From positions 1 to 64,000 of the forward strand of contig JAVJRG010000010.1 of NCBI GenBank assembly GCA_040218535.1: a stretch of 64,000 nt of DNA, written 5' to 3'. A program made the translations under genes and the position numbers. How positions within the stretch are numbered: the stretch's first letter is position 1; every line of letters begins with the position of its first letter. Under the pieces are notes generated by a model that was given only the letters and a program-made list of their open reading frames with translations, searched no databases and was not told the DNA's origin. The stretch comes from Lacipirellulaceae bacterium. GTDB taxonomy: Bacteria; Planctomycetota; Planctomycetia; Pirellulales; Lacipirellulaceae. This document shows positions 1-64,000 of the stretch, piece after piece.

Positions 1-1
1 A

Positions 2-94
2 AGGCTCGTTGAACTCTGCGGACAAGTCCTCGAACTCTTCACCGAAACCGAGATCCGAAACTACTTTCGACATTGTGGGTACCGCTACGAATAG
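2..94 (+). mobile_element. C-terminal end of an IS630-like transposase (partial)
   Basis: Frame 2 is open from the left edge and ends at TAG 92-94, giving 30 residues that end in a motif like [12 protein letters not shown]630-family (Tc1/mariner-like DDE) transposases commonly end in a similar short helix with the pattern E-x-x-N-Y-F-x-x-x-G-Y, which is the reason for the call. The catalytic DDE residues would lie left of the window. The terminal inverted repeat should follow within tens of bases of the stop, but I could not define it. Its position directly before a gene that seems to lack its N-terminus suggests that an element inserted there. Family assignment rests on a short tail only. 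Confidence 0.5.
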
Positions 95-975
95 ATGTAA
101 CACGCTCTAATCGCCTAGAAGAAGTCGGTGGAACCTTCCCAGAGGAAATCAAGAGCGTTTCAGCCGACCAGCCAGCTCAGTTGAGCTCTGAACCAGAAGC
201 CCCAAGCGAGAACGAAGACTCTGTTGAGAAGGAAGACTTCTTCGCAGCGAAGCCACAGCCTAAGAGCGAAGGTGGTCCCGCGAGTACTTCGTTCATCGAG
301 CAGTACAGCCACTTGCTCGAAGAGGACGGCCTAACGCAACCAGAACCTGTTGTCGAACGGGAAAATCCCCTGGCAGCAGAACATTCTCCTGCGGAAACCG
401 TTCCAGGAGACGAGGATGAGGACGAGGCGCTGCAAGCCTACATGGCGAACATGATGAGCCGTGTCCGTGGCGATGGGCCACTCGCCTCACCTGCTACGCC
501 AGCACCCGTTAAACCAACTCCCGTGGAGAAGAAGCAGGAAGCTGCCCAAGAAGAGGAGTACGCCCCCCCGGTTGACCCCATCGGACTGGACGAATTGCGA
601 CAGACCACGAAGAAAGCGCCTTTGACTTCCGATCTGGCAGCCTTGCGAGACCTAGCCAATACTTCGGCGAGAACCGCGATTGCGAAAAGCAGCAAACGTC
701 GTCACTTCGAATTGGCGATTAGCAAACTGATTATCTGCGGAATTTCGTTGCCGACAGCCGGCTACCTGATGTATGCGGCCAAGAGTTTCACAGGCGTCAT
801 GTTCTTAGGTGGTGCGGTTGCCGCTGTCGCGGGGCTCTACTCGGGCGTGCAACTGCTAGGCTGTTTGCTTCGAGCGATCCGCGACGGGTCCTGGGAAGGT
901 GCCGAGGGTGCTTCGACTGGTGCGGGCGCGGATGTGGAACTTCCCATTGCAGGGGAAGAGCCCCAACGAGCTTAG
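73..975 (+). CDS. Hypothetical membrane protein, probably 5'-truncated
   Basis: The frame is open from position 13 and the first possible start is TTG at 73, inside the transposase tail. The product has a long acidic, Pro/Glu-rich disordered stretch (about residues 20-170), a conserved-looking basic segment (about 170-215, with LDELRQTT and SARTAIAKS) and two hydrophobic helices near the C-terminus (about 220-270). Planctomycete proteins with this kind of tail often start with an FHA domain, the phosphothreonine-binding module; nothing like that remains here. I infer that the N-terminal domain was cut off by the neighbouring IS element. Whether the remainder is expressed is unknown. It ends 7 bp before the convergent gene at 982. 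Confidence 0.55.
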
Positions 976-981
976 GGCGGA

Positions 982-1995
982 TCAAAAGCCCCGCGCTGCC
1001 TTGACGTCGTCGAAGTCACGCAGATGGTAGTCGATGCCGACGTAGTCCAGCACACGGCAAAGCGCCTTGAGAGCGATGCTCATGCCATCAGGACCGCTGA
1101 ACCCGCCATACTGACCGCCACCTTTGAGATGGGGCTCCAGGTCAAGAATCACCCCTGGGATGCCACGCCGTTTTAGACGACGCTCCAACTTGGGGATTTC
1201 CTCGGCGAAGTCAGTAAGAATTTGGACGTGCCCACTATCCCCTTCATCAGCGGGGACGAAGTTTTTGAGCATCTCTTCGTTGACATGCCCAACCGGCTTC
1301 TTCAGCCGTGGGTCGCGATAATCCTTGATATGCATCCAGCCTAAGCTGGGTTTCATCGCGTGGTATTGCTCGACGCAATCATTCGTGTTGTATCCCTGGC
1401 TGACGATGTTCGCACCGTCGAAGATCGTCACCATTGCCGGATGATTCACTTTGCGATGAAGCTCGGCCATCAACTGGCCCGTCTGGCCAATGAGATTTGC
1501 TTCCACCTCAAGACCAAACGTCAGATCGCTCCGGTGACAGACTTCCGCGATCTCGCCGAGTTGGTCGACCGCCTGGGGGAGATACTCCCAAGGATCTTGG
1601 TCTTTGGGGTGGTAGAAGGAAAAACCCCGGATGAGTTTCGTCTCGAAAGCGTGTGCCATTTCGCAAGCTTTCTGCACTTCGCTCTTCAAGTATTTCTTGA
1701 ACGGTACGTAGCGGTTCTTGGTGCCATCCTCTTCGTTAACGAGCTTCACCTTACCGATTGGTGAGCCAATCGAGGCGACATTCATGCCGTACTCGTCTTC
1801 CAGATGGCGAAGCTTTGTGATCTCGCTCTTGGTGAGCTGCATCACGTTTTTCACGCCGTTCCCTACGTCGACGAATCGCAAACTGTAGTACTGTAATCCT
1901 AGAGCCGCGAAAGCAGCAAATTGCTCGACAGCAGTCTTGTGATTGGCCGCTTCGTCAGCAAAACCGGAGAGAATAACGCTGGGGAGTTTGGACAT
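982..1995 (-). CDS. Sugar phosphate isomerase/epimerase-like TIM-barrel protein
   Basis: A 337-residue soluble protein of the xylose-isomerase-like TIM-barrel superfamily (AP endonuclease family 2 fold). The order of motifs fits: an N-terminal strand with SGFADEA, a central Glu in a GLEVEANL motif, an FDGAN motif and WMHIKDY, which supply the acidic and His metal ligands in such enzymes, and a C-terminal LDLEPHLK with another acidic-His pair. No signal peptide is seen. Members isomerise or epimerise sugars or inositols; the substrate cannot be read from sequence. It lies 62 bp downstream of queF on the same strand and may share its transcript, although no functional link is known. Confidence 0.8.
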   Translation of the reverse strand: MSKLPSVILSGFADEAANHKTAVEQFAAFAALGLQYYSLRFVDVGNGVKNVMQLTKSEITKLRHLEDEYGMNVASIGSPIGKVKLVNEEDGTKNRYVPFKKYLKSEVQKACEMAHAFETKLIRGFSFYHPKDQDPWEYLPQAVDQLGEIAEVCHRSDLTFGLEVEANLIGQTGQLMAELHRKVNHPAMVTIFDGANIVSQGYNTNDCVEQYHAMKPSLGWMHIKDYRDPRLKKPVGHVNEEMLKNFVPADEGDSGHVQILTDFAEEIPKLERRLKRRGIPGVILDLEPHLKGGGQYGGFSGPDGMSIALKALCRVLDYVGIDYHLRDFDDVKAARGF

Positions 1996-2057
1996 GTCGT
2001 TCTAATTGCTTTTCAAATTAAAATTCAGAAAAGAAAAAGCAGCATCAATATTTCGAA

Positions 2058-2414
2058 TTAAACAGCGGATGTGTGTTGCACCACCACCGTCTCGGTGATT
2101 CCGCCTCGCGCCCCGAAAGCAGCTTCGACCTTCAACCAGCGGGGTTCGAGGACCATCGCCAAATCATCGACGATTGTGTTGGTAACCATCTCGTAGAAGA
2201 TCCCTTCGTTCCGATAGCTTTGCAGATAGAACTTGAGGCTCTTCAGTTCAACGCACTTCTTGTTGGGCGTATACGTGATGGTAATCGTGCCAAAGTCCGG
2301 CTGGCCCGTCTTAGGGCAAACGGATGTAAACTCGGGGGCGACGATTTCGATCTTGTAATCGCGATGCGGGAACTGGTTCTCAAAGGTTTCCAATAAACTG
2401 CGTGACTCACTCAT
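2058..2414 (-). CDS. queF: QueF, NADPH-dependent 7-cyano-7-deazaguanine reductase
   Basis: Reduces the nitrile preQ0 to the amine preQ1 in queuosine synthesis, in the cytoplasm. At 118 residues it is the short, unimodular class. The catalytic cysteine is Cys33 in [12 protein letters not shown], followed by Asp40. The diagnostic ELKSLKFYL motif for NADPH and substrate binding starts near residue 56, and a later [11 protein letters not shown] segment also fits. The gene is divergent from queC-queE across a 167-bp gap, so the two arms can be controlled from a shared promoter region. I saw no preQ1 riboswitch in that gap. Confidence 0.95.
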
Positions 2415-2581
2415 TATGGATACACTGCCTCGTTACGGTTTCTCTGCGATACTCTCGTGATAGGGTCTGCTTGTGGCGACTTTCGGCAAGCTCCACATTG
2501 TGGCATGATGAGTGAGATTTTGAAGGGGAAACTGCAAATACACGTGAGCTTCCTGCCCTGCACCCGTGTCCGAAATTAGAC

Positions 2582-3289
2582 ATGCCCAACACGCCGAAAC
2601 CTGCCGTTGCTTTGCTTTCTGGAGGACTCGATTCCGCCACGACTGCCGCGATTGCCAAGAGCGAAGGCTACCAAGTCCACGGCTTGAGCATCGACTATGG
2701 CCAGCGGCACCGCTTTGAACTTGAATCAGCCTCGAAGGTGGCCACGGCCTTGGATTTGGCCTCCCACCGGATACTGAAAATCGACCTGGCCTGCTTAGGA
2801 GGAAGCGCCTTGACGGCAGACATTGACGTTCCACAGGGGAGAAGCGACGACGAGATTTCCGAGGGCATCCCCATTACTTACGTTCCCGCACGGAACACGG
2901 TGATGCTCTCCCTGGCACTGGCTCAAGCTGAGGTTTTAAGTTCCGCCGATTTGTTCATCGGCGTCAATGCCGTGGACTATAGTGGGTATCCTGATTGCCG
3001 AAGTGAGTTCATTTCAGCCTTCGAAAGAGTAGCGAACCTAGCTACCAAAGCAGGCGTGGAAGGTTCCCTTGCGTTCAAAATCCATACGCCGCTGATCGAC
3101 CTGACCAAGTCAGAGATCGTTCAGCGTGGCGTGCAATTGGGTGTTGACTATTCGCTAACGCACACGTGCTACTCGCCCAACGAAGCTGGTGTTTCCTGTG
3201 GGCGTTGCGATGCGTGCCAATTGCGTTATCAAGGATTTCAAGCGGCCGGTCTCGAAGATCCGATTGAGTATCAACAGCAGCCAACTTGA
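2582..3289 (+). CDS. queC: QueC, 7-cyano-7-deazaguanine synthase
   Basis: Converts 7-carboxy-7-deazaguanine plus ammonia to preQ0 at the cost of ATP. The PP-loop SGGLDS is at residues 13-18. The zinc site is the C-terminal set Cys196, Cys206, Cys209 and Cys212 (C-x9-C-x2-C-x2-C). The length of 235 residues is normal. It is followed after 21 bp by queE, so the two are almost certainly co-transcribed. queD, which makes the intermediate before QueE, is not in the window. Confidence 0.96.
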
Positions 3290-3310
3290 TTTTTCCTCAA
3301 GACATCGAAG

Positions 3311-3997
3311 ATGAAAATCGCGGAAGTCTACAAATCGATTCAAGGCGAAGGTTTGCTGACCGGCGTGCATAGCGTGTTCGTCCGCGCTAGTGGCTGCAAC
3401 CTGCGCTGCTGGTTCTGCGATACGCCCCATGCCTCGTGGCAACCGGAGGGGCGTGACTACACGGTGGATGAGATTGTCGCCGAGGTCGAAGAGTGGGACT
3501 GCAACCATGTCGTCCTCACCGGTGGCGAGCCCATGCTGTTCGCCGAAATGATTCCGCTAACAAAAGAGCTACGCAAACGGGGCAAGCACATCACGATTGA
3601 AACCGCGGGGACACTCTACCTGCCGGTCGAGTGCGATTTGCTCTCACTCAGTCCAAAACTCGCGGGAAGTGGGCCTCAGGACGTACGCGACGCCCGCTTA
3701 CTTAGGCGTCATGAGCGGCAGAGGGATCAACCGGAGGTGATTGCACAACTGCTTGAAGAGTACGAGTATCAGCTCAAGTTCGTCGTCGACGCGGCAGCGG
3801 ACTTGGCTGAGATTCAGGAGTACGTCTCGCGATTTCCTCAGATACAGCAAAGCCGAATCATGTTGATGCCGCAAGGCAATAGCCCTGAGGAACTGTCAGA
3901 GAAGAATCCGTGGGTCCAGGCAGCCTGCCAGCAGCGTGGATGGACCTTCTGCCCACGTCGACAGATCGAATGGTTTGGAGCAGTGCGGGGGACGTAG
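3311..3997 (+). CDS. queE: QueE, 7-carboxy-7-deazaguanine synthase (radical SAM)
   Basis: A radical SAM enzyme that rearranges 6-carboxytetrahydropterin to 7-carboxy-7-deazaguanine. The [4Fe-4S] ligands are Cys29, Cys33 and Cys36 in CNLRCWFC, the usual CX3CX2C. The N-terminus (KSIQGEGLLTG) and the VVLTGGEPM motif near residue 72 are typical of QueE. Length 228 residues. It ends only 2 bp before the stop of the convergent gene at 4000. Confidence 0.94.
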   Translation: MKIAEVYKSIQGEGLLTGVHSVFVRASGCNLRCWFCDTPHASWQPEGRDYTVDEIVAEVEEWDCNHVVLTGGEPMLFAEMIPLTKELRKRGKHITIETAGTLYLPVECDLLSLSPKLAGSGPQDVRDARLLRRHERQRDQPEVIAQLLEEYEYQLKFVVDAAADLAEIQEYVSRFPQIQQSRIMLMPQGNSPEELSEKNPWVQAACQQRGWTFCPRRQIEWFGAVRGT

Positions 3998-3999
3998 CT

Positions 4000-4347
4000 C
4001 TACCGCAGCAGCATTGCAACTTCCGCTACCGCAGTTTGCAACGACCGTACAGCCATTTGGAAATTCATGTGCGTGGAGATCTCAGGTTGAATCTCTGCAA
4101 AGTCAGCGGTCGCGGCTTGTAACTTTGATAGTTTTTTCTTCGCCTGCCGCACGTAAGCCTCGCCATCCTGCTCTTTCCACGCGGTACCAAGAGAAAGCAG
4201 ATAATCGTAGAGCGTGCGTTGAACGTCTCGCAGTTCATCATCCTCCTCGGCTTCTTCCGAGTGCTTGATAAAAGTGCGGACCATCCAGACATGCGTCAGA
4301 ACAGCATCTAAGCGCTGCATCAACTCGTGGGGAGTTCGCTCGCTCAA
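4000..4347 (-). CDS. Conserved hypothetical cytosolic helical protein
   Basis: A 115-residue, charged, predicted all-helical protein with no signal or membrane segment. Recognisable stretches are LTHVWMVRTFIKH near the N-terminus and HMNFQMAVRSL near the C-terminus. I recall similar short proteins in planctomycetes but know no function. The start is TTG at 4347, with the stop codon of the upstream membrane gene overlapping as TTGA, which points to translational coupling. An internal ATG ten codons in is the alternative start. Confidence 0.7.
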   Translation of the reverse strand: MSERTPHELMQRLDAVLTHVWMVRTFIKHSEEAEEDDELRDVQRTLYDYLLSLGTAWKEQDGEAYVRQAKKKLSKLQAATADFAEIQPEISTHMNFQMAVRSLQTAVAEVAMLLR

Positions 4348-5504
4348 CTCGACTCTCCGGTGATCGCTTCTTTCGAGCGGCGTTCGATCGCGTTGGCTTC
4401 CGCTTCTGAAAGTTCGGCGGGCTCAGCCGGTGGAGCTGCAGGTTTCGCGGGTGGGGCACCACGAGGGGCAAACACTAAAGTGATGGCGGCTCCAGCGATC
4501 ACAAGAATCAAACCGGCAAGGAACATCGCGCCGATCTGCCCTGCCAGACCGGCGACCCACGTTGAGATCAGCGTGCTCACCACAGGAGCACCACCGAAAA
4601 CCAAAGGCATCACATAGACCGGCTTTCCGCCAAAGTTGAACGCGAGAATGATACCCAACGCACCAATTGCTCCTGCAGCACCAGCGGCCAGGCTCCATGC
4701 CGATCCAGAGAAGTTGTATTCGCTGTTCTCCGCACTCACGGCCAGAATCAGGTTCGGCACGATCACCGCAATCGCAAAATAAGCCACGCCCACACAGAAC
4801 AAGGGCCTTAACCGGCTGTGTCCCATCGCAGCTTGCCCTTTGTGCAATACTGGACCGTAAGCTCCCCAGCAAAGGACGGTCGTCACGATGGAAAGGATTT
4901 GTAGTACCTTACGAGAGAACCAACTTCCTGGTTCCTCAAGCAATTCTGGCTCCGCTGCTGGCGATTCTCCTTCAACTTCAGCTGCGACTGGTTGATCTAC
5001 TTCGGGCTTTGGCTTTTGGGGGGCTTGAGTCAATACCGTGACTGCGCCCAGCAATACCATGATCAGGCCGGCTTGAAAAATCGGTCCGATCTCGCGGAGC
5101 TTCTTCGCCATATAGATTGTGAGGAAAGCATTTACCACCGGCGCACCGCCAAACACGAGCGGCATTACAAAGACTGGCTTTCCGCCGAAGTTGAAGGCCA
5201 TGATGATGCCAAGCGCTCCAACGGCACCTAACGCCCCTGCTATGAGGCTCAAGACCGCACCGCTAAATGTCCACTCACCTTTCTCACCCTTCACTTTCAG
5301 CAGGACCGCAGGCACGACCACGCCAATTAGAAAGTAAGCCAATCCAACGCACACGAAGGGCCGCAACCGAGCGTATTTTTCGCCTGCTTCCTTGCCGACC
5401 GCATCAACCATATCGGCCTGCCCAAGGTGTAAAACTGGGCCATAAGCTCCCCAACAAAGGATGGTGACGGCGAACGAAGCAACGACGAATATCAGACTGC
5501 GCAT
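4344..5504 (-). CDS. Multi-pass membrane protein built from two similar halves
   Basis: A 386-residue integral membrane protein with about ten transmembrane helices. It consists of two halves of roughly 160-170 residues that repeat the same motif order: LCWGAYGPVLH, then RLRP plus VG-AYF, then FSGA, ALGII-AFNFGGKPV and VMPLVFGGAPVV. The linker (about residues 170-200) is acidic and Pro-rich. Five-helix repeats recall the drug/metabolite transporter (EamA) fold, but I see no diagnostic EamA signature. The function is unknown; a small-molecule transporter is possible. It is translationally coupled to the 115-residue gene downstream. Confidence 0.75.
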   Translation of the reverse strand: MRSLIFVVASFAVTILCWGAYGPVLHLGQADMVDAVGKEAGEKYARLRPFVCVGLAYFLIGVVVPAVLLKVKGEKGEWTFSGAVLSLIAGALGAVGALGIIMAFNFGGKPVFVMPLVFGGAPVVNAFLTIYMAKKLREIGPIFQAGLIMVLLGAVTVLTQAPQKPKPEVDQPVAAEVEGESPAAEPELLEEPGSWFSRKVLQILSIVTTVLCWGAYGPVLHKGQAAMGHSRLRPLFCVGVAYFAIAVIVPNLILAVSAENSEYNFSGSAWSLAAGAAGAIGALGIILAFNFGGKPVYVMPLVFGGAPVVSTLISTWVAGLAGQIGAMFLAGLILVIAGAAITLVFAPRGAPPAKPAAPPAEPAELSEAEANAIERRSKEAITGESS

Positions 5505-5584
5505 CAGAACTTTCTGAAATGGGTTCTTATGACGGCTTAAAAGGAGGGATGTGTCTTTAATCTAGTTGACCATAGGGCATGGGG

Positions 5585-8500
5585 CTAGTCGCCGCGCAGC
5601 GAGGGAAGCAGCGGGGCCTGTAGCGACCTGCGTGTCGCCAGCCAACCCGCTATCGCTCCTGCGATAACGATCGTGGCGAGCGTGACCGAAAGCGTCCGCC
5701 AAGGAAGAGTCGTGGCTTGAGTCAGGGACAAAGGCAAAACAACCGCCGCGGCAGAAAGACACCCGATCCCTAGACCACCCAGCAGCAAAGTTAAGTTCTC
5801 TCCGAAGATCATTCGCACAAGCTTACGCTTTGGAAAACCGGTCGCTCGCATCAGAGCTAACTCACCGCGACGCTCGGCAACACTACGCAACTGGGCCACC
5901 GCTAGGCCGGCCACTCCCAGCAGCAGGCCTAATGAACCGAGGCTTTGGAACGTTGAAAGATAAGTATTTTGAACCGCTAAGAAGTCCGCCAACCGCTGCC
6001 TTGCGTCTTCCGCCGAAAAACCGTAATCGACAAGCTGTGATTCGAGCTGCTCTGCTAGCTGAGTCGACGAGTCACTTTCCCCACCGGCCTTAATCAAGAA
6101 CAGCCTGTGACCTGCGGTCTCCGGATAGAGTCGCAAGAATGCCTCTTCAGAAACGAGCAAGTCTCCTTGAAAAAAACTGTTGGTGAGCATGCCGACAACC
6201 TGAAGCGTGCGTTTTCGCCCAGCCGAATCCTCAATCTCGAACTGCGATCCAACGCTGTAGAGCTTCAAGCTGTAGTAGGCTGTGTTTCGATCCAGAATGA
6301 GCGGAATGATTGGGAGACCACTCTCATCGTTGCCTAAATCAACCTGCAATAGTGACCAAGGGGAATCCTCACTTGGAAGCGAGGAAATCGTCCCCCAACT
6401 GAAGCGATCGTTCTCGCTGAGTTCTTCCGGCACGCCCAAAACTCGCGGCGCACTTGTTTGGTAGAGATTCAAGCAACTGGCGTCCTCACCATCGCTGACG
6501 CGAAACGCCGCGACTTTCATGGCTGCAAGCGCTGGCTCGTTCGGTTGGCTAAAACCTAGCTCGGTCCGTCCTTCCTCAGACCGCAGATCATAGAGCAAAG
6601 GCAAGTCCGTCGTTGCCCACAGATCGTAGCCGCCGGTCCCCTGGTCGGTCGGTGCTAGTCGAAAGGCCCCCAGCGCCACGATCAAAAAGCTCGCCGAGGC
6701 AGCCAATGCCAGCGTGATCAGGGTCCGCCCTGGGTTACGGCGAGTGTTTCTCAGTGAGAGACCGGCAAGGGAGAGCCCGCCTGTGACTTTGTCACCCGAC
6801 TGACGCAGCCACCCACGGACCAAGAGCAGCAAGCCGACAAGCATCGCGGAGCCTCCGCCAAAGAAAACACCCGCTTGCGTTTCACCACTCGCTCCCATCG
6901 CCGCGATGCCCAACACGATCGCCAAAGCAAAGCAGGACCACAGTGCATACTTGGGCCAAACACTCGTCTGTTGAGAGAGCCGGTTTGACTCCTCCGATTG
7001 ACCGGCAAGCAACTGTTTCGGCGAGAGACGGAGCGTTGACCGTAGGGTCCAAGCGATCGTGGCCAACGCCACCACAAAGCCGAGAGCCCAGCCGGCGATG
7101 ACCACCCACCAGGGGACGTGCAATTCCAGGAAAGGCTCTACCGTGGCGGCAACCCACCAAGTGTTCAAGCCGTAGATCATCAATCGTGCGTAACCAATCC
7201 CAAGCAGCACGCCGAGAGCCGCGCCGAGATCGGCGACAATTGCTCCTTCGCCAAGCAAGGCCCAACTCGCTTGCCGCGGCGAATAACCGACGGCCTTCAG
7301 CAAACCCAACTCGCTCGCTCTTTGCTGCACGCCAAGCTGGAAGAGCAGGGCGATCAACAACACTGCTGACGCCATAATGAAGAAACTAAACCCGAGAAAC
7401 AGCCCGTCGAAAGGAGTCGTTCCGCTGGCAGCTTCGATCGCTTGCTCCTTCACACCGATGAGGCTCATGCCCATCGCTGCGGGGTCCAGACGGGAAGCTA
7501 GACGGCTTGAAAACTCTTCGAGGCTAACAGCGGCCTCGACACGCAAGACACTTTCAGTGCCCCACCGCGTTCCCCAGAGCCTTGCTGCCAGACCGTGTGA
7601 CACGAAAGCCTTCGGCGTCGTGCGGTATTCTTCCCAGTAATCCTCGTCAGCTTGCTCAATCTTTTCGACGAGTTCGAAAGGCAGGTCCCAATCGTTGATT
7701 GAATCCTGGTCGGTAACCCCTGGCAGTTCGGGGGTTAGCAGTGGGTCCGCTGCTAGGGTTCGCTCTCCTTCATCGTTTTGGAGTGGGACGATTGCCTTCA
7801 ACCTGAGCTTCAGTGGCGAAGCCTCCTTTAGCTCTCCATGGCTGGTTTCCGGCTCGTAGTAAGTGATCGTCACCTCATCGCCCGCACTAGCGTTAAGCCG
7901 TTTCGCCGCCCAATCATTGAGAACGACTTCATCGTCGGATAGGACAATTGGCTTACTTTCCGCGTCGAGCAGCGGCCCAATATCGGACATCGAGTCAACG
8001 CCCGTGATGGTTGAATAGGGCACGCTCTTATCGCCAACGCGAATCGTATTTGCCAGGTAAGTGACCGCGGGCTGAAGTCTGCTCGCTGCGAATTCCTCCC
8101 GTACAACTTCGACGGCTTCGCCTGGGAGTACGAGTCTCTCTGCAGAGACTTGTGTGAGGTTTTCTGCAGCAGAGGCCTCAATTCGCTGCGATTGCAAACC
8201 CAAGTCAGACAGAGTGGGCTGTAGCGAATCCCTCAACTCATCGCGTGCTTGCGGAGAAGCAGCTCGACCAATCTGTTTGGTTGCAAAAACAGCCGCGTTC
8301 GCTTTCCCTTCGAGTTCCAACAAGTCCTGCAGAGAACCTAAGCTGATGAAAGCATTCCGCGCCGGGCGTTGTGATCTGGTGAGGCCAAACCCTGCAAGCT
8401 TCAACTCGCTTTCGGCGATCTTCACCTTGAATCGCCTCGACGCGTAAGCGCCGTCCTTCTCCCCCAGAGCGCTGTCGGCGGGAAGCCCGCCAGTGGTTGG

Positions 8501-8989
8501 GATACGTAGTAGAATGCGATCGCCCGGCTGAGCCTTGAGCTCTACCGCAACATTGGCTGTGAGGAGTACCTCATCCGAGGCAACGCTTGGAGTTTGATCC
8601 TTTGCGGTGCTTTCGCCAAGGTTCAAGAATGCCTCGGGAATGCCGTAGACGCTAACTTCCGTCGCTTGCAGAGTGGTCCCTGATTCCCGCCGCGAGACGC
8701 TGCCTCGGGAAAGAATCAAGGGCAACGCCCCGGTAAATTCAGTCGATGAGCCAGCACGCCCAAGCGCGTTCGAAGGGAGTTCTTCGCTGAACGGATTCTG
8801 GGCAACGAGGATCGTATCGATGCGTCCCAAGCGAGAAAGGGCTAAATCGCGAAGGCTTCCCCGCATCGAGGAACCAACGAGCAGCGCGCCGGTAATCACG
8901 GCGGTCGCCACGGCCACGCCAGCCGCCACCGCAAGGTGAACACGGCGATATTGTTTCAGGCCGGCAGCAATGAGATTCCAGGTCGTCAC
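5585..8989 (-). CDS. Large ABC-type permease with two FtsX-like regions
   Basis: About 1134 residues. One transmembrane helix near the N-terminus is followed by a long extracytoplasmic MacB-like domain (about 60-530). Then comes an FtsX-like bundle (about 535-640), further helices, a second extracytoplasmic domain and a C-terminal FtsX-like bundle (about 1020-1120); roughly ten helices in all. This is the layout of the LolCE/MacB type of permease, which pulls lipoproteins or other substrates off the outer face of the membrane. The usual partner ATPase is not adjacent. The start is taken as GTG 8989 (VTTWNLIAAGL); a TTG at 9019 would add 10 residues. A terminator from the upstream gene lies about 45 bp before it. 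Confidence 0.8.
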   Translation of the reverse strand: MTTWNLIAAGLKQYRRVHLAVAAGVAVATAVITGALLVGSSMRGSLRDLALSRLGRIDTILVAQNPFSEELPSNALGRAGSSTEFTGALPLILSRGSVSRRESGTTLQATEVSVYGIPEAFLNLGESTAKDQTPSVASDEVLLTANVAVELKAQPGDRILLRIPTTGGLPADSALGEKDGAYASRRFKVKIAESELKLAGFGLTRSQRPARNAFISLGSLQDLLELEGKANAAVFATKQIGRAASPQARDELRDSLQPTLSDLGLQSQRIEASAAENLTQVSAERLVLPGEAVEVVREEFAASRLQPAVTYLANTIRVGDKSVPYSTITGVDSMSDIGPLLDAESKPIVLSDDEVVLNDWAAKRLNASAGDEVTITYYEPETSHGELKEASPLKLRLKAIVPLQNDEGERTLAADPLLTPELPGVTDQDSINDWDLPFELVEKIEQADEDYWEEYRTTPKAFVSHGLAARLWGTRWGTESVLRVEAAVSLEEFSSRLASRLDPAAMGMSLIGVKEQAIEAASGTTPFDGLFLGFSFFIMASAVLLIALLFQLGVQQRASELGLLKAVGYSPRQASWALLGEGAIVADLGAALGVLLGIGYARLMIYGLNTWWVAATVEPFLELHVPWWVVIAGWALGFVVALATIAWTLRSTLRLSPKQLLAGQSEESNRLSQQTSVWPKYALWSCFALAIVLGIAAMGASGETQAGVFFGGGSAMLVGLLLLVRGWLRQSGDKVTGGLSLAGLSLRNTRRNPGRTLITLALAASASFLIVALGAFRLAPTDQGTGGYDLWATTDLPLLYDLRSEEGRTELGFSQPNEPALAAMKVAAFRVSDGEDASCLNLYQTSAPRVLGVPEELSENDRFSWGTISSLPSEDSPWSLLQVDLGNDESGLPIIPLILDRNTAYYSLKLYSVGSQFEIEDSAGRKRTLQVVGMLTNSFFQGDLLVSEEAFLRLYPETAGHRLFLIKAGGESDSSTQLAEQLESQLVDYGFSAEDARQRLADFLAVQNTYLSTFQSLGSLGLLLGVAGLAVAQLRSVAERRGELALMRATGFPKRKLVRMIFGENLTLLLGGLGIGCLSAAAVVLPLSLTQATTLPWRTLSVTLATIVIAGAIAGWLATRRSLQAPLLPSLRGD

Positions 8990-9032
8990 GGTCTCATCAT
9001 AACCGCCGACCGTTCCCAAGAGTAAGGCAACA

Positions 9033-9073
9033 CATAAGAAAACCCTTGGCCACCAGACTGGCGACCAAGGGTT
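9033..9073 (-). terminator. Intrinsic terminator after the duplicated Cys-rich gene
   Basis: Read on the minus strand, a perfect 9-bp stem (AACCCTTGG at 9065-9073 pairing with CCAAGGGTT at 9041-9049), with an inner CCAG/CTGG stem, is followed by a TTTTCTTATG tail. This is a good rho-independent terminator and sits about 30 bp after the stop of the gene at 9104. Confidence 0.75.
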
Positions 9074-9103
9074 CGAAGTTCGTCTTCAGTCAAGCTGCAG
9101 CAA

Positions 9104-9529
9104 CTAGGCGGTTGCCTTTTCGGTGCAACAAGCACTGCCACAATCGCCACCGCACTCGCAGCCTTTGCAATTGCAAGCTTCACAATCACAGTCGGTGCAA
9201 GTTCCGGTAGAGCAATCGCACTCCTCACACTTGCAGTCCGCACCACAGCAACAGGCCGCGGCGGTTGAGGAGGCTGCGACTTCGGTTGTGCAACAAGGGC
9301 TGCCGCAGCTTTCGCCACACTTGCAACCTTCGCAATTGCAGGCCTCGCAGTTGCAATCAGTGCAAGTGCCCGTTGAGCAATCGCACTCCTCACATTTGCA
9401 GTCTGCACCACAGCAGCAGGCGTCGGCAGCTTTCGCTTCGCCGTCGCCCGCTTGCATCGAATTGAAGGCAAAACCGGCAACCGCCACAACGGCAACGGCG
9501 CCGCCAATGATCAAATTTCTACGTGTCAT
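9104..9529 (-). CDS. Exported or anchored Cys-rich protein with two metallothionein-like repeats
   Basis: 141 residues with 34 cysteines. Residues 1-25 are a basic start plus a hydrophobic segment (signal peptide or membrane anchor). Then come two nearly identical Cys-rich units of about 45 residues (about 37-80 and 91-135), each with 17 cysteines in CC, CxC and CxxC spacing (for example CCCGADCKCEECDC and CSTGTCTDC). No aromatic residues occur in the repeats. The pattern suggests binding of several thiophilic metal ions (Cu, Zn, Cd) outside the cytoplasm, by analogy with metallothioneins; I do not recognise a named family. It has a strong Shine-Dalgarno (AAGGAGA) and its own terminator, so it is probably a single-gene unit. 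Confidence 0.8.
   Translation of the reverse strand: MTRRNLIIGGAVAVVAVAGFAFNSMQAGDGEAKAADACCCGADCKCEECDCSTGTCTDCNCEACNCEGCKCGESCGSPCCTTEVAASSTAAACCCGADCKCEECDCSTGTCTDCDCEACNCKGCECGGDCGSACCTEKATA
9124..9421 (-). repeat. Direct repeat of about 132 bp inside the Cys-rich gene
   Basis: Two copies, 9124-9256 and 9290-9421, code for the two 17-cysteine units. They share long stretches at DNA level, for example GCAATCGCACTCCTCACA in both, with mostly silent differences between them. The similarity points to a fairly recent internal duplication of an ancestral one-unit gene. Confidence 0.85.
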
Positions 9530-9580
9530 CTTGCGTGTCTCCTTGGGCAGAAGCTATAGATAGCCATGCCAAATTAGAGT

Positions 9581-9620
9581 CTGGAAAAAGAAAACTGAGT
9601 TTCGCTGCGCTGCGAACTCA
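9581..9620 (-). terminator. Intrinsic terminator overlapping the stop of the second Cys-rich gene
   Basis: On the minus strand TGAGTT-CGC (9612-9620, starting at the TGA stop codon) pairs with GCG-AAACTCA (9596-9605) with one bulged base. A TTTTCTTTTT tract follows (about 9584-9594). Transcription from 10100 should therefore stop before the gene at 9529, which then needs its own promoter in 9530-9580. Confidence 0.65.
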
Positions 9621-10100
9621 ATTCAGCCAGACGGAGAGCAAGGAGTGCAGACGAACCGCAGGATCAGGCAGTACGGAGCCTGCGTCGAGTGCTAGGTACC
9701 GTGTTTCGTCTAGAACCTCACTGAAAGCAACGACCACATGCAGGTGGGCATCTAGCAGACTGTCGTCCGCACGGTTCGAGGTATCGAGAACGGCAATGTC
9801 GCTTGATGTGTTCTCCAGACAACACTCGCAGGGCCCCTCACTGCCAGTACAGCAACTGGTAGCTAACGCTTCGGAAAGCTCGATCGCTTCGGCGTGGCCC
9901 TCGCTTTCCCGCGGGCACTGTGTGCAGTGTTGGCACTGCGACTTGCCGAGATCGCATGACTCAGCTCCTTGCGAAGCCGCCGCTGGCTGGCAGCTACCGA
10001 CGCAGGCACATGCTTGGCACACATGCAGTGGAAAGACGAACATCGCCACCGCGGTAAACGCGGTTAGGTGAATCACGCGGCGATGAAGTTTCAGCAGCAT
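9618..10100 (-). CDS. Exported Cys-rich small protein
   Basis: 160 residues. A basic N-terminus plus hydrophobic segment (about 8-27) is a likely signal peptide, ending just before HVCQACACVGSC. Thirteen cysteines fall within the first 100 residues, in CxC, CxxC and CC arrangements (CQHCTQC, SCC, CECC). The C-terminal 60 residues lack cysteine and contain a His pair (HLHVVV). It is likely a periplasmic metal-binding or redox protein; no family is recognised. It precedes the duplicated Cys-rich gene on the same strand, which suggests a shared metal-handling role, although a terminator separates them. Confidence 0.7.
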   Translation of the reverse strand: MLLKLHRRVIHLTAFTAVAMFVFPLHVCQACACVGSCQPAAASQGAESCDLGKSQCQHCTQCPRESEGHAEAIELSEALATSCCTGSEGPCECCLENTSSDIAVLDTSNRADDSLLDAHLHVVVAFSEVLDETRYLALDAGSVLPDPAVRLHSLLSVWLN

Positions 10101-10121
10101 TGCTTATATCACTTAACTTTC

Positions 10122-10134
10122 GGGGAACTACCCC
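10122..10134. promoter_or_regulatory. GGGG-N5-CCCC palindrome upstream of the Cys-rich gene
   Basis: GGGGAACTACCCC lies about 22 bp upstream of the ATG at 10100. G-tract/C-tract palindromes resemble operators of metal sensors such as CsoR, but the arms are only 4 bp, so this is a tentative site found by eye. Confidence 0.25.
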
Positions 10135-10222
10135 TGCCTCTATTTTATCAATCATCCTGAGCGGATGCCAAAGCAATTTCTAGCCGCTAGCTATACGCGG
10201 CCATCGGCCCAGTAGTTTTCCA

Positions 10223-11500
10223 TCAAATGCCGATTGCTTTATCCGCAATATCCTTACGACACCAAGCCCCATCCCAGCGGATCTGCTTTACGGCCGTGTA
10301 GGCTTGCAACTTGGCAGCAGCGGTTGAATCCCCCAGGCCAGTGACTCCTAGCACACGGCCTCCGTTGGTCACTACTTCCCCCTCGTGCATCCTGGTACCA
10401 GCGTGGAAGACTTTCACATCGGGAATTTGGGCGGCCTCTTCGAGCCCCCGAATCGGGTGGCTTCGTGTGTACGGACCCGGATAGCCTTCACTGGCCATCA
10501 CCACGCAGACCGCCGGCCTTGGATCCCACTCCAGCGCTGGCAATTCGCTGAGAGTTCCGTCCACCGAAGCTTCCAGCAGGTCGAGCAAGTCGCTTTTCAG
10601 CCGCATCATCAGCGGCTGACATTCAGGGTCGCCGAAACGGACGTTGTATTCCAAAACCTTCAAACCCTGCTTGGTGATCATCAGCCCCGCGTAGAGAACC
10701 CCGCGAAACGGACGGCGGGAACGCTTCATCTGGTGGACGGTGGGTACCAAGACACGCTCCTCGATTTCGTTCATGAGCGAAGACGTGACCAGCGGCGTCG
10801 GAGAGAACGCACCCATGCCGCCGGTGTTTGGCCCTTTGTCACCGTCATAGGCCGGTTTGTGATCCTGAGCGGCTGGCATGGTGACGATGGTTCGCCCGTC
10901 GGTGATTGCCAGAACGCTCGCCTCTTGGCCCACTAAGCGTTCCTCAATCACCAGCTGGCTGCCCGCCTCACCGAATTCTCGGCTACCCGCAATGCGTTCA
11001 ACCGCATCGAGAGCCTCTGCTCGATTGTCGCAGACAATCACGCCCTTGCCCGCGGCGAGTCCATCTGCTTTGACGACCACTTGGGCATCCTCACGCTGTG
11101 CGAGATAAGCCTTTGCCGACTCTTCGTCTTTGAAGGTACGGAATTCAGCCGTCGGCACGTCGGCGTGGCGAAGCATGTTCTTGCAGAAAACCTTGCTCGC
11201 TTCCAACTCAGCGGCCTGTTGGCTAGGACCGAAGGCCTTGAGCCCTGCGTCCGCGAGCGCATCAACCAAGCCAGCCGCCAAAGGCGCCTCAGGTCCAACG
11301 ACCGTGAGACCTATTTCGTTCTGCTTGGCGAAATCGACAAGACCGGTGACGTTCGAGTCGCCGATGTCAACATTCTCAGCTTCGGTGGCGGTTCCTGCAT
11401 TGCCTGGCGCGACGAAAACGCGGTCCACGCGTGGACTTTGCCCCAGTTTCCAGGCAAGGGCATGCTCACGACCGCCACCACCAACGATTAACAATTTCAT
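10223..11500 (-). CDS. purD: PurD, phosphoribosylamine-glycine ligase
   Basis: Ligates glycine to 5-phosphoribosylamine using ATP, the second step of de novo purine synthesis. The N-terminus MKLLIVGGGGREHALAW is diagnostic, followed by GPEAPL, the ATP-grasp region with VVKADGLAAGKGV (about residues 140-153) and the metal and ATP ligands in EYNVRFGDPE (about 284-293). At 425 residues it has normal length. It is divergent from the respiratory operon across a 379-bp gap. purB, a later step, lies at 53132. Confidence 0.97.
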   Translation of the reverse strand: MKLLIVGGGGREHALAWKLGQSPRVDRVFVAPGNAGTATEAENVDIGDSNVTGLVDFAKQNEIGLTVVGPEAPLAAGLVDALADAGLKAFGPSQQAAELEASKVFCKNMLRHADVPTAEFRTFKDEESAKAYLAQREDAQVVVKADGLAAGKGVIVCDNRAEALDAVERIAGSREFGEAGSQLVIEERLVGQEASVLAITDGRTIVTMPAAQDHKPAYDGDKGPNTGGMGAFSPTPLVTSSLMNEIEERVLVPTVHQMKRSRRPFRGVLYAGLMITKQGLKVLEYNVRFGDPECQPLMMRLKSDLLDLLEASVDGTLSELPALEWDPRPAVCVVMASEGYPGPYTRSHPIRGLEEAAQIPDVKVFHAGTRMHEGEVVTNGGRVLGVTGLGDSTAAAKLQAYTAVKQIRWDGAWCRKDIADKAIGI

Positions 11501-11879
11501 GCTTCAATACCTATTTTGCAGGCGGACTTCGAGTGTTCTAATGAACGCTGTGACGTTGATAGAGAGCGCTGCGGAAGGATCAAGAGCAGTGTCCTACCAA
11601 GCTCTTCTCCGACCACTTCCCTGGCGCGATTCTATGAACGTGCTAGTTCGTGAGTAAGTGGGTAGGCGAAGGATGACTTGCAATCCGCATTTGAGGTGTT
11701 GGCAGCGGCACTCGAACGGCGGTTGACAATTTATGCTGTCGGACGTAAACCTATAGAAATAGACATTGTGAAAATTGTCACAATGTCGCGACCGACAGCG
11801 CTAAATCTACCTGGCTACTGTACTTAGGTCGTATCGAGTTCACACCGCAATGCCGGATTAATGAGGCCGGACGCCAAGC
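11501..11879. promoter_or_regulatory. Divergent purD / respiratory operon intergenic region
   Basis: 379 bp without a convincing gene. It contains a perfect CRP-type palindrome (11762-11787) and a looser pair of arms, GCTGTCGG at 11735-11742 and CCGACAGC at 11792-11799, which flank it. Possible -10 sequences for the rightward operon are TAAATC at 11802 and TACTTA at 11821; both are weak matches. No structured RNA was recognised. Confidence 0.5.
11762..11787. promoter_or_regulatory. CRP/FNR-family operator-like palindrome
   Basis: Two exact 10-bp inverted arms, GACATTGTGA and TCACAATGTC, are separated by 6 bp. The core TTGTGA-N6-TCACAA matches the consensus of CRP-type and HcpR-type regulators. 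Its centre (11774.5) is 105 bp before the Rieske ATG. A start site near 11816 or 11836 would place it at the classical -41.5 or -61.5 activation position, next to the weak -10 candidates. The regulator itself is not in the window. Confidence 0.65.
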
Positions 11880-12908
11880 ATGGCTGACAAGAAAAAAATG
11901 TCGGTGGCGGAGATGCTCGCCGCTGCAAGAAAGAGCGATGGGGAAGGTGGTTCGGAAGCGGCTGCTGAGTCACCTGCAGCACCTGAACCGGCTGCCGAGG
12001 AAACAGCACCTGCGGCTGCGGAAACGTCATCGGCTCCTCCAAAGAAAATTGCCAAGCCAGGCAGCCCCGACCGTCCCAGCGTAGCGGACATGCTGGCGAT
12101 GGCTCGCTCGGGTGGAAAGCCCGCCGAGGCAAAGCCCGCGAAAAAGGCAGCTCCCAAAGCCAAGCCTGCCGCGGCAAAAGCCGACAAGCCAGCGGCGAAG
12201 GCGGCAAAGTCGCCAGCACCTGAACGCGACACGGCAAGTATTCTCGCCGCTGCCAGAAAAGAGAATAAGCCGGGCCCGATGAGCAAATCGGAGGCGGCTA
12301 CCAAAGCAGCGGCCCCAGCACCGACGAAAGCGAAGCCCGCAATTGTCGCTCCGCCGATGCCCGCCAAGCCCGACTACGCCAAACCCAAGGCGAAAAAGGC
12401 CAAGAAGGCTGAAGCCGTTGACGAAGAACGGCGCACAATGCTCTCGGTCGGTTTCGGGGCCTTGGGTGTGATGGCAGTTGCCTGGGGCGGTGCTCTAACG
12501 GCGTTCATGTTCCCGAATGTGCTCCGCGAATTGCCCAGCAAGTTCAAGGTCGGCACACCTGACGGATTTCCACCGGGACAAGTTTCGACCAAGTACAAAG
12601 CCCAGTACGGCGTTTGGGTCGTCAACACCGAGTACCGAGGCAAGCAACAGCTTTTCGCCTTAAAGAGTGTATGTACCCACCTAGGTTGCACTCCCAGTTG
12701 GCTCGAGGCTGAACAGAAATTCAAATGCCCCTGTCACGGTAGTGGTTTTTATAAAGATGGCATCAACTTCGAAGGCCCGGCTCCACGCCCGCTGGAGCGC
12801 TGCTTCATCCATGTGGCTAGCGACGGGCAAGTCGAAATCGACAAGAACATCACCTATCAAGAGGAAATGGGGCAGTGGAACGATCCCACTTGCTACGTTT
12901 CCGTTTGA
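11880..12908 (+). CDS. Rieske iron-sulfur protein with long repetitive N-terminal tail
   Basis: 342 residues. The C-terminal half is a Rieske [2Fe-2S] protein: one transmembrane helix (about 186-205), then the cluster boxes CTHLGC (about 264-269) and CPCHGSGF (about 282-289). It would take electrons from quinol at the cytochrome b partner encoded next. The first 180 residues are Ala/Lys/Pro-rich and cytoplasmic by topology, with three copies of a short motif of the type S-V-A-E-M-L-A-A-A-R (near residues 8, 80 and 120). Ordinary Rieske proteins lack this tail. It is the first gene of the 21-kb respiratory operon, about 90 bp after the CRP-like site. Confidence 0.92.
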   Translation: MADKKKMSVAEMLAAARKSDGEGGSEAAAESPAAPEPAAEETAPAAAETSSAPPKKIAKPGSPDRPSVADMLAMARSGGKPAEAKPAKKAAPKAKPAAAKADKPAAKAAKSPAPERDTASILAAARKENKPGPMSKSEAATKAAAPAPTKAKPAIVAPPMPAKPDYAKPKAKKAKKAEAVDEERRTMLSVGFGALGVMAVAWGGALTAFMFPNVLRELPSKFKVGTPDGFPPGQVSTKYKAQYGVWVVNTEYRGKQQLFALKSVCTHLGCTPSWLEAEQKFKCPCHGSGFYKDGINFEGPAPRPLERCFIHVASDGQVEIDKNITYQEEMGQWNDPTCYVSV

Positions 12909-13007
12909 GAGAAACACCTTAGAAACGCTCCGGGCGTTGTGCTTTCAAAACGAGGCGCTTCCGGCCCACCTGTAACGAATCAAGCAATTTAGAATACTGA
13001 ACGCACC

Positions 13008-13784
13008 ATGCCCGGTTTAGGCGAAACGATTCGCGAATCGCAAATTTGGAAAAGCATCTTCCGGCATCCGATGCCTGTCGATCGACGTAATCGAATCGTC
13101 GTGATGCTGACCAACTTCTTTCTTCATTTGCACCCCGTTTCGATTAAGAAACAGGGAATTGCCCTGAGTTACACCTGGTGTATGGGCGGAGTGACCTTCT
13201 TCCTATTTCTGGTCGAAACCGTCACCGGTGTTCTGTTGATGTTCTACTACCGCCCGACGGTGGAATGGGCGTATGCCGATGTGCAGATGCTTCGCGACGT
13301 TCATTCGTTAGGAATACTGCGCGAAATCCATCGTTGGGGTGCGCACGCAATGGTGATCACCGTGTGGTTGCACATGTACCGTGTGTTCCTAACGGGAAGC
13401 TACAAACCGCCGCGTGAGTTCAACTGGGTGGTCGGCGTGTTGCTACTGCTGCTAACATTGCTTCTCTCATTCACCGGCTATCTCCTCCCGTGGGATCAGT
13501 TGGCCGTTTGGGCGATTACGGTGGGTTCAAATATGGCCCGTGCACATCCGTTCCTTGGCCACGAAGGTCCCGGTCAGCAACTTTTGACCCTCGGCGGCGT
13601 TGACATGATTACGAACGCCTCAGATGCCCGCTTTGCGCTGCTTGGTGCGCGCGAGGTCGGCGAAGAGACGCTTAATCGATTTTATATTCTCCACTGCATC
13701 GCCATTCCGCTCGGCGTGGCGTTACTGTTAGCGATCCATTTCTGGCGAGTCCGCAAGGACGGCGGCATCAGCGGCCCGCTCTAA
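13008..13784 (+). CDS. Cytochrome b, b6-type N-terminal subunit
   Basis: 258 residues, four main transmembrane helices. The haem b ligands are His108/His122 and His229/His244. The spacings of 14 and 15 are those of cytochrome b6. Cys58 in TWCMGG sits where b6 of the b6f complex has the cysteine that binds the extra haem c(n), and RKDGGISGP at the C-terminus is also b6-like. The protein transfers electrons across the membrane from quinol oxidation to the quinone reduction site. The C-terminal part of cytochrome b is the separate gene that follows after 71 bp. Confidence 0.93.
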
Positions 13785-13855
13785 GCGTTCTGGCCGTTGA
13801 TGCAGATGCGTAGCGAAACATTTCTGGCTAATTTACTTCCTTAACAACTTCCCCC

Positions 13856-15229
13856 ATGACCCACGGACTGAGCGACGCGCAATTCCTTGAGAAGGTTGGT
13901 TCCTTCTTAGTGTGGTATTACATCGCGCTGGCCATCATGAATGGCGTAGCTGCGCTGTATCTCTGGCGTACAGGTCAAGAGAAGACTTGGTTCAAGCTAC
14001 CACTACCTGGCAGCGGCAAGTCGATACCCATCACTAACGTGATCGTCTGGGTTATTTCAGCTGTCGGTTTTGTTTTGCTCGCTTCGCTTACGCAAGGCGA
14101 TTGGATCCCCTCCCTCTCAGAAGGATTTAGGGAAGCCATCAACACGGGTACTGGGCCGATTATTTACAGCCTGGGAACGACTGCTGGACTTGTGGTTCTC
14201 TACATTTTCCGCAGGTTCTTTGTCTCGCCACCCGTGGCTTGGACCATCCTCAACGCCATGCTGCTACTGCTGGGCATGTCGATGACCGACCGCGACTTTT
14301 ACGAGATTATTGCGAAGCCCGACAATGTCCCCATTGTGATGCTTGTCTTATTGCTCGCTTTCTTTACCTGGTTGGCGACTTATCGTGCGGTGATCAATGA
14401 CGATCGCATGGAGCGCGGCGAGCCACCACTGGAGAAGCTGGATGATGAGAAGGTCCTTGTCTGGCCCGACCTCGTCTATACCGAATTGATCTGCATGATC
14501 GCTCTGACGGCGTTTCTCATCTTCTGGGCCATCGCCTTGCCAGCCCCGCTGGAAGAACCCGCCAGCAGCGTTAAGACGCCCAACCCGTCGAAAGCACCTT
14601 GGTACTTTTTGGGTCTCCAAGAAATGCTGGTGTACTTCGATCCCTGGATGGCTGGGATCGTCTTGCCTGTGACGATTGTGATCGGCCTTATGGCCATTCC
14701 ATATCTCGATTTCAATAAAGAAGGCAACGGCTACTACACCATTAAACAGCGGAAATTTAGCTACATAGTCTGGCAATTTGGCTTCCTGGAAATGTGGATC
14801 ACTCTGATTGTGCTCGGAACGCTGCTAAGAGGGCCCAACTGGAACTTCTTCGGCCCCTATGAACATTGGGATGCCCACAAAGTTGAAGCACTGGCGAATG
14901 TCAACCTTTCCGAATGGTTCTGGCGAGATTTGCTTGGCAGGAGCCTACCTACCGCGCCAGCTGGGTCGAACGGACTGGTCGCGGCGGGCTACATCATCCT
15001 GCGTGAATGGCTCGGCATCGCTTTAGTGTTGGGCTACTTCATTGCCTTGCCACCGATCATGGCCCTCACGGTATTTCGTCGCTACTACCAGAAGATGGGT
15101 TTCATTCGCTTTATGTTGATGGCCAACCTACTGCTGCTGATGGCTTCTTTGCCAATCAAGATGGTGCTGCGATGGGTTGTCCAATTGAAATATCTGATCG
15201 CGATTCCTGAGTACTTCCTGAATTTTTAG
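13856..15229 (+). CDS. Cytochrome b C-terminal subunit (subunit IV-like), enlarged
   Basis: 457 residues, against about 160 for b6f subunit IV. The C-terminal part (about 200-457) holds the subunit IV signature region: WPDLVYTE near 203, PSKAPWYFLGLQE near 244 in the place of the quinol-site PEWY motif, and several helices. The first 190 residues add about four transmembrane helices of unknown origin. Together with the preceding gene it completes the cytochrome b core. It is followed 59 bp later by the giant cytochrome c. Confidence 0.88.
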   Translation: MTHGLSDAQFLEKVGSFLVWYYIALAIMNGVAALYLWRTGQEKTWFKLPLPGSGKSIPITNVIVWVISAVGFVLLASLTQGDWIPSLSEGFREAINTGTGPIIYSLGTTAGLVVLYIFRRFFVSPPVAWTILNAMLLLLGMSMTDRDFYEIIAKPDNVPIVMLVLLLAFFTWLATYRAVINDDRMERGEPPLEKLDDEKVLVWPDLVYTELICMIALTAFLIFWAIALPAPLEEPASSVKTPNPSKAPWYFLGLQEMLVYFDPWMAGIVLPVTIVIGLMAIPYLDFNKEGNGYYTIKQRKFSYIVWQFGFLEMWITLIVLGTLLRGPNWNFFGPYEHWDAHKVEALANVNLSEWFWRDLLGRSLPTAPAGSNGLVAAGYIILREWLGIALVLGYFIALPPIMALTVFRRYYQKMGFIRFMLMANLLLLMASLPIKMVLRWVVQLKYLIAIPEYFLNF

Positions 15230-15288
15230 CACTTAATTACAGAGCGTCGAACGTTTTCGTCTGACTGATAAGTAAAGATCAACTCTCC

Positions 15289-18200
15289 ATGCCCGCAACC
15301 GAACAAACTTGGTACAACCAGAAAACGATGCACGTCATCTTCGGAGCCAGTGCGCTCGTGATGACGATTGCCACGTTCTGGTTGTTGGCAAAGGACCACA
15401 ACCGGGAGTGGAAAGATTGGCAGCTTGCCGACCGCCGCAAAGATGCGTGGATGCTCCAGGCCCAGCGTGATAAACTGAAAGATCAGTTCGACTCGCGTAT
15501 GACGCAGATCAAGGATGAGATCCTCGAGGCCGAAACGGCCCCGGTCGGCGCGAATCAAGTCGCGAAGTTTCTCGCAGCGGTCGCTTCGGAGGATCTTCGC
15601 TTGGCGGGGGACGCCAACGAGCCAAGCCCTGAGTTGTTCCTGGTGACCGAGAAAGACGAGCAAACCGGCACCGAAGTTAGCCGCTTGGGCTTGGAACAGA
15701 TTGCCGAAGAACACCCCGAGGTCGCTGACCAATTTGAAGAGATCGTCCAGGCACATGCTGAACTCAAGCAGGCGGTCGCTGCCAAAGAGAGCCTCGCCAG
15801 TGAAGCGGCCGAGGCAAGCGAAGCTGCTCAGGAAGTCGCCCAAAATACGCTCCAAGACGCACGTCTTGCGGTCAAGGGTGAACGGGAAGACCTGATCAAG
15901 GCGATGCAAGATCACGCCAGCGAAGCGAAACGTCGCGAGGATGTCTTCGTGGGCGAGAAGAAGGTTGCCAATGGCAAACGCACCGCAGCTGTTAGCGAGC
16001 TCACTTTGCTTGTAGGTCATGGTGGCTCGAAGAAAGACATCGATGCGAAACAGAAGAAGATCGATAAGCTCGACGAGCAGATCTCGACACTGACTGAACA
16101 AATCGCAGCCGCCAACCAGTATCGCACCCGTCTTGAAGGAATGATTGGCGAGGTGAACGCAGAGCGAGATGAAATCTCCAAAGAACTTTCCGCGATGGAA
16201 ACCGAGTTGGCCCGCTTGGATGACTTGGTCTACAAGAATACTTCCAACGTCGGCGAGTGGCTCGTCCGTGCTCCCGTTCTCAACGCACTCTACGATGGTA
16301 ACGTACGGATTCAGCAAAACTGGCTTCCGAACCTAACGGTCAATTACAACTTCTCCCAAGTTGCCCGCTTCGACCGTTGTATTACCTGCCACAAAGCGAT
16401 CTCAAAGACTGCCCCTGGCACCGCTACCGAGCCTGCTTATCCAACCCTCCCCGAGGAACAACGGAATTTCACGGCAGAACTAGCCTCTCCCGACGAACGT
16501 CCCGAATCCGGTGCAACACTCCGTGAAGTTTATGGGTTGGTCCTCTCCGAATCCGGCATCGTTGATGATGGTGCCGTCACTGTTCACTATGTTTTACCTG
16601 AAACGCCCGCTGCACTAGCTGGACTTGAATCAGGTGATGTGATCGAGGCGATTGGGGATGCTCCCGTTTACGAAACCGAAGCGGTTGCTGACCGACTACT
16701 TCGTACCGTTGACGAGTGGGGCGAGCCTATTGCTCTGCAAGTCAGGCGTGGTCTTGACCATCCCTACACTTCGCATCCGCGGCTCGATCTTTATCTAACG
16801 GACTTGAGCCCGCATCCTGAAAAGAAGTTTGGCTGCACGATTTGCCACGATGGGCAGGGCAGTGGTACTTCCTTCAAATGGGCTTCACATACCCCCAACA
16901 CGGCCAAAGAGCAAGATCGTTGGATGCGGGAGTACGATTGGTTTGATAACCATCATTGGATCTTTCCAATGAAACCCGCTCGCTTCGCGGAAAGTAACTG
17001 CTTGAAGTGCCACCACGAAAAAGGTGGCCTAGAGCCCAGCGAGCAGTTCCCCGAGCCACCCGCTCCGAAGCTCGTCGAAGGATGGAACACCGTTGAAGAA
17101 TACGGATGCTTCGGCTGCCACGAAATCAATGGTCACGACGGTGCAGACCGTATCGGTCCCGATGTTCGCCTCGAGCCGAGCTATCACGAAGCCGCCGCGG
17201 CATTGCTTCGCTACGAAGACCTCACCGACGAAGAACGCAGCTTTGCCGAACGTGTCGTAGAAATGCCGAGCGACTCGGGTGCCCGAGAAGCTCTCTTGGC
17301 TTCAGTGATGGCTGACAAGAACATCGCGGATCTTGGCGAAGAAGAGGCTCGCCTGCCGACAAACGCCCACAAGGTTGCTGATCTCCTGAAGACGGCTGAG
17401 ACTCCAGGCATGTATCGCAAGGTAGGACCTAGCCTACGGTATGTGGATTCGAAAGTTGGTTTTGATTGGCTCTATAGCTGGATTGAAAAACCGTCAGACT
17501 TCCGCCCCAGCACAAAAATGCCACAATTCTTCGGCTTGACCGAGCATTTGGAGGGCGAGGGTGACGAGGCGGAGATCGCACTCACGCACGCCTACGAGCC
17601 CATCGAAATCCGTGCCATCACCAAGTATCTGCTGGATAACAGTTCTGATTTCGAGTATCTCGAAACACCCGAGAACGTCACTGAAGAGGCTTCGGCGGAA
17701 CGCGGCCAATGGTTGTTCCAGTCTCGTGGTTGCCTGGCTTGTCACGCTCACGAAGACTATGAAGGCATCAACGCCAACCAGGGTCCCGAACTCTCTGAGA
17801 TCGCCGCGAAGTTCAACAACGAACGCGGTAAAAAGTGGCTCTACACATGGCTGAAAGAGCCGCACAAGTACCATGCTCGTACGAAGATGCCGAATCTTTA
17901 CCTCGATCCAATCGAAGTAACCGATCCGCAAGGCAAGCCAACCGGAGAAGTAACCGACCCGGCTGCCGATATCACGGCTTACTTGCTCAGCGTTGAGAGC
18001 GATTGGAAGCCACAGGGCGTCCCCGCTGAGAATGAGCTTTCGCAGAAGGAACGAGAGGACTTGGCTGCTTTGGCACTTGAGTGGCTCGCCAGCCCACAGA
18101 TTCCTGAAGCGACAGCGAAGAAGTTCCTACAAGAGGGTATTCCCGAGCGGTTCGCGAACAAGGTGAAAGAGGATGAGAAAATTCTGGTCGGAATCACCGA

Positions 18201-20043
18201 CGAGAATCGTGTCGAGAAGCATCTGCAATACGTTGGCCGACGCTCAATCGCCAAGTACGGTTGCTTTGGCTGCCACGACATCCCCGGCTACGAAACTGCC
18301 AAACCGATCGGTGCTGCACTCGCAGAATGGGGACGCAAAGATTCCTCGAAGCTTGCTTTTGAGAACATTGGGGCCTTCCTAGCCACGCATGGAATTGATC
18401 CAGCAGCCAATGATCATCATGGCGACGATCACGGCAAGCACGGCGAGGGCGATCATGCCGATGACAAACACGGTGATGATGAACATGGTGGGCACGACCA
18501 CCTTGATTCGCACGATCCGTCGCTCTCCCCAGACGAAAGCTATTTCGTCCAAGCGCTGAACAGTCACTCGCGCGACGGCTTTATCTGGCAGAAGCTTCGC
18601 TACCCACGTAGCTACGACTACAAAACAACTGCTAACAAAGGATTCAACGAGCGACTGCGGATGCCGAAGTTCCCCTTCACGGACGAACAGCGTGAAGAAG
18701 TAATGACCTTCGTGCTCGGTTTGGTGAATGAACCACCCGCGGAAGAATACATCTACCAGCCCGACGCTCGACAGCAGGCAATCGTCGATGGGCATCATGT
18801 GTTGGATAAGTACAACTGTGCCGGTTGCCACACAATGAAGATGGAATCGTGGGAGTTTGCCTACGATGGCGACTCCTTCGAATCTCCATCGGAAGTGATG
18901 GACTATCCCTTCTTGGCACCTTCGTTCGATCCGAAAGAGATTGCGGAGTCGATGGAAACGGACGATCGTGGACTGCTATTCGCAAAGCTCCACGGCATGC
19001 CCGTCATGGACGAGGAGACGGGACAACCCCAACTCATTGACGAGGATGGCCTCGCGATTACCCGTGAAGAGGTCGCTGAGATTGAGGAGGAAGAGGGCGA
19101 GACAATCCCTACGTTCTACAATTTCACTCTTTGGGAAGACACACTTCTCAATGGCGAGCCTTGGTTGGTTGGCGTGCAAGACGTCATGGTCCCGGCTGCT
19201 GACTCTGAGGAAGCCGCCCCTGCCAATGGCGTTGCCCATGCCGCCTGGGGTGGTGATCTTTCGCGATATCTCTTCCCGCATGTGATCGAAAAGGCCAAGG
19301 AATCAAACCCACAGGTGAAAGGATCTGAGGCCTGGGGCTGGCTACCGCCGCCATTGATGCATGAGGGTGAGAAAGTCCAGCCTGCTTGGTTACACGGATT
19401 CCTCATGAATCCCAAGCCGTTGCGCCCGGCTGCCGTCATGCGGATGCCGAACTTTAATATGTCGAGCGATGATGCCGCAAAACTGGTCAACTACTTTGCC
19501 GCCAGCAGCAAGGTCGATTTCCCCTATGAGTACAAGCCGCAACAGCAGAAGAGTTATCTCGAACAGCTTGCCGACGATCGCGATGATCCGCTTGGCGAAG
19601 CGATGCAAATTGTCGTCAGCGGCAACTACTGCGTGAAGTGCCACGGCGTCGCGGACTTTATGCCCAAAGGCGACGTCACCACGTTCGGACCTAATCTCGC
19701 GGAAGTCTCCGATCGATTGCGGCCAGAGTACTTACGTGATTGGATTGCCAATCCGAAACGGATCCTGCCTTACACCGGGATGCCGGTCAACATTCCTTAC
19801 AACGCGAATGAACCCCACTTGGGTGGCTTAAGCCAGGAATTGTTCAAGGGCACCAGCCTGGAGCAACTCAACGGGCTCTCGACGTTACTGCAAAACTTCG
19901 ACATCTATAGTCAGCAACAGCATTCAGTCACGGATGTCGTTAAGGAGACCGAAGCGAAAGCGAAGCCCAGTGGTGAGGAGAATGCGAAAGCTGGCGATGA
20001 CACAACGGATAAATCAGCGTCTGCGCCCCGCACGCGACGCTAA
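15289..20043 (+). CDS. Giant membrane-anchored octahaem cytochrome c with PDZ-like domain
   Basis: 1584 residues. An N-terminal transmembrane anchor (about 12-34) is followed by a long coiled coil (about 40-320). Eight CXXCH haem sites follow: CITCH 364, CTICH 516, CLKCH 571, CFGCH 607, CLACH 815, CFGCH 992, CAGCH 1177 and CVKCH 1448. Between the first two lies a PDZ-like domain (about 405-494, with PAALAGLESGDVIEAIG). A His/Asp/Gly-rich segment is at about 1043-1075 and the C-terminus is charged. By position it is the cytochrome c subunit that accepts electrons from the Rieske protein and hands them to the oxidase. Its combination of modules is far from cytochrome c1 or f. Candidate distal ligands are the many conserved-looking Met and His residues near each haem. 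Confidence 0.9.
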   Translation: MPATEQTWYNQKTMHVIFGASALVMTIATFWLLAKDHNREWKDWQLADRRKDAWMLQAQRDKLKDQFDSRMTQIKDEILEAETAPVGANQVAKFLAAVASEDLRLAGDANEPSPELFLVTEKDEQTGTEVSRLGLEQIAEEHPEVADQFEEIVQAHAELKQAVAAKESLASEAAEASEAAQEVAQNTLQDARLAVKGEREDLIKAMQDHASEAKRREDVFVGEKKVANGKRTAAVSELTLLVGHGGSKKDIDAKQKKIDKLDEQISTLTEQIAAANQYRTRLEGMIGEVNAERDEISKELSAMETELARLDDLVYKNTSNVGEWLVRAPVLNALYDGNVRIQQNWLPNLTVNYNFSQVARFDRCITCHKAISKTAPGTATEPAYPTLPEEQRNFTAELASPDERPESGATLREVYGLVLSESGIVDDGAVTVHYVLPETPAALAGLESGDVIEAIGDAPVYETEAVADRLLRTVDEWGEPIALQVRRGLDHPYTSHPRLDLYLTDLSPHPEKKFGCTICHDGQGSGTSFKWASHTPNTAKEQDRWMREYDWFDNHHWIFPMKPARFAESNCLKCHHEKGGLEPSEQFPEPPAPKLVEGWNTVEEYGCFGCHEINGHDGADRIGPDVRLEPSYHEAAAALLRYEDLTDEERSFAERVVEMPSDSGAREALLASVMADKNIADLGEEEARLPTNAHKVADLLKTAETPGMYRKVGPSLRYVDSKVGFDWLYSWIEKPSDFRPSTKMPQFFGLTEHLEGEGDEAEIALTHAYEPIEIRAITKYLLDNSSDFEYLETPENVTEEASAERGQWLFQSRGCLACHAHEDYEGINANQGPELSEIAAKFNNERGKKWLYTWLKEPHKYHARTKMPNLYLDPIEVTDPQGKPTGEVTDPAADITAYLLSVESDWKPQGVPAENELSQKEREDLAALALEWLASPQIPEATAKKFLQEGIPERFANKVKEDEKILVGITDENRVEKHLQYVGRRSIAKYGCFGCHDIPGYETAKPIGAALAEWGRKDSSKLAFENIGAFLATHGIDPAANDHHGDDHGKHGEGDHADDKHGDDEHGGHDHLDSHDPSLSPDESYFVQALNSHSRDGFIWQKLRYPRSYDYKTTANKGFNERLRMPKFPFTDEQREEVMTFVLGLVNEPPAEEYIYQPDARQQAIVDGHHVLDKYNCAGCHTMKMESWEFAYDGDSFESPSEVMDYPFLAPSFDPKEIAESMETDDRGLLFAKLHGMPVMDEETGQPQLIDEDGLAITREEVAEIEEEEGETIPTFYNFTLWEDTLLNGEPWLVGVQDVMVPAADSEEAAPANGVAHAAWGGDLSRYLFPHVIEKAKESNPQVKGSEAWGWLPPPLMHEGEKVQPAWLHGFLMNPKPLRPAAVMRMPNFNMSSDDAAKLVNYFAASSKVDFPYEYKPQQQKSYLEQLADDRDDPLGEAMQIVVSGNYCVKCHGVADFMPKGDVTTFGPNLAEVSDRLRPEYLRDWIANPKRILPYTGMPVNIPYNANEPHLGGLSQELFKGTSLEQLNGLSTLLQNFDIYSQQQHSVTDVVKETEAKAKPSGEENAKAGDDTTDKSASAPRTRR

Positions 20044-20115
20044 CGAATGTTCCCAAAGAACTTACTACGATTTAACTCATAGACCTAGCAATCATTAAAC
20101 CGAATAGGCTCAACC

Positions 20116-20907
20116 ATGACTTCTTTCAACCAAAAGCTACTGATGGTCGCTCTGACAACCGTCACTGCATTTTCCCTCGCGACGACAGCTAATGCAGCCG
20201 GTTGGGGCACCTTGAAAGGCAAATTCGTCTACAAAGGCAAAGCCAAGCCGGTCGAACTCAACATCACCAAGGATGTCGAGTTCTGCTCAAAGCATGATTT
20301 GGTTGATGAGTCGGTTGTCGTGGGTGACGATGGCGCACTCAGCAATGTGTTCGTCTTCCTATACACGAAGCGTGGTGCCACAGTGAAACCGCATCCCGAT
20401 TATGAGAAAGCTGACATGAAGCCTGCCGTGCTGGACAACAAGGGCTGTCGCTTCGAGCCTCGCGCGATGACACTGTGGACGAAACAGCCTTTAGAGATCC
20501 GCAATTCTGACGAGGGAATCGGGCACAACACCAACGCCACATTGCGGAAAAACCCAAAGTTCAACGAAACGATCACTAACGATAAGGCTATCACGAAAAA
20601 GTTTGACAAATCGGAGCCAGGACCCGCACCTTTCGCATGTAACGTGCATCCTTGGATGTCAGCCCTCGTGCTAATTCGTGACAACCCCTACATGGCCGTC
20701 TCCAATGCCAAAGGGGAGTTTGAGATCAAGAACCTCCCCGCCGGCGAGCATGAGTTTGTCTTCTTTCACGAAAAACCGGGCTACATGAAGAGCCTGGTTG
20801 TTGGCAAAGAGAAAGCGGATCGAAAAGGCCGAGTTGAGATCGAAATCACCGACGGCAAGACCGTCGACCTTGGCGAGATTGTCGTTACTGAAAAGCTGCT
20901 CAACTAA
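20116..20907 (+). CDS. Secreted cupredoxin-like protein
   Basis: 263 residues with a clear Sec signal peptide (about 1-27, ending ANA-AG). The middle is a plastocyanin-like beta-barrel with a full set of type 1 copper ligands: His137 in GHNTN and Cys175, His178 and Met181 in ACNVHPWM (CX2HX2M). The last third (KGEFEIKNLPAGEHEF onwards) resembles a carboxypeptidase-regulatory-like beta domain. It probably carries electrons between the multihaem cytochrome and the oxidase, or delivers copper. A paralogous lipoprotein follows after 58 bp. Confidence 0.8.
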   Translation: MTSFNQKLLMVALTTVTAFSLATTANAAGWGTLKGKFVYKGKAKPVELNITKDVEFCSKHDLVDESVVVGDDGALSNVFVFLYTKRGATVKPHPDYEKADMKPAVLDNKGCRFEPRAMTLWTKQPLEIRNSDEGIGHNTNATLRKNPKFNETITNDKAITKKFDKSEPGPAPFACNVHPWMSALVLIRDNPYMAVSNAKGEFEIKNLPAGEHEFVFFHEKPGYMKSLVVGKEKADRKGRVEIEITDGKTVDLGEIVVTEKLLN

Positions 20908-20965
20908 TCGGATGCAACCTCCTAGAAGTTAGGTATTACCTCCCCAAGACCCTCTATTACCACTA

Positions 20966-21865
20966 ATGCGTTCTTCTGAAAAACTTCTGCCTTGCCTCCT
21001 CTGCTTCGCGTTTGTCGGTGCGGCCCTTGGTTGCCAACCGTCAACAGATCTCGGTCCCGTTGCAAGCCAAAGCGCAGCCGAGGAGATTCGCGAAGCGCTC
21101 TCTTCGGAAAGCGAAGGAGCAGGTGGAGGGGCGGAAGCCGAAGTAGGAACCGGCTGGGCCACCCTGAAAGGTCGGTTTACTTTCGAGGGAACTCCGCCAG
21201 AAATGCCGGCTTACAATGTCACGAGCGACCAAGGCACCTGTGCGGCTGGTGGGGCACCACCGCAGGAAACTTTGATCGTCGGGAACGATGGCGGCCTAAA
21301 GAACGTGGTTATCTTCCTCCGCAAGACCTCACGAGTTCATGAGTCAGCAGAGGCCCCCGCAGAGCCGCTTGTGTTCGATCAAAAGAAGTGCGTGTTCCTC
21401 ACCCACGTTTTCACCATTCCCGTTGGCCAGCCCATGGAGATCAAGAATAGTGACCCCGTCGGCCACAACACGAAAATCGACGGGAAGAATAGTTTTAACC
21501 GCACCATCCCCGCGGGCGAATCGGTTACGTTTACCCCCAAAAAATCTGAAGCCAAGCCAACGGGAGTGGCATGCAGTATTCATCCGTGGATGAACGCTTA
21601 CATGCTACCTCACGACAACGGCTATGCCGCGGTCACCCTAGAAGACGGCACCTTCGAAATCCAAAATTTGCCAGCGGGTGAAACGCTCGAATTCCAAGTT
21701 TGGCACGAGCGATCAGCCGGTTCGAACCAAGGTCTCGTCGTGACTTCGGACCAAGCGAAGGAGCTCGGCTGGGACAAAAAGGGGCGTTTCGAGGTGAAAC
21801 TCACAGAGAATGAGACAACCGAGCTAGACATTGCCGTACCAGCCTCCGCGTTTACTGGCGGCTGA
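20966..21865 (+). CDS. Cupredoxin-like lipoprotein
   Basis: 299 residues. The lipobox GAALGC puts the lipidated cysteine near residue 23, followed by a Glu/Ala/Gly-rich linker to about residue 65. The fold and ligands repeat those of the preceding gene: His167 in GHNTK and Cys203, His206 and Met209 in ACSIHPWM. The same C-terminal beta domain is present (GTFEIQNLPAGE). It is a membrane-tethered paralogue of the soluble protein upstream, so the pair may act as a fixed and a mobile carrier. Confidence 0.8.
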   Translation: MRSSEKLLPCLLCFAFVGAALGCQPSTDLGPVASQSAAEEIREALSSESEGAGGGAEAEVGTGWATLKGRFTFEGTPPEMPAYNVTSDQGTCAAGGAPPQETLIVGNDGGLKNVVIFLRKTSRVHESAEAPAEPLVFDQKKCVFLTHVFTIPVGQPMEIKNSDPVGHNTKIDGKNSFNRTIPAGESVTFTPKKSEAKPTGVACSIHPWMNAYMLPHDNGYAAVTLEDGTFEIQNLPAGETLEFQVWHERSAGSNQGLVVTSDQAKELGWDKKGRFEVKLTENETTELDIAVPASAFTGG

Positions 21866-21951
21866 TCGACGCGGTTCTTATAGAGAGTTATTCGCCTGGC
21901 AGTCATCGCTTGGCTTCCGATTTAGAGTTCAAGTTTTTCGTTTTCAACACA

Positions 21952-23277
21952 ATGAATTCCTCACTTCTGACAACTCGTACACTGTCCGTCGCACTGCTTT
22001 GCTTATGTGCGTTGGGATGCTCCCAGAGCGAACCGCCTGAGTTCCGGCTCAATATGGTTTCAATGACCTCCAACGAATTGGGGCCTGAGTACCAGCAGGA
22101 AATTGCAAACGTCCTGAGCGGACTCTTTGGAACACCCGACAAGCCTTTCGCTCACCCAGCAACCGGACTGGATCAGCTAAAACTTGATCTATCAGCTGGT
22201 CCTGCTTGGAGCGATGAACGGGGCTACAACCATGGTCTCTATCGGAAGCATTGTGTTCACTGCCACGGGATCGATGGTGATGGCTACGGGCCGACGGCGA
22301 AGATTCTGAATCCCTATCCGCGTGACTACCGCAAGGGCATCTTCAAGTTCAAATCGACTTTTAATGCGGCAAAGCCAACGGATGCCGATCTCGAACGTAT
22401 TCTCCGAAATGGTGTTCCCGGCACATCGATGCCTTCCTTCGAGTTGCTTCCCTCGAGCGAAGTTGAATCTCTTGTCGAGTACGTCAAGTATTTGGCAATC
22501 AAAGGCCAGATGGAAACAAGCCTAGCGGCTTACGTTTTTGACGAACTTGGCATAGATGAAGTCGAAGACGAAGATGGCAATGTCACCGAGCAACGGATTC
22601 CATTCGATCCGGCCAATGATGCAGACCAAGCGGAGGCGGTGCTCGACATTTTGGCGGAAGTCATGGAGGGTTGGGAAACGGCCGAAGAGAACGTCATCAT
22701 CCCCGTCGAGGATCAGATCCCCGCGGATGATCGCAGTCCTGAAGAACTTGCCGCTTCGATCGAAAGAGGCCGAGAGCTTTTCTACGGAACAAAAGCGAAC
22801 TGTATCAAATGCCACGGACCGACGGGTTTGGGTGATGGCCAGCAGACTGACTATCACGTCTGGAACAAAGAAGCGAAGGACTACATTCAAGGAACGATTG
22901 ATCTAGCCGAGTCGCTCGCCAAAGCCGATCCCGAAACCGACGAGGAAGAAGCCGACCTTGACCGGGACTATGAAATCCTAGCCGCTCGTCAAGAAGTCGC
23001 TGAGACACTGCTTCCACCGCGGAACGCGATTCCTCGAAACCTTCGTAAGGGGATTTATCGTGGCGGAAGACGTCGGATTGATGTTTTCCACAAGATACAC
23101 GCTGGAATTGCCGGATCGCCAATGCCTGGCTTAGGTGGCTCAAGCCCCGGTGCGGAAGGGACGATTCCCGAAGCGGACATGTGGGCAATTGTCGATTACG
23201 TCTTGAATCTTCCTTACGAAGCTCCGAGCCAGCCGCAGCGTGCGTTGCCGGTGAACGAACAACCTATTGCTCAATAA
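21952..23277 (+). CDS. Dihaem cytochrome c lipoprotein
   Basis: 441 residues from ATG 21952, chosen because it is followed directly by a signal sequence with a lipobox (LCALGC). Two cytochrome c domains are present: CVHCHGIDGDG at about 101 and CIKCHGPTGLGDG at about 284, each followed by a plausible Met region. A spacer of about 100 residues separates the domains. It probably feeds electrons to subunit II of the oxidase, whose gene follows. Confidence 0.85.
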   Translation: MNSSLLTTRTLSVALLCLCALGCSQSEPPEFRLNMVSMTSNELGPEYQQEIANVLSGLFGTPDKPFAHPATGLDQLKLDLSAGPAWSDERGYNHGLYRKHCVHCHGIDGDGYGPTAKILNPYPRDYRKGIFKFKSTFNAAKPTDADLERILRNGVPGTSMPSFELLPSSEVESLVEYVKYLAIKGQMETSLAAYVFDELGIDEVEDEDGNVTEQRIPFDPANDADQAEAVLDILAEVMEGWETAEENVIIPVEDQIPADDRSPEELAASIERGRELFYGTKANCIKCHGPTGLGDGQQTDYHVWNKEAKDYIQGTIDLAESLAKADPETDEEEADLDRDYEILAARQEVAETLLPPRNAIPRNLRKGIYRGGRRRIDVFHKIHAGIAGSPMPGLGGSSPGAEGTIPEADMWAIVDYVLNLPYEAPSQPQRALPVNEQPIAQ

Positions 23278-23356
23278 TTCTCGGGGACCTGCCGCCGCAG
23301 TCGAAGATGGCCTTTGACTCGGACAGACTTCCCTTTGCTTACTCGAGTTCCATGAT

Positions 23357-24184
23357 ATGCTCGCCAAACTGAAAAACTGGCTTCCAAACTTTTGGGCAGT
23401 GTTGTTTCTGCTGGTTCCAATTTTTGGAGTAGCTACTTTTGCGCTCGCTCCCTATTTGAACGATCTGGCCCCAAAGTACTTCAAACGCCCGATTTGGTTC
23501 CCTGAGGATGTTTCTGAGCATGGTCGTGTGATCGACAACTTATTCATGTTCATCCTCTGGCTCACGGGCATTGTTTTCGTCGTCACTGAGTGTGTGCTGT
23601 TTTACTTCATGTGGAAGTACGACAGCAACTCGAACAAGGAGAAGGTCACCTACAGCCATGGTAGCCACTCTTTGGAAGTCGTATGGACGATCATTCCGGC
23701 TGTGACATTGTTGTTCATTGCGATCTACCAAATGGATGCATGGGCGGACGCCAAGATGCGTGCCCCCGACATTCCACCCATCGTCGAAGTCACGGGGCGT
23801 CAGTTCAACTGGGACTTCCGTTATCCCGGTCCCGACAACCAACTTTATACTTCCGACGATATCGTTCGCACCGATGGCCGCCTTTACCTTCCAATGGGTG
23901 AAGAGGTGCTGCTTCGTATCACCAGTGCTGACGTTTTGCACAGTTTCTTTCTTCCGAACTTACGACTCAAGCAAGACGTCATTCCGGGGATGTCCCAGAA
24001 TATGTGGTTTACGGCCACGAAAAAGGGCGAGTACGACATCGTCTGTGCGGAACTCTGCGGCTGGGGCCATTACAAGATGAAGGCTCGGCTGCACCTAGTT
24101 TCTCGACCGGAATTCGAGAAGCAACTTGAAGAGTTCCGCAAGGAAGAAAACACCATGCGAGTCGCCAGTCGCTCAAACGATTAA
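23357..24184 (+). CDS. coxB: Cytochrome c oxidase subunit II
   Basis: 275 residues. Three hydrophobic segments near the N-terminus (about 13-32, 56-78 and 105-125) are followed by the periplasmic CuA domain. CuA ligands are His195 (VLHSFF) and Cys230, Cys234, His238 and Met241 in CAELCGWGHYKM, with the Glu backbone ligand between the cysteines. No cytochrome c domain is fused at the C-terminus, unlike in caa3 oxidases. The separate cytochromes upstream would be the electron donors. Confidence 0.95.
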   Translation: MLAKLKNWLPNFWAVLFLLVPIFGVATFALAPYLNDLAPKYFKRPIWFPEDVSEHGRVIDNLFMFILWLTGIVFVVTECVLFYFMWKYDSNSNKEKVTYSHGSHSLEVVWTIIPAVTLLFIAIYQMDAWADAKMRAPDIPPIVEVTGRQFNWDFRYPGPDNQLYTSDDIVRTDGRLYLPMGEEVLLRITSADVLHSFFLPNLRLKQDVIPGMSQNMWFTATKKGEYDIVCAELCGWGHYKMKARLHLVSRPEFEKQLEEFRKEENTMRVASRSND

Positions 24185-24218
24185 CCTCACTTCGATTCAT
24201 AGCCTACAAGGCATAGCC

Positions 24219-26006
24219 ATGAGTACCGTCCCTGCTGATTCCGAAGCTCTCGCTGGTCACGCAGACCATGCGCACACGAGCAGCTTCTTGAAGACATATG
24301 TCTTTTCCCTAGATCATAAGATTATTGGGTTGCAGTTCCTGTTCAGCACGCTGATCTGGTTCATCGTTGGCGGACTACTCGCCTTGGGGATTCGTTGGCA
24401 GCTTGCCTATCCATGGCGTCCGATGCCAATTCTGGGTGAAATGGTTGGCCAAGCTGAGGGGGGCCAAATAGCTCCCGAGGTCTACACAATGCTCGTCACC
24501 ATGCACGCCACGGTGATGATCTTCTTCGTGATAATTCCTGTCCTTGCCGGTGCCTTCGGGAACTACTTGATTCCCCTGATGATCGGCGCTGACGATATGG
24601 CCTTTCCCACGCTCAACATGCTGAGCTACTGGTTTATGTGGCCAGCGTTTATTGCGATTGGCGGCAGCTTTTTTGTCGACGGTGGTGCGTCGCAAGGAGG
24701 GTGGACCAACTATGCCCCCCTCTCCATATTCGCCGGGAAGGGGCAGACGCTCTGGTTAATAGGGCTGACGCTCGTTGGTATCTCCTCGATGATGGGATCC
24801 GTCAACTACATGACGACCATCATCCAGATGCGTGCTCCCGGTATGACGATGTTCCGTCTGCCGATGACCATCTGGGCGATGTTCATCACTGCCGTCCTTC
24901 AAGCCTTCGCTCTTCCAGTCCTCACAGCCGCTGGCTTCATGGCGCTGATGGATCGGCATCTAGGCACGGGCTTCTTCCTTGCTGAAGGTGCAACCGCCAA
25001 CAACGCGGTTGCCCAGGCGGGCGGTGGTCAGCCTTTGCTTTGGCAGCACTTGTTCTGGTTCTACAGCCACCCTGCCGTGTACATCATGATTCTCCCCGCG
25101 ATGGGCATGGTTTCAGATATCCTTTGCTGCTTCTCGCGAAAGCCGCTGTTTGGTTACAAGCCGATGGTTTATTCCATCTCGGGAATTGCTGGGCTAGGCT
25201 TTATCGTCTGGGGCCACCATATGTTCGTCTCAGGAATGAACCCAGCCCTAGGGATGACCTTCATGGTTTCGACCATGATGATCGCTTTGCCTAGTGCCAT
25301 TAAAACCTTTAATTGGCTTGGCACGATGTGGGGCGGCAAACTGCAGTTCACAACGCCGATGCTGTTTGCCGTTTCGTTCGTTTCGATGTTCATCATCGGC
25401 GGCCTCTCCGGCATCTTCATGGCCGCTACGCCCGTGGACATCGTCATCCACGATACCTACTTCATCGTCGCTCACTTCCATTACGTTCTGTTTGCCGGAA
25501 CAGCCATGGCCGTCTTGGGGGCCATTTACTTTTGGTTCCCGAAGATGTTCGGTCGGATGATGAACGACTCCTGGGGTAAGGTTCATTTCTTATTGACCTT
25601 CATCCTGATGAACTGCGTGTTCTATCCGATGCACATTCTCGGAATGAATGATTTCCCCCGCCGTCTGGCAGATCCTTACCACTATGGCACTTTCCGCCAT
25701 TTGCTTCCGATCAATCAATTTATGAGCTGGTGTGCTTTCCTTCTTGTTGGAGTGCAAATCATCTTCATCGTGAACTTCTTCTGGAGCATGTTCTTCGGCC
25801 CACGCTGCGGCAGAAATCCATGGCACGCAAATGGACTGGAATGGCAGGCCCCCAGCCCTCCAGGCCACGGCAACTTTGACTTCCAGCCGATGATCTACCG
25901 TGGCCCTTACGAATACAACTCGCCTGAGGTTGAGGAAGATTACTACCCCCAAACCCAGCCTCCGAAGCAGGCTGAACCCGAGGGTGAAGAGACGGCCAAC
26001 GTTTAG
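24219..26006 (+). CDS. coxA: Cytochrome c oxidase subunit I (A2-type haem-copper oxidase)
   Basis: 595 residues from ATG 24219, preferred over an in-frame upstream start inside coxB. Twelve transmembrane helices; the low-spin haem His is in VTMHATVMIFF. CuB and the cross-linked Tyr are in FYSHPAVY (about 281-288), and the other CuB ligands are in WGHHMF. The haem a/a3 ligands are in AHFHYVL. The Tyr-Ser before HP in place of the Glu of A1 enzymes marks the A2 subfamily. It reduces O2 to water and pumps protons. Confidence 0.95.
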   Translation: MSTVPADSEALAGHADHAHTSSFLKTYVFSLDHKIIGLQFLFSTLIWFIVGGLLALGIRWQLAYPWRPMPILGEMVGQAEGGQIAPEVYTMLVTMHATVMIFFVIIPVLAGAFGNYLIPLMIGADDMAFPTLNMLSYWFMWPAFIAIGGSFFVDGGASQGGWTNYAPLSIFAGKGQTLWLIGLTLVGISSMMGSVNYMTTIIQMRAPGMTMFRLPMTIWAMFITAVLQAFALPVLTAAGFMALMDRHLGTGFFLAEGATANNAVAQAGGGQPLLWQHLFWFYSHPAVYIMILPAMGMVSDILCCFSRKPLFGYKPMVYSISGIAGLGFIVWGHHMFVSGMNPALGMTFMVSTMMIALPSAIKTFNWLGTMWGGKLQFTTPMLFAVSFVSMFIIGGLSGIFMAATPVDIVIHDTYFIVAHFHYVLFAGTAMAVLGAIYFWFPKMFGRMMNDSWGKVHFLLTFILMNCVFYPMHILGMNDFPRRLADPYHYGTFRHLLPINQFMSWCAFLLVGVQIIFIVNFFWSMFFGPRCGRNPWHANGLEWQAPSPPGHGNFDFQPMIYRGPYEYNSPEVEEDYYPQTQPPKQAEPEGEETANV

Positions 26007-26017
26007 GCAGCAACAAG

Positions 26018-27043
26018 ATGTCAACAATCACCAATAATGTCGACGACTCGCGTTGGCCCCATCGCTGGGCATGGCTGCTTGCTGCGACGACCTTTCCGCT
26101 GATTTGGTGGGGTGGCTACACGACAACGACCGATGCCGGGATGGCTTTCCGAGACTGGATCACCTCGGACGGCCACTTCATGCTGATCTACCCGTGGTTT
26201 GAATCGACGGGAGCAAAGTTCATCGAACATGGCCACCGCCTGCTGGCCGTACTTGTCGGTATTCTTACGATCTGCTTGGCAATCGTTACCCACCGCTGCG
26301 AATCTAGGAAATGGGTTCGTCGCTATTCCCTCATTCTACTGGCTGGCGTTATCGCTCAGGGAATGCTGGGGGGTGCTCGGATCCTCATGGACGAGCGATT
26401 AGTCGCTATGCTCCACGGATGTACTGGGCCGCTGTTTTTCGCGATGACTACCGCGATGGTTGTCTTTACTTCGCGTTGGTGGACTGAACATAGTATTGAA
26501 CATGGTGGAAAATATGGTGGAGAACGGCTAAGCGACAAGTCGCTAGCACGGCTCGCAATTATTTGCTGTGGTCTGGCGTATGGTCAGCTCGTCGTCGGAG
26601 CAGTCGTCCGGCACACTCGGTACCTGACCTCTGCGTCTGCTGCCTCGATCTTCCAACTAGCTGTCTACTTTCACGTCATCCTAGCCTTCGTCGTACTGGG
26701 GCATGTGTTGTTGCTGGCAATTAAGAGCGTTCGCAAGCACGCTCATCGAGGTCATGCGATCTTTCTAAGCATTCTTGTCTTGGCTCAGATCAGTCTTGGG
26801 CTGGCAACTTGGTTTGTTCGATTTGGCGTACCCGCTTGGCTTGGCAACCTCATCGGCGAGGTCGCTTACGTGAACGTCAACGCTAGCAACCAGATGGCAA
26901 TGATCATCACGGGCCACGTCGCCGTCGGATCCTTGATTGTCGCCGTCAGTCTGGCGACAGCTTTGCGTGCAATTCGCACGTCGAGCTATCGCCTACCACA
27001 GCTAGGCACGAATCCTGGCAAACAACTGGAGGCAGCCCTGTGA
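26018..27043 (+). CDS. ctaA: Haem A synthase (CtaA/Cox15 family)
   Basis: 341 residues, about eight transmembrane helices. The motifs FIEHGHRLLA near residue 68, MLHGCTGPLFF and VRHTRY supply the conserved His residues of the haem-binding helices. It hydroxylates haem O to haem A for the oxidase encoded next to it. Its stop overlaps the ctaB start region (GTGA), so the two are coupled. Confidence 0.9.
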   Translation: MSTITNNVDDSRWPHRWAWLLAATTFPLIWWGGYTTTTDAGMAFRDWITSDGHFMLIYPWFESTGAKFIEHGHRLLAVLVGILTICLAIVTHRCESRKWVRRYSLILLAGVIAQGMLGGARILMDERLVAMLHGCTGPLFFAMTTAMVVFTSRWWTEHSIEHGGKYGGERLSDKSLARLAIICCGLAYGQLVVGAVVRHTRYLTSASAASIFQLAVYFHVILAFVVLGHVLLLAIKSVRKHAHRGHAIFLSILVLAQISLGLATWFVRFGVPAWLGNLIGEVAYVNVNASNQMAMIITGHVAVGSLIVAVSLATALRAIRTSSYRLPQLGTNPGKQLEAAL

Positions 27044-27960
27044 GCATGACCTCCAAAGACACGCAGTTGACCGCAACCGATTCGACGGTCGGCCTCGTCT
27101 TCTCGAGGCTGAATGATTATTTCCAACTGACGAAGCCGCGAATCGTCTTGCTTGAGCTAATCGTCGCAGCGGCGACCGCCTGCATAGCGGCTCCTTACGC
27201 GATTGATGCCGTGGTTCTCTTCCATGCACTAGCAGCCACGGCACTGGTTGCAGGAAGTGCGAGTACTGGAAACCAGATCTTGGAACGTGAAGTCGACGCG
27301 AAGATGCCACGAACCGCAGACCGACCTCTCGTGACGGGACGTGTCGCCGTGTGGGAAGCGACGTTGCTTGGCTTGGTCACGCTCGTCATTGGCGTGGCAT
27401 GGCTTTGCCTGAAAGTCAACCTACTGACGGCTGGACTCGGTCTTGCTAGTTGGCTACTTTACGTCGTGGTCTACACGCCGCTGAAAACGCGTACCCCACT
27501 TAACACGGCAGTTGGAGCCGTCGCTGGAGCGTTGCCCTTACTCATGGGATGGACTGCCACGGGGCAGCCGCTTTCCTTGACAGCGTTTGCCTTGGCTGGT
27601 GTCCTCTTCCTGTGGCAGTTCCCGCACTTTATGGCGATTGCTTGGATCTACCGTGATGATTACCAGAGAGCCGGCCACCAGATGATGAGCGTGGTGGATC
27701 CGACAGGCTGGCGATGCGGCTGGCAAGCGATCATAGGTGCCTTGTTTCTAATTCCTGTGAGCCTCATTCCGGCTATCCTCCCAGAGGGTCGAAGCCCGAT
27801 GGCCTACTCATTGTGGGCAATCGCTCTCGGAAGCGTCATTCTCGCTCTTGCTGTTCGATTCGCGGTTGTGCGTGATAACCGAACTGCGAGACAATTGCTG
27901 AAATCAACACTAATCTACTTGCCCGCTTGGCTGGGCGTCCTACTGATGGTTAGCCTCTAA
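27040..27960 (+). CDS. ctaB: Protohaem IX farnesyltransferase (haem O synthase)
   Basis: 306 residues, about eight or nine transmembrane helices. The UbiA-family Asp-rich motif is NQILEREVDAKMPRT followed by RPLVTGR (about 70-90), and a second region is YRDDYQRAGHQMM. It adds a farnesyl group to haem B to make haem O, the substrate of CtaA. The start is GTG 27040 overlapping the ctaA stop; ATG 27046 is the alternative. Confidence 0.94.
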   Translation: MSMTSKDTQLTATDSTVGLVFSRLNDYFQLTKPRIVLLELIVAAATACIAAPYAIDAVVLFHALAATALVAGSASTGNQILEREVDAKMPRTADRPLVTGRVAVWEATLLGLVTLVIGVAWLCLKVNLLTAGLGLASWLLYVVVYTPLKTRTPLNTAVGAVAGALPLLMGWTATGQPLSLTAFALAGVLFLWQFPHFMAIAWIYRDDYQRAGHQMMSVVDPTGWRCGWQAIIGALFLIPVSLIPAILPEGRSPMAYSLWAIALGSVILALAVRFAVVRDNRTARQLLKSTLIYLPAWLGVLLMVSL

Positions 27961-27981
27961 GCTGACAGCAAAGTTAAAACT

Positions 27982-29028
27982 ATGAGTGATCACCACCACG
28001 AAGGCTTCGACTACCAGCCTGCCTTGCCCATCCCCAATGGCAAGCTTTGTCTGTGGCTCTTCTTGTCCACCGAAATTATGTTCTTCGCTGGCTTAATCGG
28101 TGCCTACATCGTCTTGCGATTCGGTGCGATCTCTTGGCCCAGCACTCACGACGTGCACCTGGTCGAGTACTTCGGTGCCATCAACACGGCGGTACTGATC
28201 GCCTCCAGCATCACGGTCGTTCTCTCATTGGAAGCCTCCAAGAAAGACAACGCGGCTGGCGCACGGATGTGGATGATCATCACGCTCGCACTCGGCACCG
28301 TCTTCCTTGGCGTGAAAGCCTACGAGTACAAAGCGAAGATCGATCACTTGATTTATCCGGCAACGCCACGCAGCTCAATCTACGAAAAACCCGATGTCAA
28401 CTACTCAGCGGCAGTTCGGGCACGGCTGGCAGAAATCACCGCGGAACTACCCAAGCCGTCCGACCGAACAGAGGCAGACAACGAGAAGGTCGAGATCATC
28501 GCTGATGTGCAAATGAAGCTTGATGAAGCGGAGCTACTGCTTCGTACCAAGCCCGATTCGCCTGAGGGCCGGATCGCCATGCACAAAGTGGCTGAGATGA
28601 TCTACCCACGAGCCAGCGTTCAGGGCCAGACCTTTGCGATTCCTGAAGCTCATGGGGGCACGAAAGATCACGATCACTCGACAGAAGAACCTGCCAAGGC
28701 TGCCAGCTTGACTCAACCCGGGTTCCGGCTCGTCAGTGCAGAAGTCGAGGGCGATCATTCAGCGGGGCACGCTATCGGGCTGAACGACCAGCATCCCTGG
28801 TTAAAACTTCCCATCATGATCCCCGGCGGCAACCTCTGGGCGAGCACCTACTTCTTGGTGACAGGATTTCACGCGATCCACGTCTTAGTTGGCTTAATCG
28901 CGTTTGTCATTTTGTTAACAATGAATCTCGGGAAAGCAAATTCGGGCGTTATCGAGAACGTTGGTCTTTATTGGCACTTTGTTGACTTGGTTTGGATCTT
29001 CCTGTTCCCGATTCTCTATCTGTTCTAG
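27982..29028 (+). CDS. coxC: Cytochrome c oxidase subunit III with a large internal insertion
   Basis: 348 residues. The N-terminal helices ([15 protein letters not shown]) and the C-terminal helices ([30 protein letters not shown]) are typical of CoxC. Between GVKAYEYK (about 115) and the fourth helix lies an insertion of roughly 140-150 hydrophilic residues with a helical, charged part and a His-rich end. Normal subunits have a short loop here. Subunit III stabilises the oxidase core. Confidence 0.9.
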
Positions 29029-29083
29029 GATTTTGAAATTTTAGGCGGCACTGTAGTAATCAACAACGCAAGCGGTTGGAAAA

Positions 29084-29533
29084 ATGTCTGCGACTCACGA
29101 ATCAACTGACGGTCACCACGAAGATCACGGTGGGACCTCGACTTATATTGCCGTGGCGATCGCCTTGGTGTTCCTCACGGCTTGCTCCTATTGGACCTAC
29201 ACAAGCTTCTGGCCATTTGGCGAAAGCATCGCGATTAAACGGCTGTGGATGATGGCAGTCTCCTGCACCAAAGCGATGCTGGTGATCCTGTTCTTCATGC
29301 ATCTCAAATGGGAAGCGAACTGGAAGTGGGTGCTGACGGTTCCGATGATCATCATGTCTGCCCTACTGATGCTGGCTCTTGTTCCCGACGTGGGCATGAG
29401 AATGCGTTACGCTTCACAAGAACGAATGATCTACGCGGCGGAGCGGCCAGCGCTGGAAACGAGTGACGATGCTCAGGAAGGGAATCAGGAACTCAAGGTC
29501 GTCAATCCCGATGAAGATGCGGCTACCGAATGA
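29084..29533 (+). CDS. Cytochrome c oxidase subunit IV (prokaryotic COX4 type)
   Basis: 149 residues with a His-rich start, three transmembrane helices and the FFMHLKWE motif seen in CyoD/CtaF-type subunits. The charged C-terminal tail of about 45 residues is longer than usual. It is a small accessory subunit in the same operon as subunits I to III. Confidence 0.8.
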   Translation: MSATHESTDGHHEDHGGTSTYIAVAIALVFLTACSYWTYTSFWPFGESIAIKRLWMMAVSCTKAMLVILFFMHLKWEANWKWVLTVPMIIMSALLMLALVPDVGMRMRYASQERMIYAAERPALETSDDAQEGNQELKVVNPDEDAATE

Positions 29534-29578
29534 GCCAGAGGCTCGCTGAACCTTCCCTCCTAAGCCGCCACAGGTTCA

Positions 29579-30556
29579 ATGAGCGATCATCCTGCACTCA
29601 CCGTTTCTAAAGTCACTCATCGCTATGGCCAGCGTGTTGCCGTTGATGAGCTGTCACTCGAGGTTTCTCAGGGCGAGGTCTTCGCATTTCTCGGTCCAAA
29701 CGGGAGTGGTAAGACCACGCTCTTTCGACTGTTGTCGACGCTGATTCCTTTGCAAGAGGGGCAGGTCTCGATTCTCGGCAAGGATCTGGCGAAAGAGGCT
29801 ACCAAGGTCAGACAACAGCTTGGTGTCGTTTTTCAGGCCGCCAGCCTCGATAAGAAGCTAACCGTCAGCGAAAACCTCAAGCACCAAGGCAGACTCTATG
29901 GGCTGTCAGGTCAATCGCTTAGCCAGCGGCAGGAGGAAACTCTAGCGGCAGTTGGTCTGAGCGATCGTCGCAACGATTTGGTGGAGACGCTCTCCGGCGG
30001 AATGCGAAGACGCGTTGAACTCGCCAAGGGCCTCTTGCATCACCCGCGTGTCTTATTGCTCGACGAGCCAAGCACAGGACTCGACCCGGGGGCTCGAAGC
30101 GACCTTTGGAAGTATCTCGGCAAACTCAAAGCAGAGCAGGGCGTGACGATCATTCTCACGACGCATCTGCTGGACGAAGCGGAGCGAGCCGACCGACTGG
30201 CCATCCTCCACGCAGGCAAGCTAGCCGCTCTCGATACGGCTGAGAATCTCCGCGCTTCCTTAGGTGGCGATACGATTACGATTCAATCAACCGATTCTCA
30301 GCGCTTAGCAGACGAAATCGCCCAGCAATTCCAGTGTGAAACAAAAGTTATTGAAGATCAATTAAGGCTTGAGCAGTCGGACGGACCTGTTTGGATTGCG
30401 AAGCTCATGGAGGCGTTTCCCGAACGCATCCAGAGTATCACGCTAGGGAAGCCAACCCTTGAAGATGTCTTTATTGATCGCACGGGCCATCGTTTCTTCG
30501 GCGATGAAACAGGTCATGTAGAAACTCGTACCACCAAGAGAAAGAAAAAGAAGTAG
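29579..30556 (+). CDS. ABC transporter ATP-binding protein
   Basis: 325 residues. Walker A GPNGSGKTT (about 40-48), signature LSGGMRRRVE (about 140), Walker B VLLLDEPSTGLD (about 160) and the H-loop TTHLLDEAE. The C-terminal 90 residues are an accessory domain as in DrrA/CcmA-type exporters, ending in a lysine-rich tail. It pairs with the permease 7 bp downstream. ABC exporters in cox operons have been proposed to help oxidase maturation, but the substrate is unknown. Confidence 0.92.
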   Translation: MSDHPALTVSKVTHRYGQRVAVDELSLEVSQGEVFAFLGPNGSGKTTLFRLLSTLIPLQEGQVSILGKDLAKEATKVRQQLGVVFQAASLDKKLTVSENLKHQGRLYGLSGQSLSQRQEETLAAVGLSDRRNDLVETLSGGMRRRVELAKGLLHHPRVLLLDEPSTGLDPGARSDLWKYLGKLKAEQGVTIILTTHLLDEAERADRLAILHAGKLAALDTAENLRASLGGDTITIQSTDSQRLADEIAQQFQCETKVIEDQLRLEQSDGPVWIAKLMEAFPERIQSITLGKPTLEDVFIDRTGHRFFGDETGHVETRTTKRKKKK

Positions 30557-30563
30557 GTCGCGC

Positions 30564-31364
30564 ATGAGCCAATCTTCATCGACGACGGATAACTCGGCAT
30601 GGCCAGCGATGCTTACACTCGCCGAGCGCGAGCTGGTGCGCTTCTTCCGGCAAAAGAATCGCGTCTTTGGAGCGTTGGGACAGCCGATCATTTTTTGGCT
30701 GTTGTTTAGCGAGGGCCTGAAAGGGAGTGATCTTGACTATGCTCACTTCTTTCCTGGAACGTTAGTGATGATCCTGCTCTTTACAGCGATCTTCGCCACG
30801 ATTTCGATTATTGAGGATCGCCGTGAAGGGTTTCTCCAATCGGTGCTGGTCGCTCCCTCGCCACGTTGGGCAATGGTGGCTGGCAAAATACTCGGGGGAG
30901 CGGCTATTGCGATGATTCAGGGTTTGCTCTTCCTCACGCTTGGTTGGCTAACCTTGCCCTTGGAAAGCAGTGTTCTTGAGATCCTCCAAGCGGTGATATT
31001 GATGGCTCTAATCGCGGTTTCTCTTACATCACTGGGGTTTGTTATCGCGTGGCGAATGGATTCGACGGCAGGGTTTCACGCCATCATGAGCGTGTTTTTA
31101 CTACCAATGTGGCTGCTGTCGGGAGCGTTTTTCCCCGCCGGCAGTGATGGTATCCTGGGATGGATCGTCCGCGTGAACCCACTGACCTACGGGGTCAGTG
31201 GGCTACGACATTATCTGAAGTTTGATCAGGGAGATACGAGCGAGGTGAGTACTGCGTTGGCTTCGCTGCCGGTTTGCTGGCTGGTGACGCTATGTTTTGC
31301 AGTCGTGGTGTTTGCGGCTGCGTGGAAGATCGCAGGAACGCGCAGCACAGGGGATTTGTTATGA
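30564..31364 (+). CDS. ABC-2 type permease
   Basis: 266 residues with six transmembrane helices in ABC-2 order, including the DRREGFLQSVLVAPSPR coupling-helix region near residue 88 and the PMWLLSGAFFP helix near 180. It is the membrane half of the exporter whose ATPase is upstream. Its stop overlaps the SCO start (ATGA at 31361-31364). Confidence 0.88.
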   Translation: MSQSSSTTDNSAWPAMLTLAERELVRFFRQKNRVFGALGQPIIFWLLFSEGLKGSDLDYAHFFPGTLVMILLFTAIFATISIIEDRREGFLQSVLVAPSPRWAMVAGKILGGAAIAMIQGLLFLTLGWLTLPLESSVLEILQAVILMALIAVSLTSLGFVIAWRMDSTAGFHAIMSVFLLPMWLLSGAFFPAGSDGILGWIVRVNPLTYGVSGLRHYLKFDQGDTSEVSTALASLPVCWLVTLCFAVVVFAAAWKIAGTRSTGDLL

Positions 31365-32062
31365 AACCGTCTTTGCTACCGATTTGGCTGGCCCTCGCCT
31401 TTCTGCTCGCCACGGCCTATGGCGGCTACAAGTATTACCAAGTGCAGCAATTTCAGCAGAACAAGAGCAATGCCATCGCAGAGAGACTGCCGCCGATCGA
31501 AGAGTTCGAGTTGGCCACCAGCGAGGGGGGCACGTTTCGCTCCCAAGAAATGCTTGGCAAGGTCTGGGTCACGACGTTTTTCTTCAGCACCTGTCCAGGC
31601 TCGTGTACCCGGCTCAATGCCAACATCAAGTACATGAACTCGCTTGAAGAGATCAAGGATGTGACTTGGCTTAGTATTAGTGTCGATCCTGTGACCGATA
31701 CCATCCCCGTCTTAGCAGCTTACGCCGAACGCTTGAATGCCGACCCCAACCAATGGGTGTTTGCCCGCGGCGAACTCGATTACGTGAAGCGGATTGGCAA
31801 CGACTTTTTCAACTTGCCAGTTATCTATAAGGATCACAGCGACGTGGCAGCCGTCGTTGACAAGAATGGCCGTATCGCGGGGCTTTACAACGCGGTAAGC
31901 ACTTCGGACTCGAAACGGATGGAGAAGAAACTCGTTGAACTACTTGCAGAGCCTTGGACTCCCAGCCCGGCCCCCGAGGAAACGACCACAGAGAAAGAAA
32001 CCGAAGAGAAAACAAACGAACTCAATAACGAAGCTGCAACGGAACAGGCGACCTCTGAATGA
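31361..32062 (+). CDS. SCO1/SenC/PrrC-family copper chaperone
   Basis: 233 residues from ATG 31361 (ATGA overlap with the permease gene). An N-terminal membrane anchor (about 6-25) is followed by a thioredoxin-like domain with the copper ligands Cys78 and Cys82 in STCPGSC and His159 in KDHSD. It inserts copper into, or reduces, the CuA site of subunit II. The C-terminal 40 residues are Glu/Thr-rich and disordered. Confidence 0.93.
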   Translation: MKPSLLPIWLALAFLLATAYGGYKYYQVQQFQQNKSNAIAERLPPIEEFELATSEGGTFRSQEMLGKVWVTTFFFSTCPGSCTRLNANIKYMNSLEEIKDVTWLSISVDPVTDTIPVLAAYAERLNADPNQWVFARGELDYVKRIGNDFFNLPVIYKDHSDVAAVVDKNGRIAGLYNAVSTSDSKRMEKKLVELLAEPWTPSPAPEETTTEKETEEKTNELNNEAATEQATSE

Positions 32063-32562
32063 GCAGTGAAGTCTTCAACCTGTTAGCAGCTCATCCCCTG
32101 GTGCACCTCAATGCAGGGCTGAACTCATTTGCGACCATTTTAATAGTCGTCGGTTACCTGCAGATCAGACAGGGCAAGCGTGACTCCCACGGGCGAACGA
32201 TGCTTGCTGCGTTTCTTGTCTCCGTGCTCTTTCTCATCAGCTACCTGATCTATCACTCGATCTCAGGGCATGTGAAATTCCAGCAAACCGGAGCGTTGCT
32301 TTACACCTATTGGTCGATTCTTGGCTCGCACATTATTTTGGCGATCGTGTGTGCGGTTGCCGTGCCGATTACCGTCTTACGGGGCTTGAAAGCTCTCGGC
32401 TGGGGTGTGGGGAAAGAACTGTCTGACGAGCAACGACAAGCCGTTTTGATCAAACATCGTTCAATGGCCCGATGGTTGCTGCCCGTTTGGTTATACGTTT
32501 CAGTAACAGGTGTAATCGTCTATCTGATGCTTTACCACATCTGGCCGAACCAGCCAGCCTGA
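32059..32562 (+). CDS. DUF420 membrane protein (oxidase assembly factor type)
   Basis: 167 residues with four or five transmembrane helices and conserved His residues (HLNAGLNSFATI, YLIYHSISGH, GSHIILA, HRSMARW) typical of DUF420. Relatives such as CtaM are needed for assembly of haem-copper oxidases in Firmicutes. It overlaps the SCO gene by ATGA and so belongs to the same operon. Confidence 0.88.
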   Translation: MSSEVFNLLAAHPLVHLNAGLNSFATILIVVGYLQIRQGKRDSHGRTMLAAFLVSVLFLISYLIYHSISGHVKFQQTGALLYTYWSILGSHIILAIVCAVAVPITVLRGLKALGWGVGKELSDEQRQAVLIKHRSMARWLLPVWLYVSVTGVIVYLMLYHIWPNQPA

Positions 32563-32580
32563 CGTAAAATGATAGTAGCC

Positions 32581-32841
32581 ATGATCAGAATCCGCTCAAT
32601 CGCTTGCCTCGCACTTGCCGCTTTAGTCATCACCTGCGTGATGAGCGTGGACGCTAGCGCTTGTCCGACTTGCAAAGACGGCATTTCGGAGAACGACCCA
32701 GCCGCTCAATCGATGGCGGCGGGCTATTTCTACAGCATCCTGTTCATGATGACGATGCCCTTTCTCATTCTTGGCTCGTTTATCAGCTTCGCCTATTGGT
32801 CGATACGCAGGCGTACTCATTCTCAGCTTGAAACCTCATAA
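32581..32841 (+). CDS. Small exported CxxC protein with one membrane helix
   Basis: 86 residues from ATG 32581. A signal-like hydrophobic N-terminus ends at VDASA, directly followed by a CPTC motif, and a second transmembrane helix (about 48-72) precedes a basic tail. The CxxC just outside the membrane suggests a redox or copper-binding helper for the oxidase. I do not know a named family. It is the last gene of the respiratory operon. Confidence 0.65.
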   Translation: MIRIRSIACLALAALVITCVMSVDASACPTCKDGISENDPAAQSMAAGYFYSILFMMTMPFLILGSFISFAYWSIRRRTHSQLETS

Positions 32842-32916
32842 CTTCTAGCAAATCCCCAAGGCTCAACGCGGCACAAGTGTACGCGGCGAAACTTTTACTC
32901 ACTTGGAGTCTGCACC

Positions 32917-33210
32917 ATGATTGCCGTCACTGTCACTTTTGAAATTGCGCCCGAGCACGTTGAGGCATTTCGAGTTGGTGTGTTGCAGCACGCGAAGAAC
33001 TCTCTCAGCGAAGAAGGGTGCCGTCGTTTCGACGTGTGTGTGGATCCCGAGAACGCAAATCGCTTTTTCTTGTACGAAATGTATGATGACATGGCAGCGT
33101 TTGAGGTCCACCAGAGCATGGATTATTTCACCAAGTTTGGCTCGACGATCTCCGATTGGGTCACCGACAAGCATCTGGCGGTTTGGGAACTTGCTTCGGT
33201 CGCTTCCTAA
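32917..33210 (+). CDS. Antibiotic biosynthesis monooxygenase (ABM) domain protein
   Basis: 97 residues with the dimeric ferredoxin-like ABM pattern: beta strand IAVTVTFEIAPEH, then EEGCRRFDV, FFLYEMYDDMAAFEVHQ and DWVTDK. Relatives include the YgiN quinol monooxygenase and the LsrG isomerase, so the substrate is open. It lies 75 bp after the respiratory operon and its stop overlaps that of the convergent DUF983 gene (CTAA). Confidence 0.82.
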   Translation: MIAVTVTFEIAPEHVEAFRVGVLQHAKNSLSEEGCRRFDVCVDPENANRFFLYEMYDDMAAFEVHQSMDYFTKFGSTISDWVTDKHLAVWELASVAS

Positions 33211-33620
33211 GCCTCGCTGCTTGATATTTCGCGAGCTTCTTGCTCGTTCGGCCACGGGTCGAACAGTTCGTCGAACGCGATCCACAAGGCTCTGGCGTAG
33301 CGAAAGAACCAGAGAGGGAAGACGACAATCATGAGCGTCAGGACAACAAGCAACTGCTTGCCCGTCAACACTTCAGCGAAATAACAGCCGAAGTAAATGG
33401 CGACAACCAAGACTGCGGTTACGCCATAATTGAAGTAGATGGACCCAAGCAGGTAGCCGGGCGCGCGATCGAATCTTCGTCCGCAATTCTCGCAAGGATC
33501 ATTCATCGCGAACCATCCGCAGAAGAGAGGTGAAACTCCACAGGCGGGGCAACGCAGCCTCAGTCCCCGAAGGAGAAGTTTCGATAACGGTGGTTGGGCT
33601 TGCGTAGGCTCGTTTTCCAT
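33207..33620 (-). CDS. DUF983 zinc-ribbon membrane protein
   Basis: 137 residues from ATG 33620; an in-frame TTG at 33695 would add 25 but would overlap the divergent gene. A treble-clef-like Cys set, CPACG followed by CENCG, precedes the motif APGYLLGSIYFNYG and two transmembrane helices, as in DUF983. The family is often found near cytochrome oxidase genes, as here, but its role is not established. Confidence 0.82.
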   Translation of the reverse strand: MENEPTQAQPPLSKLLLRGLRLRCPACGVSPLFCGWFAMNDPCENCGRRFDRAPGYLLGSIYFNYGVTAVLVVAIYFGCYFAEVLTGKQLLVVLTLMIVVFPLWFFRYARALWIAFDELFDPWPNEQEAREISSSEA

Positions 33621-33689
33621 CAACTCGGTCGGCTTGCTGCTTTCGATGGCTACTTGCAGTGATTGGGGCACGTCGTTAGGCTGCCAGCT

Positions 33690-33866
33690 ATGCAAAAGTT
33701 CGCGAAACTACTGCAATTACTCGGCCTCTCTATTCCCCCGCTAGCGATGGTCGGGGAACTCTCAGGTCGGTTTGGATCCGGGAAAATGCTCAGCTTCCTG
33801 CTGGTTTCGGTCTGCTTGTTTAGCATCGGTTACTTGCTGCAGCAGTACACCAATCCCCAACAGTAG
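33690..33866 (+). CDS. Small membrane protein
   Basis: 58 residues from ATG 33690 (MQKFAKLLQLLGLSIPPLA). Two hydrophobic stretches (about 8-24 and 31-50). Its function is unknown. It is divergent from the DUF983 gene and followed directly by a dispersed hairpin repeat that may also end transcription. Confidence 0.55.
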   Translation: MQKFAKLLQLLGLSIPPLAMVGELSGRFGSGKMLSFLLVSVCLFSIGYLLQQYTNPQQ

Positions 33867-33871
33867 AGATT

Positions 33872-33900
33872 AACCCGAGAGCTTACGCTTCTCGGCTTTG
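33872..33900. repeat. Dispersed hairpin repeat (half element)
   Basis: CCGAGAGCTTACGCTTCTCGG forms a 6-7 bp stem and matches, with one or two changes, 63091-63120 near the other end of the window. It sits between two convergent genes, where it could act as a bidirectional terminator, although it has no long T tract. Confidence 0.6.
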
Positions 33901-33911
33901 AGATTCTTGGC

Positions 33912-34115
33912 TCAGTCCTTGAGAACGAAAGTGATCATCAAGGTCACCCGATAGCTGGTGATCTTGCCGTCCTTGATTTCCGCTTTCTGGTCTTTGACCC
34001 AAGCACTCTTGACATTGTCCAAGGTCTTGCAGGCACGGTCGACGCCGACTTCGATGGCGTCTTCGAAGCTTTTCTTGCTGGAAGAGATGATCTCGGTAAC
34101 ACGTGCGACGGACAT
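33912..34115 (-). CDS. Dodecin (flavin-binding storage protein)
   Basis: 67 residues from ATG 34115 (MSVARVTEIISSSKKSFEDAI). The helix-strand-strand pattern and motifs VKSAWVKDQ and ITSYRVTLMITF are those of dodecins, which form hollow dodecamers that bind riboflavin, FMN or CoA. The upstream ATG at 34151 would give a 12-residue extension unlike the family. Confidence 0.9.
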   Translation of the reverse strand: MSVARVTEIISSSKKSFEDAIEVGVDRACKTLDNVKSAWVKDQKAEIKDGKITSYRVTLMITFVLKD

Positions 34116-34453
34116 GGTGGTAGCCTCCAAGGCTGGGCGAAGGTGTGACAAGTGCAGAAGCCGCTGCGGGCGTCATTCGATGCGTTGATTATGCCGCTCG
34201 GTGACGCCTTCGGCTAGCAGGGTTCTCGCCTCTTTGATTGTTCGCAAATCGAATCAGGGCAGTAGTTTATGCCGATTGCGTCGAGCTTTCAGCATGGCCA
34301 GTCCACCTTGACCGACCTTGCGAATCGCAATAAACTTTTTGCTGCAAGTGTGTTACGACAAATTTACCGTGCTGTGAGAGCGGCTGCCGCTGAGGGTCTA
34401 GCTTGACTCTCCAGACGTTCGCTGCAGAGATCACCAAAGATAAGATACCAAAA
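34116..34453. promoter_or_regulatory. Dodecin / secA intergenic region
   Basis: 338 bp between divergent genes, with no credible ORF or RNA gene. A TTGACT at 34403 may be a -35 element for secA (an alternative in-frame TTG start begins at the same base), but no good -10 follows at the right distance. Confidence 0.3.
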
Positions 34454-37400
34454 ATGGAAGCTTTAGAACGCATCTGGGAAATCGTTACCGGCTTTGGCAA
34501 TGGCATCCTAGGACGATTCGAACGTGCTATCACAGGCCTCTTTGGCTCTGCGAATGCGCGTTACTTGAAGAAACTGAACTCGAAAATCGACGCGATCAAC
34601 GCGCTCGAGAACAAATACGTCGCGATGAGCGACGAGCAGCTTTGCGCTCAGACTGCGGAGTTCAAGAAGCGACTCGCAGCAGGCGAAACGCTCGATGATC
34701 TATTGGTCGAAGCCTTTGCCGTTTGTCGCGAAGCGGGACGCCGTTGGATGGGGATGCGTCATTATGATGTACAGCTCATCGGCGGCATCATTCTGCATGG
34801 TGGCAACATTGCGGAAATGGTCACTGGCGAAGGAAAGACCCTCGTAGCAACCTTGCCAGCCTACCTCAACGCACTCGAAGGCAAAGGCGTGCATGTCGTC
34901 ACGGTGAACGACTACTTAGCACGTCGTGACATGGAGTGGATGGCACCAATCTACACAGGGCTTGGACTGACCGTTGGCAACATCCAAAGCGGGATGGACG
35001 CCGCGGAGCGTCAAAAGTCTTACGCTTGCGACATCACCTACGGTACGAATAACGAATTCGGCTTTGACTATCTCCGCGACAATATGCGGAGTGCTGCCCG
35101 CGATGACGATCGTTTCCCGAAGCGGGATCAGCAAGCCCAAGGTCGCTTGAATTACGCCATCATCGACGAAGTCGACAACATTCTCATTGACGAAGCGCGG
35201 ACGCCGCTGATTATCTCCGGCCCGGCGGAAGATGATATTACGAAGTATGTGAAGGCCGACAAGATCGCTCGCCAACTGAAAGAGAACGAGCACTTTGAAG
35301 TCAAGGAAAAAGAACATACCGCACACATGACCGACGAGGGCGTGCGTGCCGCGGAGAAGATCGCAGGGGTCGAGAGCTTCTATACGGCCGGCAATATGCA
35401 GTGGCCACATCTGATCGACAACGCATTGAAGGCACATCACCTCTACAAACTAGACGTGAACTACGTCGTTCAAGATGGCAAAGTCGTGATCGTCGACGAG
35501 CACACCGGTCGTCTGATGGATGGCCGCCAGTGGAGTGATGGCTTGCATCAGGCGGTCGAAGCGAAGGAAGGCGTGCAGATCAAGGAAGAAAATCAAACCC
35601 TTGCGACCATCACGCTGCAGAACTTCTTCAAGCTCTACAACAAGATCTCTGGTATGACCGGTACCGCTCTGACCGAAGCGGGCGAGTTCTGGAAGATCTA
35701 CGAACTCGACGTCATTGGCGTTCCAACCAACCGTGAAATGCAGCGGATCGAGTTCCCAGACGCCATTTATCGCACCGAACGCGAGAAGTACGTCGCCATT
35801 GCTGAAGAGATCGAACGGCTCACGCGCTTCACGACCGTAGAACTCAAGAATGGCGAATACTTTATCGGGAAACTCGTCGCTGAGGATGACAAGGCGGTCA
35901 CGCTGGAGCTGATTGACAATCGCAAGAAAGAGACGATCGAGCGTGACAAGATCTCGCACATTCAGCCACCGGGTCGACCAATTCTTGTTGGTACGGTCTC
36001 TATCGAAAAGAGCGAACGCCTTTCGAACCTGCTAAGCAAACGTGGTGTCGAACACGAAATCCTTAACGCAAAACAACACAAGCGCGAGGCAGAAATCGTC
36101 GCTCAGGCTGGCCGTAAGGGAATGGTCACCATCGCCACGAACATGGCCGGTCGCGGTACCGACATTATTCTCGGCGGCAACCCGGAGACGATGGCTTGGG
36201 CCCAACTTCAGGACAAGTACCCGACACGTCTCGAAGTGCCAAAAGAAGAGTGGGAGGAGCTTGTCAATTCGATCGAACGCCGCGAGAAAATGAAGGAGAT
36301 GGGCGCTGAGATTAAAGAGCTTGGCGGCCTCCACATCATTGGCACCGAGCGCCACGACGCACGCCGCATTGACCTGCAGCTTCGTGGACGTTGCGGTCGT
36401 CAAGGTGATGCCGGTAGTAGCCGGTTCTACTTGTCGCTGGAAGACGACCTCATGCGGATCTTCGCCGGCGAATGGGTGAAGAACATGCTTACCCGACTTG
36501 GCATGCAAGAGGGCGAGGCAATCGAAAGTAAGATGGTCACCCGTCGGATCGAAGGAGCCCAAAAGAAAGTCGAAGAGAAAAACTTCGAGATTCGCAAGAA
36601 CTTGCTCGAATACGACGAAGTCATGGACGAACAGCGGAAACGCGTCTATGGCTACCGTCAACGGATTCTCGACGGTGACAACACGCGCGATCTGGTGATG
36701 GAGATGATCCGCAACCAGATTGATGAGGCACTCACAACCTTCCTGGCTGACAACTACGGCACCGAATCGTTCGCCGCAGCGGCTGGCAACCTGTTGGCGA
36801 TCGAGCTTGAGCCTCGCGACTATCGCAGCTTGAGCTTCAACGATGCGGAACAGCAAGCTCACGAAGAGGCTCTGACGCAGGCTGAGTCGCAAGTTTTCGA
36901 CGCCATCGAAGAAAACCTCCCCGAGAGTGAAGACGAAACCGAATGGAACTGGTCTGCTCTGGCTAAGTGGTCAAACACTCGCTGGGGAACCAACTACCGC
37001 GATCGTGATCTGAAAAAGATCGGCAGTGACGATCTGGCTGAGAAGCTCATCAGCGATGCCCAGACCTCCATCGAAGCGATCGATCTGAAATCGTGTGCTC
37101 GTTTTCTCGAGCCCAACTACGGTGTTCAATCCGCGTGTAGCTGGCTGAGGGACAAATTCGGCATTGAGTTAGCTCCGCAAGATATGGAGAACCTTGAGGC
37201 GAAAGAGTTCCTCCGCGTCGCTCAAGAAAAGGCGCAGAACGCCTACGACATGCGGGAGTCTGAATTCCCAGTGCTCGCGGGACTGCTGCGATTCGGAAAA
37301 CGCGACCGCAGCGGGCAGTCGCAAGGCTTGCAGCGTGAGGATCTCATCGCTTGGGCCAAGCGTCGCTTCGGCGTTGAGATCTCTCTTGATGACCTCAAGA

Positions 37401-38143
37401 ACAAGCAGCGTGAAGAGATTCACAAACTGCTGCTTGAACATAGTCGGGCTAGCAATCAACGTGCAGAAAAAATCTCTGATGAGGCCGATGAGCGAATCGA
37501 AGCGTTGTTTGGTTCATCGTCAGCCGATACGACCCTTGGCCAAGCCACCAACAACAATGGCAAGCTCAACAACCTGGCTAGTTGGCTTCAAAAGACGTGC
37601 GAAGTCGAAGTCGACAATGACGAACTAGCCAAACTCGACCGCGACGAAGCAGAACGGAGAGTCAGTCAATTGATCGAGGACAAGTTCCGTCCTGAAATGC
37701 GGCGATTAGAACGCTCGCTGCTATTGCAGATTCTCGATCAGGGATGGAAAGAACACCTCCGCGTTATGCAGCATCTCCGCGATAGCGTGGGCTTGCGTGG
37801 CTACGCCCAGATCGACCCGAAGGTCGAGTACAAACGGGAGGGCATGCGACTGTTCGAAAACATGTGGGCGTCGGTCGGCAACTACGTGACGGACTTGATC
37901 TTTAAAATGGAAAACCTCGACGAAGGCTTTGTCGGCAACACCTGGGTCGAGTCCGAAGCGATCCACGAGGAAGCACCTGCCGCGGCGACGATGGCTCCAG
38001 AGCAGCAAGCCGCGATCGATGGTTCGCAAACCGCTCAAAAGGTCGAGCCGATCCGTAATCGAACGGAAAAGGTTGGCCGCAACGCTCCGTGTCCGTGTGG
38101 TAGCGGAAAGAAATACAAGAACTGTTGCATGAGAAATGGTTGA
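34454..38143 (+). CDS. secA: SecA preprotein translocase ATPase with extra domains
   Basis: 1229 residues from ATG 34454, against about 840-900 in most bacteria. Walker A TGEGKT (about 122), Walker B IIDEVDNILIDEART (about 235-250), the Q-motif and helicase region NMAGRGTDIILGG (about 560) and the C-terminal zinc motif CPCGSGKKYKNCC (about 1213-1225) are all intact. There are two additions: a small all-beta-like insert (about 460-505) between the cross-linking region and NBD2, and about 250 residues (about 825-1075) in the helical scaffold region with four related W-containing repeats. It drives Sec export through SecYEG. Core function should be normal. Confidence 0.96.
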   Translation: MEALERIWEIVTGFGNGILGRFERAITGLFGSANARYLKKLNSKIDAINALENKYVAMSDEQLCAQTAEFKKRLAAGETLDDLLVEAFAVCREAGRRWMGMRHYDVQLIGGIILHGGNIAEMVTGEGKTLVATLPAYLNALEGKGVHVVTVNDYLARRDMEWMAPIYTGLGLTVGNIQSGMDAAERQKSYACDITYGTNNEFGFDYLRDNMRSAARDDDRFPKRDQQAQGRLNYAIIDEVDNILIDEARTPLIISGPAEDDITKYVKADKIARQLKENEHFEVKEKEHTAHMTDEGVRAAEKIAGVESFYTAGNMQWPHLIDNALKAHHLYKLDVNYVVQDGKVVIVDEHTGRLMDGRQWSDGLHQAVEAKEGVQIKEENQTLATITLQNFFKLYNKISGMTGTALTEAGEFWKIYELDVIGVPTNREMQRIEFPDAIYRTEREKYVAIAEEIERLTRFTTVELKNGEYFIGKLVAEDDKAVTLELIDNRKKETIERDKISHIQPPGRPILVGTVSIEKSERLSNLLSKRGVEHEILNAKQHKREAEIVAQAGRKGMVTIATNMAGRGTDIILGGNPETMAWAQLQDKYPTRLEVPKEEWEELVNSIERREKMKEMGAEIKELGGLHIIGTERHDARRIDLQLRGRCGRQGDAGSSRFYLSLEDDLMRIFAGEWVKNMLTRLGMQEGEAIESKMVTRRIEGAQKKVEEKNFEIRKNLLEYDEVMDEQRKRVYGYRQRILDGDNTRDLVMEMIRNQIDEALTTFLADNYGTESFAAAAGNLLAIELEPRDYRSLSFNDAEQQAHEEALTQAESQVFDAIEENLPESEDETEWNWSALAKWSNTRWGTNYRDRDLKKIGSDDLAEKLISDAQTSIEAIDLKSCARFLEPNYGVQSACSWLRDKFGIELAPQDMENLEAKEFLRVAQEKAQNAYDMRESEFPVLAGLLRFGKRDRSGQSQGLQREDLIAWAKRRFGVEISLDDLKNKQREEIHKLLLEHSRASNQRAEKISDEADERIEALFGSSSADTTLGQATNNNGKLNNLASWLQKTCEVEVDNDELAKLDRDEAERRVSQLIEDKFRPEMRRLERSLLLQILDQGWKEHLRVMQHLRDSVGLRGYAQIDPKVEYKREGMRLFENMWASVGNYVTDLIFKMENLDEGFVGNTWVESEAIHEEAPAAATMAPEQQAAIDGSQTAQKVEPIRNRTEKVGRNAPCPCGSGKKYKNCCMRNG

Positions 38144-38194
38144 TCTCTTGCCCACGAGGGCCCGAAGTTTCTAGCGGGAAAGGATTCCCCCAGC

Positions 38195-39529
38195 ATGATT
38201 CGCAGCAAGCTCTTCTCTTGGTTGCTGAACGCCGTTTACGCGACGATCATTGTGCTGGGACTCCCATGGATCCTGTGGGCAGCATGGCGGCACGGGAAGT
38301 ATCGCGAGGGTTTCGGAGAGAAACTCCTCGGCTCGGTTCCGAAACGCTTAGGAAATCGTCCCTGTCTATGGCTGCACGCGGTCAGCGTCGGCGAAGTCAA
38401 TTTGCTTGAAACGCTGATCGACGAAATCCAAACTCGTTCTGACAAGTTCGACATCTGCATCTCCACAACGACGAAAACAGGCTTCGATCTCGCGCGTAAG
38501 AAATACGGATCGCACACGGTTTTCTATTGCCCCCTCGATTTCTCCTGGGCAGTTCATCGAGCCATGCAAAGAGTTCGTCCAACAGCACTCATCCTTGCTG
38601 AGCTTGAGCTTTGGCCGAACCTTATCAACGCAGCGAAACAACACGGTGCCAAAGTAGCCATCGTCAACGGTCGACTCAGCGAGCGTAGCCATCGCGGTTA
38701 TCAACGCGTGGCCCAACTGATCGCTCCCGTACTTCGACAGATCGATCTCATCGCCGTTCAAGACGAAACAACGGCAGAACGATTCTTAAGCCTATCTGCC
38801 AAAAGTAATTCGGTCATGACGACAGGCTCACTGAAGTTCGATGGCGTTGAAACAGAACGAAAGAACCCAAGAACTCTAGAACTGGCAAAGCTGGCGGGAG
38901 TAGAAGAAACGGACGTGGTCTTCCTGGCAGGAAGTACGCAAGCGCCTGAGGAAGAGGTCGCGTTGGAAGCGTTTCAAGACCTTTCCCCTCAATTTCCCAA
39001 TTTGCGATTGATCCTGGTCCCTCGCCACCCTCAACGATTCGAAGAAGTGGCCGGATTGCTTCAGCAATCCGGGATGCCTTGGCAACGGCGCTCACTGCTA
39101 AAGGACCAAGATTCAACAAACCATGACGCTAAGGTACTACTAGTTGACACCATCGGTGAACTGAGCGTCTGGTGGGGTACCGCCCAAATCGCCTTTGTCG
39201 GAGGCAGCTTTGGGAATCGCGAAGGGCAAAATATGCTCGAGCCGGCAGCTTACGGCGCCGCAGTTTCTTTTGGTCCTCGCACGAGAAACTTCCGCGATAT
39301 CGTCTCGCTTCTGCTCGCGAATGATGGGGCCATCGTGTTGCAAGAGCCGAGCGAAATGGAAACGTTCGTACAGCGTTGTCTGGAGAATCCACAGTGGGCC
39401 GCCGAGCTTGGCAACCGCAGTCAGAAAACGGTTCTATCCCATCAGGGAGCGACCACCAAAACGGTCGATCTTCTCCTTGAGTTGCTCCCAGAGCAAGCCG
39501 ATTGCCTGTCGAAACCACGAGCAGCCTAA
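38195..39529 (+). CDS. waaA: WaaA/KdtA, Kdo transferase
   Basis: 444 residues. The N-terminal membrane anchor (about 8-30) and motifs LHAVSVGEV, CISTTTKTG, PLDFSWAV, AELELWPN and VNGRLSERS are those of the GT30 3-deoxy-D-manno-octulosonate transferase. The C-terminal GT-B half contains GSTQAPEEE, VPRHPQRF and FVGGSFG. It adds Kdo to lipid A precursors on the inner face of the cytoplasmic membrane. This supports an outer membrane containing LPS. Confidence 0.95.
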   Translation: MIRSKLFSWLLNAVYATIIVLGLPWILWAAWRHGKYREGFGEKLLGSVPKRLGNRPCLWLHAVSVGEVNLLETLIDEIQTRSDKFDICISTTTKTGFDLARKKYGSHTVFYCPLDFSWAVHRAMQRVRPTALILAELELWPNLINAAKQHGAKVAIVNGRLSERSHRGYQRVAQLIAPVLRQIDLIAVQDETTAERFLSLSAKSNSVMTTGSLKFDGVETERKNPRTLELAKLAGVEETDVVFLAGSTQAPEEEVALEAFQDLSPQFPNLRLILVPRHPQRFEEVAGLLQQSGMPWQRRSLLKDQDSTNHDAKVLLVDTIGELSVWWGTAQIAFVGGSFGNREGQNMLEPAAYGAAVSFGPRTRNFRDIVSLLLANDGAIVLQEPSEMETFVQRCLENPQWAAELGNRSQKTVLSHQGATTKTVDLLLELLPEQADCLSKPRAA

Positions 39530-39531
39530 AG

Positions 39532-40374
39532 CTAGGTTGCTTCTGAGGATTCAACGCTCCCCAAATGCTCGTGATCACCGATGTGATCAGGGCAGTAGCA
39601 CGCTTGCCCCTCGCATTGGGAACAGTAGCGGAACAGTGTTTTCGGAGACTGGTCGCTGTTCATTCCACAGACCAAGCACTCGTGCTTGGGCCCTCTCTCT
39701 TTCGGCTTTGCCTTCGCCTGAAATTCACGACTCCGCTTTTTATCGCGCAAGTCACGCAGATGGCCTCTTCCGAAGAACAGCAAATAGTTGGCGGTCGCGC
39801 CAAGCACTGAAAGCTGGAGTGGCCAAGGAAATCTGATGAAAGCGTAGCCGTACATCAACCAGGTAAAGAGAGCCAGCCACTTGATTCTTATTGGCAGCAC
39901 GAAGAACAGATTGAGTGTTAAGTTCGGTGCAACCCGTGCCGCTCCGAGGAAAAGTGTGCTGTACAATGCCGCGTTCGTTCCGGAGAGGCTGAAGTCCCAA
40001 GGAATGCTCCAAACGAACCAAAGGGCGAAGGCAACGATTAGATTCGCAAGATAGCTAACCAACAAGTAAAGGTTATATCGAAATACCCCCAAGTGGCTCT
40101 CGAGGATACCGCCAAACAGATGCATCAACAGCCACGCGAAAATCACAAAGAGTGGGCTCGTCGCCGGCGGCGTAAAGACGAAGCTCAAAAGACGCCAAAT
40201 CTCGCCATCGAGAACTTTCGGGATGTTGAGGCGAATCAACTCCAGCGGGTCGCCTTCGCCCTGCTTGGACAGCTCGACAAGGTAGAACCCGATTTGCCCG
40301 ACGATAAGGGCAAGAGTGAGGTTTGGAATTGCAAACCGCGAGAAACGCCCCTCAAGCCTTTTGAGTAGAGACAT
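39532..40374 (-). CDS. Rhomboid-like membrane protein lacking catalytic residues, with zinc ribbon
   Basis: 280 residues. Six transmembrane helices follow the rhomboid layout: FTPPATSPLF and LMHLFGGILESHLG match the rhomboid L1 loop/TM2 region. However, the usual GxSG of TM4 reads SGTNAAL and the TM6 His position reads GATANYL, so the Ser-His dyad seems to be missing. A C-terminal cytosolic zinc-ribbon-like domain (about 230-270) has CLVCG, CSQCEGQACYC and His residues. It is probably a pseudoprotease that binds membrane partners. It ends 2 bp from the convergent waaA stop. Confidence 0.7.
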   Translation of the reverse strand: MSLLKRLEGRFSRFAIPNLTLALIVGQIGFYLVELSKQGEGDPLELIRLNIPKVLDGEIWRLLSFVFTPPATSPLFVIFAWLLMHLFGGILESHLGVFRYNLYLLVSYLANLIVAFALWFVWSIPWDFSLSGTNAALYSTLFLGAARVAPNLTLNLFFVLPIRIKWLALFTWLMYGYAFIRFPWPLQLSVLGATANYLLFFGRGHLRDLRDKKRSREFQAKAKPKERGPKHECLVCGMNSDQSPKTLFRYCSQCEGQACYCPDHIGDHEHLGSVESSEAT

Positions 40375-40408
40375 AGAGATTCTCAGAGAGTGCCTTCAAG
40401 GCCGACCA

Positions 40409-40663
40409 TTAAACGGCAGCCGTAACACTATTGTCCGTCCGTTGCCCATCGCTCTCAGTGGCGGACTCCGTGGCAACGGTGACCTTTCCTGGAGCCTCCT
40501 CTTCCTCTTGTTTCAGCAACACATGTAGTAGGCCAAATAAGGCCGCCACTCCCGCCCACATCGCCGGGTAAGCGAGCATGACGGGGCCCCGTAGAAGCAC
40601 GCCAGCCACACACCACGCGACGAAAATGATGGGAATCGAGACTTTCAGACTTGGAAGCTGCAT
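40409..40663 (-). CDS. Small membrane protein
   Basis: 84 residues with two hydrophobic helices (about 8-26 and 29-50) and an acidic, Ser/Thr-rich tail. No family recognised. It lies upstream of and co-directional with the rhomboid-like gene (34 bp gap), so the two are possibly co-transcribed. Confidence 0.55.
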   Translation of the reverse strand: MQLPSLKVSIPIIFVAWCVAGVLLRGPVMLAYPAMWAGVAALFGLLHVLLKQEEEEAPGKVTVATESATESDGQRTDNSVTAAV

Positions 40664-40913
40664 CAGAAATGAATCCTTGAAAAGCCGGGACGCGGCTGAT
40701 GGTGTTACCGATTAAAGGCTGACTCATGCACCCAACATAATGATTATTCGGGAATCTCGCTCTTTTGAAAACAGTGGATATGAAATCCGACCGTAGTTTC
40801 TCCTAGTTTTCCGCGAAGGCGAGTTTTCCCAGGTGAGACCGGGCCTGCTCGCGAATTCTCTGCAAAAGCCTAGCACACTTCGCAGGAAAGGTTTCCCCTC
40901 AGCCTACCCCGGC

Positions 40914-40930
40914 TATAATTGCCTTCAATC
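40914..40930 (+). promoter_or_regulatory. Candidate -10 element just upstream of an ABC gene
   Basis: A perfect TATAAT at 40914-40919 lies 11 bp before the ATG at 40931, so a transcript from it would start only about 5 nt before the start codon. No good -35 box is seen and no clear Shine-Dalgarno fits in the gap. Confidence 0.35.
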
Positions 40931-41974
40931 ATGAATGACAGCTCCCCCTTTGCGATCCAAACGCGCGGCCTGAAGAAGTCCTATCGCGTTTACCAAAAGC
41001 AAGAGGGGCTCCTGGCCTCACTGACAGGCCTCTTTCAACGCGAATACCGCGATGTGCACGCCGTCCGGGGGATTGACCTGGACGTCGCGAAAGGGGAATT
41101 CGTTGCATTCCTGGGCCCAAATGGTGCCGGCAAGACGACAAGCCTGAAGCTGCTCTCAGGGGTCATCAGCCCCACCGGAGGCGAAGCCACCGTCCTGGGG
41201 CATGTCCCCTGGGAACGCGAGAATGCCTATCGGCGGAAGTTTGCGTTGGTGATGGGGCAAAAGAATCAGCTCTGGTGGGATCTGCCTGCCCAAGAATCCT
41301 TCAAGCTACATCAGCAGATTTATCGGATCGACCCGGCAGAGTTCGAGAAAACTCGCGACGAGTTGGTCGATTTGCTCGATGTCCGTCGTCTGCTTGGCCA
41401 GCCGGTTCGTGAACTCTCGCTCGGCGAACGAATGAAGATGGAGCTTACCGCGGCATTGCTTCACTCTCCCGAAGTTCTGTTCCTCGATGAGCCTACCATC
41501 GGCCTGGATGTCATTGCTCAACACAATATTCAAAAATTCCTCAAGCACTATCAGGAAATCCGCGGCATTACGATCCTCCTGACCAGCCACTACATGAAGG
41601 ACGTCGCGGCGCTCTGCAAACGTGTCGTTATGATTGCCGACGGAGAGATCAAGTACGACGGTTCGCTCGAAGGAATTATCGACGAGTTCAGCGGACACAA
41701 AGTGCTAACGCTCCAGTTCGCCGATGAACACATGCCGAGTGATCTGTCGCAGTACGGCGAAGTCCTGGAAATCGTTGAACCTAAAGCTAAGCTCCGCATT
41801 GAGCGCGGTGAGATTGCGAGAGTGCTTTCCTCAGTACTTGCCAGCCATTCGGTTGCCGACGTCAGTGTTGAGGATCCGCCTCTGGAGGATGTGATTGCCG
41901 ATCTGTTTACTCGGACTTCGAACAGCTCTCAACATAGCGAAACCACAGACGTCACCGCTCACGCCTCGGCATAA
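40931..41974 (+). CDS. ABC transporter ATP-binding protein
   Basis: 347 residues from ATG 40931. Walker [10 protein letters not shown] (about 60-68), a Q-loop region with [12 protein letters not shown], signature [10 protein letters not shown] (about 155) and Walker [13 protein letters not shown] (about 177). The LWWDLP stretch and the C-terminal domain are typical of ATPases that pair with DUF990 (ABC-2 family) permeases. Two such permeases follow directly, forming a three-gene exporter of unknown substrate. Confidence 0.93.
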
Positions 41975-41986
41975 GTAGTTTTTCTC

Positions 41987-42802
41987 ATGGTCGCACGTGT
42001 CCAAACCTGGTGGACGATTCTTAAGATTTGTCTTGAGGAACGTCTGGTCTATCGTGGCGATTTCGCCCTTGGCACGTTGATGCGGTTCTTGCCGATCGTC
42101 ACTCAGATCTTTCTGTGGACGGCTGTCTTTGCCGCTGCGGCGAGTAGCAAGATTGAGGGATACACGTCGCAGACGATCATCGCCTACTACCTGCTCACAA
42201 TGCTGGGACGTGCTTTCTCAAGCATGCCCGGTCTGGCCACAGGGATCGCCAAGCAAGTTCGCGAGGGTGAGATCAAGAAGTTTCTCATCCAGCCCATCGA
42301 TTTACTGAGTTATTTGCTACTCGCTCGTATTGCCCACAAGCTGGTTTACTACACGGTTGCGGCAGGGCCATTCGCGCTCGTCTTTTGGCTCTGCGGCGAT
42401 TATTTCCCGCCTTTCCCGGGGTGGACCGTGTTCAGCGCGTTTGTCGCTTCACTATTGCTCGGTTTCGCACTCGGTTTTTTCTTAGAAGCCTCGCTAGGGC
42501 TCATCGCCTTCTGGTTCCTGGAAGTCACTTCGCTGCTGTTCGTCTATATGTTGTTCAACTTCTTCTGCTCTGGGCACATGTTCCCGCTCGATTTCCTGCC
42601 CGACCCGTATGGGACGATCGTTGATTTGATGCCCTTGAAATACTTAGCCTACTACCCAGCAGCCATCTACCTGGGAAAGATCCCCCCCGACGAACTTCTG
42701 CAAGGACTCGCAATTGAACTTGGCTGGGTCGTGTTCTTCATCATCCTCAGCCGCCGACTCATGCATGCCGGGTATAACCGATATAGCGGCTTCGGGGGTT
42801 GA
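41987..42802 (+). CDS. ABC-2 family permease (first subunit)
   Basis: 271 residues, six transmembrane helices, with the motif REGEIKKFLIQPIDLL (about 94-110) that contacts the ATPase in this family, and FCSGHMFPLDFLP near residue 192. It starts 12 bp after the ATPase gene. It likely forms a heterodimer with the next permease. Confidence 0.85.
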   Translation: MVARVQTWWTILKICLEERLVYRGDFALGTLMRFLPIVTQIFLWTAVFAAAASSKIEGYTSQTIIAYYLLTMLGRAFSSMPGLATGIAKQVREGEIKKFLIQPIDLLSYLLLARIAHKLVYYTVAAGPFALVFWLCGDYFPPFPGWTVFSAFVASLLLGFALGFFLEASLGLIAFWFLEVTSLLFVYMLFNFFCSGHMFPLDFLPDPYGTIVDLMPLKYLAYYPAAIYLGKIPPDELLQGLAIELGWVVFFIILSRRLMHAGYNRYSGFGG

Positions 42803-42811
42803 ATCGATTTC

Positions 42812-42843
42812 CCAACATTCCATTACTCCAATATTCCAAACAA
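42812..42843. repeat. Degenerate 8-bp tandem repeat
   Basis: CCAACATT, CCATTACT, CCAATATT and CCAAACAA follow each other exactly between the two permease genes. This looks like a short intergenic tandem repeat of the kind found scattered in planctomycete and cyanobacterial genomes. Confidence 0.55.
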
Positions 42844-42877
42844 TCCGGTCGCCAATGCTAGCGGCTCGCATGCTCAA

Positions 42878-43714
42878 ATGTCCCCCAATTACCTCGCCGT
42901 CTTCCTGACCTTCGCGCGAAACAGTCTCATTCGCGACATGACGTTTCGGACGAACTTCTTCATTGAAGTTATCTCGAGCATGTCGTGGATGATCATGAAC
43001 CTGGGGTTCTATACGCTCGTCTATCAGTTCACCCCAGATATCGAAGGCTGGGGCAAGTATCAGTTCTTCGTGTTCATCGCGACGACGATGTTCATCAACA
43101 GCCTTGTGCAAGCCTTCTTCATGCCAAACGCTCAAGAACTAAGCGAACTGGTTCGCACGGGCGGGCTCGACTTTGCCTTGTTGAAGCCAATCGATACGCA
43201 GTTTCTCGTCTCGCTGCGTCGCGTGAATTGGTCTTCGCTGGGCAACTTTGGCATCGCGCTCGTGTTGCTGGCTTACGCGCTGCCAAAGATTGAAAACCTC
43301 AACCTCTCCATCTGGCAGTTTTTGCTCTATCCGGCATACATCCTCATGGGCGTGCTGATCCTCTACAGCGTGATGATGACCCTCGCAGCGACAAGTATCT
43401 GGTTAGGTCGTAACCAGTCGCTCTACGATTTTTGGTTTTACATCACCAACTTCTCACGCTACCCGATGGAGATTTACAAAGGCACCTACGGCGAACCGCT
43501 GCGGAACTTGTTCACATTCGTTATTCCGATTCTCGTCGTCATCAACGTGCCCGCGAACCTGATGGCCAAGCCACTGGGAATAAGCAGTGAAGCAACAACC
43601 AACCGCGGCATGCAACTCGCCTTGTTCACGCTGCTGGCAACGGCCGGTTCATTGGCGTTTAGCCGCTGGATCTTCAAGAAGGCTTTGGGGAGCTATCGGA
43701 GCGCGAGCAGCTAG
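42878..43714 (+). CDS. ABC-2 family permease (DUF990-like, second subunit)
   Basis: 278 residues, about six transmembrane helices. SELVRTGGLDFALLKPIDTQFLVSLR (shown in part: TGGLDFALLKPID) is the DUF990-type coupling motif, followed by WNSL-type and YPMEIYKG stretches. It pairs with the preceding permease and the ATPase at 40931. The stop codon is directly followed by the ATG of the next gene. Confidence 0.87.
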   Translation: MSPNYLAVFLTFARNSLIRDMTFRTNFFIEVISSMSWMIMNLGFYTLVYQFTPDIEGWGKYQFFVFIATTMFINSLVQAFFMPNAQELSELVRTGGLDFALLKPIDTQFLVSLRRVNWSSLGNFGIALVLLAYALPKIENLNLSIWQFLLYPAYILMGVLILYSVMMTLAATSIWLGRNQSLYDFWFYITNFSRYPMEIYKGTYGEPLRNLFTFVIPILVVINVPANLMAKPLGISSEATTNRGMQLALFTLLATAGSLAFSRWIFKKALGSYRSASS

Positions 43715-44344
43715 ATGGCCGACTCCAAGATCGCAGCTCACTTTACTAATGCTCGCCCTCTATTCTGGAAGTGGTTCAAGAAGAATGAGCAGTTTCTAAA
43801 GTCGGACGCACCGGAAAACAATTTACTTAATGAGTTCCTGGATCAATTGCACTTATTTGATAGTCGTTTGTACTTCTTGATTTCAACTAATCAGGATCCG
43901 AATGAACTAATAATAACAGCGGAAGGCAATTCCAAAGCTTTTGAATCTGCTGAATCGCTAGTAAGCTCAGCTCCTGAGATTGAAGGCTGGGCGGCGATTG
44001 CCCTCAAACCGCCGATGGGATTCGATTTCATACATCAAGACGGGAAAATCAGATTACATGCTTCAAAACTCTGGTTCATGCCTCTGCATAGCGAAGCTGA
44101 TCCAAAGGGGCTTGGGATTATGCTCGGGATGCCTAATGTTGACTTTGTTCTTGACAACCAATCAGTAGACACTGCCTACACTATCCTTGAGTCTGGAATC
44201 GGTGAGCGCTCATGTACTGAAGATATTGCCCATCTAGTTGTGTCGGACCTGCCGGATTCGCCCGCTGAAGAAGGTTACATAGAACTTGATAAACTGGCTA
44301 GCTATATTGCCTTTCACAAGCGCCGCGTCTCTAGTCACCCATAA
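43715..44344 (+). CDS. Conserved-looking hypothetical protein
   Basis: 209 residues, soluble, no signal peptide. It contains DSRLYFLIS, NELIITAEG and GWAAIALKPPMGFDF, which resemble an unnamed bacterial family that I remember only as hypothetical. Codon use looks more A+T-rich than in its neighbours. It starts immediately after the permease stop (TAG ATG) but is unrelated to transport by sequence. Its last 14 bp overlap the convergent YjbQ-family gene. Confidence 0.65.
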   Translation: MADSKIAAHFTNARPLFWKWFKKNEQFLKSDAPENNLLNEFLDQLHLFDSRLYFLISTNQDPNELIITAEGNSKAFESAESLVSSAPEIEGWAAIALKPPMGFDFIHQDGKIRLHASKLWFMPLHSEADPKGLGIMLGMPNVDFVLDNQSVDTAYTILESGIGERSCTEDIAHLVVSDLPDSPAEEGYIELDKLASYIAFHKRRVSSHP

Positions 44345-44747
44345 CAGTCACGACAACCGTCCGACTCCGCGGCTTTACGTCGCACTCCAAATGAAAAATC
44401 TGCTGCCACGTCCCGAGGACCGGCTGCCCGCCTGAGACCGGCACACTCACCGCAGGCCCCAGCCACGTTGCTTGTAGGTGCGAGTGCCCGTTGCCATCGT
44501 GCCATGCTCGTTCGTGACCGTAATCGCGGCTCGGCGGGATTAGTTTGTCGAGGATCGCTGGCATGTCTTCCTCGAGGCCCGGCTCGAACTCGATAGTGCC
44601 TACGGCTCCTGTACTGCCGACGTTAAACACATGCACCACTCCAGTTGAGATACCACTCTTCTGAATCACTTGCGTCACCTGAGGCGTCAGATCGTGCATG
44701 TGGCCGTGACCGCGATTGTCCACTTTGATGTTTTCTTGATGTACCAC
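44331..44747 (-). CDS. YjbQ/UPF0047 family protein
   Basis: 138 residues with the family hallmarks: an N-terminal DLTPQV, GVVHVFNVGSTGAVG, the His-rich HERAWHDGNGHSHLQATWLG (about 79-97) and a C-terminal GTWQQIFHLECD. The conserved His residues bind a metal in solved structures, and family members can show thiamine phosphate synthase activity. The actual role is uncertain. Confidence 0.9.
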   Translation of the reverse strand: MVHQENIKVDNRGHGHMHDLTPQVTQVIQKSGISTGVVHVFNVGSTGAVGTIEFEPGLEEDMPAILDKLIPPSRDYGHERAWHDGNGHSHLQATWLGPAVSVPVSGGQPVLGTWQQIFHLECDVKPRSRTVVVTVMGD

Positions 44748-44897
44748 GGCTCAGTCTCCCTGAAGGATCTCTATTCCGATCGGACGCTATAGTCGCTGAC
44801 TACTTGGAACGGTAACTTAACATACAGAAGCTTCGGTGGCGGCTGCCGAATAATTAAATACGCTATCAAATCTGCAACACGAAAGCACTTGCTATCT

Positions 44898-46172
44898 GTG
44901 AACGTCGATCCCCCCGCAAAAATTGCAATCCTTGGTGCGGGACCGATCGGTTTAGAAACGGCCCTTTACGCGCGGTACCTCGGATACAAAGTCGCTCTTT
45001 ATGAGAAGGGCAACAGACCAGCAGCTTCAGTGCGTGATTGGGGACACGTCCAACTGTTCACGCCCTTTGCCATGAATGCTTCGCCCCTCGGCGTTGCTGC
45101 CCTGCAAGCCCAAGACACTAACTACCAGCCTCCCTTTGCTGATGAGTGCCTGACTGGCGACGCGTTTTGTGATCGCTACTTAGACCCGCTCGCTACGAGC
45201 GATTTGCTTGCCGATGGTTTGCAACTTAATTCGCAGGTGCGTTCCATCGGTCGCCCGCTGCACCGCAAGGTGGAAGCCGTTGGCTCCCCGGAGCGGTCCG
45301 AGGAGGGTTTTCGGATTCTGCTCATAAACAGCGAGGGGCGAGAAGAGATCGATTCGGCGGACATCGTGATCGATTGTAGTGGCACTTTCGGCAACTCGAA
45401 TCCGGTAGGGCAGGGCGGTGTACCAGCTATTGGGGAGAAGACGGCATCAAAAGAAATCGAACAAGGTTTGCCGGACATCTTCAGCAGCGAGCGGGAAACT
45501 TATGCCGGCAAGCATACGCTCGTTATCGGCTCCGGTTATTCTGCCGCGACGAACGTGACGCGTCTCGCAGAACTTGCTAAGCGAGAGCCTGGAACACGAA
45601 TCACATGGCTTACGCGAAAGAGTGAACGCGAATTGCCAATCCAGCGAATCCCGGGCGACACTCTCGCGGATCGGGACTCGCTTGCCCAAGAAGCAAATCA
45701 ACTCGCTATCGAAGAAAGCCCCGCTACGTGGCTCACGACACAAGGCATCCACGCCATTGAATTCGACCGCGACGCTGGTGGTTTCGCCGTCACCCTCGCG
45801 GAAGACGATACCCCGCCAATCAAGGCCGACCGCATCATCGCCAACGTAGGCTTTCGCCCCGACACATCGCCCTACGGAGAACTTCAGGTTCACCAATGCT
45901 ACGCCAGCGAAGGCCCAATGAAACTGGCGGCGGCGTTGCTACGCGATAAATCGCAAAATGACGGCCACGTCGATTGCCTTAAGCAAGCGTCATGCGGACC
46001 CGAATCGCTGATCACGACTGAACCGAACTTCTACGTTCTCGGAGCGAAGAGCTACGGTCGCAACTCACAGTTCCTCATGCGAACCGGGCTCGAACAAATC
46101 CGCGACCTGTTCACCATTATCCGCGGTCGGGAAGACTTAGACCTCTACGCGACGATGCCAAAGATTGCATGA
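44898..46172 (+). CDS. FAD/NAD(P)-dependent oxidoreductase
   Basis: About 424 residues from GTG 44898; a TTG three codons upstream is also possible. Dinucleotide site ILGAGPIGLETALYA near the N-terminus, a second Rossmann motif VIGSGYSAATN near residue 208, and ANVGFRPDTSPYGE late in the chain, as in flavin-dependent monooxygenase/thioredoxin-reductase-like proteins. It is coupled by an ATGA overlap to a radical SAM gene, which suggests that both act on one substrate. No substrate can be named. Confidence 0.8.
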   Translation: MNVDPPAKIAILGAGPIGLETALYARYLGYKVALYEKGNRPAASVRDWGHVQLFTPFAMNASPLGVAALQAQDTNYQPPFADECLTGDAFCDRYLDPLATSDLLADGLQLNSQVRSIGRPLHRKVEAVGSPERSEEGFRILLINSEGREEIDSADIVIDCSGTFGNSNPVGQGGVPAIGEKTASKEIEQGLPDIFSSERETYAGKHTLVIGSGYSAATNVTRLAELAKREPGTRITWLTRKSERELPIQRIPGDTLADRDSLAQEANQLAIEESPATWLTTQGIHAIEFDRDAGGFAVTLAEDDTPPIKADRIIANVGFRPDTSPYGELQVHQCYASEGPMKLAAALLRDKSQNDGHVDCLKQASCGPESLITTEPNFYVLGAKSYGRNSQFLMRTGLEQIRDLFTIIRGREDLDLYATMPKIA

Positions 46173-47062
46173 GCCAATCCGCCCCTACCGTTGAACTCTC
46201 TCACCTTGATCACCTCTGGTTCCAGGTTGCGGGGACGCTCTGTAATCTGTCTTGCCATCATTGCTTCATCAGCTGCACTCCCAAGAACGATTCCTTTGGC
46301 TTTCTGACGTTGGAAACGGTTCGCAAGCGGCTTGAAGAATCGATAGCCCACGGCGTCAAGGAATATTACTTCACCGGTGGCGAACCGTTCCTCAATCGCG
46401 AAATGACCGACATACTCGTTGAGACTCTCAGATTCGGCCCTGCAACCGTACTGACCAACGGAACGGTACTCAAAGACGAGTGGCTTGCCCGCTTAGCCGC
46501 CGCAGAACAGGAAAGTCTCTATTCCCTTGAGTTCCGCGTCTCCATCGATGGCTTCTCTCCAGAAACCAACGACCCAATCCGAGGCGAGGGGACCTTCGAG
46601 CGTGCCCTTGAAGGAGTCCGAAAACTCGTGGAGTTCGGTTTCCTTCCCATCATCACCGCCGCTCGAACTTGGCCAGACGAAGACGATGAGCGAGTCGTCG
46701 CCCAGTTCGTCGATGTTCTGAAAAGCATTGGTTACGCGCGACCCAGACTAAAAATTCTCCCGGCGCTGCAAATGGGCGCTGAGGAAGAACGAACGCATGG
46801 CTATCGAGAATCCGAGCGGATCGATCCCGCGATGCTCGTCGACTACGACATGAGTCAACTTGTCTGCGAGCACAGCCGGATTATCACCGACCGTGGAGTG
46901 CACGTTTGCCCGATTCTCATTGAGTCGCCCGAGGCATTACTTGCCGATTCGCTCGCCGATGCAGACCGCCCCTTTGCCCTCAGCCACGGAGCGTGCTATA
47001 CGTGTTATCAGTACGGGGCGATTTGTTCCAACTCGTCGAGTTCCCATCAGGGAGACAAGTAG
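46169..47062 (+). CDS. Radical SAM protein with C-terminal extra Fe-S site
   Basis: 297 residues. The radical SAM cluster is bound by CNLSCHHC (CX3CX2C, about residues 28-35), followed by YYFTGGEPF and VSIDG. The C-terminal region has HVCPILIE plus CYTCYQYGAIC, a SPASM/twitch-like set of cysteines that would bind one or two auxiliary clusters. SPASM enzymes often modify peptides or proteins, but no small precursor gene is seen upstream. It is co-translated with the flavoprotein before it. Confidence 0.85.
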   Translation: MSQSAPTVELSHLDHLWFQVAGTLCNLSCHHCFISCTPKNDSFGFLTLETVRKRLEESIAHGVKEYYFTGGEPFLNREMTDILVETLRFGPATVLTNGTVLKDEWLARLAAAEQESLYSLEFRVSIDGFSPETNDPIRGEGTFERALEGVRKLVEFGFLPIITAARTWPDEDDERVVAQFVDVLKSIGYARPRLKILPALQMGAEEERTHGYRESERIDPAMLVDYDMSQLVCEHSRIITDRGVHVCPILIESPEALLADSLADADRPFALSHGACYTCYQYGAICSNSSSSHQGDK

Positions 47063-47072
47063 CGTCTCACGA

Positions 47073-47113
47073 TGTCATTCCGACGGGAGGCTAGCCGACT
47101 GAGGAATCCGACC
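47073..47113. repeat. Solo arm of a dispersed inverted repeat
   Basis: TGTCATTCCGACGGGAGGCT and the following GCCGAC-GAGGAATCCG match the left arm of the complete hairpin element at 54581-54698 with about two differences. The second arm is absent here. It lies between the radical SAM and prolyl oligopeptidase genes. Confidence 0.75.
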
Positions 47114-47153
47114 AACACTCTCGTCCGCCATATCATTGCAAGAAACTTTGATC

Positions 47154-49301
47154 ATGAACCGATCCCGAATCACCACACTTATGTGGGCTGTTGTCTCTTT
47201 CTTCTCAGCCCTCTCTACAGTCGCTAAGGAAAGTAAGGTGTCCTACCCAGAAACCAGACGCGTCGACCACACCGACGTGTACCACGGTCGAACCGTTCCT
47301 GACCCCTACCGTTGGCTGGAAGGCGACGTTCGTGAGGACGAAGAGGTTGCCGCTTGGACGAGGGCGCAGAATGAAGTCACTCGGCAGTACCTTGATGCGA
47401 TCCCACAACGAGAGGCAATCCACAAGCGACTCACCGAATTGTGGGACTACGAGCGACAGTCCGTCCCTTGGCAAGTTGCCGGGAAGTACTTCTGGTACGA
47501 AAACGACGGCCTCCAGAATCAAGCCGTGCTGATGGTTGCCGACTCCTACGACGACAAGGGGCGCATTCTACTCGACCCCAACAAGTGGAGCGAGGATGGC
47601 ACGGTCGCGCTCGGCAGAACTGTCACGAGTGAAGACGGCAAACTGATGGCGCTCACACGCAAAGAAGCGGGCTCCGATTGGTCAACCGTGCGAGTCCTCG
47701 AAATCGACAGTGGCAAGATGCGCGACGACCGACTCGAATGGGTCCGCCATGGCAACCTCGTTTGGAATGCTGCTGGCGACGGGTTCTACTACACGCGCTA
47801 TCCTGAGCCACCCGAGGGTGAAAAGTTTCAGGCCCTCTCGCTAAACCCGAGCATTTACTTTCATCGGCTGGGAACTCCTCAGTCTGAAGATACACTGATC
47901 TTCAACCGACCTGACGAGCCCAACTGGAGCTACTGGCTCCGACGCACCGAAGACAATCGCTACCTGGTGCTGCACATCCACCGCAGCACCGATCCGCAGA
48001 GTCGGGTTTACCTCAAAGAAGTGAGTGCCGCACCGGAAGATCCCTGGAAGAAGCTGATCGATACCTTCGACAACGAGTACGCGCTCGTCGGCAACCACGG
48101 CTCGACGCTTTACTTCTACACGGATCGGGACGCGCCGCGCAAACGTGTTGTCGCCATTGATGCGGACGCCGTCGACGCGACTGACATGACGGAAATCATT
48201 CCCGAGAGGGAGAGAGGCGGCACGTTGGAGAATGTCTCGCTGTTTGGCGAAGAGTTCATCTGCAAGTATCTCTCCGACGTTACCACGCGTTTGATTCGCT
48301 ACGACTTCGCGGGCAAAGAGCTTAGTGCGCTCAAACTCCCTGGGCTGGGCACTGCCGAGGGCTTCGGTGGGCGGCAAGACGACACTGAGACCTTCTACTC
48401 GTTCACAAGCTACACGACGCCTACGGCGATCTATCGGTATGACGTCACCAGTGGACGAAGCGAACTCATCCGCGAATCCAAAGTCGATTTCGACCCCAGC
48501 CAGTACGAATCAAAGCAAGTCTTTGCCACCAGCAAAGATGGCACCCAGGTGCCGATAATCATTTCCTACAAGAAGGGCCTACAGCTCGACCATACGAACC
48601 CCACCTTGCTGTACGGCTATGGGGGATTCAATATCTCGATTACACCCTCATTTGCGGTCACCTACGCCGCCTGGATGGACATGGGTGGGGTGTTGGCCGT
48701 GGCAAATATGCGTGGCGGGGGCGAATATGGCGAAGCGTGGCACACTGCTGGCAAAGGAGTGAACAAGCAGAACGTCTTCGACGACTTTATCGCCGCGGCT
48801 GAACACTTGATCTCAACTGGCTACACAAAGCCCGAGAAGCTCGCCATTATGGGAGGAAGCAACGGCGGATTGCTCGTCGGTGCGGTAATGACCCAGCGAC
48901 CTGAACTCTTCGGCGCTGCCTTACCCGCAGTCGGAGTCATGGACATGCTGCGCTTCCAGAACTTCACGGCGGGTCATTTTTGGCGACACGAGTACGGCAC
49001 TGCGGACGACCCGGAAGAATTCGAGGCTCTGATCGCTTATTCGCCGTACCATAACTTGAAGCCTGGCACGCACTATCCACCAACGCTAGTCACCACTGCT
49101 GATACGGACGACCGCGTTGTCCCAATGCACAGCTTCAAATTCGCCGCCGCCTTGCAGCACGCTCAAGCCAGTGACGCGCCCACACTAATCCGCATCGAAA
49201 GCAAAGCTGGCCACGGCGCCGGAACACCCGTGAGCAAGCGTATCGATCTGGTCGCCGATAAGTGGGCGTTCCTGTGGAAGGCCTTGGAGATGGGCGAATA
49301 G
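47154..49301 (+). CDS. Prolyl oligopeptidase family protein (S9)
   Basis: 715 residues from ATG 47154. Residues 1-25 form a likely signal peptide, so the enzyme is probably periplasmic. YPETRRVDHTDVYHG and PYRWLEG start the beta-propeller domain; the alpha/beta-hydrolase domain has the nucleophile in GGSNGG (Ser about 569), Asp about 652 in TDDRVVP and His about 687 in KAGHGAG. It cleaves short peptides after proline. It lies 91 bp after the radical SAM gene with a repeat between them, so operon membership is doubtful. Confidence 0.93.
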   Translation: MNRSRITTLMWAVVSFFSALSTVAKESKVSYPETRRVDHTDVYHGRTVPDPYRWLEGDVREDEEVAAWTRAQNEVTRQYLDAIPQREAIHKRLTELWDYERQSVPWQVAGKYFWYENDGLQNQAVLMVADSYDDKGRILLDPNKWSEDGTVALGRTVTSEDGKLMALTRKEAGSDWSTVRVLEIDSGKMRDDRLEWVRHGNLVWNAAGDGFYYTRYPEPPEGEKFQALSLNPSIYFHRLGTPQSEDTLIFNRPDEPNWSYWLRRTEDNRYLVLHIHRSTDPQSRVYLKEVSAAPEDPWKKLIDTFDNEYALVGNHGSTLYFYTDRDAPRKRVVAIDADAVDATDMTEIIPERERGGTLENVSLFGEEFICKYLSDVTTRLIRYDFAGKELSALKLPGLGTAEGFGGRQDDTETFYSFTSYTTPTAIYRYDVTSGRSELIRESKVDFDPSQYESKQVFATSKDGTQVPIIISYKKGLQLDHTNPTLLYGYGGFNISITPSFAVTYAAWMDMGGVLAVANMRGGGEYGEAWHTAGKGVNKQNVFDDFIAAAEHLISTGYTKPEKLAIMGGSNGGLLVGAVMTQRPELFGAALPAVGVMDMLRFQNFTAGHFWRHEYGTADDPEEFEALIAYSPYHNLKPGTHYPPTLVTTADTDDRVVPMHSFKFAAALQHAQASDAPTLIRIESKAGHGAGTPVSKRIDLVADKWAFLWKALEMGE

Positions 49302-49337
49302 CCGCTTGCGGCTTAGCCGTGCCATCTAGAGAGCATG

Positions 49338-50261
49338 TTAAACCCGCAACTCCCGCGGCAGCGAAAACGAGACATCCTCCTCCCGAAGCGTCCGCACTTC
49401 GACCTCCGCGTCGTAATTGTCCCTCAGAAAATCCAGCACAGCCTCAACGACGACTTCCGGTGCACTAGCCCCAGCGGTCACCAGGACGGTTTCCACGCCT
49501 TGAAACCATTCCGGCTGGATGCACTCAGGGCCGTCGATCAGGTACGCCTCAATGCCTTTCTCACGTGATAGCTCGGCCAAACGCTGGCTGTTGGAGCTAT
49601 TCTGACTCCCCAGGACAAGCGTGAGATCCGCTTCTGGAGAGAGCTGGGCGACCGCCTCTTGGCGATTCTGAGTTGCGTAGCAGATGTCGTCCTTTGGGGG
49701 AGCGTGAATCTTGGGGAAGCGAGCCTTGAGGCGTTCAATAATGCGGTTCGCATCATCAACGCTCAGCGTGGTTTGGGTGAGGTACGCGAGCTTCTCCTCA
49801 TCGGCGACTTCAAGCTTCTCGACATCTTCAGGGGTTTCGACAAGTTCAATCGCCTCGGGCGCCTCGCCCATTGTGCCGATGACTTCGTCATGCCCCTCAT
49901 GGCCAATTAGGAAGATCGTGTAGCCAAGCCCCGCATATTTGATCGCTTCCAAATGGACTTTCGTGACCAATGGGCAAGTCGCATCGATGGCTTGAAGATT
50001 GCGATCCTTAGCCAACTGACGTATCGCTGGAGAGATACCATGTGCAGAGAACAAGAGCGTCGAGCCTTCGGGCACTTCCTCAAGCTCATCGACGAATGTC
50101 ACCCCACGCTCGCGGAAGGACTCAACGACATACTTGTTGTGCACGATCTCGTGATAGACGTAAATCGGCGGAGGCAAGCGTTCCAGTGCTAGGTCGAGAG
50201 CCTCGATCGCCATATTCACGCCAGCACAAAATCCACGGGGACTGGCAAGCAAGACTTTCAT
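49338..50261 (-). CDS. ispH: IspH, 4-hydroxy-3-methylbut-2-enyl diphosphate reductase
   Basis: 307 residues. It makes IPP and DMAPP in the last step of the MEP isoprenoid pathway. Three cluster-binding cysteines are in place: Cys12 in PRGFCAGV, the one in DATCPLVTKVH (about 95) and the one in DICYATQNRQ (about 195). The catalytic Glu region and SQNSSNSQRL (about 222-231) also fit. It is convergent with the peptidase gene across a 36-bp gap with a small AGCCGC-TT-GCGGCT hairpin. Confidence 0.96.
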   Translation of the reverse strand: MKVLLASPRGFCAGVNMAIEALDLALERLPPPIYVYHEIVHNKYVVESFRERGVTFVDELEEVPEGSTLLFSAHGISPAIRQLAKDRNLQAIDATCPLVTKVHLEAIKYAGLGYTIFLIGHEGHDEVIGTMGEAPEAIELVETPEDVEKLEVADEEKLAYLTQTTLSVDDANRIIERLKARFPKIHAPPKDDICYATQNRQEAVAQLSPEADLTLVLGSQNSSNSQRLAELSREKGIEAYLIDGPECIQPEWFQGVETVLVTAGASAPEVVVEAVLDFLRDNYDAEVEVRTLREEDVSFSLPRELRV

Positions 50262-50359
50262 CGGAGGCGTATCTCAAGTTAGGCAGGACAGAGACTATCA
50301 TCCTACCCGTGATACAGAGATCGCCTCAACCGCCAACTGGTTCTCGACAGAACCCGAAG

Positions 50360-50572
50360 TTAGCGAGGGCGATTAGGCTTGGGCTTCCAGGCTTTACGAA
50401 AAGCGCCCGGGCCAACCTTTTCCTTCGCCTTGAATTGCTGTTCAAGCGTGTGAAGAGCCGAATCAAGCGTGTCGCTGAATTCGGCCAAGGCCTGAGTGCT
50501 GACCGGAAGCGGGGGCAACATTTGCCCCAAGTTGCGGTTGGGTCGGCTATCTAGCGGTGCGTAGGCGCTCAT
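50360..50572 (-). CDS. Small hypothetical protein
   Basis: 70 residues, basic and Pro-rich at both ends with a central helical part (about 27-50, STQALAEFSDTLDSALHTLEQQF). The start ATG 50572 overlaps the stop of the gene upstream by 4 bp (ATGA). Function unknown. The helix length and location close to a FlgM-like gene could fit a small regulatory or chaperone protein, but this is a guess. Confidence 0.45.
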   Translation of the reverse strand: MSAYAPLDSRPNRNLGQMLPPLPVSTQALAEFSDTLDSALHTLEQQFKAKEKVGPGAFRKAWKPKPNRPR

Positions 50573-50733
50573 GGTCTTCTCTTTTCCAAAAGCACCGCGA
50601 TCTGTGCGGCTGCCCGATGATGCCCACAGGCGTATCTGCCGGCGATCAGGGCGAGTTTCGCTGGCGACAATCCCGACGTCAGCAAAATGGGTTGTGAGAG
50701 CTTCGGTTCCTGATGGCCACGCTCTGTGATCAT
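50569..50733 (-). CDS. Very small hypothetical protein
   Basis: 54 residues from ATG 50733 (MITERGHQEPKL); the frame could start at 50832 but the extra residues look random. It holds SPAKLALIAGRYACG and ends in a basic tail. It is coupled by ATGA to the 70-residue gene. No family recognised; coding status rests on the coupling. Confidence 0.35.
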   Translation of the reverse strand: MITERGHQEPKLSQPILLTSGLSPAKLALIAGRYACGHHRAAAQIAVLLEKRRP

Positions 50734-51338
50734 CGCTCTCGTGTTGTTTCTACGAGTGACACTATTAAAGCGTTCGTGGTTCACCCGTAGGTAGTTTCCG
50801 AAAAAATGGGAGAAATCGCGAAAATAGCGCAATTTGCGGCCTGCTGAGCTGCTCCAACCCTGCCTGAGATCTGGCAGCTATCAGAACTGAACCGACCTTG
50901 ACCGGTTCCCGAGCCCGCCGCTACGATTCACGCCTCGGTGAACTAGACTCACGCGAACTAGGCTCAGGCCTGTACGTAGTATAATTGCCCGGACAATTGC
51001 TGGCCGCATAACCCGGCGGAGCCTGTTGATTGGGGACTGGTTTTGACGCTAAATCGCCACGATTAACCGTCCGAGCCGTCGCACCCAGACGTTCACCCAT
51101 CACTGGTGCATCCCGCACAGGAGTTGCCGGTGTAGCGACCCTAAATTTGCCGCAAAATGTGAGAAGAGATCCCCCTGGACGACGATTCCCTCAACTAGAA
51201 ACATCACTCCCCCCACTCCCCAAATCAACTCCACTCCCCAGTCAACTCGAAGAGCAAGCTCGTCAAACCCAATTCTCTTCCTAGCCAAATTCGCGGATTG
51301 ATCGCCCCGCAGCGATGATTCGCCTGGAGACCCTTACC
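50734..51338. other. Intergenic region before the FlgM-like gene
   Basis: About 600 bp without a convincing gene; the ORFs present have no protein-like pattern. TATAAT at 50980-50985 is a possible -10 element but has no clear -35. A low-complexity run with three CACTCCCC copies lies at 51205-51240. No sigma-28-type promoter was recognised. Confidence 0.35.
51205..51240. repeat. CACTCCCC short repeats
   Basis: CACTCCCC occurs three times within 36 bp, separated by short A/T-rich pieces. It is a degenerate short-repeat tract of the same general kind as at 42812 and 54721. Confidence 0.4.
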
Positions 51339-51614
51339 ATGCAAATCTTCGGCACTCCCAACGTCCACGGCCCGCAAAACGTCAAAGGCCCTCAGGGCTC
51401 CCGCCCGGCTTCAGGCGATCGCCCAGCCGCTCCGTCTCAACAGGCCGACAGTGTCGATATCTCGCCAGCCGCCAGCGCCGCTGCTAATGCCGCCGACGGC
51501 GAAATTCGTGCTGATCTGGTTGCTCGCGTAAAGAATGAAATCGCTGCCGGAACATACGAGACCCCCGAAAAGCTCGACACGGCGCTGGATAACTTCCTGA
51601 ATGAGCTGGCCTAA
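51339..51614 (+). CDS. FlgM-like anti-sigma-28 factor
   Basis: 91 residues from ATG 51339 (MQIFGTPNVHGPQNVKG). The N-terminal half is Pro/Gln-rich and disordered. The C-terminal half has the FlgM pattern: VDIS, then IRADLVARVKNEIAAGTYETPEKLD. FlgM holds the flagellar sigma factor inactive until it is exported through the hook-basal body. An upstream in-frame ATG at 51315 would add eight residues. No other flagellar gene is recognised in the window. Confidence 0.8.
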   Translation: MQIFGTPNVHGPQNVKGPQGSRPASGDRPAAPSQQADSVDISPAASAAANAADGEIRADLVARVKNEIAAGTYETPEKLDTALDNFLNELA

Positions 51615-51915
51615 GAATTCGGGTCATTTCGACCGAGCGACAGTCCGCCGCGGCGGAAGAAATCCGGACTACATACCGTTCGCTTGCTTTAAAGCTCTTT
51701 TGGCTAGAGCCTCTTTCAGCCGCGAAAACACAAGCGTAGCGACTCGCCTATTGAGACTCTCCCTCTCAATGGCTAGAATCAATAAGCGACAAGCCCGTCA
51801 GTCTTATCGCTTGATTTAACGCCATTTGAGCTGCGTTTATTGGGAAGCTATTCTCAACAAAGCTTCTCACGGCATCTTACTGAGACATCTTTGCCACCTT
51901 GGCATTGGGGAGAAC
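51615..51915. promoter_or_regulatory. Upstream region of the Fur-family gene
   Basis: 301 bp with several inverted repeats and no gene. TCCGCCGCGGCGGA (51644-51657) is a perfect palindrome, ATTGAGA-N7-TCTCAAT lies near 51750-51770, and AAGCGACAAG with CTTATCGCTT frames a 9-nt loop near 51786-51814. The second could be an operator for the downstream regulator; none matches the Fur consensus. Confidence 0.35.
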
Positions 51916-52461
51916 ATGATGGACGTAGCAACAGCCGACAATTCGAGCCTCGAAGCCCCGCAGAGCGAATTCGCCCTCGGCTCGGTCACAGTCTCCAGTT
52001 CGCCCCAAGAACGGTTCAGTGAGTACTTGCAAAGCAAGGGGAAGCGAATCACCCAGCAGCGGCGGATCCTCGTGGATCACGTCTTTGAGAGGCACGACCA
52101 CTTCGACGCCGACGAGCTGATCGCCAACCTCAGCCGGGTGGAAGAGGGCCGCAAGGTGAGCCGCCCGACGGTCTACCGGACGCTCAACGAGCTGGTCGAA
52201 GCGGGCCTCTTGCGTCGGATGAACCTCAGCGGTCGCGGCGTCTACGAGCACGACTATGGCTACCCCCAGCACGATCACCTGCACTGCACGAAGTGCGACA
52301 AGCTGATCGAGTTCCAAAGCGCCGAACTCAAACAACTCCGTCAAGCCGTCGCCCGCGAACACAGCTTCCGCGTCACCGGCCACCGCCTCATCGTCAGCGG
52401 CATCTGCGAAGACTGCGGACGGAATCGACACCGAGGGAAGTCGCCGCTGGATTTGATTTGA
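51916..52461 (+). CDS. Fur-family metalloregulator
   Basis: 181 residues from ATG 51916, preceded by a GGGGAG Shine-Dalgarno. A 35-residue leader precedes the winged helix (about 40-115, QRRILVDHVFERHDHFDADEL and SRPTVYRTLNELVEAGLL, quoted in part). The dimerisation domain has HDHLHCTKCDKLIEF and ICEDCG, giving the two CxxC pairs of a structural zinc site. It could be Fur, Zur or PerR; sequence alone does not decide. It would regulate metal or peroxide genes in trans. Confidence 0.92.
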   Translation: MMDVATADNSSLEAPQSEFALGSVTVSSSPQERFSEYLQSKGKRITQQRRILVDHVFERHDHFDADELIANLSRVEEGRKVSRPTVYRTLNELVEAGLLRRMNLSGRGVYEHDYGYPQHDHLHCTKCDKLIEFQSAELKQLRQAVAREHSFRVTGHRLIVSGICEDCGRNRHRGKSPLDLI

Positions 52462-52485
52462 GGGGGTTGAGCGGAGTCAGAGTCT

Positions 52486-53103
52486 ATGAGCCAAAAGCGA
52501 ATCACAAGTTTTATTGATACGCTAAGCAAGTACCCTGCCGCAAAGAACATTAGTAATCCCTATCACGCGGCAGAATGCAGAAATAATCTTCGGGAATATC
52601 TTCTAGCTCTTATCAAACAGCCTTACTCGGGCCACCTACTAATTGGTGAAGCTCCAGGCCGTAGAGGTTGCGCCGTCACAGGGATACCTTTCACAAGCAA
52701 TAGAGTGCTGAAAGATAACACTCATCAGTTCATTGTCAAACTCAGGAGAAAGCTAGAAATCACAGGGTCGGAACGAGAGCAAAGCCCAAAAATTGTCTGG
52801 GAGTATCTCGAAAAATCCAAGAAGATTCCGGCATGCTGGAATGTGTTTCCATTCCATTCTCACGAAGGTGATGCCAGACGTACAAATCGTAAACCCAGCA
52901 ATCTAGAAATAACAAACTCGAAGCATTACCTGTTTTCGATTATTGAGATACTGTCCCCCAGCAGTCTAATAGCAGTTGGGCGCAAAGCGGAATACGCACT
53001 TGAGCGTTGGTTGCCGCAACGCAATTACTTGTATGTTCGACATCCTGCGAACGGTGGTAAACCCGATTTCATTCGCGGCCTGAAGTCGGCAGGCATTAAA
53101 TAG
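52486..53103 (+). CDS. Uracil-DNA-glycosylase-like protein
   Basis: 205 residues. It shows the UDG superfamily layout: LLIGEAPGRRGCAVTGIPF (about 52-70, motif A), WNVFPFHS (about 118), a central AVGRKAEYAL (about 164) and RHPANGG (about 185, motif B). The resemblance is to the compact bacterial UDG-like group rather than to Ung. It may remove uracil or another damaged base, or be a divergent member. Codon use is clearly more A+T-rich than in the Fur gene before it, which suggests recent acquisition. Confidence 0.7.
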   Translation: MSQKRITSFIDTLSKYPAAKNISNPYHAAECRNNLREYLLALIKQPYSGHLLIGEAPGRRGCAVTGIPFTSNRVLKDNTHQFIVKLRRKLEITGSEREQSPKIVWEYLEKSKKIPACWNVFPFHSHEGDARRTNRKPSNLEITNSKHYLFSIIEILSPSSLIAVGRKAEYALERWLPQRNYLYVRHPANGGKPDFIRGLKSAGIK

Positions 53104-53131
53104 TTCAGCTTCGTAGCATATCTACTACCGA

Positions 53132-54559
53132 CTAAACTTTCAGTTCTGACTGCCTGAGTCCGCTCCCCGCGTACCGCTCGCGAATCGGTTCCACCACCGC
53201 TGCGATAAACTCATCCACCTGCTCAGGCGCTCGCCCAACCAAGTCTTTCGCGTCCACTGCGGCATTGAGATCGACACCGGCGAAGGCTTCGTCGTTTGCG
53301 AGTCGTTCCATGAGGTCGTTGGGCTTGCCCTTCTGCTTCACCTCGGCGGCAGCAGCGACGCTGTGTTGGCGGATGCGTTCGTGCAGGTCTTGGCGGTCGC
53401 CTCCGGCAGTGACGGCAGCCATCAGCACGTTCTCGGTCGCCATGAATGGGAGTTCTTCGTTCAAGTTCCTGGCGACCACCTCGGGATAGACGATCATCCC
53501 GCTGGCGATGTTGTGGTAGATCGTCAGCACCGCGTCGACGCCCAGAAACGCCTGTGGGAGGGTCATTCGTCGGTTGGCGGAATCATCCAAGGTGCGTTCC
53601 ATCCACTGCACGGCGTGGGTCTGCGACGCATTCGCAGCGAGGCTCATCACGTAACGCGCGATGCCGCCGATCCGTTCGCTCCGCATGGGGTTGCGTTTGT
53701 AGGGCATCGCGGAGGAGCCAATCTGTGACTTCTCAAACGGCTCTTCGATCTCTTTACGCATCGCCAGGATACGTAAGTCGGAGGTCGCCTTATGAGCGCT
53801 GGCAGCAATCCCAGAGAGAGTATCCAAAACCAATTGGTCAACCTTGCGCGAGTAGGTTTGACCGGTCACCGCATAGGCGGATTCAAAGCCCATCTTCTGC
53901 ATGACGAGCTTCTCAAGATGGCGAACCTTGTCATGGTCGCCATCGAACAGTTCCAAGAAACTTGCTTGAGTCCCAGTCGTGCCCTTCGTGCTGCGTGCCT
54001 TGAGCGTTGCGAGGCGATGTTCGACCTGCTCCAAGTCCATAACCAAGTCGTAACACCAGAGGGTTGCTCGCTTGCCAACCGTCGTCGGCTGGGCCGGTTG
54101 GAGGTGCGTAAAACCAAGTGTCGGCAGGGCGCGATGCTCCGAGGCAAACGTCGCCAAGGCGTCGATCACCCCGGCTAGCCGCTTAGCCACCAACTCTAGG
54201 GACTCACGAATCAACATCAGTTCGGTGTTGCAATTCACGAACTGGCTTGTCGCCCCCAAGTGAATGATCCCTTTCGCACTGGGGCTCTGATCACCATAAG
54301 CGTGGACGTGGGCCATCACGTCGTGACGCAGTTCTCTCTCATACTTGGCGGTTGTCTCAAAATCGATGTCGTCCTTATGCTTCTTGAGCTCAGCGATCTG
54401 TGCGTCAGTGATCGGCAGCCCCAATTCGGCCTCAGATTCCGCCAACCAAATCCAGAGTTGCCGCCACGTAGAAAACTTCTTCTGCGGCCCCCACAGCTCG
54501 GCCATCTCGTCGGAGGCGTAGCGTGTAATCAGGGGATTTTCGTAACGATCGTGCGACAT
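53132..54559 (-). CDS. purB: PurB, adenylosuccinate lyase
   Basis: 475 residues from ATG 54559 ([10 protein letters not shown]). It releases fumarate from SAICAR and adenylosuccinate in purine synthesis. The superfamily signature [18 protein letters not shown] (about 285-303) is intact, and [11 protein letters not shown] (about 102) and [11 protein letters not shown] hold the catalytic His residues. The C-terminal purB domain is complete. It follows the HD-domain gene on the same strand, with a 118-bp hairpin element between them. Confidence 0.96.
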
Positions 54560-54580
54560 GGCATTCAAGACTATGCAGGA

Positions 54581-54698
54581 TGTCATTCCGACGGGAGGCT
54601 CGCCGACCGAGGAATCCGGTCTGAATCAGAGTTCGATGCCTGCTCGAATCGGGTTCACACCGGATTTCTCCGGTGCCGAGACACCTGTCGAAATGACA
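54581..54698. repeat. Long imperfect inverted-repeat element
   Basis: The arms 54581-54626 (starting TGTCATTCCGACGGGAGGCT) and 54653-54698 (whose reverse complement starts TGTCATTTCGACAGGTGTCT) can fold into a stem of about 45 bp around a short loop. It resembles REP/BIME-like or miniature elements. One arm recurs at 47073. Confidence 0.8.
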
Positions 54699-54720
54699 AA
54701 GTGGTGAATCTCTATCCTAC

Positions 54721-54755
54721 TACTGCCCACTGCCTACTGCCTACTGCCCACTTCC
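54721..54755. repeat. 7-bp tandem repeat
   Basis: TACTGCC, CACTGCC, TACTGCC, TACTGCC and CACTTCC are five consecutive heptamers, ending 2 bp before the stop codon region of the HD-domain gene. It is a heptamer short-tandem repeat like those described in cyanobacterial and planctomycete genomes; too short and unspaced for a CRISPR. Confidence 0.7.
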
Positions 54756-54757
54756 GC

Positions 54758-56161
54758 CTACATGTTCGTGAGGTCGTCTTCGCTCCGCCCGCCAACGAGT
54801 TCATCCACCGCCGCACCAACCGCAGCCGCTTGCTCGGCGGTATGATCCTTCCGCAAATAAACACGGCACATCTTATGAGTGACCGGCATTTGGCGGAACA
54901 ATTGATCGTCCGTGAGCGGGCGGATCGAGCCCGTTGCCGTATGGAACAGAAAGTTCTGCCCAGCAGTCGCCGCTCGTGCGTCGGGGCGGTAGATATGTCT
55001 TGGCAGATCGACACGCATTTCTAAGTCGCGATGGTCCTCGGGTAGCTTGCCGCGGATCGCCTGCGTCACCAGATCAACATCGCTAAAGATGCTGCTCTGT
55101 TCGGAATCCCCCTCCTTGAGCGCCAGGTTCCGCTCGGTCACGGCTTCCCATTCCACTTCACGGTTTAGTAGCTTCTGCCAGCGCTCGCCAACGCTTCGTA
55201 GTGCAACATTCTCGCTCTTGTGCCAACGTGCCACGTCGATCAGGAGTGACCATTCGGTAAAACCTTGATAGTCCTCCAAGTTCTCCAGCGGATTTCCCGG
55301 GAACAAATGCTGTTTGCTGTCGCGGAACAAACCTTCCAGCGTCTTATCAATCGCCCGCACCGTGCGATGAAAGTAAACGGCACGGAAAAGCTCGCTCTTG
55401 GTTTGCATAAAACGCAACAGCGCGTTCAACCCACGTTGATGGATCGTCAGTCCGCGCTCACTAAAGAAGCTGTAGCGAAGTAAGCGGTCGAGATCGTACG
55501 CCTTCTCGCTGTAGCCGCTCATGTAGGCGTCGCGGAGAACGAAGTCCATGTTGTCCACGGTATAGAGTCCACAAAACAGACTGCGGAGCATCACCAGCCA
55601 CTTTGGGTGATCCTTGGTGTCGTCCGTCTTGGGCCGCATGATGAGCCAAGCGATCTGCTCGGGGTCAAGCTGCTCCCCTTTCTCCAAATCACTGTTCGGA
55701 CAACTCCGCACGTTGGTGAGCAACTCACCCAACTCCTCGCGAATGATGTGAGCTCCGAGCGTCTCATGCGTCAGCTCATGGTCTTTTAAGAAATGCGCGT
55801 CGAAAAAGTGACCAAATGGCCCGTGACCCACATCATGCAGCAATGCCGCCATGCGGCAGAGGCACTCGACAAACCCGCGGCTTGGGACATCCGGGCAGGT
55901 CTCCTTGAGGCTCGGGTAGAGCGTCTCCACGGCACGGCTCGCCATGTGCATTGCCCCGACCACGTGCTGAAACCGCGTGTGTTCAGCCGAAGGATAGACC
56001 CACCAAGCCGTTTGCAGTTGATGAATCTGTCGTAATCGTTGCAACCAAGGATGGTCGAGCAGCGTTCGCTCAGAGGTTTCCCCTGGCTCAACGACAGAAA
56101 TGAACGGGATGTAGCCGTGAATGGGATCGTGACAGAGGCTTTCTCGCTGAATGTGCTTCAT
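54758..56161 (-). CDS. HD-domain phosphohydrolase (dNTPase/SAMHD1-like)
   Basis: 467 residues. The metal ligands are His66 in TRFQHVVG, His109-Asp110 in ALLHDVGHGPFGH (with His113 and His118 following) and a late Asp in NMDFVLRDAYMSG (about 208). The N-terminal DPIHGYIPF and the tyrosine-rich region after the HD core resemble the SAMHD1/dGTPase branch, which hydrolyses dNTPs to nucleoside and triphosphate. The allosteric and substrate specificities are unknown. It precedes purB, which might hint at nucleotide pool control. Confidence 0.88.
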   Translation of the reverse strand: MKHIQRESLCHDPIHGYIPFISVVEPGETSERTLLDHPWLQRLRQIHQLQTAWWVYPSAEHTRFQHVVGAMHMASRAVETLYPSLKETCPDVPSRGFVECLCRMAALLHDVGHGPFGHFFDAHFLKDHELTHETLGAHIIREELGELLTNVRSCPNSDLEKGEQLDPEQIAWLIMRPKTDDTKDHPKWLVMLRSLFCGLYTVDNMDFVLRDAYMSGYSEKAYDLDRLLRYSFFSERGLTIHQRGLNALLRFMQTKSELFRAVYFHRTVRAIDKTLEGLFRDSKQHLFPGNPLENLEDYQGFTEWSLLIDVARWHKSENVALRSVGERWQKLLNREVEWEAVTERNLALKEGDSEQSSIFSDVDLVTQAIRGKLPEDHRDLEMRVDLPRHIYRPDARAATAGQNFLFHTATGSIRPLTDDQLFRQMPVTHKMCRVYLRKDHTAEQAAAVGAAVDELVGGRSEDDLTNM

Positions 56162-56201
56162 AGCAGCTATTGTGAAGCTGCATTAGTGAATCGGCAACGG
56201 G

Positions 56202-56795
56202 CTAAGCGCGTCGATGCCTCAACAGGAAACACCCAAGCAAAACTGATCCTATCGACAAAGCCGCAGGCTCAGGTACTACTGGATTGCCAAAGGGATCGAT
56301 TCCGTGCGGACCTTGCCAATAGGAGACATGAGAGATCTCGCGGTGATCGCCGCTGAGATCGAGGAGGTTTAATCCCGACATGAAGGTGTAAAGAGAGAAA
56401 CCAAAGTTGCCGGGACCCTTCACAGAATAGTACAGCAAGTTCGCATCAGTTCCTGTGTACTTGAAGTAGGCCTCGGGCAAAGCCGTGAGAGCTGACTCTG
56501 TCGTTATCGGCATCGTCCCGGCGGCGTCCTCGAAGAACATAAAGCCGTTAGCCATGTTAAAGACGAACGTTGCATCGTCGTCGGTCTTCTTGAAAAGTGA
56601 AGTCGGCGGAATTAAATCAGGGTCATGAGCCGCGTTATACTCACCAATCTCTTCGATGACTTTTGCTAACGTGTCATTCCCGCCCATTGCACCAGGATTG
56701 TTTCCGACGAGAAATCCTGCTTGAGAGTTCTTAGACGCTACGGCGACCGTGGCCAACACTGCGATAGCAGTGAAAGCGTAAGAGGTGCATTTCAT
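56202..56795 (-). CDS. PEP-CTERM secreted protein
   Basis: 197 residues from ATG 56795 (MKCTSYAFTAIAVL), chosen because a signal peptide follows at once; upstream ATG codons give an implausible Cys-rich leader. The body is a small beta-rich domain. The C-terminus has VVPEPAALSIG, a hydrophobic helix and an RHRRA tail, the PEP-CTERM sorting signal processed by exosortase. No exosortase gene is in the window. Function unknown. Confidence 0.8.
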   Translation of the reverse strand: MKCTSYAFTAIAVLATVAVASKNSQAGFLVGNNPGAMGGNDTLAKVIEEIGEYNAAHDPDLIPPTSLFKKTDDDATFVFNMANGFMFFEDAAGTMPITTESALTALPEAYFKYTGTDANLLYYSVKGPGNFGFSLYTFMSGLNLLDLSGDHREISHVSYWQGPHGIDPFGNPVVPEPAALSIGSVLLGCFLLRHRRA

Positions 56796-56975
56796 TAGAC
56801 TGTCCTGACCTAAGCAATATTCGAGAATGCCGAGAAGCGGATACCCGCACATCTGGCATACTAGGCAAAACTGCGGCATTCCGCAATTAAAATGCACTAA
56901 AAAACTGCACTTTATCGCAGGATGTGCCCGAGGGCAGCTCAGAGAGTTTGAGAAGCGTGGAAACCTCGGAACGCA

Positions 56976-57209
56976 CTAGTTCTGAGGAGGGGACTCATCC
57001 AACGAACGAACGGCCAGAACCACGATTAGGGCGGTCAAACTGACTAGCCAGAGGATTCCTGCCCCGCGGCCGATTTGAGAGACAACCGAGGCGGTGCCCG
57101 TGTCGCCCATGGAATCCAAGAGCCCTGAGACCCACGAGAGTAGTGTCTGGAGGAGAGGCAATCCCAGCGTCGTTGCTAGGAGCACTTTCAAGGCACCTCG
57201 GAGTCTCAT
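56976..57209 (-). CDS. Small membrane protein
   Basis: 77 residues with two hydrophobic segments (about 8-30 and 48-70) joined by a Gly/Ser-rich loop. No family recognised. It is divergent from the large hydrolase-like gene. Confidence 0.5.
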   Translation of the reverse strand: MRLRGALKVLLATTLGLPLLQTLLSWVSGLLDSMGDTGTASVVSQIGRGAGILWLVSLTALIVVLAVRSLDESPPQN

Positions 57210-57438
57210 GCAAAGTCTCTGCTGGATAATGAAGATCGCTGAGTGGAGAGGCTCATATTCGGCAAAGTCCTCCCAGGTGGACCAATCTTCGATTTAGCAA
57301 GTCACAGTGTCAACCACTGACCAGACTGCGCCGACCTGGATTCGTCGATTTCTCGGGAAACTCCCTTTGGTTGACTACCGGAGTGTTGCTGCAAAAGTAG
57401 GATTAAGGGCCAACTTTCGTACCCCAACTCTCGTCACC

Positions 57439-59835
57439 ATGTTGCTGCTCCACAAACGCACGCTTATCCTCCTGCTGATGCTGGCAGTTGCCCTGGGCTA
57501 TTCAAGTGTTTCCCTAGCACAAAAGTTGCTACTTAAGGATGGTCGCATTCTCGGCGGTAAGATCGCCAAAACAACAGGGGTAGATTCCACACCGGAATCA
57601 GCCAACGGTCAGGCGGGGGAAGTCATCACGCAGCCCATTTATGTGATTGATGATGATCTCCGACGGGTGTTCATTTCCAACCGGCAAGCGATACGCTTGC
57701 TCGACGAGGCCCCCGAGAAGCAGGTAGAGATCAAGCTCTGGCAAAATGTCGCTCAAGGAGGTTCAGGCATTGCCAGCGTTGGACCGAGCCTCGGCATTTC
57801 ACCCTTCGACGAGTACGGACGACGCGTCTACCGCATGCAAACCCGACAGGGCCCGCTGGCCGTCGTGCAGGGCATCACCGAACTCACCCCGCGTTACGCC
57901 AAAGTCGAGGGGCTGATGGGCGCGAAACGCTCCGTTGTTTGGGATAGTCGCATCGCCACCACTTCGATTCCGAAGGACACCGTCGCGAAGATCCTGGCTC
58001 GCACGTTGCCACGCAACGATCCCGAAGCCCGCTTGCAGGCAGTTCGTTTCTATAACGACGCGGAACGCTTCGACGAAGCAGGGCGTGAGTTGAAAGCGAT
58101 TATCGACGACTTCCCGGAAATGGAAGATCTCAAGGATGAAATCCGCCTGCTGCGTCAATTGCAGGCAAAGCGGATCCTCAAAGAGATCGAGCTTCGCAAA
58201 GAGGCGGGTCAGCACCAGCTTGTCAACGTACTGCTGAAGAACTATCCCACCGAGGACGTCTCCGGCGAAACACTTCAACAGGTGCGCGAACTGATTTCCA
58301 AGTACGAGGGAGATTCACGGCGACTCGAGGTCACGAAGAGTAATCTGAAGGTAATTGTCGACTCCATGTCGGATCCCGATGCACGCGGGCTCATCGCTCC
58401 GTTGATTGCGGAAGTCACTGCCGAGCTGAGCCGCAACAACGTCGGGCGACTCGCTCCCTTTAGCCAGTTCGCCGATGACGCTTCGATGACCGCTGAAGAA
58501 AAGGCGGCCCTCGCGGTCAGTGGTTGGCTACTGGGAGCTGATCAGGCAACGAAGAAGCTCTCGGAAGCCGTTTCGCTGGTGAAGATTCGCGATGGCGTCA
58601 TCCGTTACTTGCGTGAACCGCTCGTTCATGAACGGGAAACCATCGTTGAAAATCTGCGCAGTCTCGAAGGAGCATCAGTCGATCGCCTCGCTCAACTGCT
58701 GTTCATGATCAAACCACCGCTTCACGATGCAGAACTCGTGCAGCAGAACTTCGGCTCCCTCCAACTCACCGCCCCAGGTCAAACCGAAGACGGCGATTTC
58801 CCATATCTCGTCCAGCTCCCGCCTGAATACGATCCCCACCTCCGCTATCCAACAATTATCGCGTTGAACGGCGCTTATAACTCGGTTGAGCAAGAACTCG
58901 ACTTCTGGAGCGGTTCGCCCCGCGTTGAAGAAGACAGCACCACTGGCGAGAGAAAGGTCGTGTCGGCTCGCAACGGTCAATCGATGCGACGCGGGTATAT
59001 CGTGATCGCCATCCGCTGGCAGAAACCGCAGCAATACGACTACGAATACTCCGCCCGCGAGCATATCGCCGTGCTGACCTCGCTGCGTGATGCCTGCCGG
59101 CGGTTTAGCATCGACACTGATCGCGTGTTTCTGACCGGACATGACACGGGTGGTGAAGCCGCTTGGGACATCGCTCAATCGCACCCAGACCTATGGGCCG
59201 GGGCCATTCCTTTTGTCGCAACCATCGACAAGTACGGACGCTTCTACTGGGAGAACGCCCGCCACGTGCCGTTCTACTTCGTCGCCGGAGCACTCGACGG
59301 AACGATGATGAGCGACAATGCAGCGTTGTTCGATCGTTTCCTGAGTAAACGCTTCGACGCAACCGTTGTTGAATACTTAGGTCGAGGTCATGAGCCCTTC
59401 CACGACGAAATCCATCACGCCTTCGATTGGATGGACCGTCGCAAACGTGGCAACGCCCCCGAGGAGTTCACCTGCTCGACCCTGAGACCCTGGGACAACT
59501 TCTTCTGGTGGATCGAATGTGAGGAATTCCCTCGTCGTTGGATGATCCATCCTGCGGAATGGACGGGGCGCGGGGCGCGTGCCACCGAAGTCACCGGCAA
59601 GATTCTAGCCGACAATCGCCTACTCGTGAAAACGACAGCCGAAAAAACGACCGTTTGGCTCAATCCCCAGATGGTCGACTTCGAAAAGCCGGTCCGCATC
59701 ACCATCAACGGCAACAGTCTCCGCGGCGCACGCGAATCCGTCGGCCCCCAGCTCGACGTCCTGCTCGAAGACGCGCGCACGAGGGCCGACCGGCAACGGC
59801 CTTTTTGGGCGAAGTTTGAGTGGCCTGAGAAGTAA
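57439..59835 (+). CDS. Exported alpha/beta-hydrolase-like protein with Asp at the nucleophile elbow
   Basis: 798 residues from ATG 57439; the GTG at 57307 would add 44 residues in front of a clear signal peptide (LILLLMLAVALGYSSVSLAQ). An N-terminal small beta module (KLLLKDGRILGGKI) and a helical region of about 350 residues precede an esterase/peptidase-like domain (about 430-680). Its nucleophile elbow reads TGHDTGGEA (about 565), with Asp instead of Ser, and the His region GRGHEPFHDE (about 650) is kept. A C-terminal domain of about 100 residues follows. Either an Asp-nucleophile enzyme or an inactive relative; it acts outside the cytoplasm. Confidence 0.65.
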   Translation: MLLLHKRTLILLLMLAVALGYSSVSLAQKLLLKDGRILGGKIAKTTGVDSTPESANGQAGEVITQPIYVIDDDLRRVFISNRQAIRLLDEAPEKQVEIKLWQNVAQGGSGIASVGPSLGISPFDEYGRRVYRMQTRQGPLAVVQGITELTPRYAKVEGLMGAKRSVVWDSRIATTSIPKDTVAKILARTLPRNDPEARLQAVRFYNDAERFDEAGRELKAIIDDFPEMEDLKDEIRLLRQLQAKRILKEIELRKEAGQHQLVNVLLKNYPTEDVSGETLQQVRELISKYEGDSRRLEVTKSNLKVIVDSMSDPDARGLIAPLIAEVTAELSRNNVGRLAPFSQFADDASMTAEEKAALAVSGWLLGADQATKKLSEAVSLVKIRDGVIRYLREPLVHERETIVENLRSLEGASVDRLAQLLFMIKPPLHDAELVQQNFGSLQLTAPGQTEDGDFPYLVQLPPEYDPHLRYPTIIALNGAYNSVEQELDFWSGSPRVEEDSTTGERKVVSARNGQSMRRGYIVIAIRWQKPQQYDYEYSAREHIAVLTSLRDACRRFSIDTDRVFLTGHDTGGEAAWDIAQSHPDLWAGAIPFVATIDKYGRFYWENARHVPFYFVAGALDGTMMSDNAALFDRFLSKRFDATVVEYLGRGHEPFHDEIHHAFDWMDRRKRGNAPEEFTCSTLRPWDNFFWWIECEEFPRRWMIHPAEWTGRGARATEVTGKILADNRLLVKTTAEKTTVWLNPQMVDFEKPVRITINGNSLRGARESVGPQLDVLLEDARTRADRQRPFWAKFEWPEK

Positions 59836-59843
59836 CTAATGGC

Positions 59844-60554
59844 CTACCTACGCCGTACTACACCGTAACTCGCTCCAAGCATCAGAAGCACGACCGATCC
59901 CGGCTCTGGTACGTAGCTGATCGTAGCGCGAAAGGTCGTCGAGTCGAATCCGAAATCGTTCAAGGGATCGACGATAAAGTGAATCTGGTCACCAGCGTTG
60001 ATACTGACATTGCTGATCGTAATCGGCGCGATACCAGCTCCATTGACGAACGAGCCGTTCGCAAGTGTACCGCTGACATCACCCACATCGACAAACCAGC
60101 GAATCCCCGTGGCAGACGTAGGACCGTTGGGGTCCATGTCGTCGAACTCAAACTCAATGTCAGCGGTCCCCGTCACTGGGCTGGTCCAAGTGACGACTGC
60201 GAAACCTACACTCGGCGGATGCATCCAGATCGTATCGGTCGGCCAGGAAAAGGAGGCAAAAGGAGGTACGATGTTGATGTCCGAACCCGATTGGTTGACT
60301 CCAATCCCCGGAAAGGAACCGCCGTTGTTCCAATAATCCGTCGTCGGCGACCATAACGGGAACGGATCGCTATGGGTGGCAAGCAATTGATAATCGCCAT
60401 CTCGGACGGAGTCAGGAGACCAACGGTAGGACCACTCCGAAGTGGCTGCGTTGGTTGTATTCGAAAAGTCGTCAACCGCCGACGTAACAGTGACCGCCGA
60501 AGCAACACCACAGCAGCTCACTGTGGCAGTAAAGAGAAGTAGCTGTCGAATCAT
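59844..60554 (-). CDS. PEP-CTERM secreted protein
   Basis: 236 residues with a signal peptide (about 1-20) and a C-terminal YVPEPGSVVLLMLG segment followed by VRRR, the PEP-CTERM signal. The body is a beta-sandwich-like domain rich in Ser, Thr, Asp and Trp (WTSPVTGTADIEFEFDD), similar in style to extracellular matrix or adhesion modules. No specific function can be assigned. It is convergent with the hydrolase-like gene. Confidence 0.8.
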   Translation of the reverse strand: MIRQLLLFTATVSCCGVASAVTVTSAVDDFSNTTNAATSEWSYRWSPDSVRDGDYQLLATHSDPFPLWSPTTDYWNNGGSFPGIGVNQSGSDINIVPPFASFSWPTDTIWMHPPSVGFAVVTWTSPVTGTADIEFEFDDMDPNGPTSATGIRWFVDVGDVSGTLANGSFVNGAGIAPITISNVSINAGDQIHFIVDPLNDFGFDSTTFRATISYVPEPGSVVLLMLGASYGVVRRR

Positions 60555-61116
60555 TAGATCTCCCCCGGATCATTCTGATGCAAGTTGCCGAGAAAACTCC
60601 CTAGTGCCCGAGGGAGCATTACCTAGTCTGTGACTGGAGTATAGAGCGAGTTCCGCCAGGTGTAAACAATTGGCCTAGATAGAAAACGTACAAGGCAGAG
60701 AGACACGATTTGGATGGAATTCGCCTCGCCCGATTCGACCTCGAAAAATGCCACATTTGCAACTTAGACGAAGTTGCAAGCCGATGCAGCAAGCTAATAG
60801 TCGTAGAAGTTCTAAAAGCAGTTTCAACAACCCATCAGCCGCCGGGCGTTAGTCTCTGGTTGCCCAGAGAACCGGACGCTAACGTGTTGCGGCTGTCATT
60901 TTGAAACCGCTTCTAGGCATCTCCTAGTTAACTCTGCAAGGCCCAGCGTAGTAATTTGCAAGCTCTCATCAGATGAACTAGACTCAGCCTAAGTCTTACG
61001 ACGTATCTTGGGAGTTGCTCTATTCAAACAACACGAGTGCCAACTTCCCGCAAGCCGCGATTTGAAAGCCACTCTGATTCCACTGCTGTTCCTCAAACGG
61101 GAACTCCCTAAAACCG
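60555..61116. other. Intergenic region with one hairpin repeat
   Basis: 562 bp between two divergent PEP-CTERM genes. It contains one dispersed hairpin (60836-60895) and otherwise nothing that looks coding; the 64-codon ORF at 60710 runs into the repeat. Promoters of both genes must lie here but none is clear. Confidence 0.5.
60836..60895. repeat. Dispersed hairpin repeat
   Basis: CAGCCGC-CGGGCGTTAG and TCTCTGG on the left pair imperfectly with CCAGAGAACCGGACGCTAACG and GCGGCTG on the right. The GGCGTTAG core is shared with 63045-63117 and in reverse with 33872-33900. Confidence 0.65.
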
Positions 61117-61827
61117 ATGGCAACCATGAAAACTACACTGCCTAAACTTTGCCAGCTTGCCTCGCTATTTATACTGCTAGCGACCCAGACGATCTCGAAC
61201 GGTCAGACTACACGATTCGAGCTCGAAGCGGTTGTCACGGCAGTTGACGACGAGTTCGAGTCAGTCGTTTCGCGGAACGATCCGGTACTGATCGAGGTCA
61301 GCTACGACCGATCTGCAGTTGCGTTTCAAACCAACAACGGCGGTGCTATCGCTTTCTATCCACTTGAGTCACTGCAAGTAGCACTGCCAGCCATTGATGT
61401 AACCTATGAATTCGACGTCAGCAATCCGGTTATTGGCTCCGATGGCTCACGCTTACAGATGATAAACGATCTACAGACTTCAACCGGTGTACTCGACAGA
61501 TGGGGCATCGTATCCGGAGGAGTTTCTGCCGGTCAGAACCTAGCGGGAAGCCCATTACGACAGGTTCAGTTTGCGCTACAGGATGTAACTGGCGTGGCTC
61601 TTGATTCGACCGAGCCACTTACCTCTCTTGATGTGAGCGTATTTACGTCGTTCGCAAGAACCGGCGTCTTGTCATACGGTGCCGACACCCCGTCGATATC
61701 GCGGGTCACCTTTGTGATTACATCTGCCGCGACGGTTCCCGAGCCGTCAATTGGGACTCTTGCCTCTCTTGCGGCTGGACTGATTCTAGCGTTTCATCGT
61801 TCGAGGCAGAGTCTTCGACTCGCATAA
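61117..61827 (+). CDS. PEP-CTERM secreted protein
   Basis: 236 residues (or 233 from ATG 61126). A signal peptide (about 12-30), a beta-rich body and a C-terminal TVPEPSIGTLASL helix followed by HRSRQSLRL form the PEP-CTERM signal, although the tail is a little longer than usual. Function unknown; third PEP-CTERM protein in 6 kb. Confidence 0.78.
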   Translation: MATMKTTLPKLCQLASLFILLATQTISNGQTTRFELEAVVTAVDDEFESVVSRNDPVLIEVSYDRSAVAFQTNNGGAIAFYPLESLQVALPAIDVTYEFDVSNPVIGSDGSRLQMINDLQTSTGVLDRWGIVSGGVSAGQNLAGSPLRQVQFALQDVTGVALDSTEPLTSLDVSVFTSFARTGVLSYGADTPSISRVTFVITSAATVPEPSIGTLASLAAGLILAFHRSRQSLRLA

Positions 61828-61962
61828 GAAGGAATAGCTGACCTTCTTAGTCAGAAGTGGCATGGTTGATGCGTGCCTTGAATTGAAACTCCGAACGCAC
61901 TTTGCGAAACTCCTCAGTGCCGTAACCCTGGGCAATAATCTCACTAGAGAGATGACTAGGCA

Positions 61963-62997
61963 TTAGTGCCGCCCGCCAACCTGATACGGCTCATAAGTAG
62001 CCGTCACCTCGTCCAAGAATCTTCCCTGCAGCGACTCGTACAACTCCGCCCCGCGTTGGCGGCCGAGTTCGAAGAGCTCCGCCGTCATGTCGATGTTGTC
62101 GAGCGTCCAACTGGGGTCTTCCAGTGGGAAGTCGATCTGTTGGTAGCGGTCGCCCAACACAATATGCAATGGCAGTTGCGCACCTTGCACTTGGGAGACG
62201 CTCATCACGTTGGCGATGTGACGGCTCCAGAAAAGCATCCCGGCGTCGCCCTCGGGCGGGGCGAGTGAGTAGGTCGCTTGGCCAGTGCCGATCGAAAGCA
62301 TAGAAACGTCATTTAGGTCGAACGGACGATCCTCCGTGCGGCAGCACTGCTCGGTGACACGGACGGCTTCGGCCAGGGCAACGACCCCTGGATCAATCGC
62401 CCAGATACCGCCGTCCACATAGTCGTTCCCGTCGGGCATCCGCTTATGTGGAAAATAGGTTGGTGCGGCTGACGAAGCGACAATCACATCGACCAATCGC
62501 CAATCAAATGTCGGCGTCTCAATAGGCAAATGGGGCGTCCGCAGCACGGCTGTCATCCCGTCGGTTAAGTTGACCGTGGGCACAATCAGCCGACAACGTT
62601 TTGCGTCGCGGAGTGTCCGATCGCCAAACCCTTCTTCCAAAGCGGCAGTCAAACTATGCGGGCAATATCGCGACTGAAAGAACGCATCGGGATCTTGCCC
62701 GCGCCGCTTGCCAAGGCGTCGCACTAGTGGATAAACCATCCGCAATTTGTTTCGTGGTGCGTACGGGTCGCGGGGATGAAAAATCCGCGCCGCGTGTTCT
62801 TCGTAGAACTCGCGAATCTGCGTCATCGTTAGCCCGGCACAGATGGCCGAAGCCGTGATCGAGCCAGTCGAAGTGCCGGCTACAAGATCGAAGTAAGCAC
62901 ACAACGGCTCGTCGGACCGCCGCTCGAACTCCTCTAGCAGTCCGATCCCAAAGGCTCCGCGCAGGCCTCCGCCAGCCAAGCACAAGATGCGAAACAA
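61963..62997 (-). CDS. Patatin-like phospholipase
   Basis: 344 residues, cytosolic. Oxyanion loop AGGGLRGAFG (about 8-17), nucleophile Ser43 in GTSTG and catalytic Asp in YVDGGIW (about 196) form the Ser-Asp dyad. It hydrolyses acyl esters of phospholipids. Similar enzymes serve in lipid turnover, and the related CapV acts in CBASS defence, but no cyclase or other defence gene is nearby. Confidence 0.9.
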   Translation of the reverse strand: MFRILCLAGGGLRGAFGIGLLEEFERRSDEPLCAYFDLVAGTSTGSITASAICAGLTMTQIREFYEEHAARIFHPRDPYAPRNKLRMVYPLVRRLGKRRGQDPDAFFQSRYCPHSLTAALEEGFGDRTLRDAKRCRLIVPTVNLTDGMTAVLRTPHLPIETPTFDWRLVDVIVASSAAPTYFPHKRMPDGNDYVDGGIWAIDPGVVALAEAVRVTEQCCRTEDRPFDLNDVSMLSIGTGQATYSLAPPEGDAGMLFWSRHIANVMSVSQVQGAQLPLHIVLGDRYQQIDFPLEDPSWTLDNIDMTAELFELGRQRGAELYESLQGRFLDEVTATYEPYQVGGRH

Positions 62998-63044
62998 AGT
63001 CAGCCCCCGATTGGTCTCCGATACTTAGCACATCTCTATTTGAG

Positions 63045-63117
63045 TGAGCCGCAGGGCGTTAGCCCGCGGGTTGAATCCGAGAAATAATGCGACCCGAGAG
63101 CTAACGCTTCTCGGCTC
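63045..63117. repeat. Dispersed inverted-repeat element (complete)
   Basis: The arms GAGCCGCAGGGCGTTAGCCC (63045 onward) and 63091-63117 (reverse complement starts GAGCCGAGAAGCGTTAGCTC) are imperfect inverted copies of about 27 bp around an 18-bp centre. The right arm recurs at 33872. Confidence 0.75.
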
Positions 63118-63125
63118 AAGGCCAT

Positions 63126-64000
63126 TCAGCGAATCTTGCTCGTCCCCGCCGCGGGAATCGCGCCCGCTCGTGCTTGGCCGTTGCGTTTGCTCAGCACGGC
63201 ACCGGCGACGAACCAGCCATCTTCGTCACTGCGAACGACGGTCCCGCCGGGGCTAAAGTAGCGGCGGACGGACTCGAAGCTGGGGAGATTGCGACCGTCG
63301 ATTTTTTGTTTGCGGAGGATTCCCTCGTCCTCGTCCTCGGGGGGTGTAAGCATACGGTTGAGCACGCGGCCCAGCAGGGTCTTCGAACGCGGCATCGCTC
63401 CTTGTCGAAGCAGTTCGTAGGTCGGGCGATAAGTCTCAGCAGTACGTACGAAGCAGCGTGCACAGACAGGACCGGCCATCAGTTGCTTCATCGCGCGATC
63501 AACTTCGTTGTAGTCACCGGCTCCTGCGAGAGTCTCCGCTTGCGGCTTAGTCGTTAATACTTTTTGCAAAAAATCCATATGCGAGGCAATCATCAACTTG
63601 CCGTCAGCCACACAAACGGCCGATGCTTGGGAAATACTACCGGCAGCGGGTGCTGCGGCGGGGGCCGGTTCCGCAGGAGCCAGTGGATCGAACTCACCGA
63701 TCTCGATGGCTTCGTACTCGTCTTCGGGCTCCATGATCTCCCAGACTTGGCGACCTTCGAGCGTGCGAAGGTGGGCATCGGGATCGGCTTCCATGAACTT
63801 CTTCACTGCCTTGGCAACGGCAGCTTGGTCTTTTACATCAATGGAAAACAGAAACCGCTCGCTGTCGGTCTGGATTGGCAGTTGATAGTCGGTAATTAGC
63901 GTCAGACGCTGCCCCAGGTGCTTGATGAACTCATCTCGAACTTTCACCCGAGGGCCATAAGGATCTTCCTCCAGTCCTTTGATCATGCTCTTGAATGCAT
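63126..64000 (-). CDS. Hypothetical protein, N-terminus beyond the window
   Basis: The frame is open to the right edge (AFKS precedes the internal Met at 63986), so at least 291 residues, with the start outside. It has an alternating strand-helix pattern, LTLITDYQLP, RFLFSIDVKDQAAVAKAVKKF and RTLEGRQVWEIM, then a Pro/Ala-rich linker, then VCVADGKLMIASHMDFL, which looks like a repeat of a beta-rich scaffold seen in large secreted planctomycete proteins. Function unknown. Confidence 0.65.
   Translation of the reverse strand, partial: AFKSMIKGLEEDPYGPRVKVRDEFIKHLGQRLTLITDYQLPIQTDSERFLFSIDVKDQAAVAKAVKKFMEADPDAHLRTLEGRQVWEIMEPEDEYEAIEIGEFDPLAPAEPAPAAAPAAGSISQASAVCVADGKLMIASHMDFLQKVLTTKPQAETLAGAGDYNEVDRAMKQLMAGPVCARCFVRTAETYRPTYELLRQGAMPRSKTLLGRVLNRMLTPPEDEDEGILRKQKIDGRNLPSFESVRRYFSPGGTVVRSDEDGWFVAGAVLSKRNGQARAGAIPAAGTSKIR

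Follow-up and report, generated by a model that had tools for sequence, protein, structure and literature searches.

A PDZ-containing octahaem cytochrome c in planctomycetes, a probable subunit of a b6f-like Rieske/cytochrome b complex

Gene neighbourhood of the octahaem cytochrome

The window analysed here is a stretch of 64,000 nucleotides from a Lacipirellulaceae bacterium (GenBank assembly GCA_040218535.1, contig JAVJRG010000010.1, positions 1 to 64,000), and the genes of interest lie on its forward strand:

11880..12908, +, Rieske [2Fe-2S] subunit with an Ala/Lys/Pro-rich N-terminal extension of ~180 residues (Pfam PF00355)
13008..13784, +, cytochrome b6-like subunit with Cys58 at the presumed haem c_n position (Pfam PF00033; alignment to Kuenenia)
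13856..15229, +, extended subunit-IV-like C-terminal part of cytochrome b (bC), Qo motif region APWY (Pfam PF00032; NCBIfam ExtQ/subunit IV)
15289..20043, +, octahaem c-type cytochrome subunit, 1584 aa (ORF translation, CXXCH motifs, homologues)
20116..20907, +, cupredoxin-like (blue-copper-like) protein 1, with His137, Cys175, His178 and Met181
20966..21865, +, cupredoxin-like protein 2, with His167, Cys203, His206 and Met209
21910..23277, +, dihaem c-type cytochrome, whose true start is possibly downstream
23357..26006, +, aa3-type oxidase subunits II and I, coxB and coxA (conserved order; COX1 family match)

The order Rieske, b6, bC, octahaem cytochrome, cupredoxin(s) and dihaem cytochrome, followed by cox genes where the locus reaches them, was found at 20 Pirellulales loci, and the order of the first four genes recurs in most loci of groups outside the Pirellulales. 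The position of Cys58 in the b6-like subunit is one that, by analogy with cytochrome b6f, we take to be the haem c_n site. The subunit-IV-like protein (13856-15229) has 457 residues, compared with 277 in Kuenenia, and includes extra membrane segments over a long N-terminal stretch. In the Rieske protein, the N-terminal extension (11880-12400) repeats a short motif (SVAEMLAAAR, SVADMLAMAR) that recurs in many relatives, and this suggests a repeated binding peptide.

The two genes at 20116-21865 received only a weak Pfam label, carboxypeptidase-regulatory-like. Both products have a conserved His followed by C-x2-H-P-W-M, an amicyanin-like arrangement, and the profile of these proteins matches amicyanins and a copper nitrite reductase domain with E values of 0.00015-0.006; we regard them as candidate electron carriers. 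On the reverse strand, at 9104-9529, lies a gene for a small, secreted-looking and very Cys-rich protein with two near-identical repeats (CCCGADCKCEECDCSTGTCTDC...), possibly metal-binding.

Layout of the octahaem protein

The following features were assigned within the octahaem protein:

15334..15390, +, N-terminal membrane anchor, residues 16-34 (hydropathy; helix 11-37 in the AlphaFold2 model)
15406..16239, +, long helical region, residues 40-317, of several helices and a beta hairpin (AlphaFold2 pLDDT mostly 90-98)
16378..16392, +, haem 1 CITCH, residues 364-368 (motif, kept in 87 of 87 relatives)
16462..16758, +, PDZ domain, residues ~392-490, X-phi-G-phi loop VYGL (Pfam PDZ_6/PDZ_2; model; fold match)
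16774..16890, +, stretch with invariant His 496, 509 and 534, candidate distal ligands of haems 1-3 (invariant in 87 sequences)
16834..16848, +, haem 2 CTICH (motif; conserved in alignment)
16999..17013, +, haem 3 CLKCH (motif; conserved in alignment)
17107..17121, +, haem 4 CFGCH, candidate distal ligand Met744 (motif; conservation)
17731..17745, +, haem 5 CLACH, candidate distal ligand Met867, class I cytochrome c domain (motif, Pfam, conservation, fold match)
18262..18276, +, haem 6 CFGCH, candidate distal ligand Met1125 (motif; conservation)
18409..18516, +, His/Asp/Gly-rich segment, residues 1041-1076 (variable; predicted disordered)
18817..18831, +, haem 7 CAGCH, candidate distal ligand Met1386 (motif; conservation)
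19630..19644, +, haem 8 CVKCH, candidate distal ligand Met1498 (motif, Pfam, conservation)

The eight CXXCH motifs start at residues 364, 516, 571, 607, 815, 992, 1177 and 1448, one of them before residue ~490 and seven after it, and they account for all 16 Cys of the protein; shuffled versions of the sequence contained 0.004 such motifs on average. Hydropathy indicated a single transmembrane segment at residues ~16-34. With the PDZ domain at ~390-490, these results confirm the order that a sequence-only reading of this DNA had put forward, namely a membrane anchor, one haem, a PDZ domain and seven further haems. The cytochrome f family found no match in the protein in Pfam or NCBIfam searches.

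Homologues and their distribution

The nearest named match to the octahaem protein, at 75% identity, comes from a congeneric genome that we took to be that of Adhaeretor mobilis (Lacipirellulaceae, Pirellulales). By search threshold, 31 of 40 relatives have homologues, a few of these matching only through the PDZ domain or a single cytochrome; in the phylum sample the count was 87 of 294 genomes. The full-length copies examined have eight CXXCH motifs, the exceptions being two ORFs with seven motifs and ORFs cut by contig ends.

Among 199 genomes of the class, the octahaem gene was found in 96 and its cytochrome b6 in 97, these being the same genomes but for one, 64% complete, that has b6 without the octahaem gene; in a few genomes of family f17 the two genes lie on different contigs. 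This strict genomic co-occurrence, together with the synteny, supports the earlier proposal that the protein would belong to the Rieske/cytochrome b complex.

One match within the phylum (locus L147) lies in a genome with matches to hydrazine synthase alpha. His62, Arg266 and Lys267 are present in the cytochrome b of this locus and Arg550 in the adjoining 566-residue NAD(P) oxidoreductase-like protein, and these are residues that Hauser and colleagues numbered in Kustd1481 and Kustd1483 (PMC12954380). Given this agreement with the published Kuenenia numbering, we took L147 to be the Kustd1480-1485 locus and its 948-residue protein to be Kustd1485. The octahaem protein of the window can be aligned with Kustd1485 haem by haem, with invariant ligand residues in common, and judged by that alignment it is a large variant of a known octahaem subunit, homologous to Kustd1485. 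The layout, which the sequence-only reading set apart from those of cytochrome c1, cytochrome f and alternative complex III, does have precedents: the same subunit is known from Kuenenia, and the passages of PMC3578206 that concern such operons report that Nitrospina, Kuenenia and Methylomirabilis encode octahaem proteins resembling one another next to a split cytochrome b.

In all eight of the tested same-family relatives without the octahaem complex, an NrfD gene lies ~7 kb from a cox1 gene, and in the one that was examined closely (locus L213) the genes are arranged as in alternative complex III, with cox genes after them. In the window's genome NrfD was absent at the threshold used. This pattern is as expected if the octahaem complex and alternative complex III can each take the other's place in connecting quinol with the oxidase.

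We rejected the notion that the octahaem complex is the organism's sole complex III, given that two further cytochrome b loci (contigs C5 and C12), with Rieske genes nearby, bring the genome's number to three. The cluster on contig C5 (L214, 8151-19286) combines Rieske/cytochrome b genes with those for an HAO-type octahaem protein (L214:10241-11914, with a match to PF13447), a molybdopterin oxidoreductase, a NapB-like cytochrome, a dihaem cytochrome and a COX1/FixO oxidase.

Haem ligands and structure models

Haem ligands were sought in an alignment of 87 sequences built haem by haem. Besides the haem motifs themselves, the only His and Met residues with a conservation of 99% or more were His496, His509, His534, Met744, Met867, Met1125, Met1386 and Met1498, with Met561 next at 94%. 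The three His and five Met together are as many as the haems, and most simply the His would serve haems 1-3 and the Met haems 4-8. Conservation, from which the pairing is drawn, thus suggests bis-His ligation for haems 1-3 and His/Met ligation for haems 4-8 in class-I-type domains, an assignment that constitutes a checkable prediction.

An AlphaFold2 model of residues 1-640 was built with 49 relatives, residues ~490-640 being poorly modelled. In this model the helical region consists of helices at 40-82, 88-105, 136-174, 178-243, 248-289 and 291-317, with strands at 118-133. The ~280-residue coiled coil of the sequence-only reading is therefore upheld as a helical region but not as a single uninterrupted coiled coil, the helices being broken and accompanied by a small beta hairpin. 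The further suggestion that it sets a fixed distance between membrane and haems found no support: the helices are separate in the model, the region is among the least conserved parts of the protein (30% mean identity across relatives), and the Kustd1485 model has, besides a transmembrane helix, long helices that wrap halfway round the complex (PMC12954380).

The model of residues 560-1584 was confident overall (pLDDT 84.9, pTM 0.86). For one of its domains the best structural match was SoxX (Z 12.2, rmsd 2.0 Å, 96 residues), ahead of other small cytochromes, and the single-domain matches of the octahaem protein comprise SoxX, class I cytochromes and cbb3 subunit II. The complete five-domain assembly found no counterpart among solved structures, although a fold may have been missed. 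The His/Asp/Gly-rich stretch noted originally is present at residues 1041-1076, but it is variable, predicted to be disordered (pLDDT ~35) and not conserved among relatives, and on these grounds we rejected it as a metal site. The loop it occupies coincides with the site at which other lineages carry a PDZ domain between haems 6 and 7.

Evidence for the PDZ domain and its history

The PDZ fold proposed between haems 1 and 2 passed both a domain search and structure prediction. Pfam PDZ_6 scored above its gathering cut-off at residues 432-472 and PDZ_2 slightly below at 427-488, AlphaFold2 gave pLDDT ~90-97 across most of ~391-490, and comparison of that stretch with solved PDZ domains by VIA-align gave a best Z of 11.3 (rmsd 2.1 Å, 85 residues).

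When homologues were searched for the same domain order, Pfam placed a PDZ domain in the gap between haems 1 and 2 in 17 of 18 Pirellulales members, with a single case of apparent loss (locus L204); elsewhere the domain was absent or differently placed. Most other planctomycete groups have 39-70 residues between haems 1 and 2; in a few the spacer is longer but gave no PDZ match. In family f18 the domain lies between haems 5 and 6 in part of the members and between haems 6 and 7 in one clade, the X-phi-G-phi loop being retained at all three insertion sites.

We traced these types on a tree of cytochrome b6, a protein separate from the octahaem cytochrome. The haem 1-2 type formed one group (89/94), as did the haem 6-7 type (98/94), and the haem 5-6 type cannot be explained by fewer than three gains or losses. 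The octahaem core gave a tree concordant with that of b6, in which family f17 groups with the Pirellulales. From these comparisons, the PDZ domain is missing from the basic form of the protein and is a lineage-specific insertion at three sites (haems 1-2, 5-6 and 6-7). Such recurrent insertion into a respiratory electron-transfer subunit was unexpected, and it raises the question of what the PDZ domains hold.

Possible functions of the PDZ domain

The PDZ domain is most likely a docking module for the C-terminal tail of a partner, perhaps tethering a carrier or the oxidase. We compared the C-termini of neighbouring proteins between lineages with and without the domain, and none of these tails tracks its presence or was found to be a ligand. 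The tails of the Rieske protein ([FY][IV]xV) and subunit IV (NF/NI) are conserved and hydrophobic, but both are found in PDZ-less lineages too, Kuenenia included in the case of subunit IV, and the Rieske tail was thus judged not specific; the C-termini of coxB, the dihaem cytochrome and the cupredoxins are variable among the matches listed. The PDZ domain may bind a peptide tail, as suggested earlier, but none of the C-terminal tails tested matches it in distribution.

That no partner tail tracks the domain would also fit a structural brace, in which the groove is filled by a strand of the protein itself or of its dimer mate and only the region from haem 1 to haems 2-4 is stabilised. The PDZ domain is moreover less conserved among relatives (48% identity) than the flanking haem parts, and many lineages do without it. 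A purely local brace is nonetheless an odd explanation for domains that arose at three different positions in the chain and that maintain the carboxylate-binding loop pattern at each of them, and while we take it seriously, we think it somewhat doubtful.

Returning to docking, the reading could be carried further, to a plug-in dock, inserted repeatedly, that, by gripping the C-terminal tail of a carrier or of the oxidase, keeps complexes III and IV joined in a respiratory supercomplex. We consider this extension unlikely, and we know of no respiratory complex in which a PDZ domain has such a role.

Probable role in electron transfer

The octahaem protein is probably the c-type cytochrome subunit of a b6f-like Rieske/cytochrome b complex III, standing in place of cytochrome f or c1 and relaying electrons towards the aa3 oxidase; we infer its physical membership of the complex, the order of electron flow and the identity of the acceptor alike. 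Quinol would be oxidised at the Qo site, and the Rieske protein would hand one electron to haems 1-3 near the membrane, which are predicted to be bis-His. The electron would then traverse the five putative His/Met class-I-type cytochrome domains of haems 4-8 and exit to the neighbouring cupredoxins and/or the dihaem cytochrome, onward to the aa3 oxidase. The description of the protein as the redox output arm of a bc-like complex, encoded here beside an aa3 oxidase, is probably right.

Since it has been suggested that Kuenenia complexes of this type link the oxidation of quinol with other reactions (PMC12954380), and since eight haems exceed the need of a simple relay, one might instead see the protein mainly as a terminal reductase or peroxidase, or as an extracellular conduit, that is merely co-transcribed with the Rieske/b genes. 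This is highly improbable in our view: each haem has one conserved candidate for a second ligand, so that none is evidently open for catalysis, the gene co-occurs strictly with cytochrome b, the aa3 oxidase adjoins, and a Pfam search found the HAO-type domain Multi-haem_cyto (PF13447) absent from the protein. Electron bifurcation making NAD(P)H, as proposed for Kuenenia, with the octahaem arm taking only the downhill electron, has the least to recommend it, for while cytochrome b retains the residues that would surround the proposed extra haem b, no NAD(P) oxidoreductase ORF is present among the window genes from 11880 to 29533, whereas L147 has one, located between the b6 and subunit IV genes.

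Comparison with known complexes

The Kustd1480-1485 system of Kuenenia stuttgartiensis likewise comprises a Rieske protein, a b6-like cytochrome b, a subunit-IV-like protein and an octahaem cytochrome with one transmembrane helix and long helices, and Kustd1485 has the same eight-haem pattern of three His and five Met. It differs in that Kustd1485 has 948 residues and no PDZ domain, compared with 1584 residues and a PDZ domain here, and in that the Kuenenia complex includes an NAD(P) oxidoreductase subunit. The 18 kb examined of the Kuenenia locus revealed no recognisable cox genes, whereas cupredoxin-like and oxidase genes follow the octahaem gene in the window.

For Kuenenia, a novel haem b has been proposed at the interface of the cytochrome b dimer, held by a His and the RxRKDGG residues (PMC12954380). 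The equivalent residues of the window's cytochrome b (13008-13784), His40 (Kuenenia His62) and those of RxRKDGG, are conserved even though the NAD(P) oxidoreductase gene is absent, and a conserved extra-haem site without an NAD(P)H module bears on the proposal made for the anammox complexes.

The bc-like operons of Nitrospina gracilis and Methylomirabilis oxyfera, compared by description only, similarly place an octahaem cytochrome beside Rieske and split cytochrome b genes, and the passages of PMC3578206 that describe these octahaem proteins do not mention a PDZ domain.

Cytochrome b6f shares with the window's cluster a split cytochrome b, a Rieske protein and a Cys at the haem c_n position, but here the octahaem cytochrome would replace cytochrome f, and subunit IV is extended. 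Alternative complex III, by comparison, is also a multihaem quinol-oxidising complex encoded beside cox genes, and it appears to substitute for the octahaem complex in relatives, but its core subunits are different, NrfD among them. The octahaem cytochrome described from anammox bacteria is thus a widespread planctomycete subunit, one that is found with an aa3 oxidase in the Pirellulales and that gives way to alternative complex III in some close relatives.
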